DNA of 43,626 bases. Origin: Erysipelotrichaceae bacterium (GTDB lineage Bacteria; Bacillota_I; Bacilli_A; Erysipelotrichales; Erysipelotrichaceae). Below are positions 1 to 43,626 of the stretch, in pieces. The notes under the pieces are model-generated. The model saw nothing but the letters and a program-made list of their open reading frames with translations. It did not search any database and was not told the origin of the DNA. Positions within the stretch are counted from its first letter, which is position 1, and the number at the start of each line of letters is the position of its first letter. The position numbers and the translations under genes are program-made. The stretch covers positions 1 through 43,626 of the forward strand of contig SVBJ01000015.1 of NCBI GenBank assembly GCA_015058955.1, read 5' to 3'.

Positions 1-64
1 CACCAACTTGAATTTCATTGGTCCACCAACTTGCCCACCAACTTCAGTGGAGTTCCCACCAATT
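1..64. repeat. Four short direct repeats CACCAACTT/CACCAATT at the window edge
   Basis: The decamer CACCAACTTG occurs at 1-10 and 24-33, CACCAACTT at 36-44 and a variant CACCAATT at 57-64. On the minus strand these read CAAGTTGGTG. No gene covers them. Clustered short repeats beside an inverted repeat resemble the multiple terminal transposase-binding sites of IS21-like elements, whose body would lie left of the window. The element itself is not visible, so this identity is inference. Confidence 0.45.
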
Positions 65-79
65 ATTTTAGAGAGCCCG

Positions 80-129
80 AAAAGTAGACTTTGGATTAAG
101 TCTTTTGACTTTTTTCCGTGTCTACTTTT
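80..129. repeat. Nested inverted repeat, possible mobile-element end
   Basis: AAAAGTAGAC at 80-89 is exactly complementary to GTCTACTTTT at 120-129. Between them AAGTC (98-102) and GACTT (107-111) form a second small hairpin with a TTTT loop. The structure adjoins the CACCAACTT repeats and precedes the first gene. It may be the terminal region of an insertion sequence; a T-rich terminator for a leftward or rightward gene is the alternative. Confidence 0.4.
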
Positions 130-176
130 ATCTTACTAGTTCACCTAAGACATGCGTTATTTTTTGTGTGAAGTGA

Positions 177-650
177 TTACAGCCACTTTGCCCCGTTAAG
201 CATTTCTTCCCACATTGGAAGATTCTCTTCCTTCAGGTTATCCCTGACATAGAAATGGAAATAATACAGGGCATCTTTTATCTTCAGGCAGAACGATTCA
301 CCGTACATAGTGAGGCCATCCTTGTCATAGTTATAACAGTAACCCTGAGCTTCTTTTCCGCCAATGGAAAGATAGCGGAAGCCCTGCAGCCTGTAATTGT
401 CATTACTCATGGCCTTGGCTACGACCTTTTCACTGCTGCGGGCGACATCCTTGGAATTCAGCAGCAGTCTGGCCATTGCATTGATCTTGGTCCAGGCTGC
501 ACTGATCAGCACATGCCTTTCCTCATCCCTGATCAGATCCCCGTTGCCTTCCTTAATGAAATTAAGTTCACTTCTTTCATCAGCACTCAGTACGTGAAAG
601 CCTTCGGGATAATACAGTTCAACAGCATTGTTCAGATTTATTGCGTTCAT
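177..650 (-). CDS. Hypothetical protein, 157 aa, possibly PsbP/DcrB-like
   Basis: A soluble-looking 157-residue protein without signal peptide or membrane segment. The N-terminal part carries a YYPEGF motif and the C-terminal part a run of aromatic beta-strand-like sequence (YYFHFYVRDN) before a short helix. This pattern recalls small PsbP/DcrB-like proteins, but no catalytic motif is visible and the family is not certain. It starts 21 bases after the DUF218 gene, with AAGGAAG a little upstream of the ATG, so it is probably the last gene of the operon that begins at 2941. No function can be assigned. Confidence 0.7.
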   Translation of the reverse strand: MNAINLNNAVELYYPEGFHVLSADERSELNFIKEGNGDLIRDEERHVLISAAWTKINAMARLLLNSKDVARSSEKVVAKAMSNDNYRLQGFRYLSIGGKEAQGYCYNYDKDGLTMYGESFCLKIKDALYYFHFYVRDNLKEENLPMWEEMLNGAKWL

Positions 651-671
651 ATTCTTAACACACTTCCTTTT

Positions 672-2141
672 CTATAGCACATTTGACAGATACTGCAGAT
701 GTGAGATCACCGTCATTACGATGATGATGACCAGCCGTATCGTCAGATGAGTCATTCTTTCATAATACAGGGTTGCTATGAATTCCCTGACAAAGGCATT
801 GATCCAGAAATAGCTTCTGGTAGGCGAGCCGGTTCCCTGTACCGGTACGTTCTGACGGTAAGCCAGAATGCCGGAACGGAACACATGGTAATTGGTCGTG
901 GAGAAGGCGATCTTCGGTTCCCCTTCACCGAAATGCTGACGGATCAGCTGCCGGGAATAACGGAAGTTTTCTTCGGTATTTACCGAACGGTCTTCCACGA
1001 TGATGTGATCAGCATCTATTCCCTGTGACAGCAGATAATTGCCCACGGCCTGACCTTCAGCCATGATCTCGTCATCTCCCCTGCCGCCTGAAGGGACAAA
1101 GATAACATCCTTCCCGCTGGCCTGTTTCTGCATCCGGGCAAACTGGAGGGCTTTATCCGCTCTCCCTTTTAACAGAGGAGTAAGCGATCCGTCATCTCTG
1201 ATCTGACAGCCCAGGATCATGATGTAATCCCTGTCAAAATCCGGAATGCCGAGGGCAGCCTTGACGGCCAGAATGATGGTAGCCAGCAGAATGCTTTCCA
1301 AATAGGAGATCAAGGTCAGGATGATGTTTCGCAGAGCCATTACGATGTACATGGTGGCTGCACCCTGATTGTGTACATCAATTGATGTCTGATTCCACAT
1401 CAGATATTCATCGATCAGATATACCCCTACCGTACCGATGATCAGAACCATACCCAGTGCACATCCCAGCATGTTGGTCAGTCTTCGCCCTTCCTTCTTC
1501 ATTAACTGGATGTTGCTCAGAGTAACCAGAACTGATGATACCAAAGCTACTGGCAGAATTACGAAGGAAAATGATGAGGCGTCACTCATGATATCTTCCA
1601 GATAACTATCCAGAGCGGAAAATCCGATGGCTGACCAGATCTGACCGATGATGATTGGAACTGTGAAGATGATGGTGCCCAGGTTCAGAATGTTATCGTA
1701 GTCAAAAAGGTTTACCGCCGTTTTCTCGCGGTATTTCCTCACCAGAAAATATATTACATAAGCCAGAAACAGACTCTGGGAAACAGGCATTATCCAGCCT
1801 CCCCTTAACTGTCCCAGATAGGTATTTATCATCAGGATATTTGGGAAATGGACATAGGCAGTATTCATATATCCGTATTCCCGCTGATAGTGTACCTCTA
1901 TGCTGGCCTTCCCCACGGATAAGGCCTTCAGGGTGATCTTAAGCATGTTATCCTCTATTACGGTATCCGTGATCGCTACATGTTCTGCAGACTGTACCAG
2001 TCTGATGTCCAGATCTTCCAGTTTTGTCCCGGCAGGCACACTGGTTTTCATGACACCGGTTCGGCCGAAAAACATGATGAAAGCAGCACATATCACCAGT
2101 AATATCCGTTCAATCAGCCATAATGAAGGGTTTTTCTTCAT
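672..2141 (-). CDS. DUF218 (SanA/YdcF/ElyC-like) multi-pass membrane protein
   Basis: A 489-residue integral membrane protein with a hydrophobic N-terminus, several further membrane segments over the first ~295 residues, and a C-terminal DUF218 domain at roughly residues 300-450. The domain starts with the strand DYIMILGCQ and contains VPSGGRGDD, the conserved SVNTEENF-type segment and STTNYHVFRSG. DUF218 proteins such as SanA and ElyC are linked to envelope integrity; the enzymatic activity is unsettled. A GTG at 2153 overlaps the upstream stop as GTGA, but ATG at 2141 has GAGAG five bases upstream and is preferred. The region between the first membrane segment and the next (~residues 32-95) is beta-rich and probably extracytoplasmic. 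Confidence 0.85.
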   Translation of the reverse strand: MKKNPSLWLIERILLVICAAFIMFFGRTGVMKTSVPAGTKLEDLDIRLVQSAEHVAITDTVIEDNMLKITLKALSVGKASIEVHYQREYGYMNTAYVHFPNILMINTYLGQLRGGWIMPVSQSLFLAYVIYFLVRKYREKTAVNLFDYDNILNLGTIIFTVPIIIGQIWSAIGFSALDSYLEDIMSDASSFSFVILPVALVSSVLVTLSNIQLMKKEGRRLTNMLGCALGMVLIIGTVGVYLIDEYLMWNQTSIDVHNQGAATMYIVMALRNIILTLISYLESILLATIILAVKAALGIPDFDRDYIMILGCQIRDDGSLTPLLKGRADKALQFARMQKQASGKDVIFVPSGGRGDDEIMAEGQAVGNYLLSQGIDADHIIVEDRSVNTEENFRYSRQLIRQHFGEGEPKIAFSTTNYHVFRSGILAYRQNVPVQGTGSPTRSYFWINAFVREFIATLYYERMTHLTIRLVIIIVMTVISHLQYLSNVL

Positions 2142-2149
2142 CCGATCTC

Positions 2150-2941
2150 TCACTCAAAAAAGCGGTATATTCTCTTCTTATAGTCAGGTGCCATATCAAA
2201 GGCAGCATGACCATAGCCATTATATACAAACATTTCTGCCTCCAGAAGACATTCTTTCAGTTCCTTATGTGCCTCACTTCCCAGTACGGCATCATCCCTG
2301 GCGCCCAGGATCAGTACCGGACAGTCAATGTTTTTTATTTCTTCCCTGATATCCAGTCCGTTCATTGACTTGGCCATGATCACAAAGCGGGACAGCTCTT
2401 CAGCCGTAACACTCTGACCGGCCTGAACCATCATGTCCTTAAAACTCTCAAAGGCAGCCTTCGGATAGATCTTTTCCCCGAAGTCCAGATAAAGGGCAAC
2501 CGCATCGCCTTTTTCAGCCAGGTTTATCCAGCTGCCCACCGTCTTTTCCATGAACTTATTTACACGGCAGGCTGCTGAACCGACAGCGATCATGCTGACT
2601 AGTTCAGGATGACGGGCTCCAATCAGTAAGCTCATTATTCCTCCCTGGGAAGCACCGAAAAGATTGATGTTTTCCAGTCCCAGCTGCTTGATGGCCAGGG
2701 CCGTATCATCAGCCATCTGATATATGCTGTAGCCTTCAGAAAGCTCATTACGGCGGTCAAAGACATAGACGGTATATTCACCCTTAAAGATGTCATAGGC
2801 CTGTGCAATGGCCTGGGCTGAAGCCATGACGCTTTGTACGCTTAATCCCGGCAGTATTACCATTGTTTTTTTACCCTGCCCGAAGCAGAAGTAATTCATG
2901 GAATATTCCGGTAGTTTTACTGTCTTTATTTCATAACTCAT
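2150..2941 (-). CDS. Alpha/beta hydrolase, 263 aa
   Basis: Compact alpha/beta hydrolase. The nucleophile elbow is GASQGG with Ser98, the acid is Asp216 or Asp217 in GARDDAV, and His245 in YGHAAF completes the triad. The oxyanion region is LPGLSV near residue 30. There is no signal peptide, so it should be cytoplasmic; the substrate is unknown. ATG at 2941 is chosen because AAAGGTG lies six bases upstream; GTG 2950 and ATG 2947 are in frame but overlap this site. It is the first gene of a three-gene operon, and its stop overlaps an in-frame GTG of the DUF218 ORF. Confidence 0.85.
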   Translation of the reverse strand: MSYEIKTVKLPEYSMNYFCFGQGKKTMVILPGLSVQSVMASAQAIAQAYDIFKGEYTVYVFDRRNELSEGYSIYQMADDTALAIKQLGLENINLFGASQGGIMSLLIGARHPELVSMIAVGSAACRVNKFMEKTVGSWINLAEKGDAVALYLDFGEKIYPKAAFESFKDMMVQAGQSVTAEELSRFVIMAKSMNGLDIREEIKNIDCPVLILGARDDAVLGSEAHKELKECLLEAEMFVYNGYGHAAFDMAPDYKKRIYRFFE

Positions 2942-3053
2942 ATCCATCACCTTTAATGTCTGTCCGAACCATTTATCCGCAATTGTCGGCTTTTTTCTAC
3001 TAATAATATTTTAATACATTCAGTTCGCTTGTCCATCGTCCAGCCATGTCAAA

Positions 3054-3073
3054 GTCCCGCTTTTCAGCGGGAC
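3054..3073 (-). terminator. Hairpin after the S33-type hydrolase gene
   Basis: GTCCCGC (3054-3060) pairs with GCGGGAC (3067-3073) around a six-base loop. On the minus strand it is followed only by TTTG, so it is a weak intrinsic terminator for the gene at 3094-4053. Confidence 0.55.
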
Positions 3074-3093
3074 CTGTCGTTTATAGGGTTTGC

Positions 3094-4053
3094 CTATTCT
3101 TCGTCGCTGTCGTAATACAGCCGATCAAAGACGATGTCATCGAAGAATTCAATGATTCCTTCATTGACAGTGTCCTTGAGTTCCATGTAGTTATGGATCT
3201 CATGACGGTAACCGCTGTAGAGCTTGGTCTTGACATCATGTCCGGTGTCCATCAGCCAGTTAGTGCACTGATATACGCCTGTGCCATACTGTCCGACCGG
3301 GTCCTGGTCGCCGGCAATATTATAAATCGGCAGACCAACAGGAACCTTCTTAGCCCATTCAATACCGGTAATATCCTTCATCATCTGGTTGAAGTACAGC
3401 CAGGCACGGTTGCTGGTCGGCTTGGTAAAGGCATCAAACGGGTCAGCAGCGTGGTCTTTCTGAACATACTCATCATCACAGATCCACTCATTGCCCAGCT
3501 TTACGCCTTCACTGCAGCGGGCAAACATCCAGCCCATGAATTTAGCACCCAGGGTAGGATCGGACTCTTCACCCTTGCCCTCATCAACCATCTTCTGTAA
3601 TAAGTCAATGTTTTCATCCAGACCAGGCCATACGCCAGTCGTACCGCAGATCGTTGCCCCATCCAGATCCTCACCGAATCTGGCCATGTACATTCTGGTA
3701 ATGAAGGAACCCATGCTGTGGCCGAACATGAAATACGGCAGACCAGGATACATGTCAGCTACCAGATCATGCAGTTTCTTTTCATCATAGACCATGGTCT
3801 CAAAGCCCTTGTCGCCCCAGTCGCCCCATCTGTCGTTTTCCACAGCTGTCTTGCCGTGTCCGACATGGTCATCAGCGGCTACGATGTATCCGGCTTCCAC
3901 CAGCCGGGTGATCATGTAGAGATAACGGCGTGAATGCTCACCGAAACCGTGAATCAGCTGAATGATTCCCAGAGGTTCTGAAGCAGGAACATAGACCCAT
4001 CCGTAAACCGTGTCGCGCTCATTAAAAGACGTGAATTTTACTTCATGTAACAT
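3094..4053 (-). CDS. Lysophospholipase/monoacylglycerol lipase-like hydrolase (S33 family fold)
   Basis: A 319-residue alpha/beta hydrolase of the Hydrolase_4 (serine aminopeptidase S33/PldB-like) type. It shows the HGFGEHSRRY oxyanion motif (residues 35-44), DHVGHGKT at 62-69, and the nucleophile motif GHSMG with Ser113. GDQDP in the C-terminal third supplies the acid and GYRHEIHN the histidine. Family members hydrolyse monoacylglycerols or lysophospholipids; the substrate here is not shown. The start is supported by AAAGGA upstream of the ATG. A 12-base palindrome (4071-4082) lies in the leader. The gene sits between two other hydrolases on the same strand. Confidence 0.88.
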   Translation of the reverse strand: MLHEVKFTSFNERDTVYGWVYVPASEPLGIIQLIHGFGEHSRRYLYMITRLVEAGYIVAADDHVGHGKTAVENDRWGDWGDKGFETMVYDEKKLHDLVADMYPGLPYFMFGHSMGSFITRMYMARFGEDLDGATICGTTGVWPGLDENIDLLQKMVDEGKGEESDPTLGAKFMGWMFARCSEGVKLGNEWICDDEYVQKDHAADPFDAFTKPTSNRAWLYFNQMMKDITGIEWAKKVPVGLPIYNIAGDQDPVGQYGTGVYQCTNWLMDTGHDVKTKLYSGYRHEIHNYMELKDTVNEGIIEFFDDIVFDRLYYDSDEE

Positions 4054-4120
4054 ATTTCATTATCCTTTCCGGGCTTAAGCCCATATCTGTTAATTATATT
4101 TTACCATAAAGGCAATGAAA

Positions 4121-4138
4121 AATCTCCCGAAGGAGATC
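4121..4138 (-). terminator. Intrinsic terminator with TTCG loop
   Basis: On the minus strand GATCTCC, loop TTCG and GGAGATT form a stable stem followed by TTTT. It overlaps the stop codon of the esterase gene at 4137-5819. Confidence 0.7.
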
Positions 4139-5819
4139 ATTCATTAATGCTTATTGATCCGTCAGGCATTCTTCTGAATTTCTTCATGAATTCCCAGGCC
4201 AGACGGCAGGTATTCGGTCTGATGTTGTGCTGATGGTTGGAAATGGAGACCAGCTCGGTATAGATGTTGCCGTCTTCACTTTCGAAGCATCTGATGGTGG
4301 TTACGCTTTCCGGATATTCAGAGTCATTGCCTTCAATGTTGTAATCACCCTTGATGCCATAGATCTTATCTTCCCAGTTTTCCTGATTGTCAAACTTACA
4401 GTCATAAGCCTTCTTGATCTTATTGACCTTGAACAGGTTGACCATGCGGTTAACGCATTTCTGATCCTGGAATGGCAGTTCGGCTAACGGTGACTGTTCA
4501 CCGCCATTGTAGAATACCGGTACCAGGACGCTGTCATTGACACGGAAGGCCTTGGTGAACTGACAGTTCTCCCCGACATCCACCGTGGCATCCATCGGGG
4601 CAACAGCCGCTACGAACAGTGGATATTCCTGATAGAAGTCCCAGGACTTGATGCCGCCCATGGAGAAGCCCGTAGCGTAGATCCTGGTTTTGTCGATGGC
4701 GAATTCCTCAGCCAGCTTTTCGACGATTTCTACTGTTTCAGTTGCGGTAACACCCAGATGCATTTCCACGGTACACAGCATGAAGTTATTGTCTCTGGCA
4801 ATTCTCGGCCAGTCACCGATCATGGCCGTGGCGATTGCGGTATCACCGCCGCCATGGAAGCACAGTACCAGCGGTACCGGATGATCAGGATCATGGACTT
4901 CCATGTTCTTATTGTAGAACAGCACATAGCCAACCTCATGGGTCGGTCTGGTAATGCCCGGACCTACGTTATCGGCGGAAGTATTAACGGTCACTCTGAC
5001 CGGCTTCATGATGACGCCTTCCTTGCGGCAGTTGAATGACTCTCTGATCCGCCCAGCCCATCTCTTATAGTCGCCGATGTATCTGTCATACTGCTCAATG
5101 GCATCAAACTTATCACATACAGCCACTCTGTTATTGCTCCTTAACAGTGCTGCATTGGCCCGTTCACTGTTGCCGACGGAAACGATGCTGACATTTTCAA
5201 ATTCAACTTCCGGAACTACCGTGGTGTTTTCCAGAGTCAGGGCAGTCAGAGTAATGTCGGCCATGCCCAGATCTCCCATTCCGGCCTTTCCGGTTATTTC
5301 CTTCATGTAGTATCTGGCCAGGTAATCAGCTCCTTCACCCTTACCGTATACATAGCAGGCTACCGGTGAACCGAAGATGAAGTATTCCGGAACCGGGTCA
5401 AAGCCCGGTCTCTTCATGGCTGCTTCCATGAAGCGGTTCTTTGGAACCTTGTCATCGTATAAGATGCCATGAGAGAATCCCCACTGACTGATCTTGGTCT
5501 TGTTGACAACTGTTTCATATAATCCTGCCGGCTCCTCACTCCAGCTGGTCAGCGGATTGGCAAAGACCACTGATCCGCCGTTTTCGGATGCGATGCAGGC
5601 CAGTTTGGATTCTTCAGCCCAGTCAACTGCCTCTTCTTCACTCAGTTTTCTTTCCGGGAAAACCAGCAGTAACGGGGCACTGTAGCCGTAGTTGATGATG
5701 TCTGATTCCATGACATCCTTCGGTGCATATACGTAGATGTCATGATCTTCTATTTTCAGTAATGTTATGAAGCCGCCTGTTCTGGCTTCTCTTGTTTCTG
5801 CCTTTCTGATTGCTGCCAT
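4137..5819 (-). CDS. PHB-depolymerase-like esterase, 560 aa
   Basis: Large two-part protein. The C-terminal half (about residue 290 onward) is an alpha/beta hydrolase of the polyhydroxybutyrate-depolymerase/feruloyl-esterase type: a CFHGGGDT oxyanion motif, nucleophile in GFSMGG, and a late SNHQHNI segment that may supply the histidine. The N-terminal ~280 residues look like a second, degenerate hydrolase-type domain (LLLVFPER, ISQWGFSHG, FGSPVACY). There is no signal peptide, which suggests an intracellular esterase. Longer reading from 5894 is possible, but AGGAGG at 5825-5830 lies five bases before the ATG at 5819, which decides the start. Natural substrate unknown. Confidence 0.8.
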   Translation of the reverse strand: MAAIRKAETREARTGGFITLLKIEDHDIYVYAPKDVMESDIINYGYSAPLLLVFPERKLSEEEAVDWAEESKLACIASENGGSVVFANPLTSWSEEPAGLYETVVNKTKISQWGFSHGILYDDKVPKNRFMEAAMKRPGFDPVPEYFIFGSPVACYVYGKGEGADYLARYYMKEITGKAGMGDLGMADITLTALTLENTTVVPEVEFENVSIVSVGNSERANAALLRSNNRVAVCDKFDAIEQYDRYIGDYKRWAGRIRESFNCRKEGVIMKPVRVTVNTSADNVGPGITRPTHEVGYVLFYNKNMEVHDPDHPVPLVLCFHGGGDTAIATAMIGDWPRIARDNNFMLCTVEMHLGVTATETVEIVEKLAEEFAIDKTRIYATGFSMGGIKSWDFYQEYPLFVAAVAPMDATVDVGENCQFTKAFRVNDSVLVPVFYNGGEQSPLAELPFQDQKCVNRMVNLFKVNKIKKAYDCKFDNQENWEDKIYGIKGDYNIEGNDSEYPESVTTIRCFESEDGNIYTELVSISNHQHNIRPNTCRLAWEFMKKFRRMPDGSISINE

Positions 5820-6018
5820 ATTATCCTCCTGTAACATGTATCTGCCTATATTGTAGATATTCCCTTTTCCATTATCATTTAATAACAACTTCACTGCTTA
5901 TAAAAAAGTAAACCATGATCAGAGAAAAGCGTTTCAGTATCGTTTTATTTGCAGCAAACTTCCGTAAAAAATATATAATTTATTTATCAAAACATATAAT
6001 TGCTTAACCGTCAATATG

Positions 6019-6025
6019 AAAGGAG
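6019..6025 (+). promoter_or_regulatory. RBS of the 4Fe-4S aldo/keto reductase
   Basis: AAAGGAG lies six bases before ATG 6032. The upstream AT-rich region has two TATAAT hexamers (5974-5979 and 5995-6000), but no convincing -35 box is visible for either. Confidence 0.7.
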
Positions 6026-6031
6026 TTAACC

Positions 6032-7159
6032 ATGCAAAACAAGTTTTTCCCTGAAATTCACAACAAGTTCGGCTTCGGCTGCATGAGACTGCCGGTCGAT
6101 GAAAACAAGAACGTCATCATGGAAAAGGTCTGCGAAATGTTTGACCTTTACCTGGAAAGAGGCTTCAACTACTTCGATACCGCTCATGGCTATCTCTCTG
6201 AACAAAGCGAAATCGCCGTCAGAGAATGTCTTACCAAGAGATATCAAAGAGACCGTTACATCCTGACCAACAAGCTTTCCGGACAGTATTTCAATACGGA
6301 AGCGGACATCCGTCCGTTGTTTGAAAAGCAATTGGAAGCCTGCGGTGTCGATTACTTTGACTTCTATCTGATGCATGCCCAGAGTTCTTCAAACTATCAG
6401 CACTATAAGGACTGCCGTGCGTATGAAACAGCCTTTGAACTTAAGAAGGAAGGCAAGATCAGACACGTGGGCATTTCCTTCCATGACACTGCTGAAATGC
6501 TCGACAGGATCCTGACCGACTATCCGGAAATTGGAGCCGTTCAGATCCAGTTCAACTATCTGGACTTTGACAGTCCGACCACCCAGTCCAAAGCCTGCTA
6601 TGACGTGCTGATCAAGCACAATAAGCCGGTCATCGTCATGGAACCGGTCAAGGGCGGGACCCTGGTAAATCTGCCTGATGAAGCCAGAAAGGTCCTTGAT
6701 GATCTTCACGGCGGTTCCCCGGCTTCATATGCCATCAGATTTGTTGCCGGCTTTGACCAGATCATGATGGTATTAAGCGGCATGGGCTCCCTGGAAATGG
6801 TTGATGACAACACTTCCTACATGCGGGATTTCCAGCCTCTTAATAAAGAAGAACAGGAAGCCATCAATAAGGTCGTTGACATTTACAAAGGCATGAACGC
6901 CATTCCATGCACTGCCTGCCGCTATTGTACGGATGGCTGTCCGATGGGCATCAGGATCCCTGACATCTTTGCCGCCTATAACAACCGCAAGCTCTTCCAT
7001 GACTGGAACGCCGCCGGTTTCTACAGGACCTTCACCAAAGACAGTTCTCCGGCTGACTGCATCCAGTGCGGTCAGTGTGAAGGCATCTGCCCGCAGCAGC
7101 TCAACATCATTGAACTGATCCAGCAGGTCCGGGAAGAATTCGAAAAACCAGCCCATTAA
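6032..7159 (+). CDS. Aldo/keto reductase with two C-terminal 4Fe-4S motifs
   Basis: The N-terminal ~280 residues are an aldo/keto reductase TIM barrel with tetrad candidates Asp49 and Tyr54 (FDTAHGY), Lys81 and His115. The C-terminus carries two complete CxxCxxCxxxCP motifs, Cys293-296-299-303 and Cys343-346-349-353, each able to hold a 4Fe-4S cluster. This fits the ferredoxin-domain AKR family common in anaerobes, where the barrel is presumably linked to iron-sulfur electron transfer; the physiological substrate is unknown. Length (375 aa) is normal for the family. It is monocistronic, divergent from the esterase gene and followed by a palindromic terminator. Confidence 0.92.
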   Translation: MQNKFFPEIHNKFGFGCMRLPVDENKNVIMEKVCEMFDLYLERGFNYFDTAHGYLSEQSEIAVRECLTKRYQRDRYILTNKLSGQYFNTEADIRPLFEKQLEACGVDYFDFYLMHAQSSSNYQHYKDCRAYETAFELKKEGKIRHVGISFHDTAEMLDRILTDYPEIGAVQIQFNYLDFDSPTTQSKACYDVLIKHNKPVIVMEPVKGGTLVNLPDEARKVLDDLHGGSPASYAIRFVAGFDQIMMVLSGMGSLEMVDDNTSYMRDFQPLNKEEQEAINKVVDIYKGMNAIPCTACRYCTDGCPMGIRIPDIFAAYNNRKLFHDWNAAGFYRTFTKDSSPADCIQCGQCEGICPQQLNIIELIQQVREEFEKPAH

Positions 7160-7166
7160 ACAGATG

Positions 7167-7188
7167 AAGCGATGCATGCATCGCTTTT
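7167..7188 (+). terminator. Palindromic terminator after the aldo/keto reductase
   Basis: AAGCGATG (7167-7174) and CATCGCTT (7179-7186) form an eight-base stem with a CATG loop, followed by TTTT. Confidence 0.7.
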
Positions 7189-7198
7189 AATATGGCAA

Positions 7199-7222
7199 AG
7201 AAAAACTCAGCTGCTGCTGAGT
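7199..7222 (-). terminator. Intrinsic terminator of the PAP2 gene
   Basis: ACTCAGC (7205-7211) pairs with GCTGAGT (7216-7222). On the minus strand the stem is followed by TTTTT and begins directly after the stop codon. Confidence 0.75.
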
Positions 7223-7894
7223 CTACTTACGTACTGTCTTTTTCTTTGGCTTGATGAAATCCAGCACTATGCGGAAGGCATATAGCAAGGTGGCACTGAT
7301 CAGAATGCTGGCGATGATGTCGGTGAACCAGTGGACACCGGACAGCAGTCTTCCGACTACCATTACGGCTGCCAGAACATACATGACGATAGTAAAGATC
7401 TTTCTGATGTTGGCATCCTTGAGATATCGGTTTCCAACCCATGGAGCACTGCAGAATACCGTCAGGGCCAGCATTGTGTGTGATGACGGGAAGCTGGCTT
7501 CCGGATCAGTCTCACCCGGCATGATCACCGGACGGCAATTGATCTCTGCCTTTTCAAAAATGACGTAAAGCAGAATTACCACCACATACAGGCATCCCAG
7601 GGCAACGATGTTTCTGTCAACCTTCTTCAAGCCCTTGCCTGCCCATAACTGCAGGGCACCGATGCCGGCAAAGCACAGACATAACAGGATAGCCAGATAG
7701 CCTAACAGATTGGTAATGACATACCAGAACTTGCTGAACTTGAAGATGTCACGGAAGAAACCGTTGATGTGAGACATTCCGACGACTGTAGCCTTTGGTC
7801 CGATCGGAGCCTTGTCCACAAAGCATACCAGTAATGACACTATGATTGTCAAGCCTGCCAGAATACCGAGTTTTATAAGTCTGTCTTTTTTCAT
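7223..7894 (-). CDS. PAP2-family membrane phosphatase
   Basis: A 223-residue membrane protein with an N-terminal signal-anchor-like helix and about five or six membrane segments. PAP2 (phosphatidic acid phosphatase type 2) motifs are visible: a slightly shortened KAEINCRP motif 1, SFPSSHT motif 2, and GRLLSGVHWFTDI motif 3, where the usual SR is GR. Such enzymes dephosphorylate lipid phosphates or undecaprenyl pyrophosphate at the membrane's outer face; which substrate applies cannot be read. ATG 7894 is chosen over 7900 because AGAGG (7904-7908) is then correctly spaced. Convergent with the aldo/keto reductase. Confidence 0.88.
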   Translation of the reverse strand: MKKDRLIKLGILAGLTIIVSLLVCFVDKAPIGPKATVVGMSHINGFFRDIFKFSKFWYVITNLLGYLAILLCLCFAGIGALQLWAGKGLKKVDRNIVALGCLYVVVILLYVIFEKAEINCRPVIMPGETDPEASFPSSHTMLALTVFCSAPWVGNRYLKDANIRKIFTIVMYVLAAVMVVGRLLSGVHWFTDIIASILISATLLYAFRIVLDFIKPKKKTVRK

Positions 7895-8002
7895 AAGCAT
7901 TTTCCTCTATTAAATTTTATTATACTATCTTTTTCACAATGTGATTAGTTAATATGCACTTTTTATCGCCCCGTAAATCTTTCCTCCCGCTGATTTTCCC
8001 TA

Positions 8003-8035
8003 TATAATAAGGATAGCAGATATACATCTGCAGTG
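8003..8035 (+). promoter_or_regulatory. Promoter -10 and dyad operator of the partner-switching operon
   Basis: A TATAAT at 8003-8008 has no good -35 partner (TTTCCT at 7980-7985 at best). Directly downstream, GCAGAT (8016-8021) and ATCTGC (8026-8031) form a perfect dyad with a four-base spacer, at or just after the expected transcription start. A second stem, CAGTG (8031-8035) with CACTG (8048-8052), precedes the ribosome site. The dyad could be a repressor site or a leader hairpin. Confidence 0.5.
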
Positions 8036-8067
8036 GTTTTTATGATGCACTGACAGGAGGCTAACTT

Positions 8068-8364
8068 ATGATAATAGAAAAACAGGTAACAGATTCAGCC
8101 ATGACCATCAAGGTCATCGGACGCCTGGATTCAGTAACCTCTCCGCAGCTGGAAGAAGTTACCAGCAAGGAACTGGAAGGGATCACTGATCTGACCTTTG
8201 ACTTTTCCGAACTGGAATATATCTCTTCTGCCGGCTTAAGAGTAATTCTGATTTCCCAGAAGACCATGAACAATCAGGGAAAGATGCGCGTAACCGGCAT
8301 CAATCAGGAAGTCAGAGACATTTTTGAAGTTACCGGGTTTGTGGATATCATTGATGTTGAATAA
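8068..8364 (+). CDS. STAS-domain protein (anti-sigma factor antagonist-like)
   Basis: A stand-alone 98-residue STAS domain of the SpoIIAA/RsbV type. The phospho-site motif is YISSAGLR, with Ser54 in the position of the serine phosphorylated in RsbV/SpoIIAA; DFSELEY precedes it and a VTGFVDII helix follows. In known systems the unphosphorylated STAS protein binds the HATPase kinase and frees that kinase's partner. Here the probable kinase/phosphatase is encoded two genes downstream, with no sigma factor nearby. CAGGAGG precedes the ATG. It is the first gene of a five-gene operon; the next begins 16 bases after its stop. Confidence 0.93.
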   Translation: MIIEKQVTDSAMTIKVIGRLDSVTSPQLEEVTSKELEGITDLTFDFSELEYISSAGLRVILISQKTMNNQGKMRVTGINQEVRDIFEVTGFVDIIDVE

Positions 8365-8380
8365 TTGGGGGGATTTTAAA

Positions 8381-9472
8381 ATGAAGTTTGAAAAGGAAAT
8401 CATTGAAGGCGTACAGGTGATAAAACCGTACGGACGCATCGACAGCAATACCTCACACGAGTTTGAGGAAATACTGAACCGGGAAATAGAACCGGGCCGT
8501 GACGTGGAGATCGACTTCCGTGAAGCCGTCTATATTTCTTCATCAGGATTACGTTGTCTGCTGGGTTTAAGAAAGCGTCTTGGTGACGATGCCAGCATCG
8601 TTTTCACTCATGTCAATGATGTCATCATGGATGTCTTTGAAATGACCGGCTTTACCGATCTATTTGAAGTAGTCAGGATGGACATGAACAATCCTGACAC
8701 CAGAGTCATCTTCTTCGACATTGACGGTACCCTTCTGTCACATAAATCCGGAAGCGTTCCGGAAAGCACCGTCCGTGCCATTAAGAAGCTGCAGGCCAGA
8801 GGAATCAAGGCAGTCATCGCCACCGGCCGTGACCTGGTTGAAATGGAAAAGCTCCCATTACAGGGCATAAAGTTTGACGGTTACCTGACTCTTAACGGCA
8901 ACATCTGTCTGGATGAAAACAAGAAGATGTTCGCCGGCAATGAAATAGCTCCTGACGAAGTGGAAGTACTGGTCAACATCTTCAAGGCCGGCCGCATTCC
9001 ATTCGTTCTGATCGGTGAAAAGCAGAGATACATAAACTACGTTGACGATGTCGTCATTCAGACCCAGATGTCAACACACGGCACCATTCCTGACATCGGG
9101 GAATACCATGGTGAAAAGATCTACCAGTGCCTGGCCTTCGTCAACAAGGAGATCAGACAGAAGCTGGATGACCTTTTGGACAAGTGCGTCATTACCAGCT
9201 GGAATGATACCGGCATTGACATCATCGCCAAGACCGGCGGCAAGGATGCCGGAATTCAGAAGTTCCTTGACAGAGAACATATCACCAGAAGCCAGACCAT
9301 GGCCTTCGGTGACGGGGAAAATGACATGGCAATGCTGCGCTTTGCCGGAATCGGCGTAGCCATGGGCAACGGCAGCGACCTGCTGAAGCGGAAGGCAGAC
9401 TATGTCACGGCATCAGTTGATGACGACGGCATTGAAAAAGCCCTGTTGCACTTCGGATTAATTGAAGAATAA
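8381..9472 (+). CDS. STAS domain fused to a Cof-type HAD phosphatase
   Basis: Residues 1-100 form a STAS domain with YISSSGLR and candidate phospho-serine Ser54. From about residue 106 a complete Cof/YidA-type HAD hydrolase follows: motif I FFDIDGT (Asp113, Asp115), motif II IATGR (Thr148), motif III lysine near Lys288 in GGKDAG, and motif IV GDGEND (Asp311, Asp315), with the C2 cap between. All catalytic residues are present. HAD proteins of this group dephosphorylate sugar phosphates or cofactors. The STAS part would let phosphorylation state or partner binding control the enzyme. GGGGGGA before ATG 8381 fixes the start; an in-frame upstream start at 8324 overlaps the previous gene and lacks a site. 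Confidence 0.92.
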   Translation: MKFEKEIIEGVQVIKPYGRIDSNTSHEFEEILNREIEPGRDVEIDFREAVYISSSGLRCLLGLRKRLGDDASIVFTHVNDVIMDVFEMTGFTDLFEVVRMDMNNPDTRVIFFDIDGTLLSHKSGSVPESTVRAIKKLQARGIKAVIATGRDLVEMEKLPLQGIKFDGYLTLNGNICLDENKKMFAGNEIAPDEVEVLVNIFKAGRIPFVLIGEKQRYINYVDDVVIQTQMSTHGTIPDIGEYHGEKIYQCLAFVNKEIRQKLDDLLDKCVITSWNDTGIDIIAKTGGKDAGIQKFLDREHITRSQTMAFGDGENDMAMLRFAGIGVAMGNGSDLLKRKADYVTASVDDDGIEKALLHFGLIEE

Positions 9473-11613
9473 TGTCTGTACTTATGACAATTGAGAACAT
9501 AACTGATAAGGTAAATAACCAAAAAAAGAAAAAATCACTGAGCACGAAGATGTTCACCATCATTCTGCTCTTTTCGCTTGTTTTAAGTGTTGCCGCCATT
9601 CTATTCGGCTTCAATCTGTATTCCACGGCGGTCTATAACCAGTACGCAGGAATTGCCAATAACATTTCCAGGACATCAGCTATTGTCATTACCGAACAGG
9701 ATGCCCTGCACTACTGGAAAGATGTCTATAACATTTACAGGATCACTCCTGAAGAAGTGCACCAGACCAAGGGCAGTCAAACTTACCGTCTGCTGTATTC
9801 ACCGGTAATTGACCGCAATCTGGTCAACATGCAGATAATGCTCTCCAAGATTGCCAAGGAAAACAAGCTGATGAAGATCGGTCTGACGATCTTTGACAAA
9901 GAATCACGCCGACTGATAAACGTTTACAGTTCCGACCGCAGTGAGCCTGTCGGTAACTGGTATCCTGCGGCCAGCCGCCGCAGCAGTAACATCATCATAC
10001 ACCGCCAGGCTGAAACGCAGTGGGACACTGATCTGCCTTACATGCTGGTCAGGGATGATAATGGTTACTACTGTACCAGCTGGACCAGGGTTGCCGAGGA
10101 TGAAGATACCATTGTCATGGTCATGACAGATGTTGACATGTACATGGTTGACGACGATGCCAAAGCCTTCCTGGTACAGTTCGTGCTGTTGCTGGCAACT
10201 CTGACACTGGGAGTATTTCTAATCATCAGCCGCCGTCTGAAGAAAAAGGTCGTTCAGCCGATTGAGGACATGAACCAGGCCGCCAAGAACTACATTGCCG
10301 ACAAGGCCGACGGTCTGCCGGATTCCTATCACTTCCAGAAGCTTGAGATCCACACCAACGATGAGATCGAAAGTCTGGCTGATACCTTTGCCGACATGGA
10401 AAAGCAGATCAGTGAATACCTTAATAACCTGACCAGAGCCGCTACGGAAAAGGAAAGAATCAGATCCGAACTGAATCTGGCGGCTCAGATCCAGCGCAGT
10501 TCCCTGCCTTCCGTCTTCCCGCCATACCCTGACATCAGAGAATTTGACATCTATGCCAGCGTTGACCCTGCCAAGGAAGTCGGCGGTGACTTCTATGACT
10601 TCTTCCTGATCGATGATGATCATCTGGCCATGGTCGTAGCAGATGTCTCCGGCAAAGGAATTCCGGCCGCTCTGTTCATGATGGCCTGCAAGATCGTCAT
10701 CAATGACCTGGCAACCTTAGGCATTACTGACCCGGCGGAGATACTTTACAAGGTCAATAACCGCATAGTCAAAAACAATACCCTGGACATGTTTGTCACT
10801 GTCTGGCTGGGTATTCTGCAGATCTCAACAGGAAAGATCCTGGCGGCTAATGGCGGTCATGAATATCCTTGCCTGATGCGAGCCGGAAAGAAATTTGAAA
10901 TGATCAAGGACAGACACGGTCTGGTATTGGGCGGCATGGAAAACGTTAATTACTACACCTATGAGATCCAGATGAACCCGGGTGATGTCCTGTTTACCTA
11001 CAGTGACGGTGTTCCTGAATCTACCAATACATCCAACCAGCTGTTCGGCAACGACAGAATGCTGAATTCACTTAACAATGACACGGCTGCTTCCGTCAGA
11101 CAGCTGACACTCAATGTCAAGAAAGACATTGATGCCTTTGTCCAGGAAGCTCCGCAGTTCGATGACATAACAATGCTGGCATTACGCTACAATGGAGGCG
11201 ATAATATGAATGAAATGACAGTTGAAGCCATAATCGACAACATACCGGCAGTAACCGCATTCGTGGATGAAAAGCTGGAGGCTCTGAACTGCCCGATGAG
11301 AGCAGAGACCCAGATCGATGTTGCCATTGATGAACTCTTCAGCAACATTGCCAAATATGCCTATCATCCGGATACCGGACCGGCAACAGTAAGGGTGGAA
11401 GTTGAAAATGATCCGCTGGCTGTTGTCATCACTTTCATTGATAACGGCATTCCTTATGATCCGCTCTCTCATAACGATCCTGACACTACCCTTTCTGCAG
11501 AAGCCCGAAGCATCGGCGGACTGGGAATCTACCTGGTCAAGAAGACCATGGACGATATCACTTATGAGTACAAGAACGGACAGAACATTCTCAGAATAAA
11601 GAAAGAGATTTAA
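9472..11613 (+). CDS. Membrane receptor with SpoIIE/PP2C phosphatase and RsbW-like kinase domains
   Basis: A 713-residue sensor protein. TM1 (about 28-46) and TM2 (about 234-252) enclose a ~185-residue extracytoplasmic sensor region. A HAMP-like segment (253-310) and a linker helix follow. The SpoIIE-type PP2C phosphatase domain spans about 340-570, with metal ligands in GGDFYD (371-376), Asp391 in VADVSGKG, Asp512 in SDGVPE and DDIT (564-567). The last ~135 residues are a HATPase_c_2 kinase domain with N-box ELFSN (Glu621, Asn625), DNG (657-659) and GGLGIYLVK (682-690). It should both phosphorylate and dephosphorylate STAS partners. The start codon overlaps the previous stop as TAATG. Dual-domain precedents are SypE and HsbR. 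Confidence 0.93.
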   Translation: MSVLMTIENITDKVNNQKKKKSLSTKMFTIILLFSLVLSVAAILFGFNLYSTAVYNQYAGIANNISRTSAIVITEQDALHYWKDVYNIYRITPEEVHQTKGSQTYRLLYSPVIDRNLVNMQIMLSKIAKENKLMKIGLTIFDKESRRLINVYSSDRSEPVGNWYPAASRRSSNIIIHRQAETQWDTDLPYMLVRDDNGYYCTSWTRVAEDEDTIVMVMTDVDMYMVDDDAKAFLVQFVLLLATLTLGVFLIISRRLKKKVVQPIEDMNQAAKNYIADKADGLPDSYHFQKLEIHTNDEIESLADTFADMEKQISEYLNNLTRAATEKERIRSELNLAAQIQRSSLPSVFPPYPDIREFDIYASVDPAKEVGGDFYDFFLIDDDHLAMVVADVSGKGIPAALFMMACKIVINDLATLGITDPAEILYKVNNRIVKNNTLDMFVTVWLGILQISTGKILAANGGHEYPCLMRAGKKFEMIKDRHGLVLGGMENVNYYTYEIQMNPGDVLFTYSDGVPESTNTSNQLFGNDRMLNSLNNDTAASVRQLTLNVKKDIDAFVQEAPQFDDITMLALRYNGGDNMNEMTVEAIIDNIPAVTAFVDEKLEALNCPMRAETQIDVAIDELFSNIAKYAYHPDTGPATVRVEVENDPLAVVITFIDNGIPYDPLSHNDPDTTLSAEARSIGGLGIYLVKKTMDDITYEYKNGQNILRIKKEI

Positions 11614-11615
11614 TT

Positions 11616-12200
11616 ATGGATCAGAGTTTATTTAATGAAGCACTGCTGTTTGCGCTTAAAGCCCATGATGGGGTAACCCGCAAGAACAGCACCAATCCTT
11701 TCATTCTCCATCCCATGGAAGTAGCTACGATCGTCGCCTCAATGACGGAGAACATCGAAGTAGTGATTGCTGCCCTGCTGCATGACACTGTTGAAGATGC
11801 CGGGGTAAGCCTGGAAGAAATTGCGGATAAATTCGGAGTCAAGGTTACCATGCTGGTACAGTCCGAGACTGAAGACAAGAGAAGAGACATTCTGCCGGAA
11901 GATTCCTGGTACATCCGCAAGGAAGAATCACTGAATGTGTTAAGGACCACCAGGGATCCGGAAGTAAAAATCCTCTGGCTGGCTGACAAGCTGTCCAACA
12001 TCCGCTCATTCTACCGCATGCATGCCGTCAAAGGTGATGACATGTGGCTGGATTTCCATCAGAGAGATCCGAAAATGCAGCAATGGTATTACCGCAAGGT
12101 TGCCGCTTACACCGCTGAACTGGCTGATACCGCAGCCTATCATGAATATTGTTTCTTGTTAGAAAGACTTTTCAAGGAGTTACCAAATGGCACTGATTAA
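11616..12200 (+). CDS. HD-domain (p)ppGpp hydrolase-like protein
   Basis: A 194-residue stand-alone HD hydrolase resembling the hydrolase half of RelA/SpoT. The motif order matches: AHDGVTRKN and the metal histidine His32 in LHPMEVA, LLHDTVEDAG with His56-Asp57 and Glu60-Asp61, and Asp124 in LADKLSNIR. No synthetase, TGS or ACT domain is present, so it belongs with small alarmone hydrolases (MESH1-like). Pyrophosphate removal from (p)ppGpp is the family expectation; another nucleotide is possible. It starts two bases after the receptor gene and its last 14 bases overlap the STAS-kinase gene, pointing to translational coupling. Confidence 0.85.
   Translation: MDQSLFNEALLFALKAHDGVTRKNSTNPFILHPMEVATIVASMTENIEVVIAALLHDTVEDAGVSLEEIADKFGVKVTMLVQSETEDKRRDILPEDSWYIRKEESLNVLRTTRDPEVKILWLADKLSNIRSFYRMHAVKGDDMWLDFHQRDPKMQQWYYRKVAAYTAELADTAAYHEYCFLLERLFKELPNGTD
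12174..12179 (+). promoter_or_regulatory. RBS inside the HD gene for the STAS-APH gene
   Basis: AAGGAG lies seven bases before ATG 12187, inside the coding sequence of the HD protein. It fixes the start of the downstream gene and the 14-base overlap. Confidence 0.8.
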
Positions 12201-13368
12201 TGTAAAAAATGAAAACGGCCTGTTAACCATCGGCTTAACTGGACACATTGATTCCAATAATGCACCTGCAGTTGAACAGGAGATCACAGATGCCCGCGAG
12301 GCAAACGAATTTGAAAATGTCGTCGTTGACTGCAGTGACCTGGAGTACATTTCCAGTGCCGGCTTACGTATCATCCTGCGACTGAAGAAGCTGTATCCTG
12401 ATCTTAAGGTCATCAATGTCTCCAGTGAAGTATATGAGATCTTTGACATTACCGGATTTACCGAAATGATGGAAGTCCGCAAGGCCTACAGACAGCTGTC
12501 GGTTGAAGGCTGTGAGATCATTGGTCAGGGTGCCAACGGCAAGGTATACCGCATTGATCCGGATACCGTTTTGAAGGTCTATCATGACGTCAATGCCCTG
12601 GACGACATTAAGAGAGAAAGAGAACTGGCCAGAACTGCCCTGATCTTAGGCATTCCAACAGCCATTCCATATGATGTCGTCAAGGTTGGTGATGTTTTCG
12701 GCTCAGTCTTTGAACTTATCAATGCTGAAACCTTTGCCAAGCTGATTCAGAATGACCATGCTTCTCTTGATGATGTAGTCCGCATGTCTGTTGATCTGCT
12801 CAAGACGATCCACTCTACCGAAGTCAAGCCTGGCAGCATGCCTGACATGAAGACCGTTGTCAAAAACTGGGCAGCCTTCCTGAGTGAATATCTGGAACAG
12901 GAAGACTATCAGAAACTGCATGATCTGGTCGATGCCGTACCTGATGATCTGCACATGATCCATGGTGACTATCACCTCAAAAACATCATGCTGCAGAACA
13001 ATGAACCTCTGCTGATCGACATGGATACCCTGTGTCACGGCCATCCGGTATTTGAGTTCGCTTCAATCTTCAATGCCTATCAGGGCTACAGTGAAATGAA
13101 CCATGACAACATGATGGACTTCTTAGGAATTCCATACGAAATGGGTGCCGAGATCTGGAATAAGACCCTTCATTTCTACTTTGATGACAAGACTGAAGAA
13201 GAAATTCAGGACATTGCCGACAAGGCCAAACTGGTCGGTTATACCAGAATCATGAGAAGAACCATCAGAAGAAACGGCTTCAATACTGAACTAGGCCGCA
13301 GGGAAATTGAAAACGCCAAAAACCACATTCACGAACTGGTGAACAGGCTGGATTCCCTGGCTTTCTAG
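12187..13368 (+). CDS. STAS domain fused to an APH-like (aminoglycoside phosphotransferase fold) kinase
   Basis: Residues 1-98 are a STAS domain with YISSAGLR and candidate phospho-serine Ser57. Residues ~105-393 form a kinase of the APH/choline-kinase fold: glycine loop GQGANGKVY (113-121), Lys130 in VLKVY, Brenner motif HGDYHLKN (259-266, catalytic Asp261) and LLIDMD (275-280, metal Asp). All catalytic motifs are kept, so it should be active. Several kinases of this group resemble the TIGR02172 family, whose substrate is unknown; antibiotic resistance is unlikely from context. It is the last gene of the operon before a strong terminator. Confidence 0.9.
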   Translation: MALINVKNENGLLTIGLTGHIDSNNAPAVEQEITDAREANEFENVVVDCSDLEYISSAGLRIILRLKKLYPDLKVINVSSEVYEIFDITGFTEMMEVRKAYRQLSVEGCEIIGQGANGKVYRIDPDTVLKVYHDVNALDDIKRERELARTALILGIPTAIPYDVVKVGDVFGSVFELINAETFAKLIQNDHASLDDVVRMSVDLLKTIHSTEVKPGSMPDMKTVVKNWAAFLSEYLEQEDYQKLHDLVDAVPDDLHMIHGDYHLKNIMLQNNEPLLIDMDTLCHGHPVFEFASIFNAYQGYSEMNHDNMMDFLGIPYEMGAEIWNKTLHFYFDDKTEEEIQDIADKAKLVGYTRIMRRTIRRNGFNTELGRREIENAKNHIHELVNRLDSLAF

Positions 13369-13369
13369 A

Positions 13370-13402
13370 ACATAAAAAAACGCTTAACGCGTTTTTTTAT
13401 GT
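13370..13402. terminator. Strong bidirectional terminator
   Basis: A 14-base perfect stem, from ACATAAAAAAACGC (13370-13383) to its complement (13389-13402), with loop TTAAC and T7 or A7 tracts on either strand. It separates the convergent STAS-kinase and nitroreductase genes. Confidence 0.85.
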
Positions 13403-13417
13403 GCTTTGATCTGCTTA

Positions 13418-13933
13418 TCAGATTACAGATACATCCTTGTCAAAATTGATGGCATGCGGAACCTTTTCGGTATCCGGATAGCCGACAGCTATGGCAACAA
13501 AGAACTTATAGCCTTCAGGAATGCACAGTTTTTCAGCATACTCTGCCTTCTTTTCACCGTTGAGTGTTCTTTCAATGCAGCCCAGAATGACACTGCCCAA
13601 GCCCAGAGCTTTGGCTGCCAGATGAATGTTTTCAACGGCGATGCCGGCATCGACCGGGCTCCATCTGAAGGTTTCATCAGCTGACAGATAGAATGTCAGC
13701 GGAGCATTATAGAAAAATGACACCGTGGCATCAGGATTAAGATCTTTCTGTATCTCAGCCTGAACCGGATTATCCTTACCGACTACCGTGATGTGGATCT
13801 CCTGCTTATTAGTAGCGGTTGGTGCCTTCAGTCCTGCTTCTACCAGAGTTCTGCAGACTTCAGCCTCAATTGGCTGGTCAGTATACTTGCGGATCGAACT
13901 GCGGGTATTGATTACTTCCAAACAATCTTTCAT
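13418..13933 (-). CDS. Nitroreductase-family protein
   Basis: A 171-residue FMN-dependent nitroreductase fold protein. The N-terminal motif NTRSSIRKYTD binds the FMN phosphate in this family, followed by LKAPTATNKQ; the middle DAGIAVENIHLAAKALGLGSV helix and C-terminal FVAIAVGYPD strand are typical. It reduces an unknown NAD(P)H-dependent acceptor. The family often dimerises around two FMN molecules. A TATAAT at 13959-13964 on the minus strand is a likely -10 box. It shares the terminator with the convergent STAS operon. Confidence 0.9.
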   Translation of the reverse strand: MKDCLEVINTRSSIRKYTDQPIEAEVCRTLVEAGLKAPTATNKQEIHITVVGKDNPVQAEIQKDLNPDATVSFFYNAPLTFYLSADETFRWSPVDAGIAVENIHLAAKALGLGSVILGCIERTLNGEKKAEYAEKLCIPEGYKFFVAIAVGYPDTEKVPHAINFDKDVSVI

Positions 13934-14001
13934 TTTATCTTCCTCTTCTTCTGCCTTTATTATAACAAAGACTTCTTTCAGGTCATGTTGAAATGCCCAT
14001 A

Positions 14002-14337
14002 CTAGAGAATCGCAATCAGAGCCATCAGCATCCTTCTGGGAATATGACCATCGATTCGATAAAGCCAGCGACCATTAGCAGAATTAATGCGGTCCCCGTC
14101 AATTCGGTAAACCCAGCGTCCGTTTGCATCAGTTACATAATCACCATCGAGTCTGTACAGCCAGCGGCCATTGGCATAATTAATGCGGTCTCCGTCAATT
14201 CTGTATTCCCATCTGCCGCTGCGGTCACAGACATAATCACCATCCAGCCTGTACAGCCAGCTGCCGTTTGCGCTGTTAATTCGATCTCCGTCAATCTGGA
14301 ATACCCAGCGCCCGTTTGCATCAGTCACATAAACCAT
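14002..14337 (-). CDS. Six-fold 16-residue repeat protein, beta-flower-like
   Basis: A 111-residue protein made almost entirely of six exact 16-residue units (residues 5-100). Trp recurs at 11, 27, 43, 59, 75 and 91; Gly at 9, 25, 41, 57, 73 and 89; Asp-Gly at 16-17, 32-33 and every 16 thereafter. The consensus is x-x-A-N-G-R-W-x-Y-R-x-D-G-D-x-x. Units alternate between two forms, giving three 32-residue super-repeats. There is no signal peptide. The pattern resembles the small beta-flower fold described from predicted structures, with each unit a beta-hairpin; that match is from memory. The last 11 residues (RRMLMALIAIL) are hydrophobic and outside the repeat. GAGGTG precedes the ATG. Function unknown. 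Confidence 0.85.
   Translation of the reverse strand: MVYVTDANGRWVFQIDGDRINSANGSWLYRLDGDYVCDRSGRWEYRIDGDRINYANGRWLYRLDGDYVTDANGRWVYRIDGDRINSANGRWLYRIDGHIPRRMLMALIAIL
14038..14325 (-). repeat. Coding tandem repeat, three 96-bp (six 48-bp) units
   Basis: The DNA of the repeat protein consists of 288 bases, in 48-base units that pair into 96-base super-repeats. Odd units resemble one another more than their neighbours, suggesting growth by duplication of a two-unit block. Confidence 0.85.
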
Positions 14338-14411
14338 GTTTTCACCTCAATTATTACTGTTTTTCTTACTGATTAAATTATAATCCATTCTTCAGCAGTT
14401 TTCACCTCACG

Positions 14412-14432
14412 AAAAAAGCCGGTTTCCCGGCT
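14412..14432 (-). terminator. Intrinsic terminator of the channel-lipoprotein operon
   Basis: AGCCGG (14417-14422) and CCGGCT (14427-14432) with a four-base loop are followed on the minus strand by TTTTTT. Confidence 0.8.
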
Positions 14433-14438
14433 ATATTA

Positions 14439-15503
14439 CTAATTGTTTCTGGCAAACTGTGCCTGAAGCTTTTCATAGAATTTCGGATCATCCTGACCAT
14501 AGCGCATCTGGCATTCATCCAGGGCAGCCTTGTAAAGGGTGACATTGATGTGATCATCGATATTAATCTGTCTGGCTTCTTCATCCAGCAGACCCAGTCG
14601 CTCCATGTAATTCCAGGCACGCCTTACTGAAGTCTTCATTGGATCCGCATTCAATTCAAAGCGAGGATTGTCAAGATATGATCTGATAACCTGTTCATCG
14701 AGATTGATCTGCTTTACCGTAGCCTTGACCGTTTCCTCATGATGAGCATCATAGTATGCCCAGGCTCTGATCCAGGCTCTTAACAGGGCCTTGACGGTGT
14801 TTGGATTGGCGTTGACCCATGATGTCAGAGCTTCAGCGCGGCAACATGAATATGCCGGCAGAACGTCATCAGCGTATGTCAGGATCTTCAGTTCCGGATC
14901 ATTCAGTACTTCATAATTCAGGGCAGTACCTACCAGAGCAAAGTCAGCCTCACCGTTTCTGACGGCTTCAATGCGGTCCATCTGATCTTCCGGATTATAC
15001 CAGGTGATCTGCGTAAGAGGATCATATCCCATGTCCAGCAAAGGTCCGGTGATGGCATACATGTTCGGTTCGCAGGCCATCGTCTTGCCGATGAGGTCCT
15101 CAATCCCGTTCCATGGAGTTTCCACTCTGGCAAAGATCGGCATGCATCCGGACAGCAGATAACCTCCGAAGATGGTCAGATCCAGACCGAATGATATTTC
15201 CTGCAGAGGCAGGTTGGTTCCCGAGTTGGAAGCTATGTCAATCCTGCCGGCTCTGATGCCTTCAAAGACTTCAGCGTCGGTTTCTACGGAAACATATTCA
15301 ACTCTGATACCTTCTTCTTCCAGATATCCCTGGCTTTCAGCTATGGAATTGAGGATGTGTCCTGATTCGTTCAGTGCCAGACGGACAACCGCTGTTTCAG
15401 GAACATCTTTTCTTTCTTCATCTTTTTTATCAGGATTTATGTCGTAGGAGCATCCGGAAAGAACCAGCATGAATGTAATAATCATTAACATCAGTTTTTT
15501 CAT
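14439..15503 (-). CDS. Solute-binding lipoprotein (NMT1/SsuA-like), orphan
   Basis: A 354-residue lipoprotein. The signal peptide MKKLMLMIITFMLVLSGC ends in lipobox LSGC with Cys18. The mature part has the two-lobe periplasmic-binding fold of the NMT1/SsuA/TauA type: RLALNESGHILNSIA, a FEGIRAGRIDIAS motif, DLIGKTMACE and NGEADFALVGTA. The family binds thiamine precursors, sulfonates, nitrate or similar ligands; which is unknown. No ABC permease or ATPase gene is near. It starts 14 bases after the MscS-like gene with GGAGGGG upstream, so the two are co-transcribed. An upstream in-frame reading from 15671 only shadows the channel gene. It may deliver a ligand to the channel's sensor regions. 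Confidence 0.88.
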   Translation of the reverse strand: MKKLMLMIITFMLVLSGCSYDINPDKKDEERKDVPETAVVRLALNESGHILNSIAESQGYLEEEGIRVEYVSVETDAEVFEGIRAGRIDIASNSGTNLPLQEISFGLDLTIFGGYLLSGCMPIFARVETPWNGIEDLIGKTMACEPNMYAITGPLLDMGYDPLTQITWYNPEDQMDRIEAVRNGEADFALVGTALNYEVLNDPELKILTYADDVLPAYSCCRAEALTSWVNANPNTVKALLRAWIRAWAYYDAHHEETVKATVKQINLDEQVIRSYLDNPRFELNADPMKTSVRRAWNYMERLGLLDEEARQINIDDHINVTLYKAALDECQMRYGQDDPKFYEKLQAQFARNN

Positions 15504-15517
15504 TGTCTTTCCCCTCC

Positions 15518-18500
15518 TTACTTCTTTGTCTCTGCCGGTATCTGGCTGGCAGCAACCGGCTTGACACTGGCAACCGGCTGATTGGCGATCTTGATGCCAT
15601 TGCGCTGGAAGATCTGCAGCAATGACTTGTTGAGATATCTGTTGATGCCGCGGACATCCTTTTCCGAACATCTGGCTATGACGGTAACAGTGTAGCGTCT
15701 CTCAGCCAGTTCGGAAACACCCAGACTGGTTGGTCCGTCCAGGATCTGTCCGTTGTCTTCCTTAAGCAGCGGCAGTTCGCGGTTCAGTACTTCCTCAACG
15801 ATATCGATATCCTGTCCATACTCCAGACCGATCGTGGCAGAAGCGACAGAAGTTTCCTTGGTCATGTTAAGTACTCCGGAGATCTCACTGTTGTTGAAGA
15901 TCTTGACGTTGCCGCCTCCGGAGATCTTGGTCGTTCTTAAGCCGATATCGGTAACCGTACCGCGGAATCCGTTAATTGTAACAATGTCGCCGACACGGAA
16001 TTCACCTTCAAAAACGATGAAGATACCGGCGATGATATCCTTGATCAGACTCTGAGCACCCAAGCCTATGACCAGAGACAGGATTCCGGCACTGGCCAGC
16101 AGATTAGGTGAATCGACTCCAAATAAATACAGACAGTAGAACAGAGCACCGATCGTTCCGCCGTATTTGACAATTGACAGTAACAGATGGCCGATCGTCT
16201 CACCCCGGGTTCCCAGCAGTGAAGTACACAGACGGACCGGGATCCTGAACAGTTCAATGGCAATCAGGGTCATTAAGATGACCATGATGGCAGCGCTCAG
16301 GGCAAACAGGTTAGGACTTCTGTCCCATCCTCTGGACAGAATGTAATTGACGATGGAATCATTGGAAGTTCTGTTGATTCCGACAGCTGACAGTACAAAG
16401 TACAGCACCGGGATGGCAATGATCCATCCCAGAATGGATACAAGCTTCATTTCCGGTGAACGCTCATTCCAAGGAATGCGTTGATTATTCCAGCGGATCT
16501 GGGCCATTGTCGTACTGGCAAAGCGGCCTGACGGCAGGATTATGCTGAAAATCGATGAATTCAGATTATCATCGCCTTTCACATCACTGATCAGATCATA
16601 GACTTCATCATTGACGGTGGAAGTAATCGTAACCGACAGTAACAGCAGTGCAATCATGAACAGACATACACCTGCTGTGATCAGAGAAATTGAGCCGCGG
16701 CTGGTATACATGCTTGCCTGCGGTAAGGCTGTAGCGATGAAATATTTATCGATGAAACGGAATACCTGGAAATATGATACGCCGTTTATCCTGTTGAATC
16801 CGTAATAAACATCTCCGGTAAAGGCCTTTGATGATACCCCAAGCTCAGCAGCGGTTTTTCCGATGCTGGCCTTTACCGGAGAATACACACAGGTGTGTTC
16901 CGGAGTATTGTCAAACATGATCATGGAGCCTCCTGACAGCATTTCCGTTGACAGGATGGCATCGGCATTGGTGTCAGCCATAATCGAGCTGACCAGTTCG
17001 CTGTCCAGAGCTATCTGCAGCATAGATCTGTGTCTGGTAATGTTGCCGGCCTTGGTAACGTTGCTGACACCTTCCCGGGCACAGGCTTCTTCATAGGCAT
17101 ATCTGGAAACATAGACGGTTTCGCCATTGGCAGCCTTGGTGGTAAAGTAATGCATTGAGATGCCGAAATACTGGGAATTTACCCCAAGATCATCGGTCAT
17201 GGCTGTCTGCAGATAACTGTCAGTTTTTCCTTCCAGTACCCGGCGGAACGGATATGAATGATCATCAGGGTTCTGACTCAGAGAAAAGAACCAGTTGCCT
17301 GTATTGGTCGCAATCGTATGACCGTCTTCATCGAAGATGTAAATTGCCTCAATGCGGTTTTCATCACAAAGCTGCTGCAGTATTGCGGAATTGGCTACAG
17401 ATTTCAAACGGTTGCCCTCATCATCGATCAGGAACTGTCTGTTGCCTTTGTCATCGTAAATGCTGTGATAGAATTCTGAACCGGTATTAAGAACTTCCGG
17501 GCTTTCCTCCGCGAAGAAGGACAGAAGCTTGGCGGTTGAAATGAACCGGGATTTATAGTAATCTTCAATGACTTCACGGCTTTCAATGCTTTCTTCATAA
17601 CGGCCGATTACTTCCTGCAGGATGACGTTGGACTTGTCAATTCCTTCGGTTATTTCCAGAAGAGTCTGAGTATAGAAAGTAATGGCATATACCACAATGA
17701 TGCCTATCATCATTAACGGCATTACCTTTTTAAAGACTGATTTGTTGAAATACATTGGTTTTTCCGGATCGCTGCTCAGCATGATCTTTTCCGGCTTGAT
17801 GTTATTGCGGATAAAGTCATTTCTGACAAATACGGCATAAAGCAGGCACAGCGTCATTACGATAATGAATCCCATAACTGACCATAACAGAACGTACTTG
17901 TCACGGGAACCCATGGTCTTTGATCTGGCAGCAGCCACGATCACGGTATCGTCACCAAACGCCCTGGAAGTACAGTAGTACTTCTCCCCGAGAATGGTCT
18001 GAACACCCCGGTATCCGTCGGTCATGATGTCCTGGTTAAGTCCGGTATTATAGGCATTCTGTCCTGTCAGCAGGTCAGTGCCGTTTTTATAGTACATGAA
18101 CAGGTCATCTGTTCTGTTAACCGCAAACAGGAAGCCGTCATTGATGACAGACATACGGCTTAATACTGCGGACACATCTTTCAGAGAAGCGATGCGCTCG
18201 TCCAGAGCCCAGGAACTGGTCCCCATCGCCAGAACATACTGGCTGTCACCATAGAAATACGGCATTGCATAATAATAGTAGGTTCCATAAATGTTCTTTA
18301 CCAGAACCGGCTCGGAATTGTGACTCATTTTCAGCATCCGGTTAAGGTTATCCTGCGTCACAAAAGCAGTTGTGGCCAGGTTACGGCCGAACAGTTCTTC
18401 ATTGGAAGTTACCACAACATTGCCATTTTCATCCAGCAGAAACAGATTTGATATTCCTGCCGGTGAAGAGAGTTCGGTAAACATCTCGGCACGAACATTG

Positions 18501-18835
18501 TTTTCGTTGGCCATCATTTTTTCAAAAAGGCCTTTTTTAAACAGCAGTTCTATGTCATCCATGGTATTCCAGTTTCCCTGGTGGAAGATATTGGTCAGGC
18601 TTTCGGAGTTTTCGGTATTTTTGTCCAGAATGGAAACCACTTCTGTCAGAGCCAGGTTGTTATTCTCCTGCTGCTTGATTATTGAAGTCTTTGACTGAAC
18701 ATTGCTGAGGAAAGCATATATTGCAATTGCACCGAAAAGCATCATCACCATGTTTGCGATGATGTTGGCCGTAACGATCCTCTCGTTTCTGGTCAATTTC
18801 TGATTTTCCATGATTTCTGTCTGATTGTTATCCAT
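15518..18835 (-). CDS. MscS-family channel with two extracytoplasmic sensor regions
   Basis: A very long MscS-type protein (1105 aa; E. coli MscS has 286). TM1 (~23-44) and TM2 (~313-336) enclose a ~270-residue Cache-like sensor region. TM3 (~370-388) and TM4 (~716-737) enclose a second ~325-residue one. Then come a short cytoplasmic linker, TMs at ~797-819, 842-866 and 881-907, and the pore helix and beta domain: LLASAGILSLVIGLGAQSL (912-930), VFEGEFRVGD (941-950) and INGFRGTVTDIGLRTTK (954-970). The C-terminal cytoplasmic alpha/beta domain is present. It could release solutes when membrane tension or an extracellular ligand changes. It begins the operon with the binding lipoprotein. Sensor domain names are inferred from topology. 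Confidence 0.88.
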   Translation of the reverse strand: MDNNQTEIMENQKLTRNERIVTANIIANMVMMLFGAIAIYAFLSNVQSKTSIIKQQENNNLALTEVVSILDKNTENSESLTNIFHQGNWNTMDDIELLFKKGLFEKMMANENNVRAEMFTELSSPAGISNLFLLDENGNVVVTSNEELFGRNLATTAFVTQDNLNRMLKMSHNSEPVLVKNIYGTYYYYAMPYFYGDSQYVLAMGTSSWALDERIASLKDVSAVLSRMSVINDGFLFAVNRTDDLFMYYKNGTDLLTGQNAYNTGLNQDIMTDGYRGVQTILGEKYYCTSRAFGDDTVIVAAARSKTMGSRDKYVLLWSVMGFIIVMTLCLLYAVFVRNDFIRNNIKPEKIMLSSDPEKPMYFNKSVFKKVMPLMMIGIIVVYAITFYTQTLLEITEGIDKSNVILQEVIGRYEESIESREVIEDYYKSRFISTAKLLSFFAEESPEVLNTGSEFYHSIYDDKGNRQFLIDDEGNRLKSVANSAILQQLCDENRIEAIYIFDEDGHTIATNTGNWFFSLSQNPDDHSYPFRRVLEGKTDSYLQTAMTDDLGVNSQYFGISMHYFTTKAANGETVYVSRYAYEEACAREGVSNVTKAGNITRHRSMLQIALDSELVSSIMADTNADAILSTEMLSGGSMIMFDNTPEHTCVYSPVKASIGKTAAELGVSSKAFTGDVYYGFNRINGVSYFQVFRFIDKYFIATALPQASMYTSRGSISLITAGVCLFMIALLLLSVTITSTVNDEVYDLISDVKGDDNLNSSIFSIILPSGRFASTTMAQIRWNNQRIPWNERSPEMKLVSILGWIIAIPVLYFVLSAVGINRTSNDSIVNYILSRGWDRSPNLFALSAAIMVILMTLIAIELFRIPVRLCTSLLGTRGETIGHLLLSIVKYGGTIGALFYCLYLFGVDSPNLLASAGILSLVIGLGAQSLIKDIIAGIFIVFEGEFRVGDIVTINGFRGTVTDIGLRTTKISGGGNVKIFNNSEISGVLNMTKETSVASATIGLEYGQDIDIVEEVLNRELPLLKEDNGQILDGPTSLGVSELAERRYTVTVIARCSEKDVRGINRYLNKSLLQIFQRNGIKIANQPVASVKPVAASQIPAETKK

Positions 18836-19007
18836 AAAACTACTCCATTGCCTTTTTCTATTATAAACAAGGCTATAAACGATTATACCCTATTATATAT
18901 TTTAAAATAAGATGTTCTCTTTTTACAATATAAAGAATCATTCAGGATGAAGCAGTTTGCACCTGGCTTGTTAACGGGATGTCCCGGATTTTACTAAAAA
19001 CAGATAA
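18836..19007. other. AT-rich intergenic region upstream of the channel gene
   Basis: No gene is seen. On the minus strand TATAAT-like hexamers occur at 18882-18887, 18892-18897 and 18860-18865 and may serve the channel operon, but no well-spaced -35 box stands out. Confidence 0.4.
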
Positions 19008-19010
19008 AGA

Positions 19011-19039
19011 AAATGCCTGCTGAATATATTCAGCAGGCA
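19011..19039 (-). terminator. Terminator of the beta-glucoside operon
   Basis: TGCCTGCTGAA (19014-19024) pairs perfectly with TTCAGCAGGCA (19029-19039) around TATA. On the minus strand the stem is followed by TTTTC. Confidence 0.85.
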
Positions 19040-19069
19040 AATTTCCCCTTTTGGATCAAATCGTTTTAA

Positions 19070-20569
<1,500 letters not shown>

Positions 20570-20572
20570 TCA

Positions 20573-22054
20573 TTAGCCCTGAGCGTCAATTTCATCAGCC
20601 TTTTCGTCCTTGTACAGGAAGAGTGTAGCGACAAATGTAACGGCAGCACCAACCACGCAGGCAATGATCATGCCGGTTAAGTCAGCTGTTGAACGGGTCT
20701 GAGGGTTGATGAATACCGGGAATGTGAAGATGTTAGGAGGTCCGCCTGCATATGAACCAACGTTCATCAGAACGCAGACAATGCCGCCGACTGCTGAACC
20801 GATCATGGCAGCATATAACGGTGTCTTATACTTGAAGGTAATACCGTACATGCCTGGTTCAGAGATGCCAGGAATTGCATCTGAGAATGCGCATGAATAA
20901 GCCAGTGCTTTGCGGTCAGCATTCTTTGCTTTAATACCGACAGCCAGGCAGGCAGCAGCCTGAGTATACTGGAACAGGAATCCGGCTGGATGTGTCAGTG
21001 GGTTCTTGCCATATTTCTGGCCGATTGCCATGGCAACAGCCATCAGGTTGAAGTGCATGCCGGTGATGACAATGTATGGATATAATGCACAGAAGACAGG
21101 GATGATTACCGGTCCAATCGGACTGTTCATTAAGCCAATCATTAATCCGGCAAATGATTCAGATAATCTTGCACCTATCGGAGCCAGTACCAGTAATGCC
21201 AGAGGTAACATGATGACCAGTTCAAGAACCGGTACGAAGACGAATCTCACTACCTTTGGAATGATCTTGTTTAACAGCTTTTCAACATATCCCATTACAA
21301 ATACGCACAGAATGATTGGAATGATGGTATTTGTATATGTTGCCGGATAGATTGGTAAGCCAAACAGGAAACCGGCATTGCCTGTACCAGGAATGATCAT
21401 CGGAGGTCCGCCCGGCTGAGGAATGGTTGCACCGGTTCCGGCCTTGCAGAGTTCTACAAAATCAGGATATACCAGGATCAGACCCATTAAGATACCCATG
21501 GCAGTCTTGACATGGAATCTCTTGGCAGCAGCATAACCTACCAGAACAGGCAGGAAGTAATATGCTACGTTGTAAACCCAGGTAAATGTTGCCAGTGTAG
21601 GTGAATCAGCAGGAATAACCTTCAGATTTACCAGCAGTACGACAAATGCCTGTAACAGACCACAGGCCAGCAGAGCCGGAAGGATCGGGAATACGCAGGC
21701 AACGATTGCCGGGAAGATTGAACCAAGGATCTCCTTGAATGATTTCTTCCTGGTCAGTTCAGGGTCCAGATTTTCATCAATGGCAGCTGCTCTGGCAACG
21801 CCTGAGGCATTGACAAAGGCTTCATAGACTTCATTGATGTCATTGCCGATGATTACCTGAACCTGGTCACCGATCATCTGAGTACCGATGACGCCAAGTT
21901 TCTTGATTTCATCAAGCTTGACCAGACTTGTATCCTTAGGTGTGATGCGCAGTCTGGTAAGACAGTGTGCGGCATGGGCAATATTATCCTTGCCGCCGAT
22001 CAGTTCGACTATTCTGGAAGCAAGTTCAGCATAGTCCTTTGCACTTTTTGCCAT
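20573..22054 (-). CDS. PTS beta-glucoside-type transporter subunit EIIBC
   Basis: A 493-residue membrane permease of the glucose-glucoside PTS superfamily. An N-terminal EIIB domain (1-~85) has the phospho-cysteine Cys31 in AHCLTRLR. EIIC (~105-485) has about ten membrane segments, with GISEPGMYGI near its end. There is no C-terminal EIIA domain, unlike full-length BglP, so EIIA must come from elsewhere. EIIBC proteins of this type carry beta-glucosides, sucrose, trehalose or MurNAc; the GH1 and MupG neighbours support beta-glucosides or a MurNAc-containing sugar. GAAAGGAG sets ATG 22054 as start. Confidence 0.92.
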   Translation of the reverse strand: MAKSAKDYAELASRIVELIGGKDNIAHAAHCLTRLRITPKDTSLVKLDEIKKLGVIGTQMIGDQVQVIIGNDINEVYEAFVNASGVARAAAIDENLDPELTRKKSFKEILGSIFPAIVACVFPILPALLACGLLQAFVVLLVNLKVIPADSPTLATFTWVYNVAYYFLPVLVGYAAAKRFHVKTAMGILMGLILVYPDFVELCKAGTGATIPQPGGPPMIIPGTGNAGFLFGLPIYPATYTNTIIPIILCVFVMGYVEKLLNKIIPKVVRFVFVPVLELVIMLPLALLVLAPIGARLSESFAGLMIGLMNSPIGPVIIPVFCALYPYIVITGMHFNLMAVAMAIGQKYGKNPLTHPAGFLFQYTQAAACLAVGIKAKNADRKALAYSCAFSDAIPGISEPGMYGITFKYKTPLYAAMIGSAVGGIVCVLMNVGSYAGGPPNIFTFPVFINPQTRSTADLTGMIIACVVGAAVTFVATLFLYKDEKADEIDAQG

Positions 22055-22109
22055 AATTTCTCCTTTCAATTATTATGTTTATTCCATATCCATAATGGAT
22101 ATAATGGCC

Positions 22110-23273
22110 TTATCTGGTTATAAATCCGAAATTCGTGCCGTATTTCAGATAATCAAGCAGGAACATTTCCTCCCGGGCAATTCGACCTACGTAGTTCATG
22201 GTTCCGGTATTCCTGATCCTCTTCATTGCGATATGTACTTCACCCTTGTAACGGGTTGCCAGATCGTTGAGGATCACAACGTCTCCAGGTTCGAAATATT
22301 CCCTGTCACACTTTCGCGGTTCAACCGGAGTGAAGCGATAATCCATTCTGCCCCATCTTGAGCGGATGATGATGCGGGTATATTCACTGACATTATGCTT
22401 ATTGAAGACCAGCAGGATCTCCTTTTCCACATCGGTAACATCATCTGCCAGTTCTATGGTCAGCGGTATTCTTTCAATGTCGCCAATCGGGATCTGGGTC
22501 CTTAAACCCGGGAAGTAGAACGGCCTGTCTTCTGCATAGACATAGCACTGCTTCACTGTCTCGGCAACTTCCTTCAGTTCCGCTTCCGAAGCGAAGGCAT
22601 TACCGATGATCATTTCATCGCAGCCCAGTGCCAGATTATGTCTGACCTGCAGTCCTATCGGCAGATCTCTGTCATCTTCAATGGTCGGCAGCCCATCAGA
22701 TACCGGCCAGGGACCGTGAGTCCCCGGTGTAGTGGAGGTAATGAAGATCTGGGTCTTTATTCCCGCTTCCTTAAAGAAACTGTTAGCCTCCAGAACATCC
22801 TGACTGTCTGCTCCGGTATTTCTTAACGGGTAGAAATTGTAGGAACCGATAATCCTGTTCTTATCTCCGCCCATTTCAATTATCTTCTTAACTGTCGGGA
22901 CCAGACTGGCATTGAGCTGAACGCTTAAGCCTTCCTTATTATTAACGATTGCAACATCTCTTTCGTCATTGAACATCAGGTCAAGACGGAGAACATCCAG
23001 GCCTATTTCCCTGAAAATGGACAGATCATCAGCACTGCAGCCCATCTGCATGAAGAAACGGGCATTGCAGTCACCGTAGACCAGCATTCCATGTCTGTGA
23101 GCAGCCTCACAGAGTTCCCTGAAATAGGAAATGATCTCATCCCTGGAACCTTCTACTGAAAACAGACTGGTAAATACTCTGGTAAAACCGTATTTTTCCG
23201 CCAGAGTGAGATAGTTTTCAATCTGCTGACTGGTTTCCTGTTCGGGATATAATGAAACACCTAACTGTATCAT
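22110..23273 (-). CDS. MupG/DUF871-family TIM-barrel protein
   Basis: A 387-residue protein of the DUF871/MupG family: N-terminal TIM barrel opening with LGVSLYPEQET, a barrel strand GLDVLRLD, and LGCDEMIIGNAFASE; the C-terminal domain has IPLTIELADDV and ending GFITR. S. aureus MupG is a 6-phospho-N-acetylmuramidase that splits MurNAc-6P-GlcNAc. With the neighbouring EIIBC and GH1 it suggests uptake and hydrolysis of phosphorylated disaccharides, possibly from cell wall. First gene of the RAT-controlled operon. Whether the substrate is MurNAc-linked or another disaccharide cannot be settled from sequence. Confidence 0.85.
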   Translation of the reverse strand: MIQLGVSLYPEQETSQQIENYLTLAEKYGFTRVFTSLFSVEGSRDEIISYFRELCEAAHRHGMLVYGDCNARFFMQMGCSADDLSIFREIGLDVLRLDLMFNDERDVAIVNNKEGLSVQLNASLVPTVKKIIEMGGDKNRIIGSYNFYPLRNTGADSQDVLEANSFFKEAGIKTQIFITSTTPGTHGPWPVSDGLPTIEDDRDLPIGLQVRHNLALGCDEMIIGNAFASEAELKEVAETVKQCYVYAEDRPFYFPGLRTQIPIGDIERIPLTIELADDVTDVEKEILLVFNKHNVSEYTRIIIRSRWGRMDYRFTPVEPRKCDREYFEPGDVVILNDLATRYKGEVHIAMKRIRNTGTMNYVGRIAREEMFLLDYLKYGTNFGFITR

Positions 23274-23307
23274 GTCATCCTTCCTCTCTGTTTATGATTA
23301 TTGTTGT

Positions 23308-23388
23308 AAAAAAATAACTCCAATGCCGCCTTAAAACAATACTGAATAACAGATATTCATAATGTTCTAAGGATAAGCCTCGGAGTCA
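23308..23388 (-). terminator. Leader terminator overlapping the RAT element
   Basis: On the minus strand TGACTCC (from 23388-23382, inside the RAT) can pair with GGAGTTA (from 23321-23315), which is followed by seven T (23314-23308). Formation of the RAT uses the same bases, so the two folds exclude each other, as in BglG/LicT-controlled leaders. A second weaker pairing TAACTC (23396-23391) with GAGTTA is also possible. The long loop makes exact folding uncertain. Confidence 0.55.
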
Positions 23389-23404
23389 GCGAGTTACAAA
23401 CCTT
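23369..23404 (-). promoter_or_regulatory. RAT-like ribonucleic antiterminator of the mupG-PTS-GH1 operon
   Basis: The minus-strand leader contains GGTTTGTAACTC and, ten bases after, GAGGCTTATCC. These match the two halves of SacY/LicT/BglG RAT elements (sacB-type GGTTTGTTACTG...CAGGCAAGACC, recalled) closely in the 5' half. AAGG and CCTT close the outer stem, CTC and GAG the inner stem, leaving the two asymmetric internal loops typical of RATs. No BglG-family protein gene is in the window, so the regulator must be encoded elsewhere. Confidence 0.65.
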
Positions 23405-23417
23405 AACTTCTAAATTC

Positions 23418-23447
23418 ATTTTATTATTTTATAAAATATGTTGTCAA
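23418..23447 (-). promoter_or_regulatory. Sigma-A-type promoter of the beta-glucoside operon
   Basis: On the minus strand a perfect TTGACA (23447-23442) is separated by 18 bases from TAAAAT (23423-23418). Transcription should begin about 7-10 bases before the RAT element, with a leader of ~135 bases before the MupG start. Confidence 0.7.
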
Positions 23448-23547
23448 TATCTTCCTGTGATCCAATATGGTTACACTGGTTCACTGCAGTTTTCTGTCAT
23501 GGTACTGCTGTGTTACAATAATAAAAAGAGAAAGTGAACGGAAGATA

Positions 23548-23763
23548 ATGTTTTTCAAAAAGAAGATTGTAAAAAAGACATATGATCCTGATAAGCGCAA
23601 GCCGGCCATCAGGGCCAGTATCTGCACCGGGGAACAGGTAGCCGGTTTCATTGATCTGCAAAGCGGTCATTTTGACGAGATCCTGCTGATCAGAAATCCC
23701 AATGACCTGCAGGAATTCAAGGATACCTACGGCATAACCGGTGACCTGGACATTATTTACTGA
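23548..23763 (+). CDS. Conserved small protein, 71 aa
   Basis: A basic N-terminus (MFFKKKIVKKTYD) leads into a compact domain with SICTGEQVAGF, FDEILLIRNPNDLQEF and a YGI segment. Small proteins of this type recur in Clostridia-like genomes, sometimes labelled aspartate-dehydrogenase-domain proteins although far too short to be enzymes; no function is known. ATG 23548 has only GGAAG upstream; an in-frame start at 23467 runs into the promoter region (TACAAT at 23514-23519) and is less likely. The next gene begins 16 bases later, so an operon with the SDR is likely. Confidence 0.75.
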   Translation: MFFKKKIVKKTYDPDKRKPAIRASICTGEQVAGFIDLQSGHFDEILLIRNPNDLQEFKDTYGITGDLDIIY

Positions 23764-23779
23764 AAACCGGGGGTGACCT

Positions 23780-24571
23780 ATGAATAAAACAGCGATCGTT
23801 ACCGGCGGTTCATCGGGAATCGGTCTGCAGACTGCCCTTTCCCTGCACCAGGATCATGACTATGATGTCTATGTGCTTTCCCGCCATGAATTTGAAATGG
23901 AAGGTCTGCATCACTTCTGCTGTGATGTTTCAAATGAAGAAGAAGTCAGAAAAACCGTTGAACGGATAATACGGGAAGCAGGAAGACTGGATCTGGTCGT
24001 TAACTGTGCCGGCATGGGCATCTCCGGTGCCCTGGAATTTACCGAACATCAGCAGGCCAGAACTCTTTTTGATGTCAATTTCTTCGGGACTGTCAATGTC
24101 AACAAGGCATGCATCGGATACCTGCGTGAAACAAAGGGCAGAATAATAAACATTTCTTCAGTTGCCGGGGTCGTACCGATTCCCTTCCAGAGCTTCTACA
24201 GTGCCTCCAAGGCCGCCATCAATTCCTATTCGTTAGCTCTGGCCAATGAACTGAAACCGTTTGGCATCTCGGTATGTGCCGTCATGCCCGGTGATACTGC
24301 CACCGGTTTTACCGCTGCCCGTAAGAAAAGCGAAGAAGGAGACGATCTGTATTCAGGGCGCATTTCCCGTTCCGTTTCCCGAATGGAAAAGGATGAACTC
24401 AATGGAACTGACAGTGCCGTTTCCGGCAAGACCATCGCATCCCTGGCAGCATCCGGTCACCTTCCTCCTCTGTATACAATAGGTTTCAGCTATAAGCTGG
24501 TAAACATTCTGATCAGGATACTGCCGGTAAGCCTGGCTCAGAAACTCATATATCTGTTATATGCCAGATAA
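23780..24571 (+). CDS. Short-chain dehydrogenase/reductase (SDR)
   Basis: A classical SDR of 263 residues. TGGSSGIG (8-15) binds the cofactor, NCAG (75-78) is kept, and the catalytic Ser127, Tyr140 and Lys144 (YSASK) are present. Arg35 after the second strand suggests NADPH preference. The C-terminus ends in a hydrophobic segment (LVNILIRILPVSLAQKLIYLL), which may touch the membrane, as in SDRs acting on lipids. GGGGGTGA precedes the ATG. Substrate unknown. Confidence 0.9.
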   Translation: MNKTAIVTGGSSGIGLQTALSLHQDHDYDVYVLSRHEFEMEGLHHFCCDVSNEEEVRKTVERIIREAGRLDLVVNCAGMGISGALEFTEHQQARTLFDVNFFGTVNVNKACIGYLRETKGRIINISSVAGVVPIPFQSFYSASKAAINSYSLALANELKPFGISVCAVMPGDTATGFTAARKKSEEGDDLYSGRISRSVSRMEKDELNGTDSAVSGKTIASLAASGHLPPLYTIGFSYKLVNILIRILPVSLAQKLIYLLYAR

Positions 24572-24593
24572 TCAACTGCAAAAAGGAGGCACT

Positions 24594-25115
24594 ATGATCG
24601 AACTGTTAAAAGAAAGATTTCTTGCCAACATGCAGCGCCATCCCGCCGTTTCATGGGACGACGTTGAAAAAGCACTTAATGACAATGCTGATGTGCTTGA
24701 GGTTTTGAAACGCATGGAAGAAAGCGGCGGTCAGCCTGACGTGATTGGTACTGACCCCAAAACCGGGAAGTTCATCTTCTGTGACTGCTCACCGGAAAGT
24801 CCGGAAGGACGCAGAAACCTGTGCTACGATAATGAAGCCCTGGCGAAGCGTAAGAAGAATCCTCCAGTATCCAGCGTTAAAGCTCAGGCCGAGCAGATGG
24901 GAGTCAGCTTACTGGATGAGGAAATATACCGTCATCTGCAGCAGCTGGGTCAGTTTGACCTGAAGACTTCCAGCTGGCTGGAAACTCCTGAAGACATTCG
25001 TAAGCTTGGAGGAGCCATTTTCGCTGAAAGACGCTATGGAACAGTATTTGTATTCCACAACGGGGCTGACTCATATTATTCCGTCCGTGGCTGGCGAGGA
25101 TACATCTTACTTTAG
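24594..25115 (+). CDS. DUF4256-family protein
   Basis: A 173-residue protein matching DUF4256: FLANMQRHPAVSWDDVEKAL at the N-terminus, GGQPDVIG, FCDCSPESPEGRRNLCYD in the middle and FVFHNGADSYYSVRGWRG at the end. Known members are common in Firmicutes and lack a function; the cysteine pair at CDC does not form an obvious metal site. AAGGAGG at 24583-24589 fixes ATG 24594 rather than the in-frame start at 24561 inside the SDR gene. Last gene of its operon, followed by a terminator. Confidence 0.9.
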   Translation: MIELLKERFLANMQRHPAVSWDDVEKALNDNADVLEVLKRMEESGGQPDVIGTDPKTGKFIFCDCSPESPEGRRNLCYDNEALAKRKKNPPVSSVKAQAEQMGVSLLDEEIYRHLQQLGQFDLKTSSWLETPEDIRKLGGAIFAERRYGTVFVFHNGADSYYSVRGWRGYILL

Positions 25116-25132
25116 TTTGATACACAATGAAA

Positions 25133-25162
25133 ACAGATGGATCAATCCATCTGTTGTTTTTT
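25133..25162 (+). terminator. Intrinsic terminator after the DUF4256 gene
   Basis: ACAGATGG (25133-25140) pairs with CCATCTGT (25147-25154), then TGTTTTTT follows. Confidence 0.8.
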
Positions 25163-25163
25163 A

Positions 25164-25991
25164 TCAGAATATTCTTTCCCTGGTTATTAACTCACCCACA
25201 TAAGTGAAGCCGTAACTGATCAGTTCCTGTTCCAGTTTCTCATTTACCGCGCAGAAGGTACAGGTTACTTCCGGAATGTTGCGGCAATAAGCCAGATTAA
25301 CGGCATAGTCCAATCCCTTTTTATAATCTCCTCCCAGCATCAGGACAAAGAGCTTGGCGCCGTGCTGGAAACGCGTCCCTGCACAGACGAAATTGCCTTC
25401 CTCATCCTCCCGGAAAAATCCCTGATCCGCCAGCATGCGGATGTTCGGCTCATTCACTCCATACCAGGTACGGTTACCGGAAATGAAGTTACCGTATTGC
25501 TCAGCCAGGGGCACAGCCAGCTGAGTGGCTCTTTCCCAGTCAGCATAACGGAAACCTCCCCTGCTGCCGCTGCCGCTTATCTTCAGAGTATATTCCTTAT
25601 GATCATAGACGTTGACCAGGCCGTATCTTTCAGCCAGTCCGGAACTGCGCACATTTCTTCTGCCGGTATATATGGACAGACTGGTACAGTGATACTTCTG
25701 ATCACATAACTCCAGGGCTTTTTCATATAAGGCTTTGCCGACACCCTGATTCTGATGTTCAGGAAGTACTCTTAAGGCTTCAAACCAGCCGGCACCATCA
25801 GGCATTACAGCCAGATGGGCAATTCCCACCATTTCATCATTATCATAAGCGCACAGAAAGCTGCCCTTACTGTTAAAGAAATAGTTCCAGGCTGTTTCCA
25901 CATAGGCATAATTGCCCATGGTTCCTCTTTCTACGGCATCTGCCCTGCTTACCAGATCAAAGTCCCTGCTGCTTAACTCAATTACCTTCAT
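25164..25991 (-). CDS. GNAT acetyltransferase with a second C-terminal domain
   Basis: A 275-residue protein. Residues ~15-145 are a GNAT domain with the acetyl-CoA motif RVLPEHQNQGVGKALYEKAL and an AERYGLV C-terminal signature. Residues ~150-275 have no clear motif and may be a degenerate second GNAT-like domain. The acceptor is unknown. AAGGG is eight bases upstream of the ATG. Convergent with the DUF4256 gene and transcribed alone. Confidence 0.85.
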   Translation of the reverse strand: MKVIELSSRDFDLVSRADAVERGTMGNYAYVETAWNYFFNSKGSFLCAYDNDEMVGIAHLAVMPDGAGWFEALRVLPEHQNQGVGKALYEKALELCDQKYHCTSLSIYTGRRNVRSSGLAERYGLVNVYDHKEYTLKISGSGSRGGFRYADWERATQLAVPLAEQYGNFISGNRTWYGVNEPNIRMLADQGFFREDEEGNFVCAGTRFQHGAKLFVLMLGGDYKKGLDYAVNLAYCRNIPEVTCTFCAVNEKLEQELISYGFTYVGELITRERIF

Positions 25992-26070
25992 AGAAATGCC
26001 CTTCTTTTATTTCCCATATTGTACCGTAAAAGATGTCATATGTTGACAGATACGCTCTTTACCGGCAAAG

Positions 26071-26100
26071 AAAAAGCCGGCTTTTCAGCCAGCCGGTTTT
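26071..26100 (-). terminator. Terminator of the seven-gene methyltransferase-metal operon
   Basis: CCGGCT (26077-26082) and AGCCGG (26091-26096) pair, flanked by AAAAA on the left and TTTT on the right. It lies immediately after the last gene's stop codon and could act on both strands. Confidence 0.75.
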
Positions 26101-26797
26101 ACAATGACTGTTTCTTATTAACGAATCGCCACAGGAAGAATACCATCAGTGCTTCACCATACATGCTGATGTAGAACATCAGACTCTGGGAACGGTCCCC
26201 GGAAGGATCATTTCCCAGGAAAATGCCCAATAAGGTAAACAATAACATGAAGAATCCGGCAAAGAACATGTTGGGATTCTTTTTCCTTATCAAGATATAA
26301 ATACCAATTCCAATCATGATGAAGACCGGAACGGTATCAAGCAATGAGGTCAGTGTACTGGAGAATTTACTGGTCAGGTCACTGGAAGCATAACGCTTAA
26401 TGGCTCCGACAGTTCTCGGTTCGGTAACGACCATGAACCCTGCCACCAGTCCCAATGCCATGATGATCACGGCCACGATCCAGGAAATCTTAATGATTTT
26501 TTTATTATCAGTCAGAGAATAGGCACAGATCGGAAACAGCAGTGGTATTAAGGTGCAGTGCAGAATGTAGCGCAGCTGACTGAGATGATGAAACAGTGTT
26601 CCATACTGCAGGAATACTCCCGATGCCAGAATCAGTGAATCATAAAACAGTCCGAAGCACAGTATGCCTGTCAAAAGCGGAATATTGTGTACAGTCCCCT
26701 TTCTGAATTCCCTGATCATGAAATAGATTGCGGTCCGGTCAAAAAAGGTCATGATCCACAGGACCGGAGCCATGGTTTTAATCAGAAGTTCTCTCAT
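26099..26797 (-). CDS. Multi-pass membrane protein, unknown
   Basis: A 232-residue hydrophobic protein with about seven membrane segments and no recognised motif. Segments alternate with short loops; a loop near the middle (RTVGAIKRYASSDLTSKF) is the longest. It is the last gene of the operon that begins with the methyltransferase, 22 bases or so after its neighbour. ATG 26797 fits AGAGG better than ATG 26803. Not recognised; a transport or sensing role is possible only by context. Confidence 0.7.
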   Translation of the reverse strand: MRELLIKTMAPVLWIMTFFDRTAIYFMIREFRKGTVHNIPLLTGILCFGLFYDSLILASGVFLQYGTLFHHLSQLRYILHCTLIPLLFPICAYSLTDNKKIIKISWIVAVIIMALGLVAGFMVVTEPRTVGAIKRYASSDLTSKFSSTLTSLLDTVPVFIMIGIGIYILIRKKNPNMFFAGFFMLLFTLLGIFLGNDPSGDRSQSLMFYISMYGEALMVFFLWRFVNKKQSL

Positions 26798-26825
26798 ATA
26801 CATATCCTCTGATTACATTGTAGCA

Positions 26826-27323
26826 CTATTTCACAAAGAGAGTACATATCCAGCCCAACAGAGCTGCCACAAACGGAAACAGCACGATTCTAAACAGCTG
26901 TCCTTTCCAGTTAAAGCCAAAGCTGTGATATCCCTCACAGCCTTCCGTTTCCGGATAGTAGTGCTGGAAGAAATGACTGACCGTCAGCAGATACCAGTCA
27001 AAGAAAATGATGTCAAAGGCCTTCAGCAGATACAGCATGATCAGAAATCTGCGGAAAAACTGCCAGAAACCAAATCCGTTTCTGACCCCGTCATAGCCCC
27101 CATAGAGAAATGACAGCACAAACATCAGCATGGCAACTACTGCCATTCGCCAGCCAACCATCTTCTGCCCCGGGAAACGTTCTTTATGTTCCTTTACAGC
27201 CTGCTGAATGTCCTTTGGGGCTGTGCTGAAAAACCTTCGATCCTGAATGAACCCGACGGCTGCCCATAAAAGCAGAAACAGAGCTGCCATCAGGATAACG
27301 GAAAGTATAAGTGTGACTTTCAT
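26826..27323 (-). CDS. Membrane protein, unknown
   Basis: A 165-residue protein with an N-terminal hydrophobic helix (LILSVILMAALFLLLWAAVGF) and about three further segments. The loop after the first helix is basic and hydrophilic. No domain is recognised. GGGAGG lies just upstream of ATG 27323; the in-frame TTG at 27335 is part of this site and unlikely to be used. Sits between the ZIP transporter and another membrane protein in the same operon. Confidence 0.7.
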   Translation of the reverse strand: MKVTLILSVILMAALFLLLWAAVGFIQDRRFFSTAPKDIQQAVKEHKERFPGQKMVGWRMAVVAMLMFVLSFLYGGYDGVRNGFGFWQFFRRFLIMLYLLKAFDIIFFDWYLLTVSHFFQHYYPETEGCEGYHSFGFNWKGQLFRIVLFPFVAALLGWICTLFVK

Positions 27324-27350
27324 ATGACCTCCCAAATGATTACTGATCTT

Positions 27351-28136
27351 TCAGGCCAAAGCCACGTCCAGAGCCATCATCAGGGTAAAGCCCAATGAGA
27401 ACATTACAACCCCGATGTTGGAATGATGACCGGCTGACATTTCCGGAATCAGTTCTTCCACCACCACATACATCATTGCCCCTGCGGCAAAAGCCAGGGT
27501 ATACGGCATGATCGGTACTATGAATGCTGAGGCAAATACCGTCAGTAAGCCAAATAACGGTTCAACAGCTCCTGAGAGAACACCGTCTATAAAGGCCCTG
27601 TGCTTGCTGGTGCCCTGTGCATGCAGCGGCATGGAAATGATCGCTCCTTCCGGAAAGTTCTGAATGGCTATGCCCAAAGCCAGAGCCAGAGCACCGCCGG
27701 CTGTTATCTGGGCTGATCCGCTGATGTAACCGGCAAAGACAACCCCAACCGCCATGCCTTCCGGTATGTTATGCAGGGTCACTGCTAGCAACATCATTGT
27801 GGTCTTATGCAGTGAGGAAGCCGGACCTTCCGGTTCATCCGTATTGAGATGCTGGTGTGGGGTAAAGGTATCCAGTAACAACAGGAAAAGTATGCCGACC
27901 CAGAAACCAATGGCAGCCGGGGCAAATGCCCATCTGTCAAGGTGAGCTGACTGTTCCATCGCCGGTATCAGCAGACTCCAGATCGAAGCCGCTGTCATGA
28001 CTCCCGAAGCAAAACCGGTCAGTGATTTCTGTACCTTGTCACTGAGCTGTCCCTTCATGAAGTACACCAGCAGTGAACCGGCAGAGGTGCCGACAAACGG
28101 TATCAGTAAGCCAATGATGACTTCCTTAGTTACCAT
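27351..28136 (-). CDS. ZIP-family metal transporter
   Basis: A 261-residue ZIP (ZupT-like) transporter with eight membrane segments expected. The metal-site motifs are LHNIPEG (His122, Asn123, Glu126) in TM4 and QNFPEG (Asn160, Glu163) in TM5, and a short HQH (94-96) lies in the variable loop. The family moves zinc, and often iron or manganese, into the cytoplasm. Its start overlaps the HMA gene by seven bases, so the metal-binding protein and transporter are translated together. Confidence 0.93.
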   Translation of the reverse strand: MVTKEVIIGLLIPFVGTSAGSLLVYFMKGQLSDKVQKSLTGFASGVMTAASIWSLLIPAMEQSAHLDRWAFAPAAIGFWVGILFLLLLDTFTPHQHLNTDEPEGPASSLHKTTMMLLAVTLHNIPEGMAVGVVFAGYISGSAQITAGGALALALGIAIQNFPEGAIISMPLHAQGTSKHRAFIDGVLSGAVEPLFGLLTVFASAFIVPIMPYTLAFAAGAMMYVVVEELIPEMSAGHHSNIGVVMFSLGFTLMMALDVALA

Positions 28137-28384
28137 AATCCAAACAGACCCTTCTTTTCATAAATCTCACTGGTTATCCCCAAACACTGATAACCCGTGG
28201 CATTTATGGTACTGCTGAGGGCAGCCTGATCTATTTCACCTTCAGCCAGAAAGACCGTTTCCCCTTTCTTAAAAGATGATGTCACCTTTTTCGCCTGCGG
28301 TACTGCCTTTCTGACTGCTTCATTGACATGTGCTTCACACATGTTGCAGGCCATGCCTTCTATCTTTAATGTATACTTCTTCAT
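28130..28384 (-). CDS. HMA-domain metal-binding protein (CopZ-like)
   Basis: An 84-residue heavy-metal-associated domain with the metal motif GMACNMC (Cys13, Cys16), and ferredoxin-like beta-alpha-beta order. HMA proteins of this size carry copper, zinc or another soft metal to a partner. The C-terminal tail (EIYEKKGLFGLW) is short and hydrophobic. It overlaps both neighbours: four bases with the membrane protein upstream and seven with the ZIP gene. No metal ATPase is in the operon, so transfer to the ZIP protein or another enzyme is inference. Confidence 0.9.
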   Translation of the reverse strand: MKKYTLKIEGMACNMCEAHVNEAVRKAVPQAKKVTSSFKKGETVFLAEGEIDQAALSSTINATGYQCLGITSEIYEKKGLFGLW

Positions 28385-28869
28385 TTAATACCTCCCGTCA
28401 GCATCACGCATCCGGCAACGACTGCAGCCAGGACAAGCCATATGACACTGAGTTTTATTCTTTCTTTCAATATCTGTTTCCAGCTCTTCACGTAGGCGAT
28501 GTCTTCCATTCCTTTAATTACCCATAATCTGCTGCTGGAAACCCAGATCCGGTCTATGACGATTCCGTCATACCGGTTCATTATTTCCAGAAACAGTAAG
28601 GACTGCAGATACGCCTGCATGAAATTTTCCGGTTTATTGAGATGAATGCTGATGAGCAGTGCTGCCAGAAGCACCAGTGAGAAGAAGATCAGGAATGACC
28701 TTCTTTCCCGTCTGACATTTTCCCTGTCAGCCAGCCCACGCCGGTAAGCTGTTTCCCTGAATTCTTTCGGATAGAAATAGAGAGCATTTATTCCGTTATC
28801 ACCGGCTGCGATCCTGACCATCAGGGTAAACAGTCCCAGAAACAGAATCAATTCGATGAATAGTTTCAT
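28381..28869 (-). CDS. Small multi-pass membrane protein, unknown
   Basis: A 162-residue protein with an N-terminal membrane segment, a basic cytoplasmic-looking loop rich in Arg (YRRGLADRENVRRERRSF), a second segment, and a C-terminal pair-like hydrophobic end. A conserved-looking RYDGIVIDRIWVSSSRLWVIKGMED segment lies between segments. Family not recognised. Its ATG overlaps the upstream stop as ATGA, and its stop overlaps the HMA gene, so it is tightly coupled to both. Confidence 0.75.
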   Translation of the reverse strand: MKLFIELILFLGLFTLMVRIAAGDNGINALYFYPKEFRETAYRRGLADRENVRRERRSFLIFFSLVLLAALLISIHLNKPENFMQAYLQSLLFLEIMNRYDGIVIDRIWVSSSRLWVIKGMEDIAYVKSWKQILKERIKLSVIWLVLAAVVAGCVMLTGGIK

Positions 28870-29504
28870 TGAGCACCCTTCTTTCGGTATCCGCAATCAC
28901 AGTATGGCCCCCCTGAAGCCAGCGTATATTCTCTGATGAATTCACAGACTCCGCCAGCTTCAGCCATGGTGTAGTCAAGACGGCACATGGCACGGATATA
29001 GTCATTTAGTCCGAGCTGCTTCATCAGGGTACAGATCCCGCATCTGGTGAATCTGGCTTCATAGCCGCTTCCGTCAGGATAAGGCAGAAAAGTCATGTTC
29101 CAGGAATAGGGATTTCGGTCAGCTGCCTGCTGCCGTTCAGTCTTTTTCAAACCGGCTACATCCTTCGCAGTAAACTTCTGTTTCCCCATTATTCGGCAGA
29201 ACCGTTTCATGACAGGGGTCATCATCGATTCGCGGTAATAAGCCGTCATCCGGTCAGCGTCCGGTTTTTCCGGCATGGACAGAATGAATGCCGATAAGGT
29301 GGCACAGCTCAAAATGTTCATCTTAAAGCGGTCGCCCTTTTCAAATTCCGGCAGACCGGCAACGATCTCTCTGTATTTCCTTTTGGCTGCTGAAGTGATC
29401 AGATCAGCTTCTTCCCGGCCAAATCCCAGTACTTTGATCAGATTCTTCCTGAAGGAACCTTTAAACAGCAGCCACATTCCAGCCGGCATTCCCTGATATT
29501 TCAT
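28866..29504 (-). CDS. ATC-hydrolase-family protein (L-2-amino-thiazoline-4-carboxylate hydrolase-like)
   Basis: A 212-residue protein resembling the L-2-amino-thiazoline-4-carboxylic acid hydrolase family. The diagnostic part is the C-terminal half: FTRCGICTLMKQLG, then MCRLDYTMAEAGG and EYTLASGGPYCDCGYRKKG, with several cysteines. The namesake converts a thiazoline to a cysteine derivative, but most members have no proved substrate. It follows the LCM methyltransferase with a TAATG overlap. A second family member runs off the right end of the window. Confidence 0.85.
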   Translation of the reverse strand: MKYQGMPAGMWLLFKGSFRKNLIKVLGFGREEADLITSAAKRKYREIVAGLPEFEKGDRFKMNILSCATLSAFILSMPEKPDADRMTAYYRESMMTPVMKRFCRIMGKQKFTAKDVAGLKKTERQQAADRNPYSWNMTFLPYPDGSGYEARFTRCGICTLMKQLGLNDYIRAMCRLDYTMAEAGGVCEFIREYTLASGGPYCDCGYRKKGAQ

Positions 29505-30346
29505 TAACGGTCCCCTCCGAACTCTATCCTGATGATCTTCATTGCGACCAGACGGTCACAGAATCTGATCATCAGCTTATGAAACAGACTGACCTTGTCA
29601 TAGATGTCACGGTAGCCTCTCATGTAGCTTCTTTCGGTTACACTTCTGAATCCCTGATTCCAGCTTTCAATTTCAGTTTTATCCTGTAAGGAGAAATAGG
29701 CAGAAACATCACTGATCCCCGCACCTTTCAGCCAGGTCTTTCTCATCATCTTCGCGCCCAAGTTATTGCAGGAATCAAAGACCAGAACACCACCAGGATA
29801 TCGGCGGTTCATTTCCGCCGTCAGTTTTCTGATATCTTCGGTTTTCAGATAATAGAAGACCCCTGCCGCAAAGAATATGACACCTTTTTTCCCGTCTATC
29901 TGATCCATCCAGCGGTAATCATTGAGATCACAGCCGATGTTTACTTCCCTGTCCTGAACTCCCAGAATGTCATTTCTGATTTCAATGACATCAGGAAAAT
30001 CAATGTTATAACCGTGACAGCTGCCGTTATCAGCCTTGCTGAAAGAATCATCCAGACCGCAGCCTAGATTGACAACGGCTGCCTCAGGATATTTCTTCAG
30101 ATAATCCCTGATCTCCCAGAGCAGATCATAATGACGCTGGGCTACTTCCAGAGCCCCGAAAAGTCCGGCCATGCTTTCCATGGCTTTTCCCTTCTCCCGG
30201 AAATCATAGTCCAGCATGCTGCAGATCCTTTCCGCTTCCCTGTCTTCAAACAGTTCCGGAAAATGATCCCGGCAGACCTTTCGACCATACAGCGGAATGA
30301 CCAGAGTTTCCTGTACGCTGTTTTTCTCAATGTGATACTTCTTCAT
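29504..30346 (-). CDS. LCM-type class I methyltransferase
   Basis: A 280-residue SAM-dependent methyltransferase of the leucine carboxyl methyltransferase/TcmP-like family. The SAM site is VVNLGCGLDDSF, and YNIDFPDVIEIR and FFAAGVFYYL follow as expected. The family includes O-methyltransferases of small molecules. First gene of a seven-gene operon with an ATC-hydrolase-like enzyme, an HMA protein and a ZIP transporter. ATG 30346 is chosen over the in-frame GTG 30355 because AAGGTGA is the likely ribosome site. Its promoter carries an inverted-repeat operator. Confidence 0.88.
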   Translation of the reverse strand: MKKYHIEKNSVQETLVIPLYGRKVCRDHFPELFEDREAERICSMLDYDFREKGKAMESMAGLFGALEVAQRHYDLLWEIRDYLKKYPEAAVVNLGCGLDDSFSKADNGSCHGYNIDFPDVIEIRNDILGVQDREVNIGCDLNDYRWMDQIDGKKGVIFFAAGVFYYLKTEDIRKLTAEMNRRYPGGVLVFDSCNNLGAKMMRKTWLKGAGISDVSAYFSLQDKTEIESWNQGFRSVTERSYMRGYRDIYDKVSLFHKLMIRFCDRLVAMKIIRIEFGGDR

Positions 30347-30369
30347 TTCAATCACCTTAATTCATTTTA

Positions 30370-30385
30370 GTTAGCACACGCTAAC
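30370..30385 (-). promoter_or_regulatory. Inverted-repeat operator GTTAGC-N4-GCTAAC
   Basis: A perfect six-base dyad lies just downstream of the -10 box of the methyltransferase operon, at the expected transcription start. The half-sites (TAGGTTAG / CTAACTAA in wider context) resemble DtxR/MntR-type boxes but are spaced by six bases instead of one; TetR-family operators are an alternative. Confidence 0.65.
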
Positions 30386-30392
30386 CTATACC

Positions 30393-30421
30393 ATTCTAGC
30401 AGAGAACAGTGTATTTCTCAA
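30393..30421 (-). promoter_or_regulatory. Promoter of the methyltransferase-metal operon
   Basis: On the minus strand TTGAGA (30421-30416) and TAGAAT (30398-30393) are separated by exactly 17 bases, placing the start of transcription over the inverted repeat. Confidence 0.7.
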
Positions 30422-30488
30422 CGGCAAAGCATTGAAACATCCATTCATTTCAAAAATGTTACAATGAATATGGAAAGTGAGACTGATA

Positions 30489-31241
30489 ATGGTATACACA
30501 GACGCCCACTGTCACTTAGGGTCCCGTCAGTATGACGATGACCGTGACGAAATGATCGCCAGAATGCTGGATAAGGGAGTATCCAAAGCCATCATGATCT
30601 GTTGCAGCAGACATGACTTGCTGGAAGCTGTCAGATTACGCAGCCTTTATCCCGGTTTTAAGCTGGCTGTCAGCGTTCATCCTCAGGATCTGGAATACAA
30701 CTGCAGTGACGCAAGACTGGAAGAACTGAGCAAAATTGTTGAAGAATATCACCCGGACATGATCGGGGAAACCGGTCTGGATTACCGTTCCCATCCTCAC
30801 ACAAAAATCCAACAGCGCCATTTCTTCATCAGTCAGCTCCAGTTAGCCCAAAAACACAGTTTACCTGTCAATGTGCACAGCCGTCAGGCCAGTGCCGACA
30901 CCCTGGACATTTTAAGGAAATATCCATGCAGAGGCATCATTCACAGTTACAGCGGTTCCATTGAAATGGCGAGATTGTTCATTAAGGAAGGCTATTACAT
31001 CTCCTTTGGAGCCAGTGTGCTGTTTTCCAATTCCCATAAGCCTCAGCAGGTGATCTCTCAGATTCCATTGGAACGTCTGTTAATTGAAACGGACTCACCG
31101 TATCAGAGCCCCATCAGAGATCACCGTCATGAACCGGCTGACATAGCTGCCATCTATGAAACAATCGCCGGAATCAGAAACATCAGTGTTGAACAGCTCT
31201 GTGAAACTGTTGAAGACAATTTTGATAACGTATTCAGATAA
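30489..31241 (+). CDS. TatD-family metal-dependent hydrolase
   Basis: A 250-residue TatD-like DNase/hydrolase TIM barrel. Metal ligands are visible in TDAHCHL (Asp5, His7, His9), IGETGLDY, NVHSR, IIHSYSG and ETDSPYQSP. The family cleaves DNA or other phosphoester bonds, and some members act in DNA fragmentation or repair. ATG 30489 is preferred; the in-frame GTG at 30477 is also possible, as no strong ribosome site decides. Divergent from the methyltransferase operon. Convergent with the next minus-strand gene, sharing the hairpin at 31254-31277. Confidence 0.9.
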   Translation: MVYTDAHCHLGSRQYDDDRDEMIARMLDKGVSKAIMICCSRHDLLEAVRLRSLYPGFKLAVSVHPQDLEYNCSDARLEELSKIVEEYHPDMIGETGLDYRSHPHTKIQQRHFFISQLQLAQKHSLPVNVHSRQASADTLDILRKYPCRGIIHSYSGSIEMARLFIKEGYYISFGASVLFSNSHKPQQVISQIPLERLLIETDSPYQSPIRDHRHEPADIAAIYETIAGIRNISVEQLCETVEDNFDNVFR

Positions 31242-31250
31242 GCGGACGAA

Positions 31251-31277
31251 AAAAGACATCCGTTTTTCTGGATGTCT
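31251..31277 (-). terminator. Intrinsic terminator
   Basis: AGACATCC (31254-31261) and GGATGTCT (31270-31277) pair; on the minus strand the stem is followed by TTTTTT. It ends the gene at 31277-31750. Confidence 0.75.
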
Positions 31278-31750
31278 CATTCTGTCATAAGTTTTACCGT
31301 ATACCCTTCTGTCTTATTACCCGTTATGACGATGTCATACATTTTACCGAAATAAGCGTCCCAGGAGATCGGTTCAGCCCATCTGGTGATCTCTTCCGGA
31401 TAAATGTTTTCAAAATTAGGATCAGTGTATTCTGTAATGATCCTGAATTTCATGATCAGGCTGACCTTATCAGCTGAACTGTTCAGTTCGTCTCTGTTCC
31501 ATGTGGTTATGAGCTCATCGTCGTGTCTGATCAGTGATTTATCGGCATTTGAAACACCGCCGCCCTGATCATGACCGTCAACACTGTAATCATAGACGAT
31601 CAGTCCGATGTCTTCCTGTACATTCAGCTTTATTCTTAAGGCGATCTCATCCTCCCCAACTCTGTATTCGCCAGGGAAAAGCCGCTTATACCCAAAGTAT
31701 AAACCGGCAAGAATTGCCACGATAATTATCAAAATAACTGATTTCTTCAT
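31277..31750 (-). CDS. Hypothetical membrane-anchored protein, 157 aa
   Basis: An N-terminal membrane helix (VILIIIVAILAGLYFGY) is followed by a ~130-residue beta-rich extracytoplasmic domain with Asp/Gly-rich strands and no cysteine, so it is an anchored rather than a lipid-modified protein. No domain is recognised. GTAGGAAT precedes the ATG. It is transcribed alone between TatD and an aldo/keto reductase, and offers no context clue to function. Confidence 0.7.
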   Translation of the reverse strand: MKKSVILIIIVAILAGLYFGYKRLFPGEYRVGEDEIALRIKLNVQEDIGLIVYDYSVDGHDQGGGVSNADKSLIRHDDELITTWNRDELNSSADKVSLIMKFRIITEYTDPNFENIYPEEITRWAEPISWDAYFGKMYDIVITGNKTEGYTVKLMTE

Positions 31751-31821
31751 ATTCCTACACTTTCTAAACCGGCATGGCTGGTTATTTCATTATAGTACAT
31801 ATTCCGGCAAAGTCATTGTAA

Positions 31822-31851
31822 TTGTGCAGATAATATTCTGTTTAATATAAT
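31822..31851 (+). promoter_or_regulatory. Promoter of the YdhF-like aldo/keto reductase
   Basis: TATAAT (31846-31851) is 18 bases downstream of TTGTGC (31822-31827), placing transcription start just before the 31879 ATG. Confidence 0.5.
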
Positions 31852-31878
31852 TAAGGTAATAGAAAAGAGAAACTGAAT

Positions 31879-32796
31879 ATGAAATACATCAGACTGGCTG
31901 ACAATGTACCTGAGGTTTCCGTGATCGGAATCGGATGCATGAGGATCGCTTCAAAAGATAAAAAGGATGTTGAAAACATCATCCGTACTGCTCTGGATAA
32001 CGGAATTAACTTCTTTGATCATGCCGACATCTATGGCGGCGGCAGAAGTGAGGAAATCTTTGGGGAAGTTCTTAAAGATGATCCGTCATTAAGAAATAAA
32101 ATGGTGATTCAGTCCAAATGCGGGATCAACAAAGGCATGTATGACTTTTCCAAAGAGCACATCATGAAAGCCGTTAATGGCTCACTGAAAAGACTAAACG
32201 TTGACTGCATCGATTCCCTGTTACTGCACAGACCGGATGTCTTAATGGACCTGTCGCAGGTAAAGGAAGCCTTCAGCGAGCTATATGAAAGCGGTAAGGT
32301 AAAGAGCTTCGGTGTTTCCAACATGAACCGCTTCCAGATCGAATTGCTGCAGAGCGTTCTGCCTTACCCGATCACTTCTGATCAGCTGCAGCTTTCACTG
32401 GCCCATACTCCTCTGATCGATGAAGGTATCAATGTCAACACCGGCTGGGATAACGGCATTGTCCGCGCATCCGGAACCCTGGAATACCTTAAGTTAAAGG
32501 ACATCACCCTGCAGACCTGGTCACCATTACAGTTCGGTATGTTCCAGGGCATCTTCATTGATAACGAAAACTATGGTGAACTCAATGAACAGTTGCATAA
32601 ACTGGCTGATAAATACGGTGTAACCAAAGATACCATTGCCTACAGCTGGTTACTGCGCCTGACTCAGAAAGTTCAGGTCATTACCGGCACTACTACCACA
32701 GATCGCATCATCAACGCTGCCAGGGCTGCAGATGTTGAGTTAAGTGCCAGAGAATGGTATGACCTCTATAAGGCTGCCGGTAACAGGCTGCCATGA
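31879..32796 (+). CDS. Aldo/keto reductase (YdhF-like)
   Basis: A 305-residue AKR barrel with the standard tetrad: Asp47 and Tyr52 (FFDHADIYGGG), Lys80 (QSKCG) and His117 (LLLHRPD). The C-terminal cofactor site GTTTTDRI (NADPH phosphate region) is present. Overall order matches the E. coli YdhF oxidoreductase group; the substrate is unknown. It lacks the 4Fe-4S extension of the other AKR in the window. Transcribed alone from a TATAAT promoter. Confidence 0.92.
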   Translation: MKYIRLADNVPEVSVIGIGCMRIASKDKKDVENIIRTALDNGINFFDHADIYGGGRSEEIFGEVLKDDPSLRNKMVIQSKCGINKGMYDFSKEHIMKAVNGSLKRLNVDCIDSLLLHRPDVLMDLSQVKEAFSELYESGKVKSFGVSNMNRFQIELLQSVLPYPITSDQLQLSLAHTPLIDEGINVNTGWDNGIVRASGTLEYLKLKDITLQTWSPLQFGMFQGIFIDNENYGELNEQLHKLADKYGVTKDTIAYSWLLRLTQKVQVITGTTTTDRIINAARAADVELSAREWYDLYKAAGNRLP

Positions 32797-32819
32797 AAAA
32801 AGAAGCATTTTATGCTTCT
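32796..32819 (-). terminator. Intrinsic terminator between convergent genes
   Basis: AGAAGCAT (32801-32808) and ATGCTTCT (32812-32819) pair around TTT; on the minus strand TTTTTT follows, so it ends the GNAT gene. Confidence 0.75.
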
Positions 32820-32821
32820 GC

Positions 32822-33304
32822 TCAGCGCTTCAGGATCATTCTGATCTCTGTGGCATTGATATTTGTATTTGTCTTTTCGGTTCCGTCAGCAATGAATCCG
32901 CATTTCTGATAAAACCTGATTGCCCTCTTATTTTCCTTAAGTGTCCACAGACAGATCTGCGGATACTTTTTTAACTGGTCTAGTGCCCGCTGCATCAGCT
33001 GTTTTCCAACTCCTTTACCATAATATTCAGCCAGAATGTAAATGGCGAAGACCTCTCCCAGCTCATCGGGATCACCATCTCTGTGACCATAGCCAACAAA
33101 ACCAATCACTTTATCATTTTCTTTCGCCACTAACAAACCATCCGGCCAGTTAAAGGCGATCTGTTCGCATTTTTCCAGAGTCAGTCTGTCCAGATACCGC
33201 TGGTCAATCAGTCCGGGATACGCCTGGTGCCATGCCTTCCAGTGGACATAGGCTTTTCCCCTGACTTCTTCAGGGGTCTCCATCTTCTTAATGATGATGT
33301 TCAT
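32822..33304 (-). CDS. GNAT acetyltransferase
   Basis: A 160-residue GNAT. The acetyl-CoA loop is YILAEYYGKGVGKQLM and the C-terminal RFYQKCGFIADGTEK segment is typical. The N-terminal VRGKAYVHWKAWHQAYPGLI stretch resembles RimI-like or ribosomal/amine acetyltransferases. The acceptor is unknown. AGGTG lies before the ATG. It ends 11 bases after the asparaginase gene and is probably co-transcribed with it. Confidence 0.9.
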   Translation of the reverse strand: MNIIIKKMETPEEVRGKAYVHWKAWHQAYPGLIDQRYLDRLTLEKCEQIAFNWPDGLLVAKENDKVIGFVGYGHRDGDPDELGEVFAIYILAEYYGKGVGKQLMQRALDQLKKYPQICLWTLKENKRAIRFYQKCGFIADGTEKTNTNINATEIRMILKR

Positions 33305-33315
33305 CTTTTCACCTG

Positions 33316-34314
33316 CTAGTCTGCCACATCCCTGAGAATGTCATTGCCAATAGGTGAATAGAACAGCTTCTTGACTTCGTTAATGTCATGAGTCTGCTCC
33401 AGCACCCACATTAACTTGGCCAGACAGGCTTCCGAGGTCATGTCATATGATTCCAAAAGACCGGTAGCCTTCTTGATCAGATTGCCTACCTCATACAGGG
33501 AAATATCACTTCCCTCATTTGGAACCTGGGTGGTCATGACCACGACCTTGCCCTTTTCGGTAGCTCTTAACACTTCATTGAAGTAGTCATAATACTCCGG
33601 AATGCCTCCGTTGCCGAAGCTCTCAATGACCAGTCCGTCATAGGTTTCCAGCAGATAACGCAGCACATCGCTCTTTAATCCCGGCACCAGTTTCAATAAG
33701 CCGACATTGGTATTGAGGGTATCATAGAAACGGGTCTCTCGGCTCCCCGGAACGTCAAAGAAACGCAGAATGTGACCGTTGACAATATGGGCTATCTCCG
33801 GGTAATTAACGCTGTAGAAGGCATCAAAACGCTTGGTATAGTTCTTTCTTACTCTGGTGGCAAGTATTACTGAACCGGAGAAAACCACCTGAATGCCATG
33901 GCTGTTTTCATCAACGACATACAGTAAGGCATCTCTGAGGTTTCTCGGGGCATCGGAGTTTTCCGCAGCCAAAGGAACCTGAGCACCAGTGATTACGATC
34001 GGCTTGGCTGAATCCTGAATCAGATAGCTTAAGCCGGCTGCCGTATAAGCCATGGTATCGGTACCGTGGGTTATGACAAAACCGTCATAACGATCATAGT
34101 TTTCCTTAATGGTCCTGGCCATTAACATCCAGTGTTCCGGACGGATATTGGTACTGTCAATGTTGATCAGCTGCAGGGAATCGATCCAGGCAATGGTCTT
34201 TAACTGCGGCATGGCCTTTAACAGTTCATCTGTCGATAACTGTGGCACCAGTCCGTTTTCACCCGGTAACGAGGCAATTGTTCCCCCTGTTCCAATCATC
34301 AGTATGTTCTTCAT
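33316..34314 (-). CDS. ansA: Type I L-asparaginase (AnsA-like)
   Basis: A 332-residue cytoplasmic asparaginase. The nucleophile Thr12 is in GTGGTIAS, Ser54 in NIDSTN and the second catalytic Thr85-Asp86 in THGTDTMAY; IVITGAQVPLA adds the conserved lysine-bearing region further on. It hydrolyses asparagine to aspartate and ammonia. There is no signal peptide, consistent with type I. AAGGTGATC precedes the ATG. Together with the GNAT gene downstream it forms a likely two-gene unit. Confidence 0.93.
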   Translation of the reverse strand: MKNILMIGTGGTIASLPGENGLVPQLSTDELLKAMPQLKTIAWIDSLQLINIDSTNIRPEHWMLMARTIKENYDRYDGFVITHGTDTMAYTAAGLSYLIQDSAKPIVITGAQVPLAAENSDAPRNLRDALLYVVDENSHGIQVVFSGSVILATRVRKNYTKRFDAFYSVNYPEIAHIVNGHILRFFDVPGSRETRFYDTLNTNVGLLKLVPGLKSDVLRYLLETYDGLVIESFGNGGIPEYYDYFNEVLRATEKGKVVVMTTQVPNEGSDISLYEVGNLIKKATGLLESYDMTSEACLAKLMWVLEQTHDINEVKKLFYSPIGNDILRDVAD

Positions 34315-34385
34315 ATGATCACCTTCGCTGTTTCTATCTATATTTTAATATTTCGGTAACTCATTGTCATCAATTCAACAGCAGA

Positions 34386-34411
34386 TAAAAATGACCTTAT
34401 TCAGGTCATTT
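34386..34411 (-). terminator. Intrinsic terminator
   Basis: AAATGACCT (34389-34397) and AGGTCATTT (34403-34411) pair around five bases; on the minus strand TTTTT follows the stem. Confidence 0.75.
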
Positions 34412-34415
34412 CTTA

Positions 34416-35336
34416 CTAATGTGAATGTATGAATTCCGCAATGTCCTTAATGACCGGAATATCAACATGCTGCTGAACACTGTATTCCTTGCTGGCCTTG
34501 GTAATGTCATTGTAAAGGCCCTTAACAAAGACATGGTTGAGATCTTCATACAGCTTATAACTAACATTATCCTTATCCTTGAGTATTGCCTTAAAGCCTT
34601 CAAAATCCTCCTCAGGCAGTACCTGGAAGTCCTTGCCGCCCTGCATGATCAGTACCGGCTTATCGCTTTCCAGCAGGTAATCAGCGGCTGTCTTACGGCC
34701 CATTTCCTGGAAATAGTAAAGACTGAGTCCGCCGGCAAACTTCTTCTTTCTGGCTTCCTGTTCTGACAGGTCATAAAGATTATCAAATCTCTTTCCGTAT
34801 ATCCTGCTTTCCAGTTCGACGATTTTCCTCATCAGGAAACCGCCTGACTGACTGGCCTGTTTCAGCTGTCTGACCACGATGTCTTCCAGTCTCTTCGGTG
34901 TACCAGCCATTAAGATCAGTCCCTTGAAATAATTGCACTCAGCATCAATACGCGGTGCCAGCATGGCTCCCATGCTGTGACCGATGATGAAAATGTGGTC
35001 TGCATCAATGCGGGGATCCTGTCTTAACAGTTCAGCGGCCTTAATGGCATCCTCAATGGTTTCTTCCTTAACGGTAGGGTGAACCTTAAGCATCTTTCTG
35101 GCATGGGCAAAGGTCCTCTTATCATATCTGATGGCCGCAATACCCTCTTCTGCCAGCCCTTCCGCAATGTCCTTGAACGGTCTTAACCGCATGACCTTTT
35201 CATCCATGTTGCTGGCGCCTGAACCATGCACCAGAACAACAGCCGGAACTTTCTTTTCAAGATCATCCGGAAGCGTAAGCATTCCATTCAAAGGGTATTC
35301 GCTGTCTTTCCCGACAATTATCTTCTCACTGATCAT
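34416..35336 (-). CDS. Alpha/beta hydrolase (dienelactone-hydrolase-like), 306 aa
   Basis: A cytoplasmic hydrolase of 306 residues. VHGSGASNMDE (36-46) is the oxyanion motif, GHSMGA holds nucleophile Ser121, the acid is probably in GGKDFQ and the histidine in EDLNHVF near the end. The insert between ~140 and 200 is a helical lid. The N-terminal strand (VGKDSEYPLNGML) places it with the BAAT/dienelactone-hydrolase-like esterases. Substrate unknown. It stands alone between terminators. Confidence 0.9.
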   Translation of the reverse strand: MISEKIIVGKDSEYPLNGMLTLPDDLEKKVPAVVLVHGSGASNMDEKVMRLRPFKDIAEGLAEEGIAAIRYDKRTFAHARKMLKVHPTVKEETIEDAIKAAELLRQDPRIDADHIFIIGHSMGAMLAPRIDAECNYFKGLILMAGTPKRLEDIVVRQLKQASQSGGFLMRKIVELESRIYGKRFDNLYDLSEQEARKKKFAGGLSLYYFQEMGRKTAADYLLESDKPVLIMQGGKDFQVLPEEDFEGFKAILKDKDNVSYKLYEDLNHVFVKGLYNDITKASKEYSVQQHVDIPVIKDIAEFIHSH

Positions 35337-35440
35337 AATCCACGCCTTCTTTCTGATTAAGCAGATTCATATCTATTGTGTATTATATCACAACGACAAA
35401 TCACTCTTTAAGTGATATTATTTAATCAGATAACAGGACT

Positions 35441-35803
35441 ATGGAAAAGCTTAAGGAAAACATACTGATTGGAATCATCATTGCCGGAGCAGTTGCCCTG
35501 TATTTCATCATGCCTTATTTGCTTGGCTTCATCGCCAATAACATTCACGGAACCAGAGGCCTTCTTTTACGGGCTGGAGCAGTTCTTATTTTCCTGTTTG
35601 CCTTCTTCTTAATGGGATACCGCGGGAAAATACTGCTGTATATCCTGGTACTGCTGTTATTCGTTGCCGGGGGAATCTGGCTGTATTTCAATTACCGCGG
35701 CATTGACACTTACATATCAGACCGCTACGGTCAGCTGGCCGCCACGGCAGTGTTTGCCGCCATCATTCTGCTTATCTGGCTTTTCGTCAAATACATGTTA
35801 TAA
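35441..35803 (+). CDS. Small membrane protein, 120 aa
   Basis: About four membrane segments fill the protein (VALYFIMPYLLGFIA, LIFLFAFFLMGY, ILLYILVLLLFVAGGIWLYF and TAVFAAIILLIWLFV), with a short polar loop between the last two. No motif is recognised. Only a weak AGGA precedes the ATG, but the downstream terminator and uninterrupted frame support a real gene. Confidence 0.6.
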   Translation: MEKLKENILIGIIIAGAVALYFIMPYLLGFIANNIHGTRGLLLRAGAVLIFLFAFFLMGYRGKILLYILVLLLFVAGGIWLYFNYRGIDTYISDRYGQLAATAVFAAIILLIWLFVKYML

Positions 35804-35807
35804 AAAT

Positions 35808-35842
35808 AATGCAGATCACATTATGTAATCTGCATTTTTATT
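35808..35842 (+). terminator. Intrinsic terminator
   Basis: AATGCAGAT (35808-35816) and ATCTGCATT (35828-35836) form a nine-base stem with an 11-base loop, followed by TTTTATTTT. Confidence 0.75.
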
Positions 35843-35904
35843 TTACTGTGACATCTTATACATTTATTTAATGTACACTGTTTTTCATGAATGCAGTATA
35901 TAAT

Positions 35905-35937
35905 ATAGGTTGAATATATCCTATTTTTTGATATAAT
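35905..35937 (+). promoter_or_regulatory. phd-doc promoter with possible operator
   Basis: A TATAAT (35932-35937) lies 22 bases before the Phd ATG. Upstream ATAGG (35905-35909) and CCTAT (35920-35924) form an imperfectly spaced dyad where an autoregulating Phd protein could bind. Confidence 0.4.
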
Positions 35938-35959
35938 ATTTATGCTTGGAGGTGTAAAT

Positions 35960-36202
35960 ATGTTAATTGATACCCGAAATATTATTTCCATGACTGAAGC
36001 AAATCAGAATTTTTCAAAGGTAGCCAGAATGGTTGATAAAAGCGGTTCAGCTGTTATCGTAAAAAATAATAAACCCCGTTATCTGATCATTACATTTACA
36101 GAAACAGATGATATGAAACTGGCTTCAGATGAAGATGTGGCCAGCATTTCCAGAAAACTTATTCAGCGAAACCGTAAAGCCTACGAGGAACTTGCTAAAT
36201 GA
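35960..36202 (+). CDS. Phd/YefM-family antitoxin
   Basis: An 80-residue antitoxin. ISMTEANQNFSKVARMVDKSGSAVIVKNNKPRYLI matches the Phd/YefM DNA-binding half, and a C-terminal helix (ISRKLIQRNRKAYEELAK) would cover the toxin's active site. It binds and represses its own promoter in known systems. The start at ATG 35960 is supported by TGGAGGTG; the earlier in-frame codon at 35942 lacks this spacing. The toxin gene overlaps its stop by four bases. Confidence 0.9.
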   Translation: MLIDTRNIISMTEANQNFSKVARMVDKSGSAVIVKNNKPRYLIITFTETDDMKLASDEDVASISRKLIQRNRKAYEELAK

Positions 36203-36582
36203 TCGTTCTTTCTAAGGAACAGGTAATCCTTTTACATGAGGAATTAATCATCGAAACAGGAGGAAGTCCCGGTCTTAAGGATGAAGGGATGCTTGAATCT
36301 GCCTTAGCAGCGCCGTTTCAGACATTTGATGGGCAGGAATTGTTCCCTTCCATATATCAGAAGGCTGCCAGACTTGGTTACGGATTAGCCAGTAATCATG
36401 CGTTTATAGATGGTAACAAGAGAATCGGTGCTCATGTCATGCTTGTTTTTCTTGCTCTGAATGGGATCGGGCTTGAATATGAACAGGATGAACTCAGTGA
36501 TTTATTTATTAAAATTGCTGAAGGATCCTCAGGATATCCCGAAACTCTTTTATGGGTGATACAACATATCGACCTTGACTAA
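36199..36582 (+). CDS. Doc/Fic-family toxin
   Basis: A 127-residue Doc-type protein. The motif HAFIDGNKRIGAHV is the Fic/Doc active-site sequence (HxFxDxNKR form); Doc phosphorylates elongation factor Tu in the P1 system. N-terminal VILLHEELI-ETGG and DEGMLESALAAPFQTF are typical. It overlaps the Phd stop by four bases, so the pair is a complete type II toxin-antitoxin module. A strong terminator follows. Confidence 0.92.
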   Translation: MIVLSKEQVILLHEELIIETGGSPGLKDEGMLESALAAPFQTFDGQELFPSIYQKAARLGYGLASNHAFIDGNKRIGAHVMLVFLALNGIGLEYEQDELSDLFIKIAEGSSGYPETLLWVIQHIDLD

Positions 36583-36593
36583 CACTAAAACAC

Positions 36594-36627
36594 AAAACAC
36601 GTGAAGTATCATACTCCACGTGTTTTT
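36594..36627. terminator. Bidirectional terminator between phd-doc and the chromate transporters
   Basis: AAAACACGTG (36594-36603) and CACGTGTTTT (36617-36626) pair, and the interior can extend the stem. It ends the phd-doc operon and the convergent chromate-transporter operon. Confidence 0.85.
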
Positions 36628-36648
36628 CTGTAATGAATAACCTTCGTT

Positions 36649-37212
36649 CTACAGTTTCAGAAATCCTCGTATGATCAGATTGAACAGTCCGCCCGCCAGC
36701 ATGACAAACAATGGATTAGGCTTGTATTTCCTTATTATCACAAAGGCGGCAATTCCCATGGCCAGTATCAGGAAATCGGTGTTTTCCAGGGAAATGACCT
36801 TTCCCGGGAAGAAGGAATTGAGTAAAATGGACAGACAGGTTGACATGATCAGGGCAACCGTCATGCATTTCAGCGTATAGATTGCTTCATTGATAACCTT
36901 GATGTCTCTGTACTTACGGTAAACATAAATAAGAATGATTGTGGTAATGGCCGGGACAACAATGCAGCCCAGTGATGCCGCAATGGCTCCCGGAATACCG
37001 GCCAGTCTCATGCCGACAAAGGATGCGCTGTTGATGATGATCGGACCAGGTGTGATTTCATCAATGGCAACCAGATCAGAAAACTCCGTAATGCTCATCC
37101 ACTGATTTACGTATACCACTTCCCTTTCCACGATTGGAATGGCTGCATAAGCCCCGCCAAAGCACATGGCCCCTATCTTGATGAAGGTAAGGAAAATCGT
37201 TAACAGATTCAT
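36649..37212 (-). CDS. Chromate-transporter (CHR) family half-protein, second copy
   Basis: A 187-residue single-CHR-domain protein with about five or six membrane segments. The family motif is MCFGGAYAAIPIV at the start and DEITPGPIIINSASFVG later. Short CHR proteins act as pairs and export chromate or a related anion, or sulfate in some cases. The ATG at 37212 follows AAGGGAC and overlaps the previous stop by four bases; the longer reading from 37269 is inside its neighbour and rejected. Partner of the gene upstream. Confidence 0.9.
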   Translation of the reverse strand: MNLLTIFLTFIKIGAMCFGGAYAAIPIVEREVVYVNQWMSITEFSDLVAIDEITPGPIIINSASFVGMRLAGIPGAIAASLGCIVVPAITTIILIYVYRKYRDIKVINEAIYTLKCMTVALIMSTCLSILLNSFFPGKVISLENTDFLILAMGIAAFVIIRKYKPNPLFVMLAGGLFNLIIRGFLKL

Positions 37213-37772
37213 TGTCCCTTCACCATCCTTCCCGTGATCACTGTCTTGATGACAGCTGTGATAATGCACCCGATGATCAGGTAAGCCATGGAAATATCGG
37301 TAAATCTGATGAAGGCAAAGGCAACTACCATGATGATGTACGGATAAATGCTCTTCCTCTTGGTTACCGTGGTAAACATGCCGATTATTATGTCAATCAA
37401 CATGGCCACGACACCGGCCTGCATGCCGCTCATGAAAAGACGCACGTACTTGTTGGTGACTATGTTCTGATAGAAATAGGTAACAATTACCATGATGACG
37501 ATCGGCGGTATTATTACACCGATCACTGCCGCCAGGGCTCCCAAAGGTCCTGCCAGCTGATAACCCACGACTAAAGAACAGTTCACGGCAATCGGTCCGG
37601 GAGGACTCTGCGCCATGGCCACGTAATCATTCATCTCATCATCGGTAAACCAGTGATGCTTCTCTACCAGGATATTTCTCAGAACCGCTACAATGGCATA
37701 ACCGGAATTGGCAGTAATGCTGGTACTGAAAGTAATGGTAAATATCGTAAAGGCTTTTTTAAGCTTATCCAT
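37209..37772 (-). CDS. Chromate-transporter (CHR) family half-protein, first copy
   Basis: A 187-residue CHR-domain protein with NSGYAIVAVLRNILVE and the AQSPPGPIAVNCSLVVG motif. Like its partner it has about six hydrophobic segments. Paired short CHR proteins of opposite topology form the functional unit in Bacilli. Its stop overlaps the ATG of the second copy. It begins 21 bases after the membrane-protein gene at 37794-38429, so all three are probably one operon. Confidence 0.9.
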   Translation of the reverse strand: MDKLKKAFTIFTITFSTSITANSGYAIVAVLRNILVEKHHWFTDDEMNDYVAMAQSPPGPIAVNCSLVVGYQLAGPLGALAAVIGVIIPPIVIMVIVTYFYQNIVTNKYVRLFMSGMQAGVVAMLIDIIIGMFTTVTKRKSIYPYIIMVVAFAFIRFTDISMAYLIIGCIITAVIKTVITGRMVKGQ

Positions 37773-37793
37773 ATGTTATGAAACCCTTTTATA

Positions 37794-38429
37794 TTATATA
37801 ACTCCCAATGGAATAAGGGTAACCAGCAGAATCGCTACTGCACCCCAGATAAGGCCCAGAAAGCGTATCTGGTTTTTCTTTTCCCAAAACGGCACAAAAT
37901 TGCAGGCCAGGAAAAACGGAATGTAGGTCGTCACAAATACCGGCAATACTCCCCACCACCTGTATACCCACATGAAGGAATGATTGGAAGTACCAGCCAG
38001 GAAGGATTCCACCAGAGCAAACAGAGCCGCCATGCTTAAGGCACCGTAGAGTTTCTGCTTATTGGTAGGATTTTCCGGCAGCATCTTATAGGAAATGATG
38101 CCTGCCAGTGAGAACATCATTGACAGTTCCCAGCAGACTCCTATTAACAGAATGAAGGTTGTCGAAGCATTACTGACAGACCATAACGGATACCCAAAGA
38201 AATGTGCGATTATCGCATTGCCTATCTCATAAAGCCAGTGAACCCCATACAGGGAAAAACCGGCAATGATTGCCTTATATTCCTTATTCTTAACCTCGCT
38301 CCAGTAAACATAGAATACAACTGCCAGAATGAAAATGAACGTCCAGTTGAAGTTTTCCGTACTGCGGACAACAATGGATTTTACCAGTTCCTTTATTTCG
38401 TCAGAACCGTCTCCCCAGAATACAAACAT
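37794..38429 (-). CDS. Multi-pass membrane protein, unknown
   Basis: A 211-residue protein with about six membrane segments (for example FIFILAVVFYVYW, IILLIGV-like, and IWGAVAILLVTLIPL). A His-rich Trp segment (LYGVHWLYEIGNAIIAHFFGY) might bind metal or cofactor. No family is recognised. It lies upstream of the two CHR transporters with AAGGATAATGTTATG around its start, so it may be part of that export system. Confidence 0.7.
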   Translation of the reverse strand: MFVFWGDGSDEIKELVKSIVVRSTENFNWTFIFILAVVFYVYWSEVKNKEYKAIIAGFSLYGVHWLYEIGNAIIAHFFGYPLWSVSNASTTFILLIGVCWELSMMFSLAGIISYKMLPENPTNKQKLYGALSMAALFALVESFLAGTSNHSFMWVYRWWGVLPVFVTTYIPFFLACNFVPFWEKKNQIRFLGLIWGAVAILLVTLIPLGVI

Positions 38430-38487
38430 AACATTATCCTTTCTATTTATCTGAAATAATTATACATTTACCCCACTTCAAAGTCAC

Positions 38488-38688
38488 TTACTCGATAAGA
38501 CCGTACTCCCTGTACTTATCAAGCATCATCTTCAGCATCATGCGGTTGCCGAAATACTGACGGTAAGTCGCACTTTTTTCCTTACCTTCAGCTTTCAGTA
38601 CTTCCATCTGCTGTTTTTCGTATGCAGCCTGCTGCCGGATGCTTTCCAGCATCTTTTCAAATGCCTCCAGTCTGTCCATATTATTCAT
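38488..38688 (-). CDS. Small conserved helical protein, 66 aa
   Basis: A highly charged helical protein (LEAFEKMLESIRQQAAYEKQQMEVLKAEG) ending in RYQYFGN-like and LKMMLDKYREYGLIE. It has no hydrophobic segment and looks like a coiled-coil. Small proteins with this end pattern recur in Firmicutes without function. GGGAG precedes the ATG; spacing is tight, and ATG 38679 is an alternative. Upstream of a MerR gene, divergent to it. Confidence 0.65.
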   Translation of the reverse strand: MNNMDRLEAFEKMLESIRQQAAYEKQQMEVLKAEGKEKSATYRQYFGNRMMLKMMLDKYREYGLIE

Positions 38689-38771
38689 TTCTCCCTTTTA
38701 TATATATGATACTGGAAAAACAGACCCCTGTCATTCATTCGCATATTTTTCACGTTCTCCATTGAAACCAT

Positions 38772-38801
38772 TTGACTGCACGTTACGTGCAGTTTCACGA
38801 T
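38772..38801 (+). promoter_or_regulatory. MerR-type promoter with a perfect dyad
   Basis: TTGACT (38772-38777) is followed by CTGCACGTTACGTGCAG (38776-38792), a perfect dyad of eight bases either side of one base. The likely -10, CACGAT at 38796-38801, is 18 bases from the -35. A dyad across the spacer is the classic arrangement of MerR-controlled promoters. The -10 is weak, as expected for an activated promoter. Confidence 0.6.
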
Positions 38802-38818
38802 GAAGGAGGTAGAAGAAC

Positions 38819-39223
38819 ATGAATGGTTACAAAACACTCAGAGAGGTATGTGAAATGCTGAATCTGTCCAGAAGAGTCATCCAGGGATACGAAAAGATCG
38901 ACCTTGTTAAGCCAACTGCCCGCAACAAATACGGTCATCTGCTTTATGACGATCAGGCTATCAGCAGGATCACCGGTATCCGGTTCTGTCAGAAACTGGG
39001 GCTCAGTCTGAAAGACATCCTGCAGCTGACACAGCTGGACAGATCCGCAGTATGCGAGATCCTTGAGGATCACCTGATTGACCTGGAAATTGAACAGGAT
39101 AAGCTGGACTACCTGATAAGAAAGACAGACGAAATAATTGACGCTGTCGGCAGCAGTGATAATGATCTGCTGGAAGTTATCTACCAGACAATAAAGGAGG
39201 ACAGGAAAACATGTCAAGAATAA
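38819..39223 (+). CDS. MerR-family transcriptional regulator
   Basis: A 134-residue MerR protein. The N-terminal wHTH (YKTLREVCEMLNLSRRVIQGYE) and LYDDQAISRITGIRFCQKLGLSLKDILQLTQ segment are typical, and the C-terminal helix would be the dimer coiled-coil. There is no evident metal-binding cysteine set in the effector end. It presumably binds the dyad just upstream, in its own promoter, and the following lipoprotein gene overlaps it by 13 bases, so the effector may relate to that protein. AAGGAGG precedes the ATG. Confidence 0.9.
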   Translation: MNGYKTLREVCEMLNLSRRVIQGYEKIDLVKPTARNKYGHLLYDDQAISRITGIRFCQKLGLSLKDILQLTQLDRSAVCEILEDHLIDLEIEQDKLDYLIRKTDEIIDAVGSSDNDLLEVIYQTIKEDRKTCQE

Positions 39224-40047
39224 TCAAAATAATACTGGCAGTCATGCTGTTAATGACTGGCTCAGCCTGCTCTAAAGGCAGCAGTAAAACAGAGGAAACA
39301 CTGAAAACCGTTCCGTCAGGATTCTATAGGAAATACGAAAAAGCCGAATTCAGCAAGTTCAACTCATATGCGTCTGAAAACGGCTTAGGAGGTACCAGGA
39401 TCTGGGTCGAAGGATCCTATGATGAAGTAAACATCATCGATTCCGACGGCTTTCACATCATGCATTCAACACTGACAGATGACAAAGGAAACAGATGGCT
39501 GCTGGTTCTGGACATTGAAGAAGCCAACTCAAAAGAAACCTTTGAAAATCTCATAAATCACCGTATTCTGGTCATCGGGACCTATGACGGCTACAGCGAC
39601 GTATTTGACATGCCAACGATCTTTCTGAATTCCATCTATGACCGAAATACCGGTAATATCACCTCTTCCGTAGCCTACTCTTCCATGAGTGAGGACCAAC
39701 AGCCGGAAAACAACGTTACCCCGCCGGAAGACAAGCAGCCGGAACCTGAACCTGAGCCTGATCCGGAACCGGTTAAGGAAGAAACAGGCAGCATCAGGCC
39801 GGAGATTAAGGAAGCCATTGATGCCTATGAATCATTCATCGATGAATACATAGCCTTCATGAAAACCTATGCTGAGTCAGACAATTCTCTGGCCCTTTTG
39901 GCAGATTACGTTAAGTTCATGGCAAAGCTTGAGGAATATGAAACCAAGATGGACAAACTTGAAAAAGAACTTACCCATGAGGAAGATATCTACTTCCTGG
40001 AAGTGGTCAACCGCTGCAATGTTAAAATGCTGGAGTCACTGCAGTGA
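39211..40047 (+). CDS. DUF6591-like lipoprotein
   Basis: A 278-residue lipoprotein. The signal peptide (IIKIILAVMLLMTGSAC) ends at lipobox GSAC with Cys20. The N-terminal half is a beta-rich domain (KYEKAEFSKFNSYASENGL...TRIWVEGSYDE), followed by a Pro/Glu-rich linker (residues ~170-195, repeated PEPEPDPEP) and a helical C-terminal DUF6591 domain (IRPEIKEAIDAYESFIDEYIAFMK). The linker would span the cell wall. Function unknown. It overlaps the MerR gene by 13 bases with a strong AAGGAGG site inside that gene. Confidence 0.8.
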   Translation: MSRIIKIILAVMLLMTGSACSKGSSKTEETLKTVPSGFYRKYEKAEFSKFNSYASENGLGGTRIWVEGSYDEVNIIDSDGFHIMHSTLTDDKGNRWLLVLDIEEANSKETFENLINHRILVIGTYDGYSDVFDMPTIFLNSIYDRNTGNITSSVAYSSMSEDQQPENNVTPPEDKQPEPEPEPDPEPVKEETGSIRPEIKEAIDAYESFIDEYIAFMKTYAESDNSLALLADYVKFMAKLEEYETKMDKLEKELTHEEDIYFLEVVNRCNVKMLESLQ

Positions 40048-40053
40048 ACGATA

Positions 40054-40085
40054 AAGGGAACACTTATTGAAAATGTTCCCTTATT
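40054..40085 (+). terminator. Intrinsic terminator of the MerR-lipoprotein operon
   Basis: AAGGGAACA (40054-40062) and TGTTCCCTT (40074-40082) form a nine-base stem, followed by ATTTC on the plus strand. Confidence 0.7.
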
Positions 40086-40089
40086 TCAG

Positions 40090-40362
40090 TTAATAATTTT
40101 TCTGATTCACTCTTTCCTTCCATTTCTTTCGGAAAGCCAGTATGCAGATAACCAGAACAAATGCGGCGATTGCCCATGCTACCAGGCTTTTCTGCTCGAT
40201 TGCGATGCTTATGATGACATACAGTAATCCGCCGTAAAACCCTATTATTACAGTAAACAGAATGATACGCAGTACCAAAGGGACCTTCCGGCTCAGTGAC
40301 GCTTCTAGCGAACCTTCCAGAAGCAGTTCAAACATGAAATCAAGCAGCATATCAAGTATCAT
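40090..40362 (-). CDS. Small membrane protein, 90 aa
   Basis: Two membrane segments (LVLRIILFTVIIGFYGGLLYVIISIA and LVAWAIAAFVLVICILAF) with an amphipathic N-terminal helix and a basic C-terminus. Not recognised. Its ATG at 40362 overlaps the stop of a 43-codon ORF (40352-40483) by 11 bases, so the two are coupled. Confidence 0.65.
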   Translation of the reverse strand: MILDMLLDFMFELLLEGSLEASLSRKVPLVLRIILFTVIIGFYGGLLYVIISIAIEQKSLVAWAIAAFVLVICILAFRKKWKERVNQKNY

Positions 40363-40483
40363 ACCGTTTTAGTCTCTGTTTCCCTTTACTGTAAAAACCA
40401 AAAACTTCTTTCCCAGTCTTTTCAGGATCAAATTGATCGTAAAGATCCTTTTCATCATGTATTAACAGTCTGATTTCATTCAT
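40352..40483 (-). CDS. Short ORF, 43 aa, upstream of the small membrane protein
   Basis: A 43-codon ORF, too short for common gene tracks. It reads from ATG 40483 (MNEIRLLIHDEKDLYDQFDPEKTGKEV...) and ends KRYDT. The charged, Asp/Tyr-rich sequence, with a DEKDLYDQFDP motif that recurs in small Firmicutes proteins upstream of membrane proteins, looks coding. It ends inside the next gene. Only a weak ACTGAAG precedes it, so expression is uncertain. Confidence 0.5.
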   Translation of the reverse strand: MNEIRLLIHDEKDLYDQFDPEKTGKEVFGFYSKGKQRLKRYDT

Positions 40484-40616
40484 TTTATATAACTTCAGTC
40501 TGTGGGTTTGTGTTGTTTTATACATTTATTTTATCATTCTTTCACATACTGCTCTATATAAAACACCTGTCAGTCATGTAAAGGGACGGATAATATCTGC
40601 CTGGCCTGAATATTAC

Positions 40617-41864
40617 CTAAAGATAACGGCTTTCCAACCACCTGTCTACATAATTGAAACAGGAGTTGACAGTGTCTCCATATTCTTTTTTATCAGCCGT
40701 AAAATTATGACTGGCCCCTTCAACAAAAGCTACTGTCTTATCCCGACAGTTTACTGCCTGACGCCAGATGTGCTCTGCAGCAATGTATTCATATCCGCCT
40801 GTTAAGCCCATAAGCAACATTGGACAGGTAATATAAGTGCTGTTACCCACTGTTACACAGTAACTGCTGGTCCAGTCAACTCCATAAAGAGTTGTTTCGT
40901 CATAATGGAAATCAGGAGTTGCCCTGACAGCGCTGGATTTCAGGAAGTTTCTGACAGTTGTCTGTAATGCTCCCATTCTCAGATTGCATGTAGCATTGAG
41001 AGGTTTTCGCGGATCTCTGACACAGTGTACGATTTCCTCAGTAACACTATCATCCTGATGTATCAGATTCCACGCTTTCTCCGTATGGCTGAAATACCTG
41101 ATCAACTGCGGAAATACCTTGTTGCAGAAAGCCATCTGTTCTCCACCTGGTATCAGCATCGGTTCATCATCAAGGAATAAGCCAGTGCCTTTTTCAATCT
41201 CTCTGACTCTTGACTGAGCATAGTCAATAAGTCTGTTCATTCTCTTTCCCTGTTCAGATACATAATGTTTTATGAAATCCTCACTGTAGTGATAGTTTCC
41301 GTTTTCATCAAATCCATTGGCAGGATTCAGCCAATCAAGGTCCGGATCAAGTCTGACACCATTTTCCTCGCTTATTACGGCAGGATCCATCGACAGCAGA
41401 GTCATTACCCCATTGCCGAAATTGGCATCTATCAGCATAACACCGTCAGCCGGAATGAACTCCTCCATTTCATCCAGATTTATTACGTGTCTGCCCTGTT
41501 GGAAGAAACTGCTGCCTTTTTCAGCAATAGCCTGATATCCGCTCATTAAAGTGGCCCCTCCAGAATGACCAAACAGCACGACTTTTTTTACTCCCGGATA
41601 TTCTTTGGCATACTTCACGATCTGCAGCAGATCAAGGAATCTATCGTCCAAAGTTTCCGCTGCATTTCTGATATGAGCAGTAAAACAGAGATAACCTCTT
41701 TCAGCTAAGGCCAGTGCCTGCGGTGTCTCAAAATAATCAGCACCTGAATGCATCAGTATAACTGCCACATGGCTTTTTTCATCAGGCTGTACCGGTGCAT
41801 ATAACATGCATGGTACTCTGTTAACTTTTTTATATATTCTTGTTATCTCATATCTTCTGCTCAT
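40617..41864 (-). CDS. Alpha/beta hydrolase, 415 aa
   Basis: A large alpha/beta hydrolase. LMHSGADYFETP is the oxyanion segment and GHSGGA carries nucleophile Ser101. A ~200-residue insert follows before the C-terminal VEGASHNF histidine region; the acid residue is not certain. There is no signal peptide. Its ATG overlaps the SDR's stop by four bases (41861-41864), so it is translated with the divergent SDR upstream. Substrate unknown. Confidence 0.8.
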   Translation of the reverse strand: MSRRYEITRIYKKVNRVPCMLYAPVQPDEKSHVAVILMHSGADYFETPQALALAERGYLCFTAHIRNAAETLDDRFLDLLQIVKYAKEYPGVKKVVLFGHSGGATLMSGYQAIAEKGSSFFQQGRHVINLDEMEEFIPADGVMLIDANFGNGVMTLLSMDPAVISEENGVRLDPDLDWLNPANGFDENGNYHYSEDFIKHYVSEQGKRMNRLIDYAQSRVREIEKGTGLFLDDEPMLIPGGEQMAFCNKVFPQLIRYFSHTEKAWNLIHQDDSVTEEIVHCVRDPRKPLNATCNLRMGALQTTVRNFLKSSAVRATPDFHYDETTLYGVDWTSSYCVTVGNSTYITCPMLLMGLTGGYEYIAAEHIWRQAVNCRDKTVAFVEGASHNFTADKKEYGDTVNSCFNYVDRWLESRYL

Positions 41865-42598
41865 GATCTTAACCCCATGCCTCCATTCAGTTTTATTATT
41901 TCTCCGGTAATGAATCCCGCTTCTTCACTGACCAGATATTCTACTGCTGCCGCAAAGTCATTTTCATTTCCCAGTCTGCCTAAAGGGATATCATTCAGCA
42001 TTGTCACACTGTCAAGCCCCTCACCATTATGGTCCTGAATGAAACCGCTGATGCAGACACCATTAACGGTTATGCTTTCTTCTGCCAGTGTTTCAGCCAG
42101 ATTGAGTATCAACGAATTAACGGCTCCTTTGACTATGGAATCCATCAGGTTTTCCTTCCGGTATCCGGTAAAAGAACCAATGGTGGTGAATAATATTATT
42201 CTCGGTGCCCTGCTGGTTTTTAAATAAGGAAGCATCAACTGTACTGTCCTGACTATGTTTGTTACCTGTCTGTCAAACAGTTCATTCAGCTTTTCCGGAT
42301 CAATTTCCTCAAACAGAACCGGTTTTTCCAATATTCCTGTTTTACTAATGAATACATCAATGGAACCAAATTCATCATGAATTTCCTTAAGCGTTTCTTC
42401 CATTGTTTTTTCATTTCCGTATGCCTCACATCTGCCGGGACAGTTTTCGCTGTACTTTACTATCTGCTGGCATTTTTCCGGAAAATGGGAAAGCAACGCA
42501 ACGTTCATTCCCTGTTCAAGAAGCTCATAAACTGTTTTTATTGCCATGTTACCGGTTCCTCCGGCTATGACACATGTTCTTCCTTTTAAAGTCAGCAT
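41861..42598 (-). CDS. Divergent SDR lacking key residues
   Basis: A 245-residue protein with SDR fold and C-terminal ITGEIIKLNGG. But all three signatures are altered: TGxxxGxG is AGGTGNMA (12-19; the last two glycines are Asn and Ala), NNAG is SKTG (85-88), and the YxxxK tyrosine is Asp153 before Lys157; Ser142 remains. It may not reduce a substrate with NAD(P)H in the usual way. Translated with the alpha/beta hydrolase through a four-base overlap. AGAGGA precedes the start. Confidence 0.8.
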   Translation of the reverse strand: MLTLKGRTCVIAGGTGNMAIKTVYELLEQGMNVALLSHFPEKCQQIVKYSENCPGRCEAYGNEKTMEETLKEIHDEFGSIDVFISKTGILEKPVLFEEIDPEKLNELFDRQVTNIVRTVQLMLPYLKTSRAPRIILFTTIGSFTGYRKENLMDSIVKGAVNSLILNLAETLAEESITVNGVCISGFIQDHNGEGLDSVTMLNDIPLGRLGNENDFAAAVEYLVSEEAGFITGEIIKLNGGMGLRS

Positions 42599-42633
42599 AT
42601 TGTTTTCCTCTTCTTCCTAACTGATTTTAGCTC

Positions 42634-42668
42634 AAAAAAAACTCTTCATTATGTCAGAAAAGTTTTTT
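42634..42668 (-). terminator. Likely terminator of the 42722 gene
   Basis: On the minus strand AAAAAACTTTTC and GAAGAGTTTTTT can pair around a nine-base loop, ending in a run of T. The stem is AT-rich and includes one G-U pair. Confidence 0.55.
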
Positions 42669-42721
42669 ATTAAACTCCTTCTCAGGAAATAAGTGTTTAA
42701 AAGGTAAAAACGAAATTGTCA

Positions 42722-43222
42722 CTAGAAGTCCAGGTATGACTCATACTTGGCTTCAGGATCCTTTTCCAGCAGAGTCCAGTCTTTCCACTTATGAGTTTTG
42801 GCATCTGCGAAAAGGAATACATGAGTTTCTTCACCCCATGGAATGAATCTGAACGGATCACTTCCCGGGAAACCCCAGTCATCAATTGAAAAATCATATC
42901 TGCCGTTTCCGGAATAGCTTATGCTGTAGTTGCACAGATAAACGCCAACCAGCTTCCCATCTTCAAATACTGCCTTTTCCGGAATCAGATCAAAATATCT
43001 GCAATAGTAACCGTACGCATCTTCCCCGCTGTCTGAATCAGCCGTAAACTGCTGATGCCCCTTGCACTGAAGTATCCATTTTGACCGTTCACAGTTAAAC
43101 TGCTCAAGTTCTTCCGGTGAATAATCAGTTTCTGCCAGATAAACTTTATTACCCTCAGTCTTTTCTGCCTTTACGATCTTTTCATATTTGTCATTTTCAC
43201 TGATTACTATTGCATGCTTCAT
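42722..43222 (-). CDS. Hypothetical protein, 166 aa
   Basis: A soluble protein of 166 residues, with an acidic, aromatic-rich composition (SIDDWGFPGSDPFRFIPWGEE) and no membrane or signal sequence. Trp/Phe-rich beta strands dominate the second half. No domain is recognised. GAGAGG lies about 12 bases before the ATG. It is followed by an AT-rich terminator and preceded by a partial gene on the same strand, with which it might be co-transcribed across a 60-base gap. Confidence 0.65.
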   Translation of the reverse strand: MKHAIVISENDKYEKIVKAEKTEGNKVYLAETDYSPEELEQFNCERSKWILQCKGHQQFTADSDSGEDAYGYYCRYFDLIPEKAVFEDGKLVGVYLCNYSISYSGNGRYDFSIDDWGFPGSDPFRFIPWGEETHVFLFADAKTHKWKDWTLLEKDPEAKYESYLDF

Positions 43223-43282
43223 GATAGAATACCATCCTCTCAGATTTAATAGTATTTTACCATAAATACAGTGACCGGTTTC

Positions 43283-43626
43283 CTATTGTTTTTTTACCAC
43301 ATGAAAGTTGCAGCAGTCATCACCGTTTCCCAGGGTCTTACTGCGGATCAGCTTTCCACCCTTATATTCAATTGTCGGATAGTCCATGACACACATGTGC
43401 GGCATCAGGAAAAACAGGTTTTCCTGTCTGGCGATCTTGCAGACACCGCATTCGTGATGGGTAACAAAGTATTCCGGAACAGAAAGATCATATGAAAAGT
43501 CAAATACCCAGTCCATTGGATATTCTCTTTTCTTTGATCTTGCCGCACCTTTTTCTATTATAAAAACAGGAACAAACTGAACCTGATTATAGTAGAACGA
43601 AAGATTATAACGATACAATATAAAGG
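43283..43626 (-). CDS. ATC-hydrolase-family protein, 5' end beyond the window
   Basis: At least 113 C-terminal residues of a protein resembling the ATC-hydrolase family. DFSYDLSVPEYFVTHHECGVCK, then MPHMCVMDYPTIEY and TLGNGDDCCNFHVV match the C-terminal domain, with the GDDCC cysteine motif. No stop occurs between 43618 and 43626 in this frame, so the start is outside the window. It differs from the paralogue at 28866-29504, which ends in GGPYCDCGY. Substrate unknown. Confidence 0.7.
   Translation of the reverse strand, partial: FILYRYNLSFYYNQVQFVPVFIIEKGAARSKKREYPMDWVFDFSYDLSVPEYFVTHHECGVCKIARQENLFFLMPHMCVMDYPTIEYKGGKLIRSKTLGNGDDCCNFHVVKKQ

Follow-up and report, generated by a model that had tools for sequence, protein, structure and literature searches.

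Partner switches are conventionally presented as devices for sigma-factor control, and the locus described here raises the question of what such a switch acts on when its phosphatase, kinase and STAS domains are encoded together with enzymes. The window is the whole stretch of DNA analysed, 43,626 nucleotides of contig SVBJ01000015.1 from an Erysipelotrichaceae bacterium, in which five + strand genes (STAS, STAS-HAD, receptor, HD and STAS-APH) form one tight operon, with the genes flanking it on either side lying on the opposite strand. The operon probably encodes a partner switch controlled by a membrane receptor, the outputs of which would be enzymes instead of a sigma factor.

The operon and its proteins

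The operon comprises the following features.

8068..8364, + strand: stand-alone STAS protein, RsbV/SpoIIAA-like, 98 aa, with a YISSAG loop (Pfam PF01740, 2.4e-16; TIGR00377, 70 bits, over cut-off)
8381..9472, + strand: STAS-HAD, 363 aa, a STAS domain with a Cof-type HAD phosphatase (PF01740, 9e-14; Hydrolase_3, 1e-53; TIGR00099 over cut-off)
9472..11613, + strand: membrane receptor, 713 aa, with SpoIIE (PF07228, 3e-44) and HATPase_c_2 (PF13581, 1.3e-19) in the same protein
11616..12200, + strand: stand-alone HD hydrolase of the RelA/SpoT-MESH1 type, 194 aa (HD_4, 2.9e-19)
12187..13368, + strand: STAS-APH, 393 aa, a STAS domain with a kinase of the APH/choline-kinase fold (PF01740, 2e-15; APH, 3e-18)
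13370..13402, + strand: terminator-like hairpin followed by T's at the operon end (pattern scan, consensus match only)

The genes are separated, in operon order, by a gap of 16, an overlap of 1, a gap of 2 and an overlap of 14 bases. The number of terminator-like hairpins in the whole region was not above the shuffled expectation, and neither were the matches of the promoter scan. The operon as such is more than a chance arrangement, since many genera share this block.

The receptor consists of N-terminal helices flanking an extracellular segment, a coil, a SpoIIE/PP2C domain (residues 381–573) and an HATPase_c_2 domain (residues 589–711), and was modelled with a pLDDT of 83 and a pTM of 0.46. 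The PP2C metal ligands Asp373, Asp391, Asp512 and Asp564/Asp565 are intact, as are the kinase motifs, namely the N-box with Glu621 and Asn625 and the GGLG motif; Asp373, Asp391, Asp512 and Asp564, as well as Glu621, Asn625, Gly682, Gly683 and Gly685 of the kinase domain, are invariant across 20 receptors. The nearest solved structures are those of Rv1364c, which is the best match by both Foldseek and sequence, and SiaA-PP2C. For the sensor region no Pfam sensor family was matched, and the list of fold matches was taken up by PP2C structures.

The three STAS domains of the operon are the only ones in the genome, and each has a serine where SpoIIAA is phosphorylated, as expected of partner-switch substrates. 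The putative phosphoserines are Ser54 in the stand-alone STAS protein, Ser54 in STAS-HAD and Ser57 in STAS-APH, the last of which aligns in sequence with the serine that follows Asp in the D-S-S-G loop of SpoIIAA. In both fusion proteins the catalytic motifs are intact in the sequence and in alignments: FFDIDGTLL and GDGEND in STAS-HAD, and HGDYHLKN and IDMD in STAS-APH, in which His259, Asp261, Asn266 and Asp278, representing HxDxxxxN and the downstream Asp of the APH/choline-kinase fold, are invariant. The HD..ED motif of the hydrolase is likewise intact, and residues Arg22, His32, His56, Asp57, Glu60, Asp61, Asp124 and Asn128, which we take to correspond to the active-site residues of Rel, are invariant in 27 sequences. 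Judged by these conserved residues the protein belongs to the Rel/SpoT-MESH1 HD hydrolase family, and its PDB matches are Lmo0812, MESH1 and Rel.

A sequence-only reading of this DNA had described the same five genes, in an order and with spacings that agree exactly with the ORF coordinates, and its domain assignments were matched by Pfam in all five proteins; the single receptor that combines a phosphatase with a kinase domain, the STAS domains fused to enzymes with complete catalytic motifs, and the absence of a sigma factor and of a separate RsbW from the operon were all borne out.

Conservation and coupling of the STAS-bearing enzymes

STAS-APH is present in 12 of 147 relatives and was found in 580 public-genome stretches from Clostridia, Erysipelotrichaceae and Treponema. 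In 73 of 91 loci STAS-APH either has an RsbW-type kinase domain no more than 6 kb away or is fused to one, with direct fusion in 23 loci; Pfam confirmed STAS, APH and HATPase_c_2 in a single chain. In the other 18 loci, some on short contigs, the kinase domain was not seen in the available flank. A PP2C phosphatase is found near STAS-APH in 52 loci and a stand-alone STAS protein in 48. The HD hydrolase adjoins STAS-APH in 35 of the 91 loci and a PHP phosphoesterase does so in 16 others, and the two never occur together in the 80 loci with enough flank (p 3e-4). Because 14 of the 16 PHP loci group in a single clade of 28 rows in the STAS-APH tree, this exclusivity partly reflects kinship. In Treponema, HD is fused to the PP2C phosphatase.

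The full five-gene set is not what is conserved, since STAS-HAD is found inside the operon only in the window genome. Its only full-length relatives (in genomes G005 and G023) are unlinked to the operon. STAS-HAD is confined to genomes with STAS-APH (three of three versus 12 of 147; p 4e-4, a statistic that ignores kinship). The conserved synteny that the sequence-only reading had proposed as a test was recovered in many genera for STAS, the receptor, often HD, and STAS-APH, with the kinase domain fused in the 23 loci mentioned above. The conserved core is STAS, phosphatase/kinase and STAS-APH, often with a hydrolase, and STAS-HAD is a local addition to the operon.

Within STAS-APH, the site loop (residues 54–61) shows a mean identity of 98%, and the linker from the STAS domain to the kinase domain (residues 99–107) shows 71%, compared with 57% for the STAS domain and 63% for the kinase domain. 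Coupling between the two domains would lead one to expect a linker better conserved than either of them. This bears on the reading in which the STAS domains of the two fusion proteins, STAS-APH and STAS-HAD, are there for docking only, in a stressosome-like assembly or in membrane recruitment, so that phosphorylation would relocate the enzymes with catalysis unchanged. STAS domains are known to act as assembly modules, the membrane receptor could act as an anchor and the conserved site loop fits either way; however, the highly conserved linker leads into the Gly-rich loop of the kinase domain, which favours intramolecular coupling over a loose tether, and we regard docking alone as rather unlikely.

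Absence of a σB/σF-type sigma factor

No sigma-like ORF was found in the window, and the operon contains no separate RsbW/SpoIIAB anti-sigma kinase. In the 1.78 Mb genome, which is approximately 95% complete, six proteins contain sigma region 2, and Sigma70_r3 was matched in a single RpoD-like protein (452 aa frame); no cognate sigma factor that carries regions 2, 3 and 4, as in the RsbU/RsbV/RsbW or SpoIIAA/SpoIIAB systems, was found. Partner-switched sigma factors such as SigB and SigF contain region 3. As there is no STAS domain beyond the operon and region 3 occurs in RpoD alone, a σB/σF-type output is absent from this genome. Neither does the gene content correspond to a stressosome with an RsbR/RsbS core and a separate RsbT, since the genome lacks additional STAS domains and the operon lacks a small, separate HATPase kinase.

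A sigma switch in trans, in which the receptor HATPase domain would sequester an ECF-type or SigH-like sigma factor encoded elsewhere, with STAS as the anti-anti-sigma factor and the fused enzymes as secondary outputs or scaffolds, could draw on the six region 2 proteins and on the classical role of RsbW-type domains as anti-sigma factors. Region 3 in RpoD alone, the fusion of the kinase domain to STAS-APH in 23 loci and its position within a membrane protein here argue against it, as do the 91 loci, none of which has an adjacent sigma gene (the nearest being three and five genes away in two loci), and we consider such a switch distinctly unlikely.

The proposal that the STAS domains share the receptor as their controller stands in so far as the operon encodes both kinase and phosphatase. 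However, a second sensor-type PP2C phosphatase is encoded elsewhere in the genome, and the other HATPase_c_2 matches are a MATE fusion (L035) and two weaker ones in 485 and 488 aa frames. Since the second PP2C and the MATE-HATPase fusion have no other STAS targets in the genome, the receptor may not be the sole controller. HATPase-bearing neighbours of 580–590 aa, considered as histidine kinases, were found to be MATE-HATPase_c_2 fusions.

Proposed switch and comparison with known systems

In the enzyme-directed partner switch that we prefer, the receptor HATPase domain would phosphorylate the YISSAG/YISSSG-loop serine of the free STAS protein, STAS-APH and STAS-HAD, and the PP2C domain would dephosphorylate the same serines, with an extracellular signal tilting the balance between the two. 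Competition for the kinase domain between the free STAS protein and the STAS domains carried by the enzymes is probable, and phosphorylation would set whether the kinase domain holds or releases STAS-APH, and hence its activity. The HD hydrolase, made together with STAS-APH, most likely serves the same small-molecule pathway. That the APH-fold domain instead works as a protein kinase, or as a regulatory pseudo-enzyme, on STAS or the receptor, in a closed signalling loop without metabolic output, is highly improbable: some APH-fold kinases do phosphorylate proteins, and in one case (L106) there is a second STAS-APH without HxDxxxxN, but small-molecule kinases dominate the fold matches, the switch already contains a Ser kinase domain and coupling to an HD or PHP hydrolase better suits a small-molecule substrate.

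Going further, we suggest only tentatively, as a rather unlikely extension, that the transmembrane switch directly sets a small-molecule phosphorylation cycle, in which STAS-APH would add phosphate to a metabolite or nucleotide and HD or PHP would remove that phosphate or a related one. Through Ser phosphorylation of STAS, an external signal would in this way fix how much of a phosphorylated small molecule is present, with neither transcription nor c-di-GMP involved, and the MATE-HATPase fusion would add transport as another output. Such a cycle could represent a new alarmone- or nucleotide-linked pathway. The HD hydrolase resembles MESH1 and the small alarmone hydrolases in its active-site residues and matches, whereas here it is the operon partner of a STAS-APH kinase.

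Wiring of a partner switch to an enzyme is not unprecedented, and the contrast drawn earlier with the classical systems overstated the novelty, since enzyme-directed switches (SiaABCD, HsbRAD and the Moorella stressosome) and dual kinase/phosphatases (SypE and HsbR) are already known. In Pseudomonas aeruginosa SiaABCD, phosphorylation of the STAS-like SiaC controls the diguanylate cyclase SiaD (PMC7647112, PMC8457831); this system likewise combines a membrane PP2C phosphatase, a Ser/Thr kinase, a STAS-like protein and an enzyme output without a sigma factor, but the SiaB kinase and SiaC are separate and the output is c-di-GMP, whereas in the window the phosphatase and kinase are fused and STAS is part of the output enzyme. 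In the HptB-HsbR-HsbA-HsbD system of P. aeruginosa, a single protein, HsbR, both phosphorylates and dephosphorylates the STAS protein HsbA, which when phosphorylated binds the diguanylate cyclase HsbD (PMC5085249). The dual activity and the enzyme target are shared; however, HsbR is driven by a phosphorelay whereas the window receptor has its own membrane sensor, and HsbA, which is not fused to an enzyme, has the anti-sigma factor FlgM as a further target. Vibrio fischeri SypE is a dual Ser kinase/phosphatase for one STAS protein, SypA, at Ser56 (PMC8256260), with a target that is not known to be a sigma factor but without an enzyme fusion. The Moorella thermoacetica stressosome, as cited in PMC4976288, controls a diguanylate cyclase and is also a STAS-based module moved from sigma control to an enzyme; it differs in its RsbR/RsbS/RsbT scaffold and its c-di-GMP output, neither of which the window has. 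Rv1364c from Mycobacterium tuberculosis (PDB entry 3ke6) joins an RsbU-type and an RsbW-type domain in tandem within one polypeptide, as in the window receptor, which differs in having a membrane sensor and no STAS domain. The Rv1364c chain also includes a STAS domain, and the protein is linked to SigF.

What looks new is an enzyme with a metabolite-kinase fold that bears its own STAS substrate, in a quarter of loci in one chain with its own kinase; the known enzyme-directed switches use a separate STAS protein and mostly target diguanylate cyclases. Literature searches returned no description of STAS fused to a phosphotransferase, HATPase or MATE. The STAS-APH family, which is widespread, mainly among Treponema and uncultured Firmicutes of the gut and rumen, offers a direct test case for metabolic control via STAS Ser phosphorylation.

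Several assignments were considered and rejected. The substrate could not be read from the fold, as the STAS-APH model (pLDDT 93.6, pTM 0.79) matches APH, choline, aminopropanol and methylthioribose kinases within approximately 2 Z units (VIA matches include 3dxq, Z 17.1, r.m.s.d. 4.5, 257 residues, and 3w0s, Z 16.6, r.m.s.d. 3.8, 253 residues). An aminoglycoside-resistance enzyme was dismissed on the best curated model, APH(6)-I, at 21.7 bits versus a cut-off of 325, and anti-phage defence on a weak best PADLOC match (E 0.004, 13–14 bits). A choline pathway had been suspected from a recurring 291 aa neighbour with the length of a LicB-like transporter, which is in fact the PHP phosphoesterase. 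The PHP neighbours are nucleoside-bisphosphate-phosphatase-like.

Operon and host genome

The five open reading frames that the sequence-only reading had taken for a partner-switching operon with enzymes, and not a sigma factor, as outputs were all borne out, with their domains, strand, gaps and overlaps, by ORF calls and by Pfam and NCBIfam profile searches. The operon and its surroundings are as follows.

7223–7900, strand opposite to the operon: PAP2 phosphatase, flank
8068–8364, + strand: STAS protein
8381–9472, + strand: STAS-HAD, STAS with a Cof-type HAD phosphatase
9472–11613, + strand: membrane receptor with SpoIIE/PP2C phosphatase and RsbW-type HATPase_c_2 kinase domains
11616–12200, + strand: HD hydrolase of the RelA/SpoT–MESH1 type
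12187–13368, + strand: STAS-APH, STAS with an APH/choline-kinase-fold kinase
13370–13402: hairpin with T's directly after the operon (pattern scan)
13418–13933, strand opposite to the operon: nitroreductase, flank
14002–14337, − strand: short repeat-built protein (YRIDGD-type) with weak matches to beta-flower and LOR
15518–18835, − strand: 1105 aa protein with a C-terminal MscS-type channel domain, its long N-terminal part matching no Pfam family (in a relative, locus L045, an MscS-domain gene at 6520–7350 is also close to the operon)

Purine-rich, ribosome-binding-like stretches precede the first gene (AGGAGG) and the last gene (AAGGAG). As read from the sequence, the putative phospho-acceptor serines are Ser54 of STAS, Ser54 of STAS-HAD and Ser57 of STAS-APH, and their SpoIIAA counterpart in the alignment is the Ser after Asp in the D-S-S-G loop.

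The window genome (1.78 Mb, 95% complete, 4.5% contamination) contains exactly three STAS domains by genome profile search, every one in this operon. Sigma region 2 is matched in six places, one under the curated cut-off, and region 3 in a single RpoD-like protein; no σB/σF-type factor was found by the region 3 search of this 95% complete genome. HATPase_c_2 matches comprise the receptor, a MATE fusion and two weaker ones in frames of 485 and 488 aa. Since a RelA/SpoT-sized frame of 747 aa with a strong HD_4 match exists elsewhere, the operon's HD protein (194 aa) is a stand-alone hydrolase encoded in addition to it. Besides the receptor there are two SpoIIE-domain proteins: one of 391 aa, adjoining a cysteine-rich protein, and a PP2C phosphatase of 670 aa with a sensor-like N-terminal region and no kinase domain (1480–3492 of L156, contig C13). 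Because the genome encodes no STAS protein outside the operon, the latter is a plausible second input to the circuit.

Synteny and distribution of STAS-APH

STAS-APH was found in 12 of 147 relatives, in 18 of 395 genomes of a separate even draw of the class and in 580 confirmed stretches of a public genome collection, 80 of which were fetched. The hosts are Lachnospiraceae, Oscillospiraceae, other Clostridia, Erysipelotrichaceae, Christensenella and Treponema/Spirochaetes. Almost all of these genomes are metagenome-assembled, with ruminant and other gut samples as a frequent source. The usual order in relatives is STAS, PP2C–HATPase receptor, with or without HD, and STAS-APH. Among the 91 best-scoring loci, which are not a random sample and give lower bounds because many contigs are short, a kinase domain is fused to STAS-APH or lies within 6 kb in 73, PP2C lies within 6 kb in 52 and a stand-alone STAS in 48, and all three are present in 32. 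In the closest relative (G003; STAS-APH 89% identical) the contig stops within the receptor gene, which limits the comparison with it, for STAS-HAD too, to the genes from the receptor onwards.

An HD hydrolase lies within 300 bp of STAS-APH on the same strand at 35 of the 91 loci (median distance an 8-base overlap, with nominal starts) and a PHP phosphoesterase at 16; the two never occur together (0/91), and a search of some 0.84 Mb of flank gave no HD or PHP gene of the STAS-APH-linked families at distances above 3 kb. The best NCBIfam matches, both below cut-off, are RelA/SpoT for HD and 3′,5′-nucleoside bisphosphate phosphatase for PHP. Both RelA/SpoT-type HD and PHP families include enzymes acting at nucleotide 3′-phosphates. 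The repeated pairing of STAS-APH with either hydrolase suggests a hypothetical cycle of small-molecule phosphorylation and dephosphorylation.

Full-length STAS-HAD was found only in the window genome, G005 and G023. The latter two also carry the STAS-APH operon, with STAS-HAD alone on another contig, and its position inside the operon is thus a local feature of the window genome. As STAS-HAD genomes carry STAS-APH in three of three cases versus 12 of 147 overall (p = 4e-4, ignoring kinship), the HAD enzyme is probably part of this circuit too.

Several neighbourhoods vary. At L047 (G026; 9618–10187 and 10177–11268) the receptor is shrunk to its kinase domain (76% identical), whose gene overlaps that of an Mbeg1-like hydrolase, with STAS-APH downstream. 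A DUF218 membrane-type protein adjoins STAS-APH at eight loci, mostly at +1 (L079:11190–12380, L070:11200–12462 and six more), and the PHP phosphoesterase adjoins STAS-APH or STAS-APH–HATPase at L081:11947–12822, L092:2358–3236 and 14 more. L106 has tandem STAS-APH genes (816–2015 and 2063–3250), the second of which lacks the HxDxxxxN catalytic motif and may be a pseudokinase partner.

Structure models and proposed mechanism

In the predicted STAS-APH model (pLDDT 93.6, pTM 0.79), the C-terminal domain matches the small-molecule kinase type of fold, with 3dxq of the choline/ethanolamine-kinase family (Z 17.1, rmsd 4.5, 257 residues) and APH(4)-Ia 3w0s (Z 16.6, rmsd 3.8, 253 residues) tied, so that the substrate is not readable from the fold. 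Loop 54–61 has a mean identity of 98%, and the linker after the STAS domain (99–107) is more conserved than either domain. The receptor model (pLDDT 83, pTM 0.46) shows an extracellular alpha/beta segment flanked by long helices, followed by a coil, PP2C and HATPase; the closest solved structures are Rv1364c RsbU–RsbW (3ke6) and SiaA-PP2C (6k4e).

Gene content, motif integrity, synteny, fusions and lack of a sigma partner are observed, and phosphorylation, competition and enzyme control are inferred from what analogous pairs, HsbA–HsbD and SiaC–SiaD, do. In the most likely mechanism, the receptor would set how far the STAS domains are phosphorylated, free and enzyme-borne STAS would compete for binding to the kinase domain, and STAS-APH would be governed by the state of its Ser57. 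It is already established that SiaABCD (PMC7647112), HsbRAD (PMC5085249) and the Moorella stressosome (as cited in PMC4976288) act on outputs other than sigma factors, as the proposed circuit would, and that SypE (PMC8256260) and HsbR (PMC5085249) are dual kinase/phosphatases, a type that the receptor resembles by its PP2C and HATPase domains. PP2C–kinase fusions and c-di-GMP links have been predicted in Campylobacterota (PMC9239204). No description of STAS-APH, STAS-HAD or MATE–HATPase systems was found in the open-access literature; as subscription papers and bioRxiv preprints lay outside this search, their novelty is 'not found' and short of 'shown absent'.

Domain fusions

At 23 of the 91 loci a HATPase domain is joined C-terminally to STAS-APH (confirmed by Pfam for two), so the kinase domain is physically tied to the STAS enzyme. 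In Treponema/Spirochaetes, Pfam identifies an HD_4 hydrolase fused to a SpoIIE/PP2C domain and adjoining STAS-APH. At 12 of the 91 loci a long protein with a HATPase domain is encoded no more than 8 kb from STAS-APH; all 11 run through Pfam (all but L127) are MATE proteins, ten with HATPase_c_2 over the cut-off, and the fusion is possibly a transporter under the control of a STAS protein.

SpoIIE–HD_4 fusions: L125:8605–9960; L132:8615–9979; L133:7269–9977
Long HATPase-bearing (MATE-type) loci: L070, L073, L076, L081, L085, L087, L092, L110, L115, L123, L127, L136
L035:100–1866 (window genome, contig C16): 588 aa MATE with C-terminal RsbW-type HATPase_c_2, not linked to the operon

In the L035 protein the N-box Asn appears to be lost (EEMAGVIV versus EEMAGNVI in L070).

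Follow-up and report, generated by a model that had tools for sequence, protein, structure and literature searches.

The question raised by this locus is whether a short reading frame with a tryptophan at every sixteenth residue encodes a protein, and whether its repeats close into a ring. The locus was analysed within a stretch of DNA of 43,626 nucleotides, the whole of which is referred to here as the window. An earlier note, made from the letters, had proposed a beta-flower-like protein of six perfect 16-residue repeats at positions 14002-14337. That interval is exact in plus-strand numbering, and the strand that encodes the protein is the minus strand (Table 1). In the beta-flower fold, hairpin petals are arranged as a shallow barrel of fourfold, fivefold, or sixfold symmetry (Durairaj et al. 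2023, PMC10584680).

Repeat architecture

The translation of the minus strand from 14337 to 14002, MVYVTDANGRWVFQIDGDRINSANGSWLYRLDGDYVCDRSGRWEYRIDGDRINYANGRWLYRLDGDYVTDANGRWVYRIDGDRINSANGRWLYRIDGHIPRRMLMALIAIL, consists of six 16-residue units in the order ABABAB, followed by a short hydrophobic tail. Tryptophan is found at residues 11, 27, 43, 59, 75, and 91. When the protein was compared with itself, 42 of 95 residues were identical at a lag of 16 and 49 of 79 at a lag of 32. The sequence was also shuffled 20,000 times, and the best count over lags 8-39 had a mean of 12.6 and a maximum of 22. Both observed counts are far above this maximum, which bears out the tryptophan period given in the earlier note, and the stronger identity at lag 32 agrees with its alternating units. 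The word "perfect" does not fit, since the units are regular with 7-14 of 16 residues identical: 10-14 between units of the same type and 7-10 between units of opposite type. Run on the whole window, TRF reported a single array (period 96, 2.8 copies, 74% matches). Units 1, 3, and 5 carry the tip motifs DANG, DRSG, and DANG. Units 2, 4, and 6 retain the glycine, but have SANG or YANG at the tip.

Coding status and expression signals

Judged by its sequence, the minus-strand ORF is a real gene, because intact homologues exist and pN/pS between species is 0.08-0.36; in most of the pairs compared, synonymous sites are almost saturated. A frame broken in relatives had been raised as a possibility; the frame proved unbroken, with full-length, stop-free homologues in 10 other genomes. 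An open frame could also arise by chance in a repetitive DNA element that holds no protein-coding gene, and the plus strand over the same region is likewise open, for 127 aa. We consider this explanation almost inconceivable, since the differences among same-type units fall mostly at synonymous codons, the homologues preserve the frame at the pN/pS values given above, and a ribosome-binding site is present, a Shine-Dalgarno-like GAGGTG being found immediately 5' of the ATG. The 127-aa plus-strand frame was itself considered as a gene and rejected; the minus-strand frame is the gene. It is probably its own transcription unit, because it has a promoter-like site and a terminator-like hairpin upstream.

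Table 1. Features of the window, in plus-strand coordinates.
Feature	Position	Strand	Type or basis
STAS-HAD-like phosphatase fusion	8324-9472	+	Named by reading
SpoIIE phosphatase + HATPase_c_2	9472-11613	+	Pfam
HD_4 protein	11616-12200	+	Pfam
STAS-APH-type phosphotransferase fusion	12187-13368	+	Pfam
Gene for 111-aa protein, predicted six-unit beta-flower	14337..14002	-	ATG at 14337, stop 14002-14004; ORF and translation
Unit 1 YVTDANGRWVFQIDGD	14284..14331	-	A type; shares 40/48 nt with unit 5 and differs from unit 1 of relatives
Unit 2 RINSANGSWLYRLDGD	14236..14283	-	B type
Unit 3 YVCDRSGRWEYRIDGD	14188..14235	-	A type
Unit 4 RINYANGRWLYRLDGD	14140..14187	-	B type
Unit 5 YVTDANGRWVYRIDGD	14092..14139	-	A type
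Unit 6 RINSANGRWLYRIDGH	14044..14091	-	B type
C-terminal tail IPRRMLMALIAIL	14005..14043	-	Helix at residues 101-110 (DSSP, both models); proposed barrel plug
Putative ribosome-binding site GAGGTGAAAAC	14338..14352	-	Directly upstream of ATG; read from sequence
Promoter-like site GTGAAA - 17 nt - TATAAT	14377..14405	-	10/12 consensus match only
Terminator-like stem-loop	14417..14432	-	Between upstream NMT1/THI5-like gene and beta-flower gene

Predicted structure

With a 21-sequence alignment, the best AlphaFold2 model had a pLDDT of 95.5 and a pTM of 0.87, and the five models (94.0-95.5) were in agreement. Strands were predicted at residues 2-6, 11-16, 19-22, 27-32, 35-38, 43-48, 51-54, 59-64, 67-70, 75-80, 83-86, and 91-96, and a helix at 101-110. 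Without an alignment, the five models differed widely in confidence and one was confident (pLDDT 92.2). This best single-sequence model agrees with the alignment-based model, and 12 strands arranged as six hairpins are seen in both.

Among solved structures, VIA-align placed 1ZXU well ahead of any other. For the first model Z was 8.8 over 100 aligned residues (rmsd 3.6; next match 4.3) and for the second 8.1 over 97 (rmsd 3.4; next match 4.0), and the aligner's own notes say that models lacking a clear match commonly reach a best Z of 7-8. The alignment to 1ZXU spans the full chain and extends into the C-terminal helix. We infer that the strands close into a ring, because 1ZXU is a closed barrel matched over the full length, and the helix would lie inside this ring, because the alignment runs into it. 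Foldseek gave no significant match in the PDB for either model and nothing significant among viral models. Sequence matches to PDB entries (a flagellin hook motif, an anti-CRISPR, and others) were set aside, as they apparently resulted from repeat composition or chance.

The beta-flower-like fold suggested in the earlier note is thus supported by the prediction of 12 strands and a C-terminal helix, by 1ZXU as the standout match, and by sub-threshold matches to beta-flower Pfam models. As far as models can show, the fold is very probably a beta-flower, and the main explanation as a whole, fold and architecture together, is likely. Periodic tryptophan and glycine repeats are also typical of open arrays, which would not close into a ring, such as a solenoid, a WG- or MORN-like array, or a cell-wall-binding-like array. 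Annotation as cell wall-binding or MORN repeats is sometimes given to beta-flowers (PMC10584680), and weak structural matches to Rhs/teneurin shells were found with VIA-align. However, Pfam gave no match to MORN, choline-binding, or WG repeats, and the number of units is not open-ended but six in 21 of 21 aligned relatives. The units are followed by a conserved hydrophobic tail helix, and the top structural match has a barrel that is closed, all of which makes an open array very unlikely. A closed beta-flower is the reading followed below.

Relation to known beta-flowers and Tubby-like barrels

Beta-flowers have 8, 10, or 12 short antiparallel strands that form 4, 5, or 6 petals, and 12 strands in six petals are predicted here. 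Many beta-flowers enclose a C-terminal hydrophobic helix, and a semi-conserved [DNEQ]XXG motif is found at the hairpin tip (PMC10584680). In the window's protein the motif occurs in units 1, 3, and 5, the most distant relatives have [ED]xxG, and the C-terminal helix (MLMALIAIL, 101-110) is hydrophobic and conserved. The earlier note took six petals to be an uncommon number. This was not upheld, as fourfold to sixfold flowers have been described (PMC10584680), PF21786 is the Pfam family '6-fold beta flower protein', beside PF21785 (5-fold) and PF21784 (4-fold), and every aligned relative has six units.

Comparison with the beta-flower families yielded matches to their Pfam models, all of them sub-threshold. 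The window's protein had no match to PF21786, and its relatives, scanned singly, reached at most 26.3 bits against a cut-off of 34. Nothing passed this cut-off in 392 genomes of the phylum, and controls were likewise without a match. The scores for PF21785 (Bflower_2, 25.3 bits) and PF21784 (Bflower, 22.2 bits) were below the cut-offs of 38 and 25. Because no Pfam beta-flower model passes its cut-off, the protein is best assigned not to PF21786 but to a divergent subfamily of a known fold, one that lacks a model of its own and occurs in gut Erysipelotrichaceae and in other families of the class. With sixfold beta-flowers it would share petals around a shallow barrel, 12 strands, the tip glycine, and the C-terminal hydrophobic helix. 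It differs from them in scoring below all three cut-offs, in its very regular repeats, in having tryptophan beyond the petal tip and not Tyr/Phe on the near side, and in having no lipoprotein signal.

Beta-flowers and Tubby share one Pfam clan (PMC10584680), which is CL0395, and circular permutation between flowers and Tubby has been described (PMC10584680). The LURP-one-related proteins (PF04525; 1ZXU, Arabidopsis AT5G01750) and the Tubby C-terminal domain have a 12-stranded barrel around a hydrophobic helix, as is predicted here. In comparison with these barrels, the window's protein has a much shorter chain, its strands and loops are short, and its sequence has internal sixfold symmetry. 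LURP-one-related proteins gave the whole-chain structural match, and the LOR model (PF04525) scored 27.2 bits, above its cut-off of 24.5, a total summed from short repeat matches. A full-length match to this 187-position model was absent, the best stretch covering model positions 25-56 only, and two close relatives scored 21.0 and 17.3 bits, below the cut-off.

The picture of the beta-flower fold is unchanged by this protein, whose predicted fold and petal number are both known ones. What it adds is a six-petal flower that is compact, highly regular, and predicted with confidence, and that has relatives with other petal numbers at the same locus. As its units are nearly symmetric, it would lend itself well to solving a beta-flower structure or to protein design.

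Relatives and distribution

Close homologues were found in two genera of Erysipelotrichaceae, and the homologue records that carry names belong to genomes of this family from the jejunum of goat and roe deer. Every relative of the window's type is free-standing, with 111-117 aa. The tail is kept in all W-type relatives, and its helix is conserved across genera, even in versions with one or four units. Three more genomes of the family (G271, G157, G180) encode six 17-residue units resembling YIKDYSSGRRLYEIDG and a helix. They share the six units, a similar tail helix, and the same DG turn; their units differ by one added residue, by GRR where the window's protein has GRW, and by an aromatic at unit position 5.

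Among 392 genomes sampled across the phylum, 14 others gave a match, each of them from a different family than Erysipelotrichaceae but within its class. Ten of these proteins were aligned and have six 16-residue units, mostly with Ile or Tyr at the tryptophan position. Unit position 5 is Tyr or Phe in these class-level relatives and small in the window's type, which has tryptophan at position 9, across the tip turn. From this alignment, the tip aromatic seems to have changed sides.

A second beta-flower gene was not found in the genome to which the window belongs. A mobile-element origin is unsupported, as no true homologue turned up in collections of phages and plasmids. Matches to a Shewanella TraG and a Serratia phage were 24-27% identical (E 3e-3 to 2e-2), IMG/VR gave no homologue, and matches in PHROGs were weak and mostly without function.

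Several relatives have features of their own. One six-unit protein (L021, in G161) has lost the tryptophan in units 1-3 (Arg, Cys, Arg) and has some altered Asp-Gly turns; its tail helix is conserved and its constraint is the weakest of the set (pN/pS 0.27-0.36). Two larger relatives, L069 and L072, were read as having apparent N-terminal membrane spans, flower-like repeats, and a hydrophobic C-terminal tail, and L072 weakly matches the 8xMP membrane family. Around the flower gene at L039 (G166), at 485-3839 and 9744-10052, there are short proteins with double-glycine-like leaders (ETSKVAGG, EELEEVSGG). This is suggestive of a peptide-natural-product locus, and was not seen at the other flower loci.

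Possible function

To our knowledge, no function is known for beta-flowers. As a small stand-alone protein, the one in the window would fold into six two-stranded hairpins, the petals of a shallow 12-stranded barrel, with the channel plugged by the hydrophobic C-terminal helix as in described sixfold flowers and Tubby/LURP-one barrels. Going by the fold and the relatives only, its site of action might be the inner face of the cell membrane. There, a ring of petal-tip aromatics (Trp at unit position 9 in the window's protein, Tyr/Phe at unit position 5 in relatives), together with nearby arginine, could contact lipid head groups. Lipid could be bound or sensed by the helix and the hydrophobic channel. 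This membrane-surface role is the best single guess, made because of the Tubby-like fold, the tip aromatics, the nearby arginine, and the apparently membrane-anchored L069 and L072.

Another possible explanation is that the beta-flower binds other proteins in the cytosol, where it could act as an inhibitor, an adaptor, or a small scaffold, and that the helix is no more than its structural core. The sequence has no signal peptide or lipobox, and all relatives of its type are free-standing. Their alignment shows conserved hydrophobic strand positions with variable alternate positions, and the net charge of the protein is only +1, which also makes electrostatic membrane binding less obvious. Pointing away from protein binding are the apparently anchored relatives and the lipid-binding members in the clan of the nearest solved fold (PMC10584680). 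We hold the protein-binding explanation as tentatively as its counterpart: a peripheral membrane or lipid-binding role is possible by analogy, with less than even chances, and a protein-binding role is equally open.

Changes in petal number

Unit 1 is of a YVTD type in the window and of a RINRS type in relatives. The window's unit 1 shares 14 of 16 residues and 40 of 48 bases with its own unit 5, and only 3-7 of 16 residues with unit 1 of relatives. Because it resembles unit 5 and not its counterparts, the strict ABABAB order is, on this sequence comparison, derived in the window's lineage, unit 1 having been replaced by a unit-5-like copy. The replacement probably occurred through recombination between units.

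Variants in repeat number, which the earlier note had suggested looking for, were found in related species. In G003, the closest relative, the gene at this locus lies between the same neighbours and encodes 31 residues, made up of one unit and the same tail. Partly as judged by eye, this unit begins like unit 1 and finishes like unit 6. In genus g3 the flower gene is flanked by a MATE-like transporter and a Sua5-like gene in both G169, where it has four units, and G173, where it has six; G184 shares the MATE side. Collapse by the assembler is a less likely but possible source of the one-unit gene: the longest exact repeat within the window's gene is only 14 nt, short for an assembler to collapse, but any further units of G003 may have differed from those in the window, and the G003 genome is fragmented and 68% complete.

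It is improbable, though conceivable, that petal number is labile, with recombination producing six-, four-, and one-petal genes at orthologous loci and the 31-residue gene perhaps being expressed and self-assembling from several copies. If true, these genes would be a natural series for the evolution of closed repeat barrels from single hairpins.

Genomic neighbourhood

In the window, the gene lies beside those for an NMT1/THI5-like lipoprotein and for a nitroreductase. The flower genes of G001 and G007 adjoin different genes, the neighbours of relatives' loci having been named by reading their sequences. A functional operon was considered and rejected, as no neighbour is conserved across genera.

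Other genes near the locus were noted. A 1105-aa protein encoded at 15518..18835 (-) has an MscS-type channel domain near its C-terminus and a long, sensory-looking N-terminal part. The reading frame of this protein runs into that of the NMT1/THI5-like gene, taken at its longest (14439-15671). The gene run at 8324..13368 (+) resembles a partner-switching signalling cluster with unusual fusions (Table 1), and in G005 an apparent STAS-type gene is likewise found beside that genome's nitroreductase.

Follow-up and report, generated by a model that had tools for sequence, protein, structure and literature searches.

An MscS-type channel with two extracytoplasmic dCache domains, strictly paired with an NMT1/SsuA-like lipoprotein that may act on its sensors

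Introduction

What does a solute-binding lipoprotein do when it is encoded directly behind the gene of a very large MscS-type channel, with no transporter at its side? The question is raised by a stretch of 43,626 nucleotides (hereafter the window) on contig C9 of an assembly of 1.78 Mb in 37 contigs, from a gut bacterium that we take to be a member of the Erysipelotrichaceae. A preliminary description of this DNA proposed a ligand-gated channel, to whose outer loops the lipoprotein presents a ligand. Here, we examine the two proteins, their occurrence in other genomes, and the readings that may account for their association.

Architecture of the channel

The channel gene (15518-18835, minus strand) encodes a protein of 1105 residues, for which the open reading frame, hydropathy, Pfam matches and an AlphaFold2 model give the order TM1-dCache1-TM2, TM3-dCache2-TM4, TM5 and MscS core. 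Hydropathy places membrane segments at about residues 19-48, 312-343, 365-395, 711-743, 793-823, 839-871, 884-902 and 907-943, that is, eight transmembrane helices with the N- and C-termini inside. The two large loops of the preliminary description are real (about residues 47-311 and 391-711, between helices 1 and 2 and between helices 3 and 4), but its helix layout lacked a fifth helix (about 794-818), which lies between helix 4 and the three MscS helices. Because the number of helices is even and the C-terminal MscS domain is inside, both loops must be outside. On the minus strand, TM2 (residues 312-341; helix 312-343 in the model) corresponds to positions 17813-17902, TM3 (residues 367-390, also a helix in the model) to 17666-17737, and TM4 (residues 712-736; helix 713-736 in the model) to 16628-16702.

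TM5 and the MscS core, made up of three transmembrane helices and the beta and alpha/beta domains, occupy residues 794-1083 (15587-16456, minus strand). The core is intact, as had been anticipated for its pore and beta domain: PF00924 matches residues 930-977 (E 3e-13; 50.1 bits against a cut-off of 20.2), PF21088 falls just short of its cut-off at residues 888-928 (23.0 against 23.1 bits), and residues 880-1082 align to the Thermoanaerobacter-type MscS structures 3udc and 3t9n with E 2e-35. The cytosolic alpha/beta domain is present as well, since the VIA alignment to 3udc (Z 14.8) covers residues 826-1089. The pore helix (residues 908-945; 16001-16114, minus strand), which aligns with TM3 of 3udc, varies less than any other part of the family alignment, and the beta domain is also conserved; judging from this conservation of sequence, the protein is predicted to function as a pore. 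A bCNG identity was considered and discarded, because the Pfam scan found no cyclic-nucleotide-binding domain and the C-terminus stops soon after the alpha/beta domain. The same scan detected no kinase domain; the output domain is the MscS core.

The two sensor loops

The first extracytoplasmic loop, dCache 1, spans residues 46-311 approximately (17903-18700, minus strand), and the second, dCache 2, which carries an insert in its distal half, residues 391-711 (16703-17665, minus strand). In the AlphaFold2 model of the channel, which was built from 48 aligned relatives and is of moderate confidence (pLDDT 77.4, pTM 0.64), each loop consists of a long stalk helix followed by two PAS-like folds, one distal and one proximal to the membrane, and then returns to the membrane. 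Such a succession between two transmembrane helices is the plan of a dCache domain. Comparison with known structures by VIA agrees with this assignment, and a Cache-like fold can therefore be attributed to both loops, each of which matches dCache structures of chemoreceptors. Loop 1 matches the tandem CACHE of PscC (6mni; Z 15.8, 119 residues, 2.3 A), with further matches to Mlp24, TlpC and PctA, and loop 2 matches PctA (5t7m; Z 13.1, 220 residues, 8.8 A) and Tlp1 (4wy9; Z 12.4, 111 residues, 2.9 A).

The Pfam scan returned no Cache match for the channel of the window, and the only protein of this genome with dCache_1 above cut-off is a different one. Of eight relatives, five gave weak matches to sCache_3_2 (best E about 1e-5) and three to dCache_1 (about 1e-4). 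The TM1-loop1-TM2 and TM3-loop2-TM4 units are homologous to each other (hhalign 99.5%, E 2e-23, 305 columns), which indicates that the sensor half of the protein arose by duplication.

The binding lipoprotein and its gene

Immediately downstream of the channel gene lies the gene of a lipoprotein of 354 residues (14439-15503, minus strand), assigned to the NMT1/SsuA type of solute-binding proteins by PF09084 (E 3.8e-13, above the curated cut-off); the match to SsuA_fam TIGR01728, in spite of its E of 1e-15, is below cut-off. Its model (pLDDT 83.5) shows a two-lobed fold similar to those of SsuA, ThiY, Thi5 and TauA (Foldseek E 1e-14). The lipobox LSGC (residues 15-18; 15450-15461, minus strand) contains Cys18, which is invariant in 22 relatives. 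The outermost ATG, at 15671, would give an open reading frame of 410 residues overlapping the channel gene, and was rejected in favour of the start at 15503 that fits the lipobox. The two genes are thus separated by 14 nucleotides (15504-15517, minus strand) containing the ribosome-binding site GGAGGGG, in agreement with the original reading of this junction. Among relatives, the distance ranges from -8 to +17 nucleotides, the commonest arrangement being a start-stop overlap of 4 nucleotides, and junctions this short or overlapping suggest translational coupling of the pair.

The absence of a transporter was also borne out, as the neighbouring genes include neither an ABC ATPase nor an ABC permease; none is present in the window, and none was recognized beside relatives at least 59% identical.

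It could be thought that the channel is an ordinary tension-gated MscS, with outer domains that are structural or make contact with the wall and have lost ligand sensing, considering that large N-terminal parts also occur in MscK and YbiO. However, invariant residues are conserved in both sensor domains, and the binding protein is not only retained, but highly conserved (73% mean column identity). Of the explanations considered, we find this one the least probable.

Neighbouring genes

On the plus strand of the window, positions 8068-13368 hold what resembles a partner-switching operon in which domains are fused in unusual ways: STAS, STAS-HAD hydrolase, membrane sensor-SpoIIE phosphatase-HATPase, a RelA/SpoT-like HD protein and STAS-APH kinase. 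Its last three genes are kept in one relative, L037, whose contig ends there. SpoIIE-type phosphatase genes are found near or next to the pair in other species as well (L108:8001-11001, L114:5679-7028 and L115:993-2345). Close to the lipoprotein gene, positions 14002-14337 (minus strand) encode a protein of 111 residues composed of repeats like 'YRIDGDRINYANGRWLYRLDGDYV', with weak beta-flower/LOR matches.

Conservation of the pair

Among 60 relatives, six further genomes have a lipoprotein 67-87% identical to that of the window behind a long channel. In the whole family (272 genomes, with about 49 long channels), the lipoprotein was found in 26 genomes, in one of which the copy is split over two contigs; in all 26 it adjoins a long channel, and at E 1e-20 it occurs nowhere else. 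Nine genomes have two long channels, and in these the lipoprotein adjoins just one of the two. In one case (L041) the lipoprotein seemed to have been lost, but the gene is present and had been masked by an antisense open reading frame.

A single-sequence scan of genome contigs with the channel of the window gave no matches, and the wider survey was obtained from the lipoprotein alignment. Searching 84,980 species with its profile yielded 41 loci, which coincide with the family set in many genomes and add about a dozen clostridial ones. They comprise 37 loci with such a channel directly upstream, one second half of a split gene, and three loci free of channels, so that every testable close relative of the lipoprotein (37 of 37) is encoded directly behind such a channel. 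The synteny of the two genes that the preliminary description had proposed to look for is therefore conserved, both in the family and in the larger scan. Paired loci belong to Erysipelotrichaceae, Mogibacterium, Lachnospiraceae and other Clostridia. Those near relatives of the pair that carry a name are metagenome-assembled genomes labelled Erysipelotrichaceae, on which our assignment of the host to that family is based. One clostridial channel nests among Erysipelotrichaceae sequences, and the pair has therefore probably been transferred between lineages. The genes flanking it vary between genera, and no metabolic gene travels with it; since the two genes stand together in dozens of genomes whose flanks differ, the pairing is not due to chance.

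The three channel-free loci encode distant relatives of the lipoprotein (37-44% identity) and contain an ABC ATPase and a permease. Two of them have been annotated: near one ABC operon are genes of a methionine gamma-lyase and an aminotransferase, near the other those of a cysteine synthase and a cystathionine gamma-lyase/synthase. These loci bear on two alternative explanations. According to the first, the lipoprotein works with an ABC transporter whose genes lie elsewhere, and is itself just co-expressed with the channel. The genome does contain a second NMT1 protein, on contig C32, beside genes resembling those of an ABC transporter; that system, however, has its own binding protein, as do the channel-free relatives their own ABC genes, and in none of the 26 genomes does the orphan lipoprotein occur away from the channel. 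We therefore regard this explanation as very unlikely. According to the second, the solute captured by the lipoprotein passes through the MscS pore, either for uptake or for recapture of what has leaked out. The resemblance of the lipoprotein to binding proteins of ABC importers, and the location of its nearest channel-free relatives in ABC operons, would fit such a role, and MscS-type channels export glutamate and like metabolites, according to the available part of the source (PMC12541555). But the MscS pore is passive, the two dCache domains of each subunit would be left without a role, and the pair is accompanied by no metabolic gene, all of which makes a conduit for solutes quite unlikely.

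Channels without the lipoprotein

About 22 long paralogues have no adjoining lipoprotein gene and yet keep both dCache domains, from which it appears that the sensors can also work without the lipoprotein. Reading of the neighbouring open reading frames revealed no other evident binding protein beside these unpaired channels. L044-L050, which might be taken as counter-examples to the pairing, are shorter channels (926-1008 residues) without lipoprotein and form a separate branch. Two of these loci (L045:7689-12443 and L046:2862-7615) contain a shorter MscS sensor channel of 934 residues, also without lipoprotein, followed by homologues of the first two genes of the window (177-650 and 672-2153). 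Distant long channels of 1234 and 1185 residues, belonging to another family of the same class, likewise without lipoprotein, are present in L168:3902-7606 and L169:712-4269; in both loci the channel is adjoined by the gene of a similar-looking 'IxTDSCxDLP' protein. At L096:2687-6589, a long channel reaches 1300 residues, some 180 more than its relatives.

The unpaired paralogues raise the possibility that the dCache domains bind ligands of their own and in this way control the channel, by gating or by tuning, and that the lipoprotein does no more than buffer or deliver a ligand near the membrane, with no docking. Indeed, dCache chemoreceptors bind ligands directly, and among the structures matched are those of PctA and Mlp24 with amino acids. 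This explanation sits less well with a pairing that is strict and single-copy, and with a motif of the distal part of dCache 1 that is exclusive to the paired channels (see below), and we consider it rather unlikely.

A signature of the paired channels

A tree of 48 channels unites all those paired with the lipoprotein in one clade (SH-aLRT 100). Thirteen positions are fixed in paired but not in unpaired long channels; seven map to the distal half of dCache 1, with six of these inside residues 152-165, and none is in the pore or in the beta domain. Control clades had 7-17 clade-specific positions, with a maximum of four per span of 14 residues. The resulting signature (residues 152-165; 18341-18382, minus strand) has the consensus NPA....TQEN.N. 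It recurs in ten held-out clostridial channels, every one of which has N152, P153, Q161, E162 and N165, while nine of them have A154. The channel of the window, which reads NLATTAFVTQDNLN, deviates from it at L153 and D162.

Residues 152-165 are thus a candidate docking face for the lipoprotein, as far as the pattern of sequence conservation can suggest one. The paired clade has a single origin, and the signature accordingly represents one evolutionary event; it may mark some other change, such as an altered ligand of the dCache domain. The mirror-tree correlation between channel and lipoprotein is moderate (0.47) and was not taken as support.

Proposed mechanism

The reading that we favour is that the lipoprotein, when loaded with its ligand, docks on dCache 1 and thereby tunes the pore, much as LuxP informs the LuxQ kinase and HptA informs HptS (PMC8534201), the two genes constituting a chemosensory system; this we consider somewhat probable. 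The lipoprotein would be an exapted ABC-type solute-binding protein, tethered at the outer face of the membrane, that closes around a small ligand and then attaches to dCache 1 at its membrane-distal half. Docking would alter the pose of the sensor helices next to the MscS helices, and the changed pose could shift the tension threshold of the pore or its open probability. The docking itself, the direction of its effect and the identity of the ligand are all inferred. The two fused TM-dCache-TM units of each subunit may act as a built-in receptor pair, and one might speculate that they are equivalent to the pair formed by two chains in dimeric chemoreceptors; equally speculatively, a pair built into one chain would fit a seven-fold channel. 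For the general proposition that a separate, ligand-loaded lipoprotein acts on fused dCache sensors to gate the channel or tune its tension threshold, so that a recruited subunit of an ABC importer has become a ligand receptor, we see an even chance. The ligand-gated interpretation first advanced for this locus is, on the whole, partly supported: neither of the two findings that would have refuted it was obtained, and strict pairing, the dCache folds, restriction to one clade and the residues of distal dCache 1 all speak for a lipoprotein acting on the loops.

As to the ligand, an organosulphur or sulphur-amino-acid compound may be suggested, because the closest relatives encoded in ABC operons adjoin enzymes of methionine and cysteine metabolism. 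The conserved stretches SGTN-P, GPLLD and LPxYSCCR, common to paired and ABC-operon lipoproteins, point the same way. The two groups are not alike at every conserved position (E145 and N147 of the paired lipoproteins are examples), and the ligand may therefore have changed.

Comparison with known systems

If the proposal is true, a solute-binding protein controlling an ion channel would be a new output beside kinases and chemoreceptors, an outside chemical cue would be converted directly into a flow of ions or solutes, and the pair would offer a tractable case of gating by force plus ligand in the MscS family. The unpaired paralogues are natural controls for a channel with its receptor, sometimes within one genome, and the motif found only in paired channels offers a direct mutational test. 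Searches of the open literature, as distinct from subscription papers, turned up no account of an MscS channel that has dCache domains or a binding protein of its own.

The action of solute-binding proteins on extracytoplasmic sensor domains is known (PMC9602780). Examples are LuxP, which acts on LuxQ through the tandem PAS-like domains of the latter, and HptA, which acts on HptS (PMC8534201); genes of solute-binding proteins and sensor kinases are often adjacent (PMC8534201, PMC11113362). The system of the window resembles LuxP-LuxQ and HptA-HptS in combining a binding protein with a sensor that has PAS/Cache-like outer domains, encoded by adjacent genes, and differs in its output, where an MscS pore takes the place of a kinase. 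Among the partners of solute-binding proteins, a paper of 2022 counts chemoreceptors, kinases, cyclic-di-GMP enzymes and Ser/Thr kinases; the word 'channel' is absent from it (PMC9602780). With the binding proteins of the SsuA/TauA/ThiY-type ABC systems (NMT1), the lipoprotein shares fold and Pfam family, whereas its partner is a channel and it has no permease or ATPase.

On the side of the channel, the solved structure closest to the pore and beta domain is that of the Thermoanaerobacter MscS (3udc, 3t9n; about 32% identity), a protein that, however, has three transmembrane helices and no sensor loops. MscK and other large MscS channels share the MscS core. Gating of MscK takes external K+ plus tension, so that ligand-plus-force gating is already known in the MscS family; MscK differs in its N-terminal periplasmic domain of about 500 residues and its 11 transmembrane helices, and the available part of the source mentions no paired binding protein (PMC9653487, for this and the gating). 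Finally, channels with Cache domains or with an operonic binding protein were proposed from genomes in 2004, for the prokaryotic Cys-loop channels (PMC549065). Their fusions to Cache domains or periplasmic binding proteins, and their PBP-II neighbours, represent the same kind of association in an unrelated pore family, while the system described here has a Cache fusion and a binding-protein partner together, with a pairing that extends over dozens of genomes.
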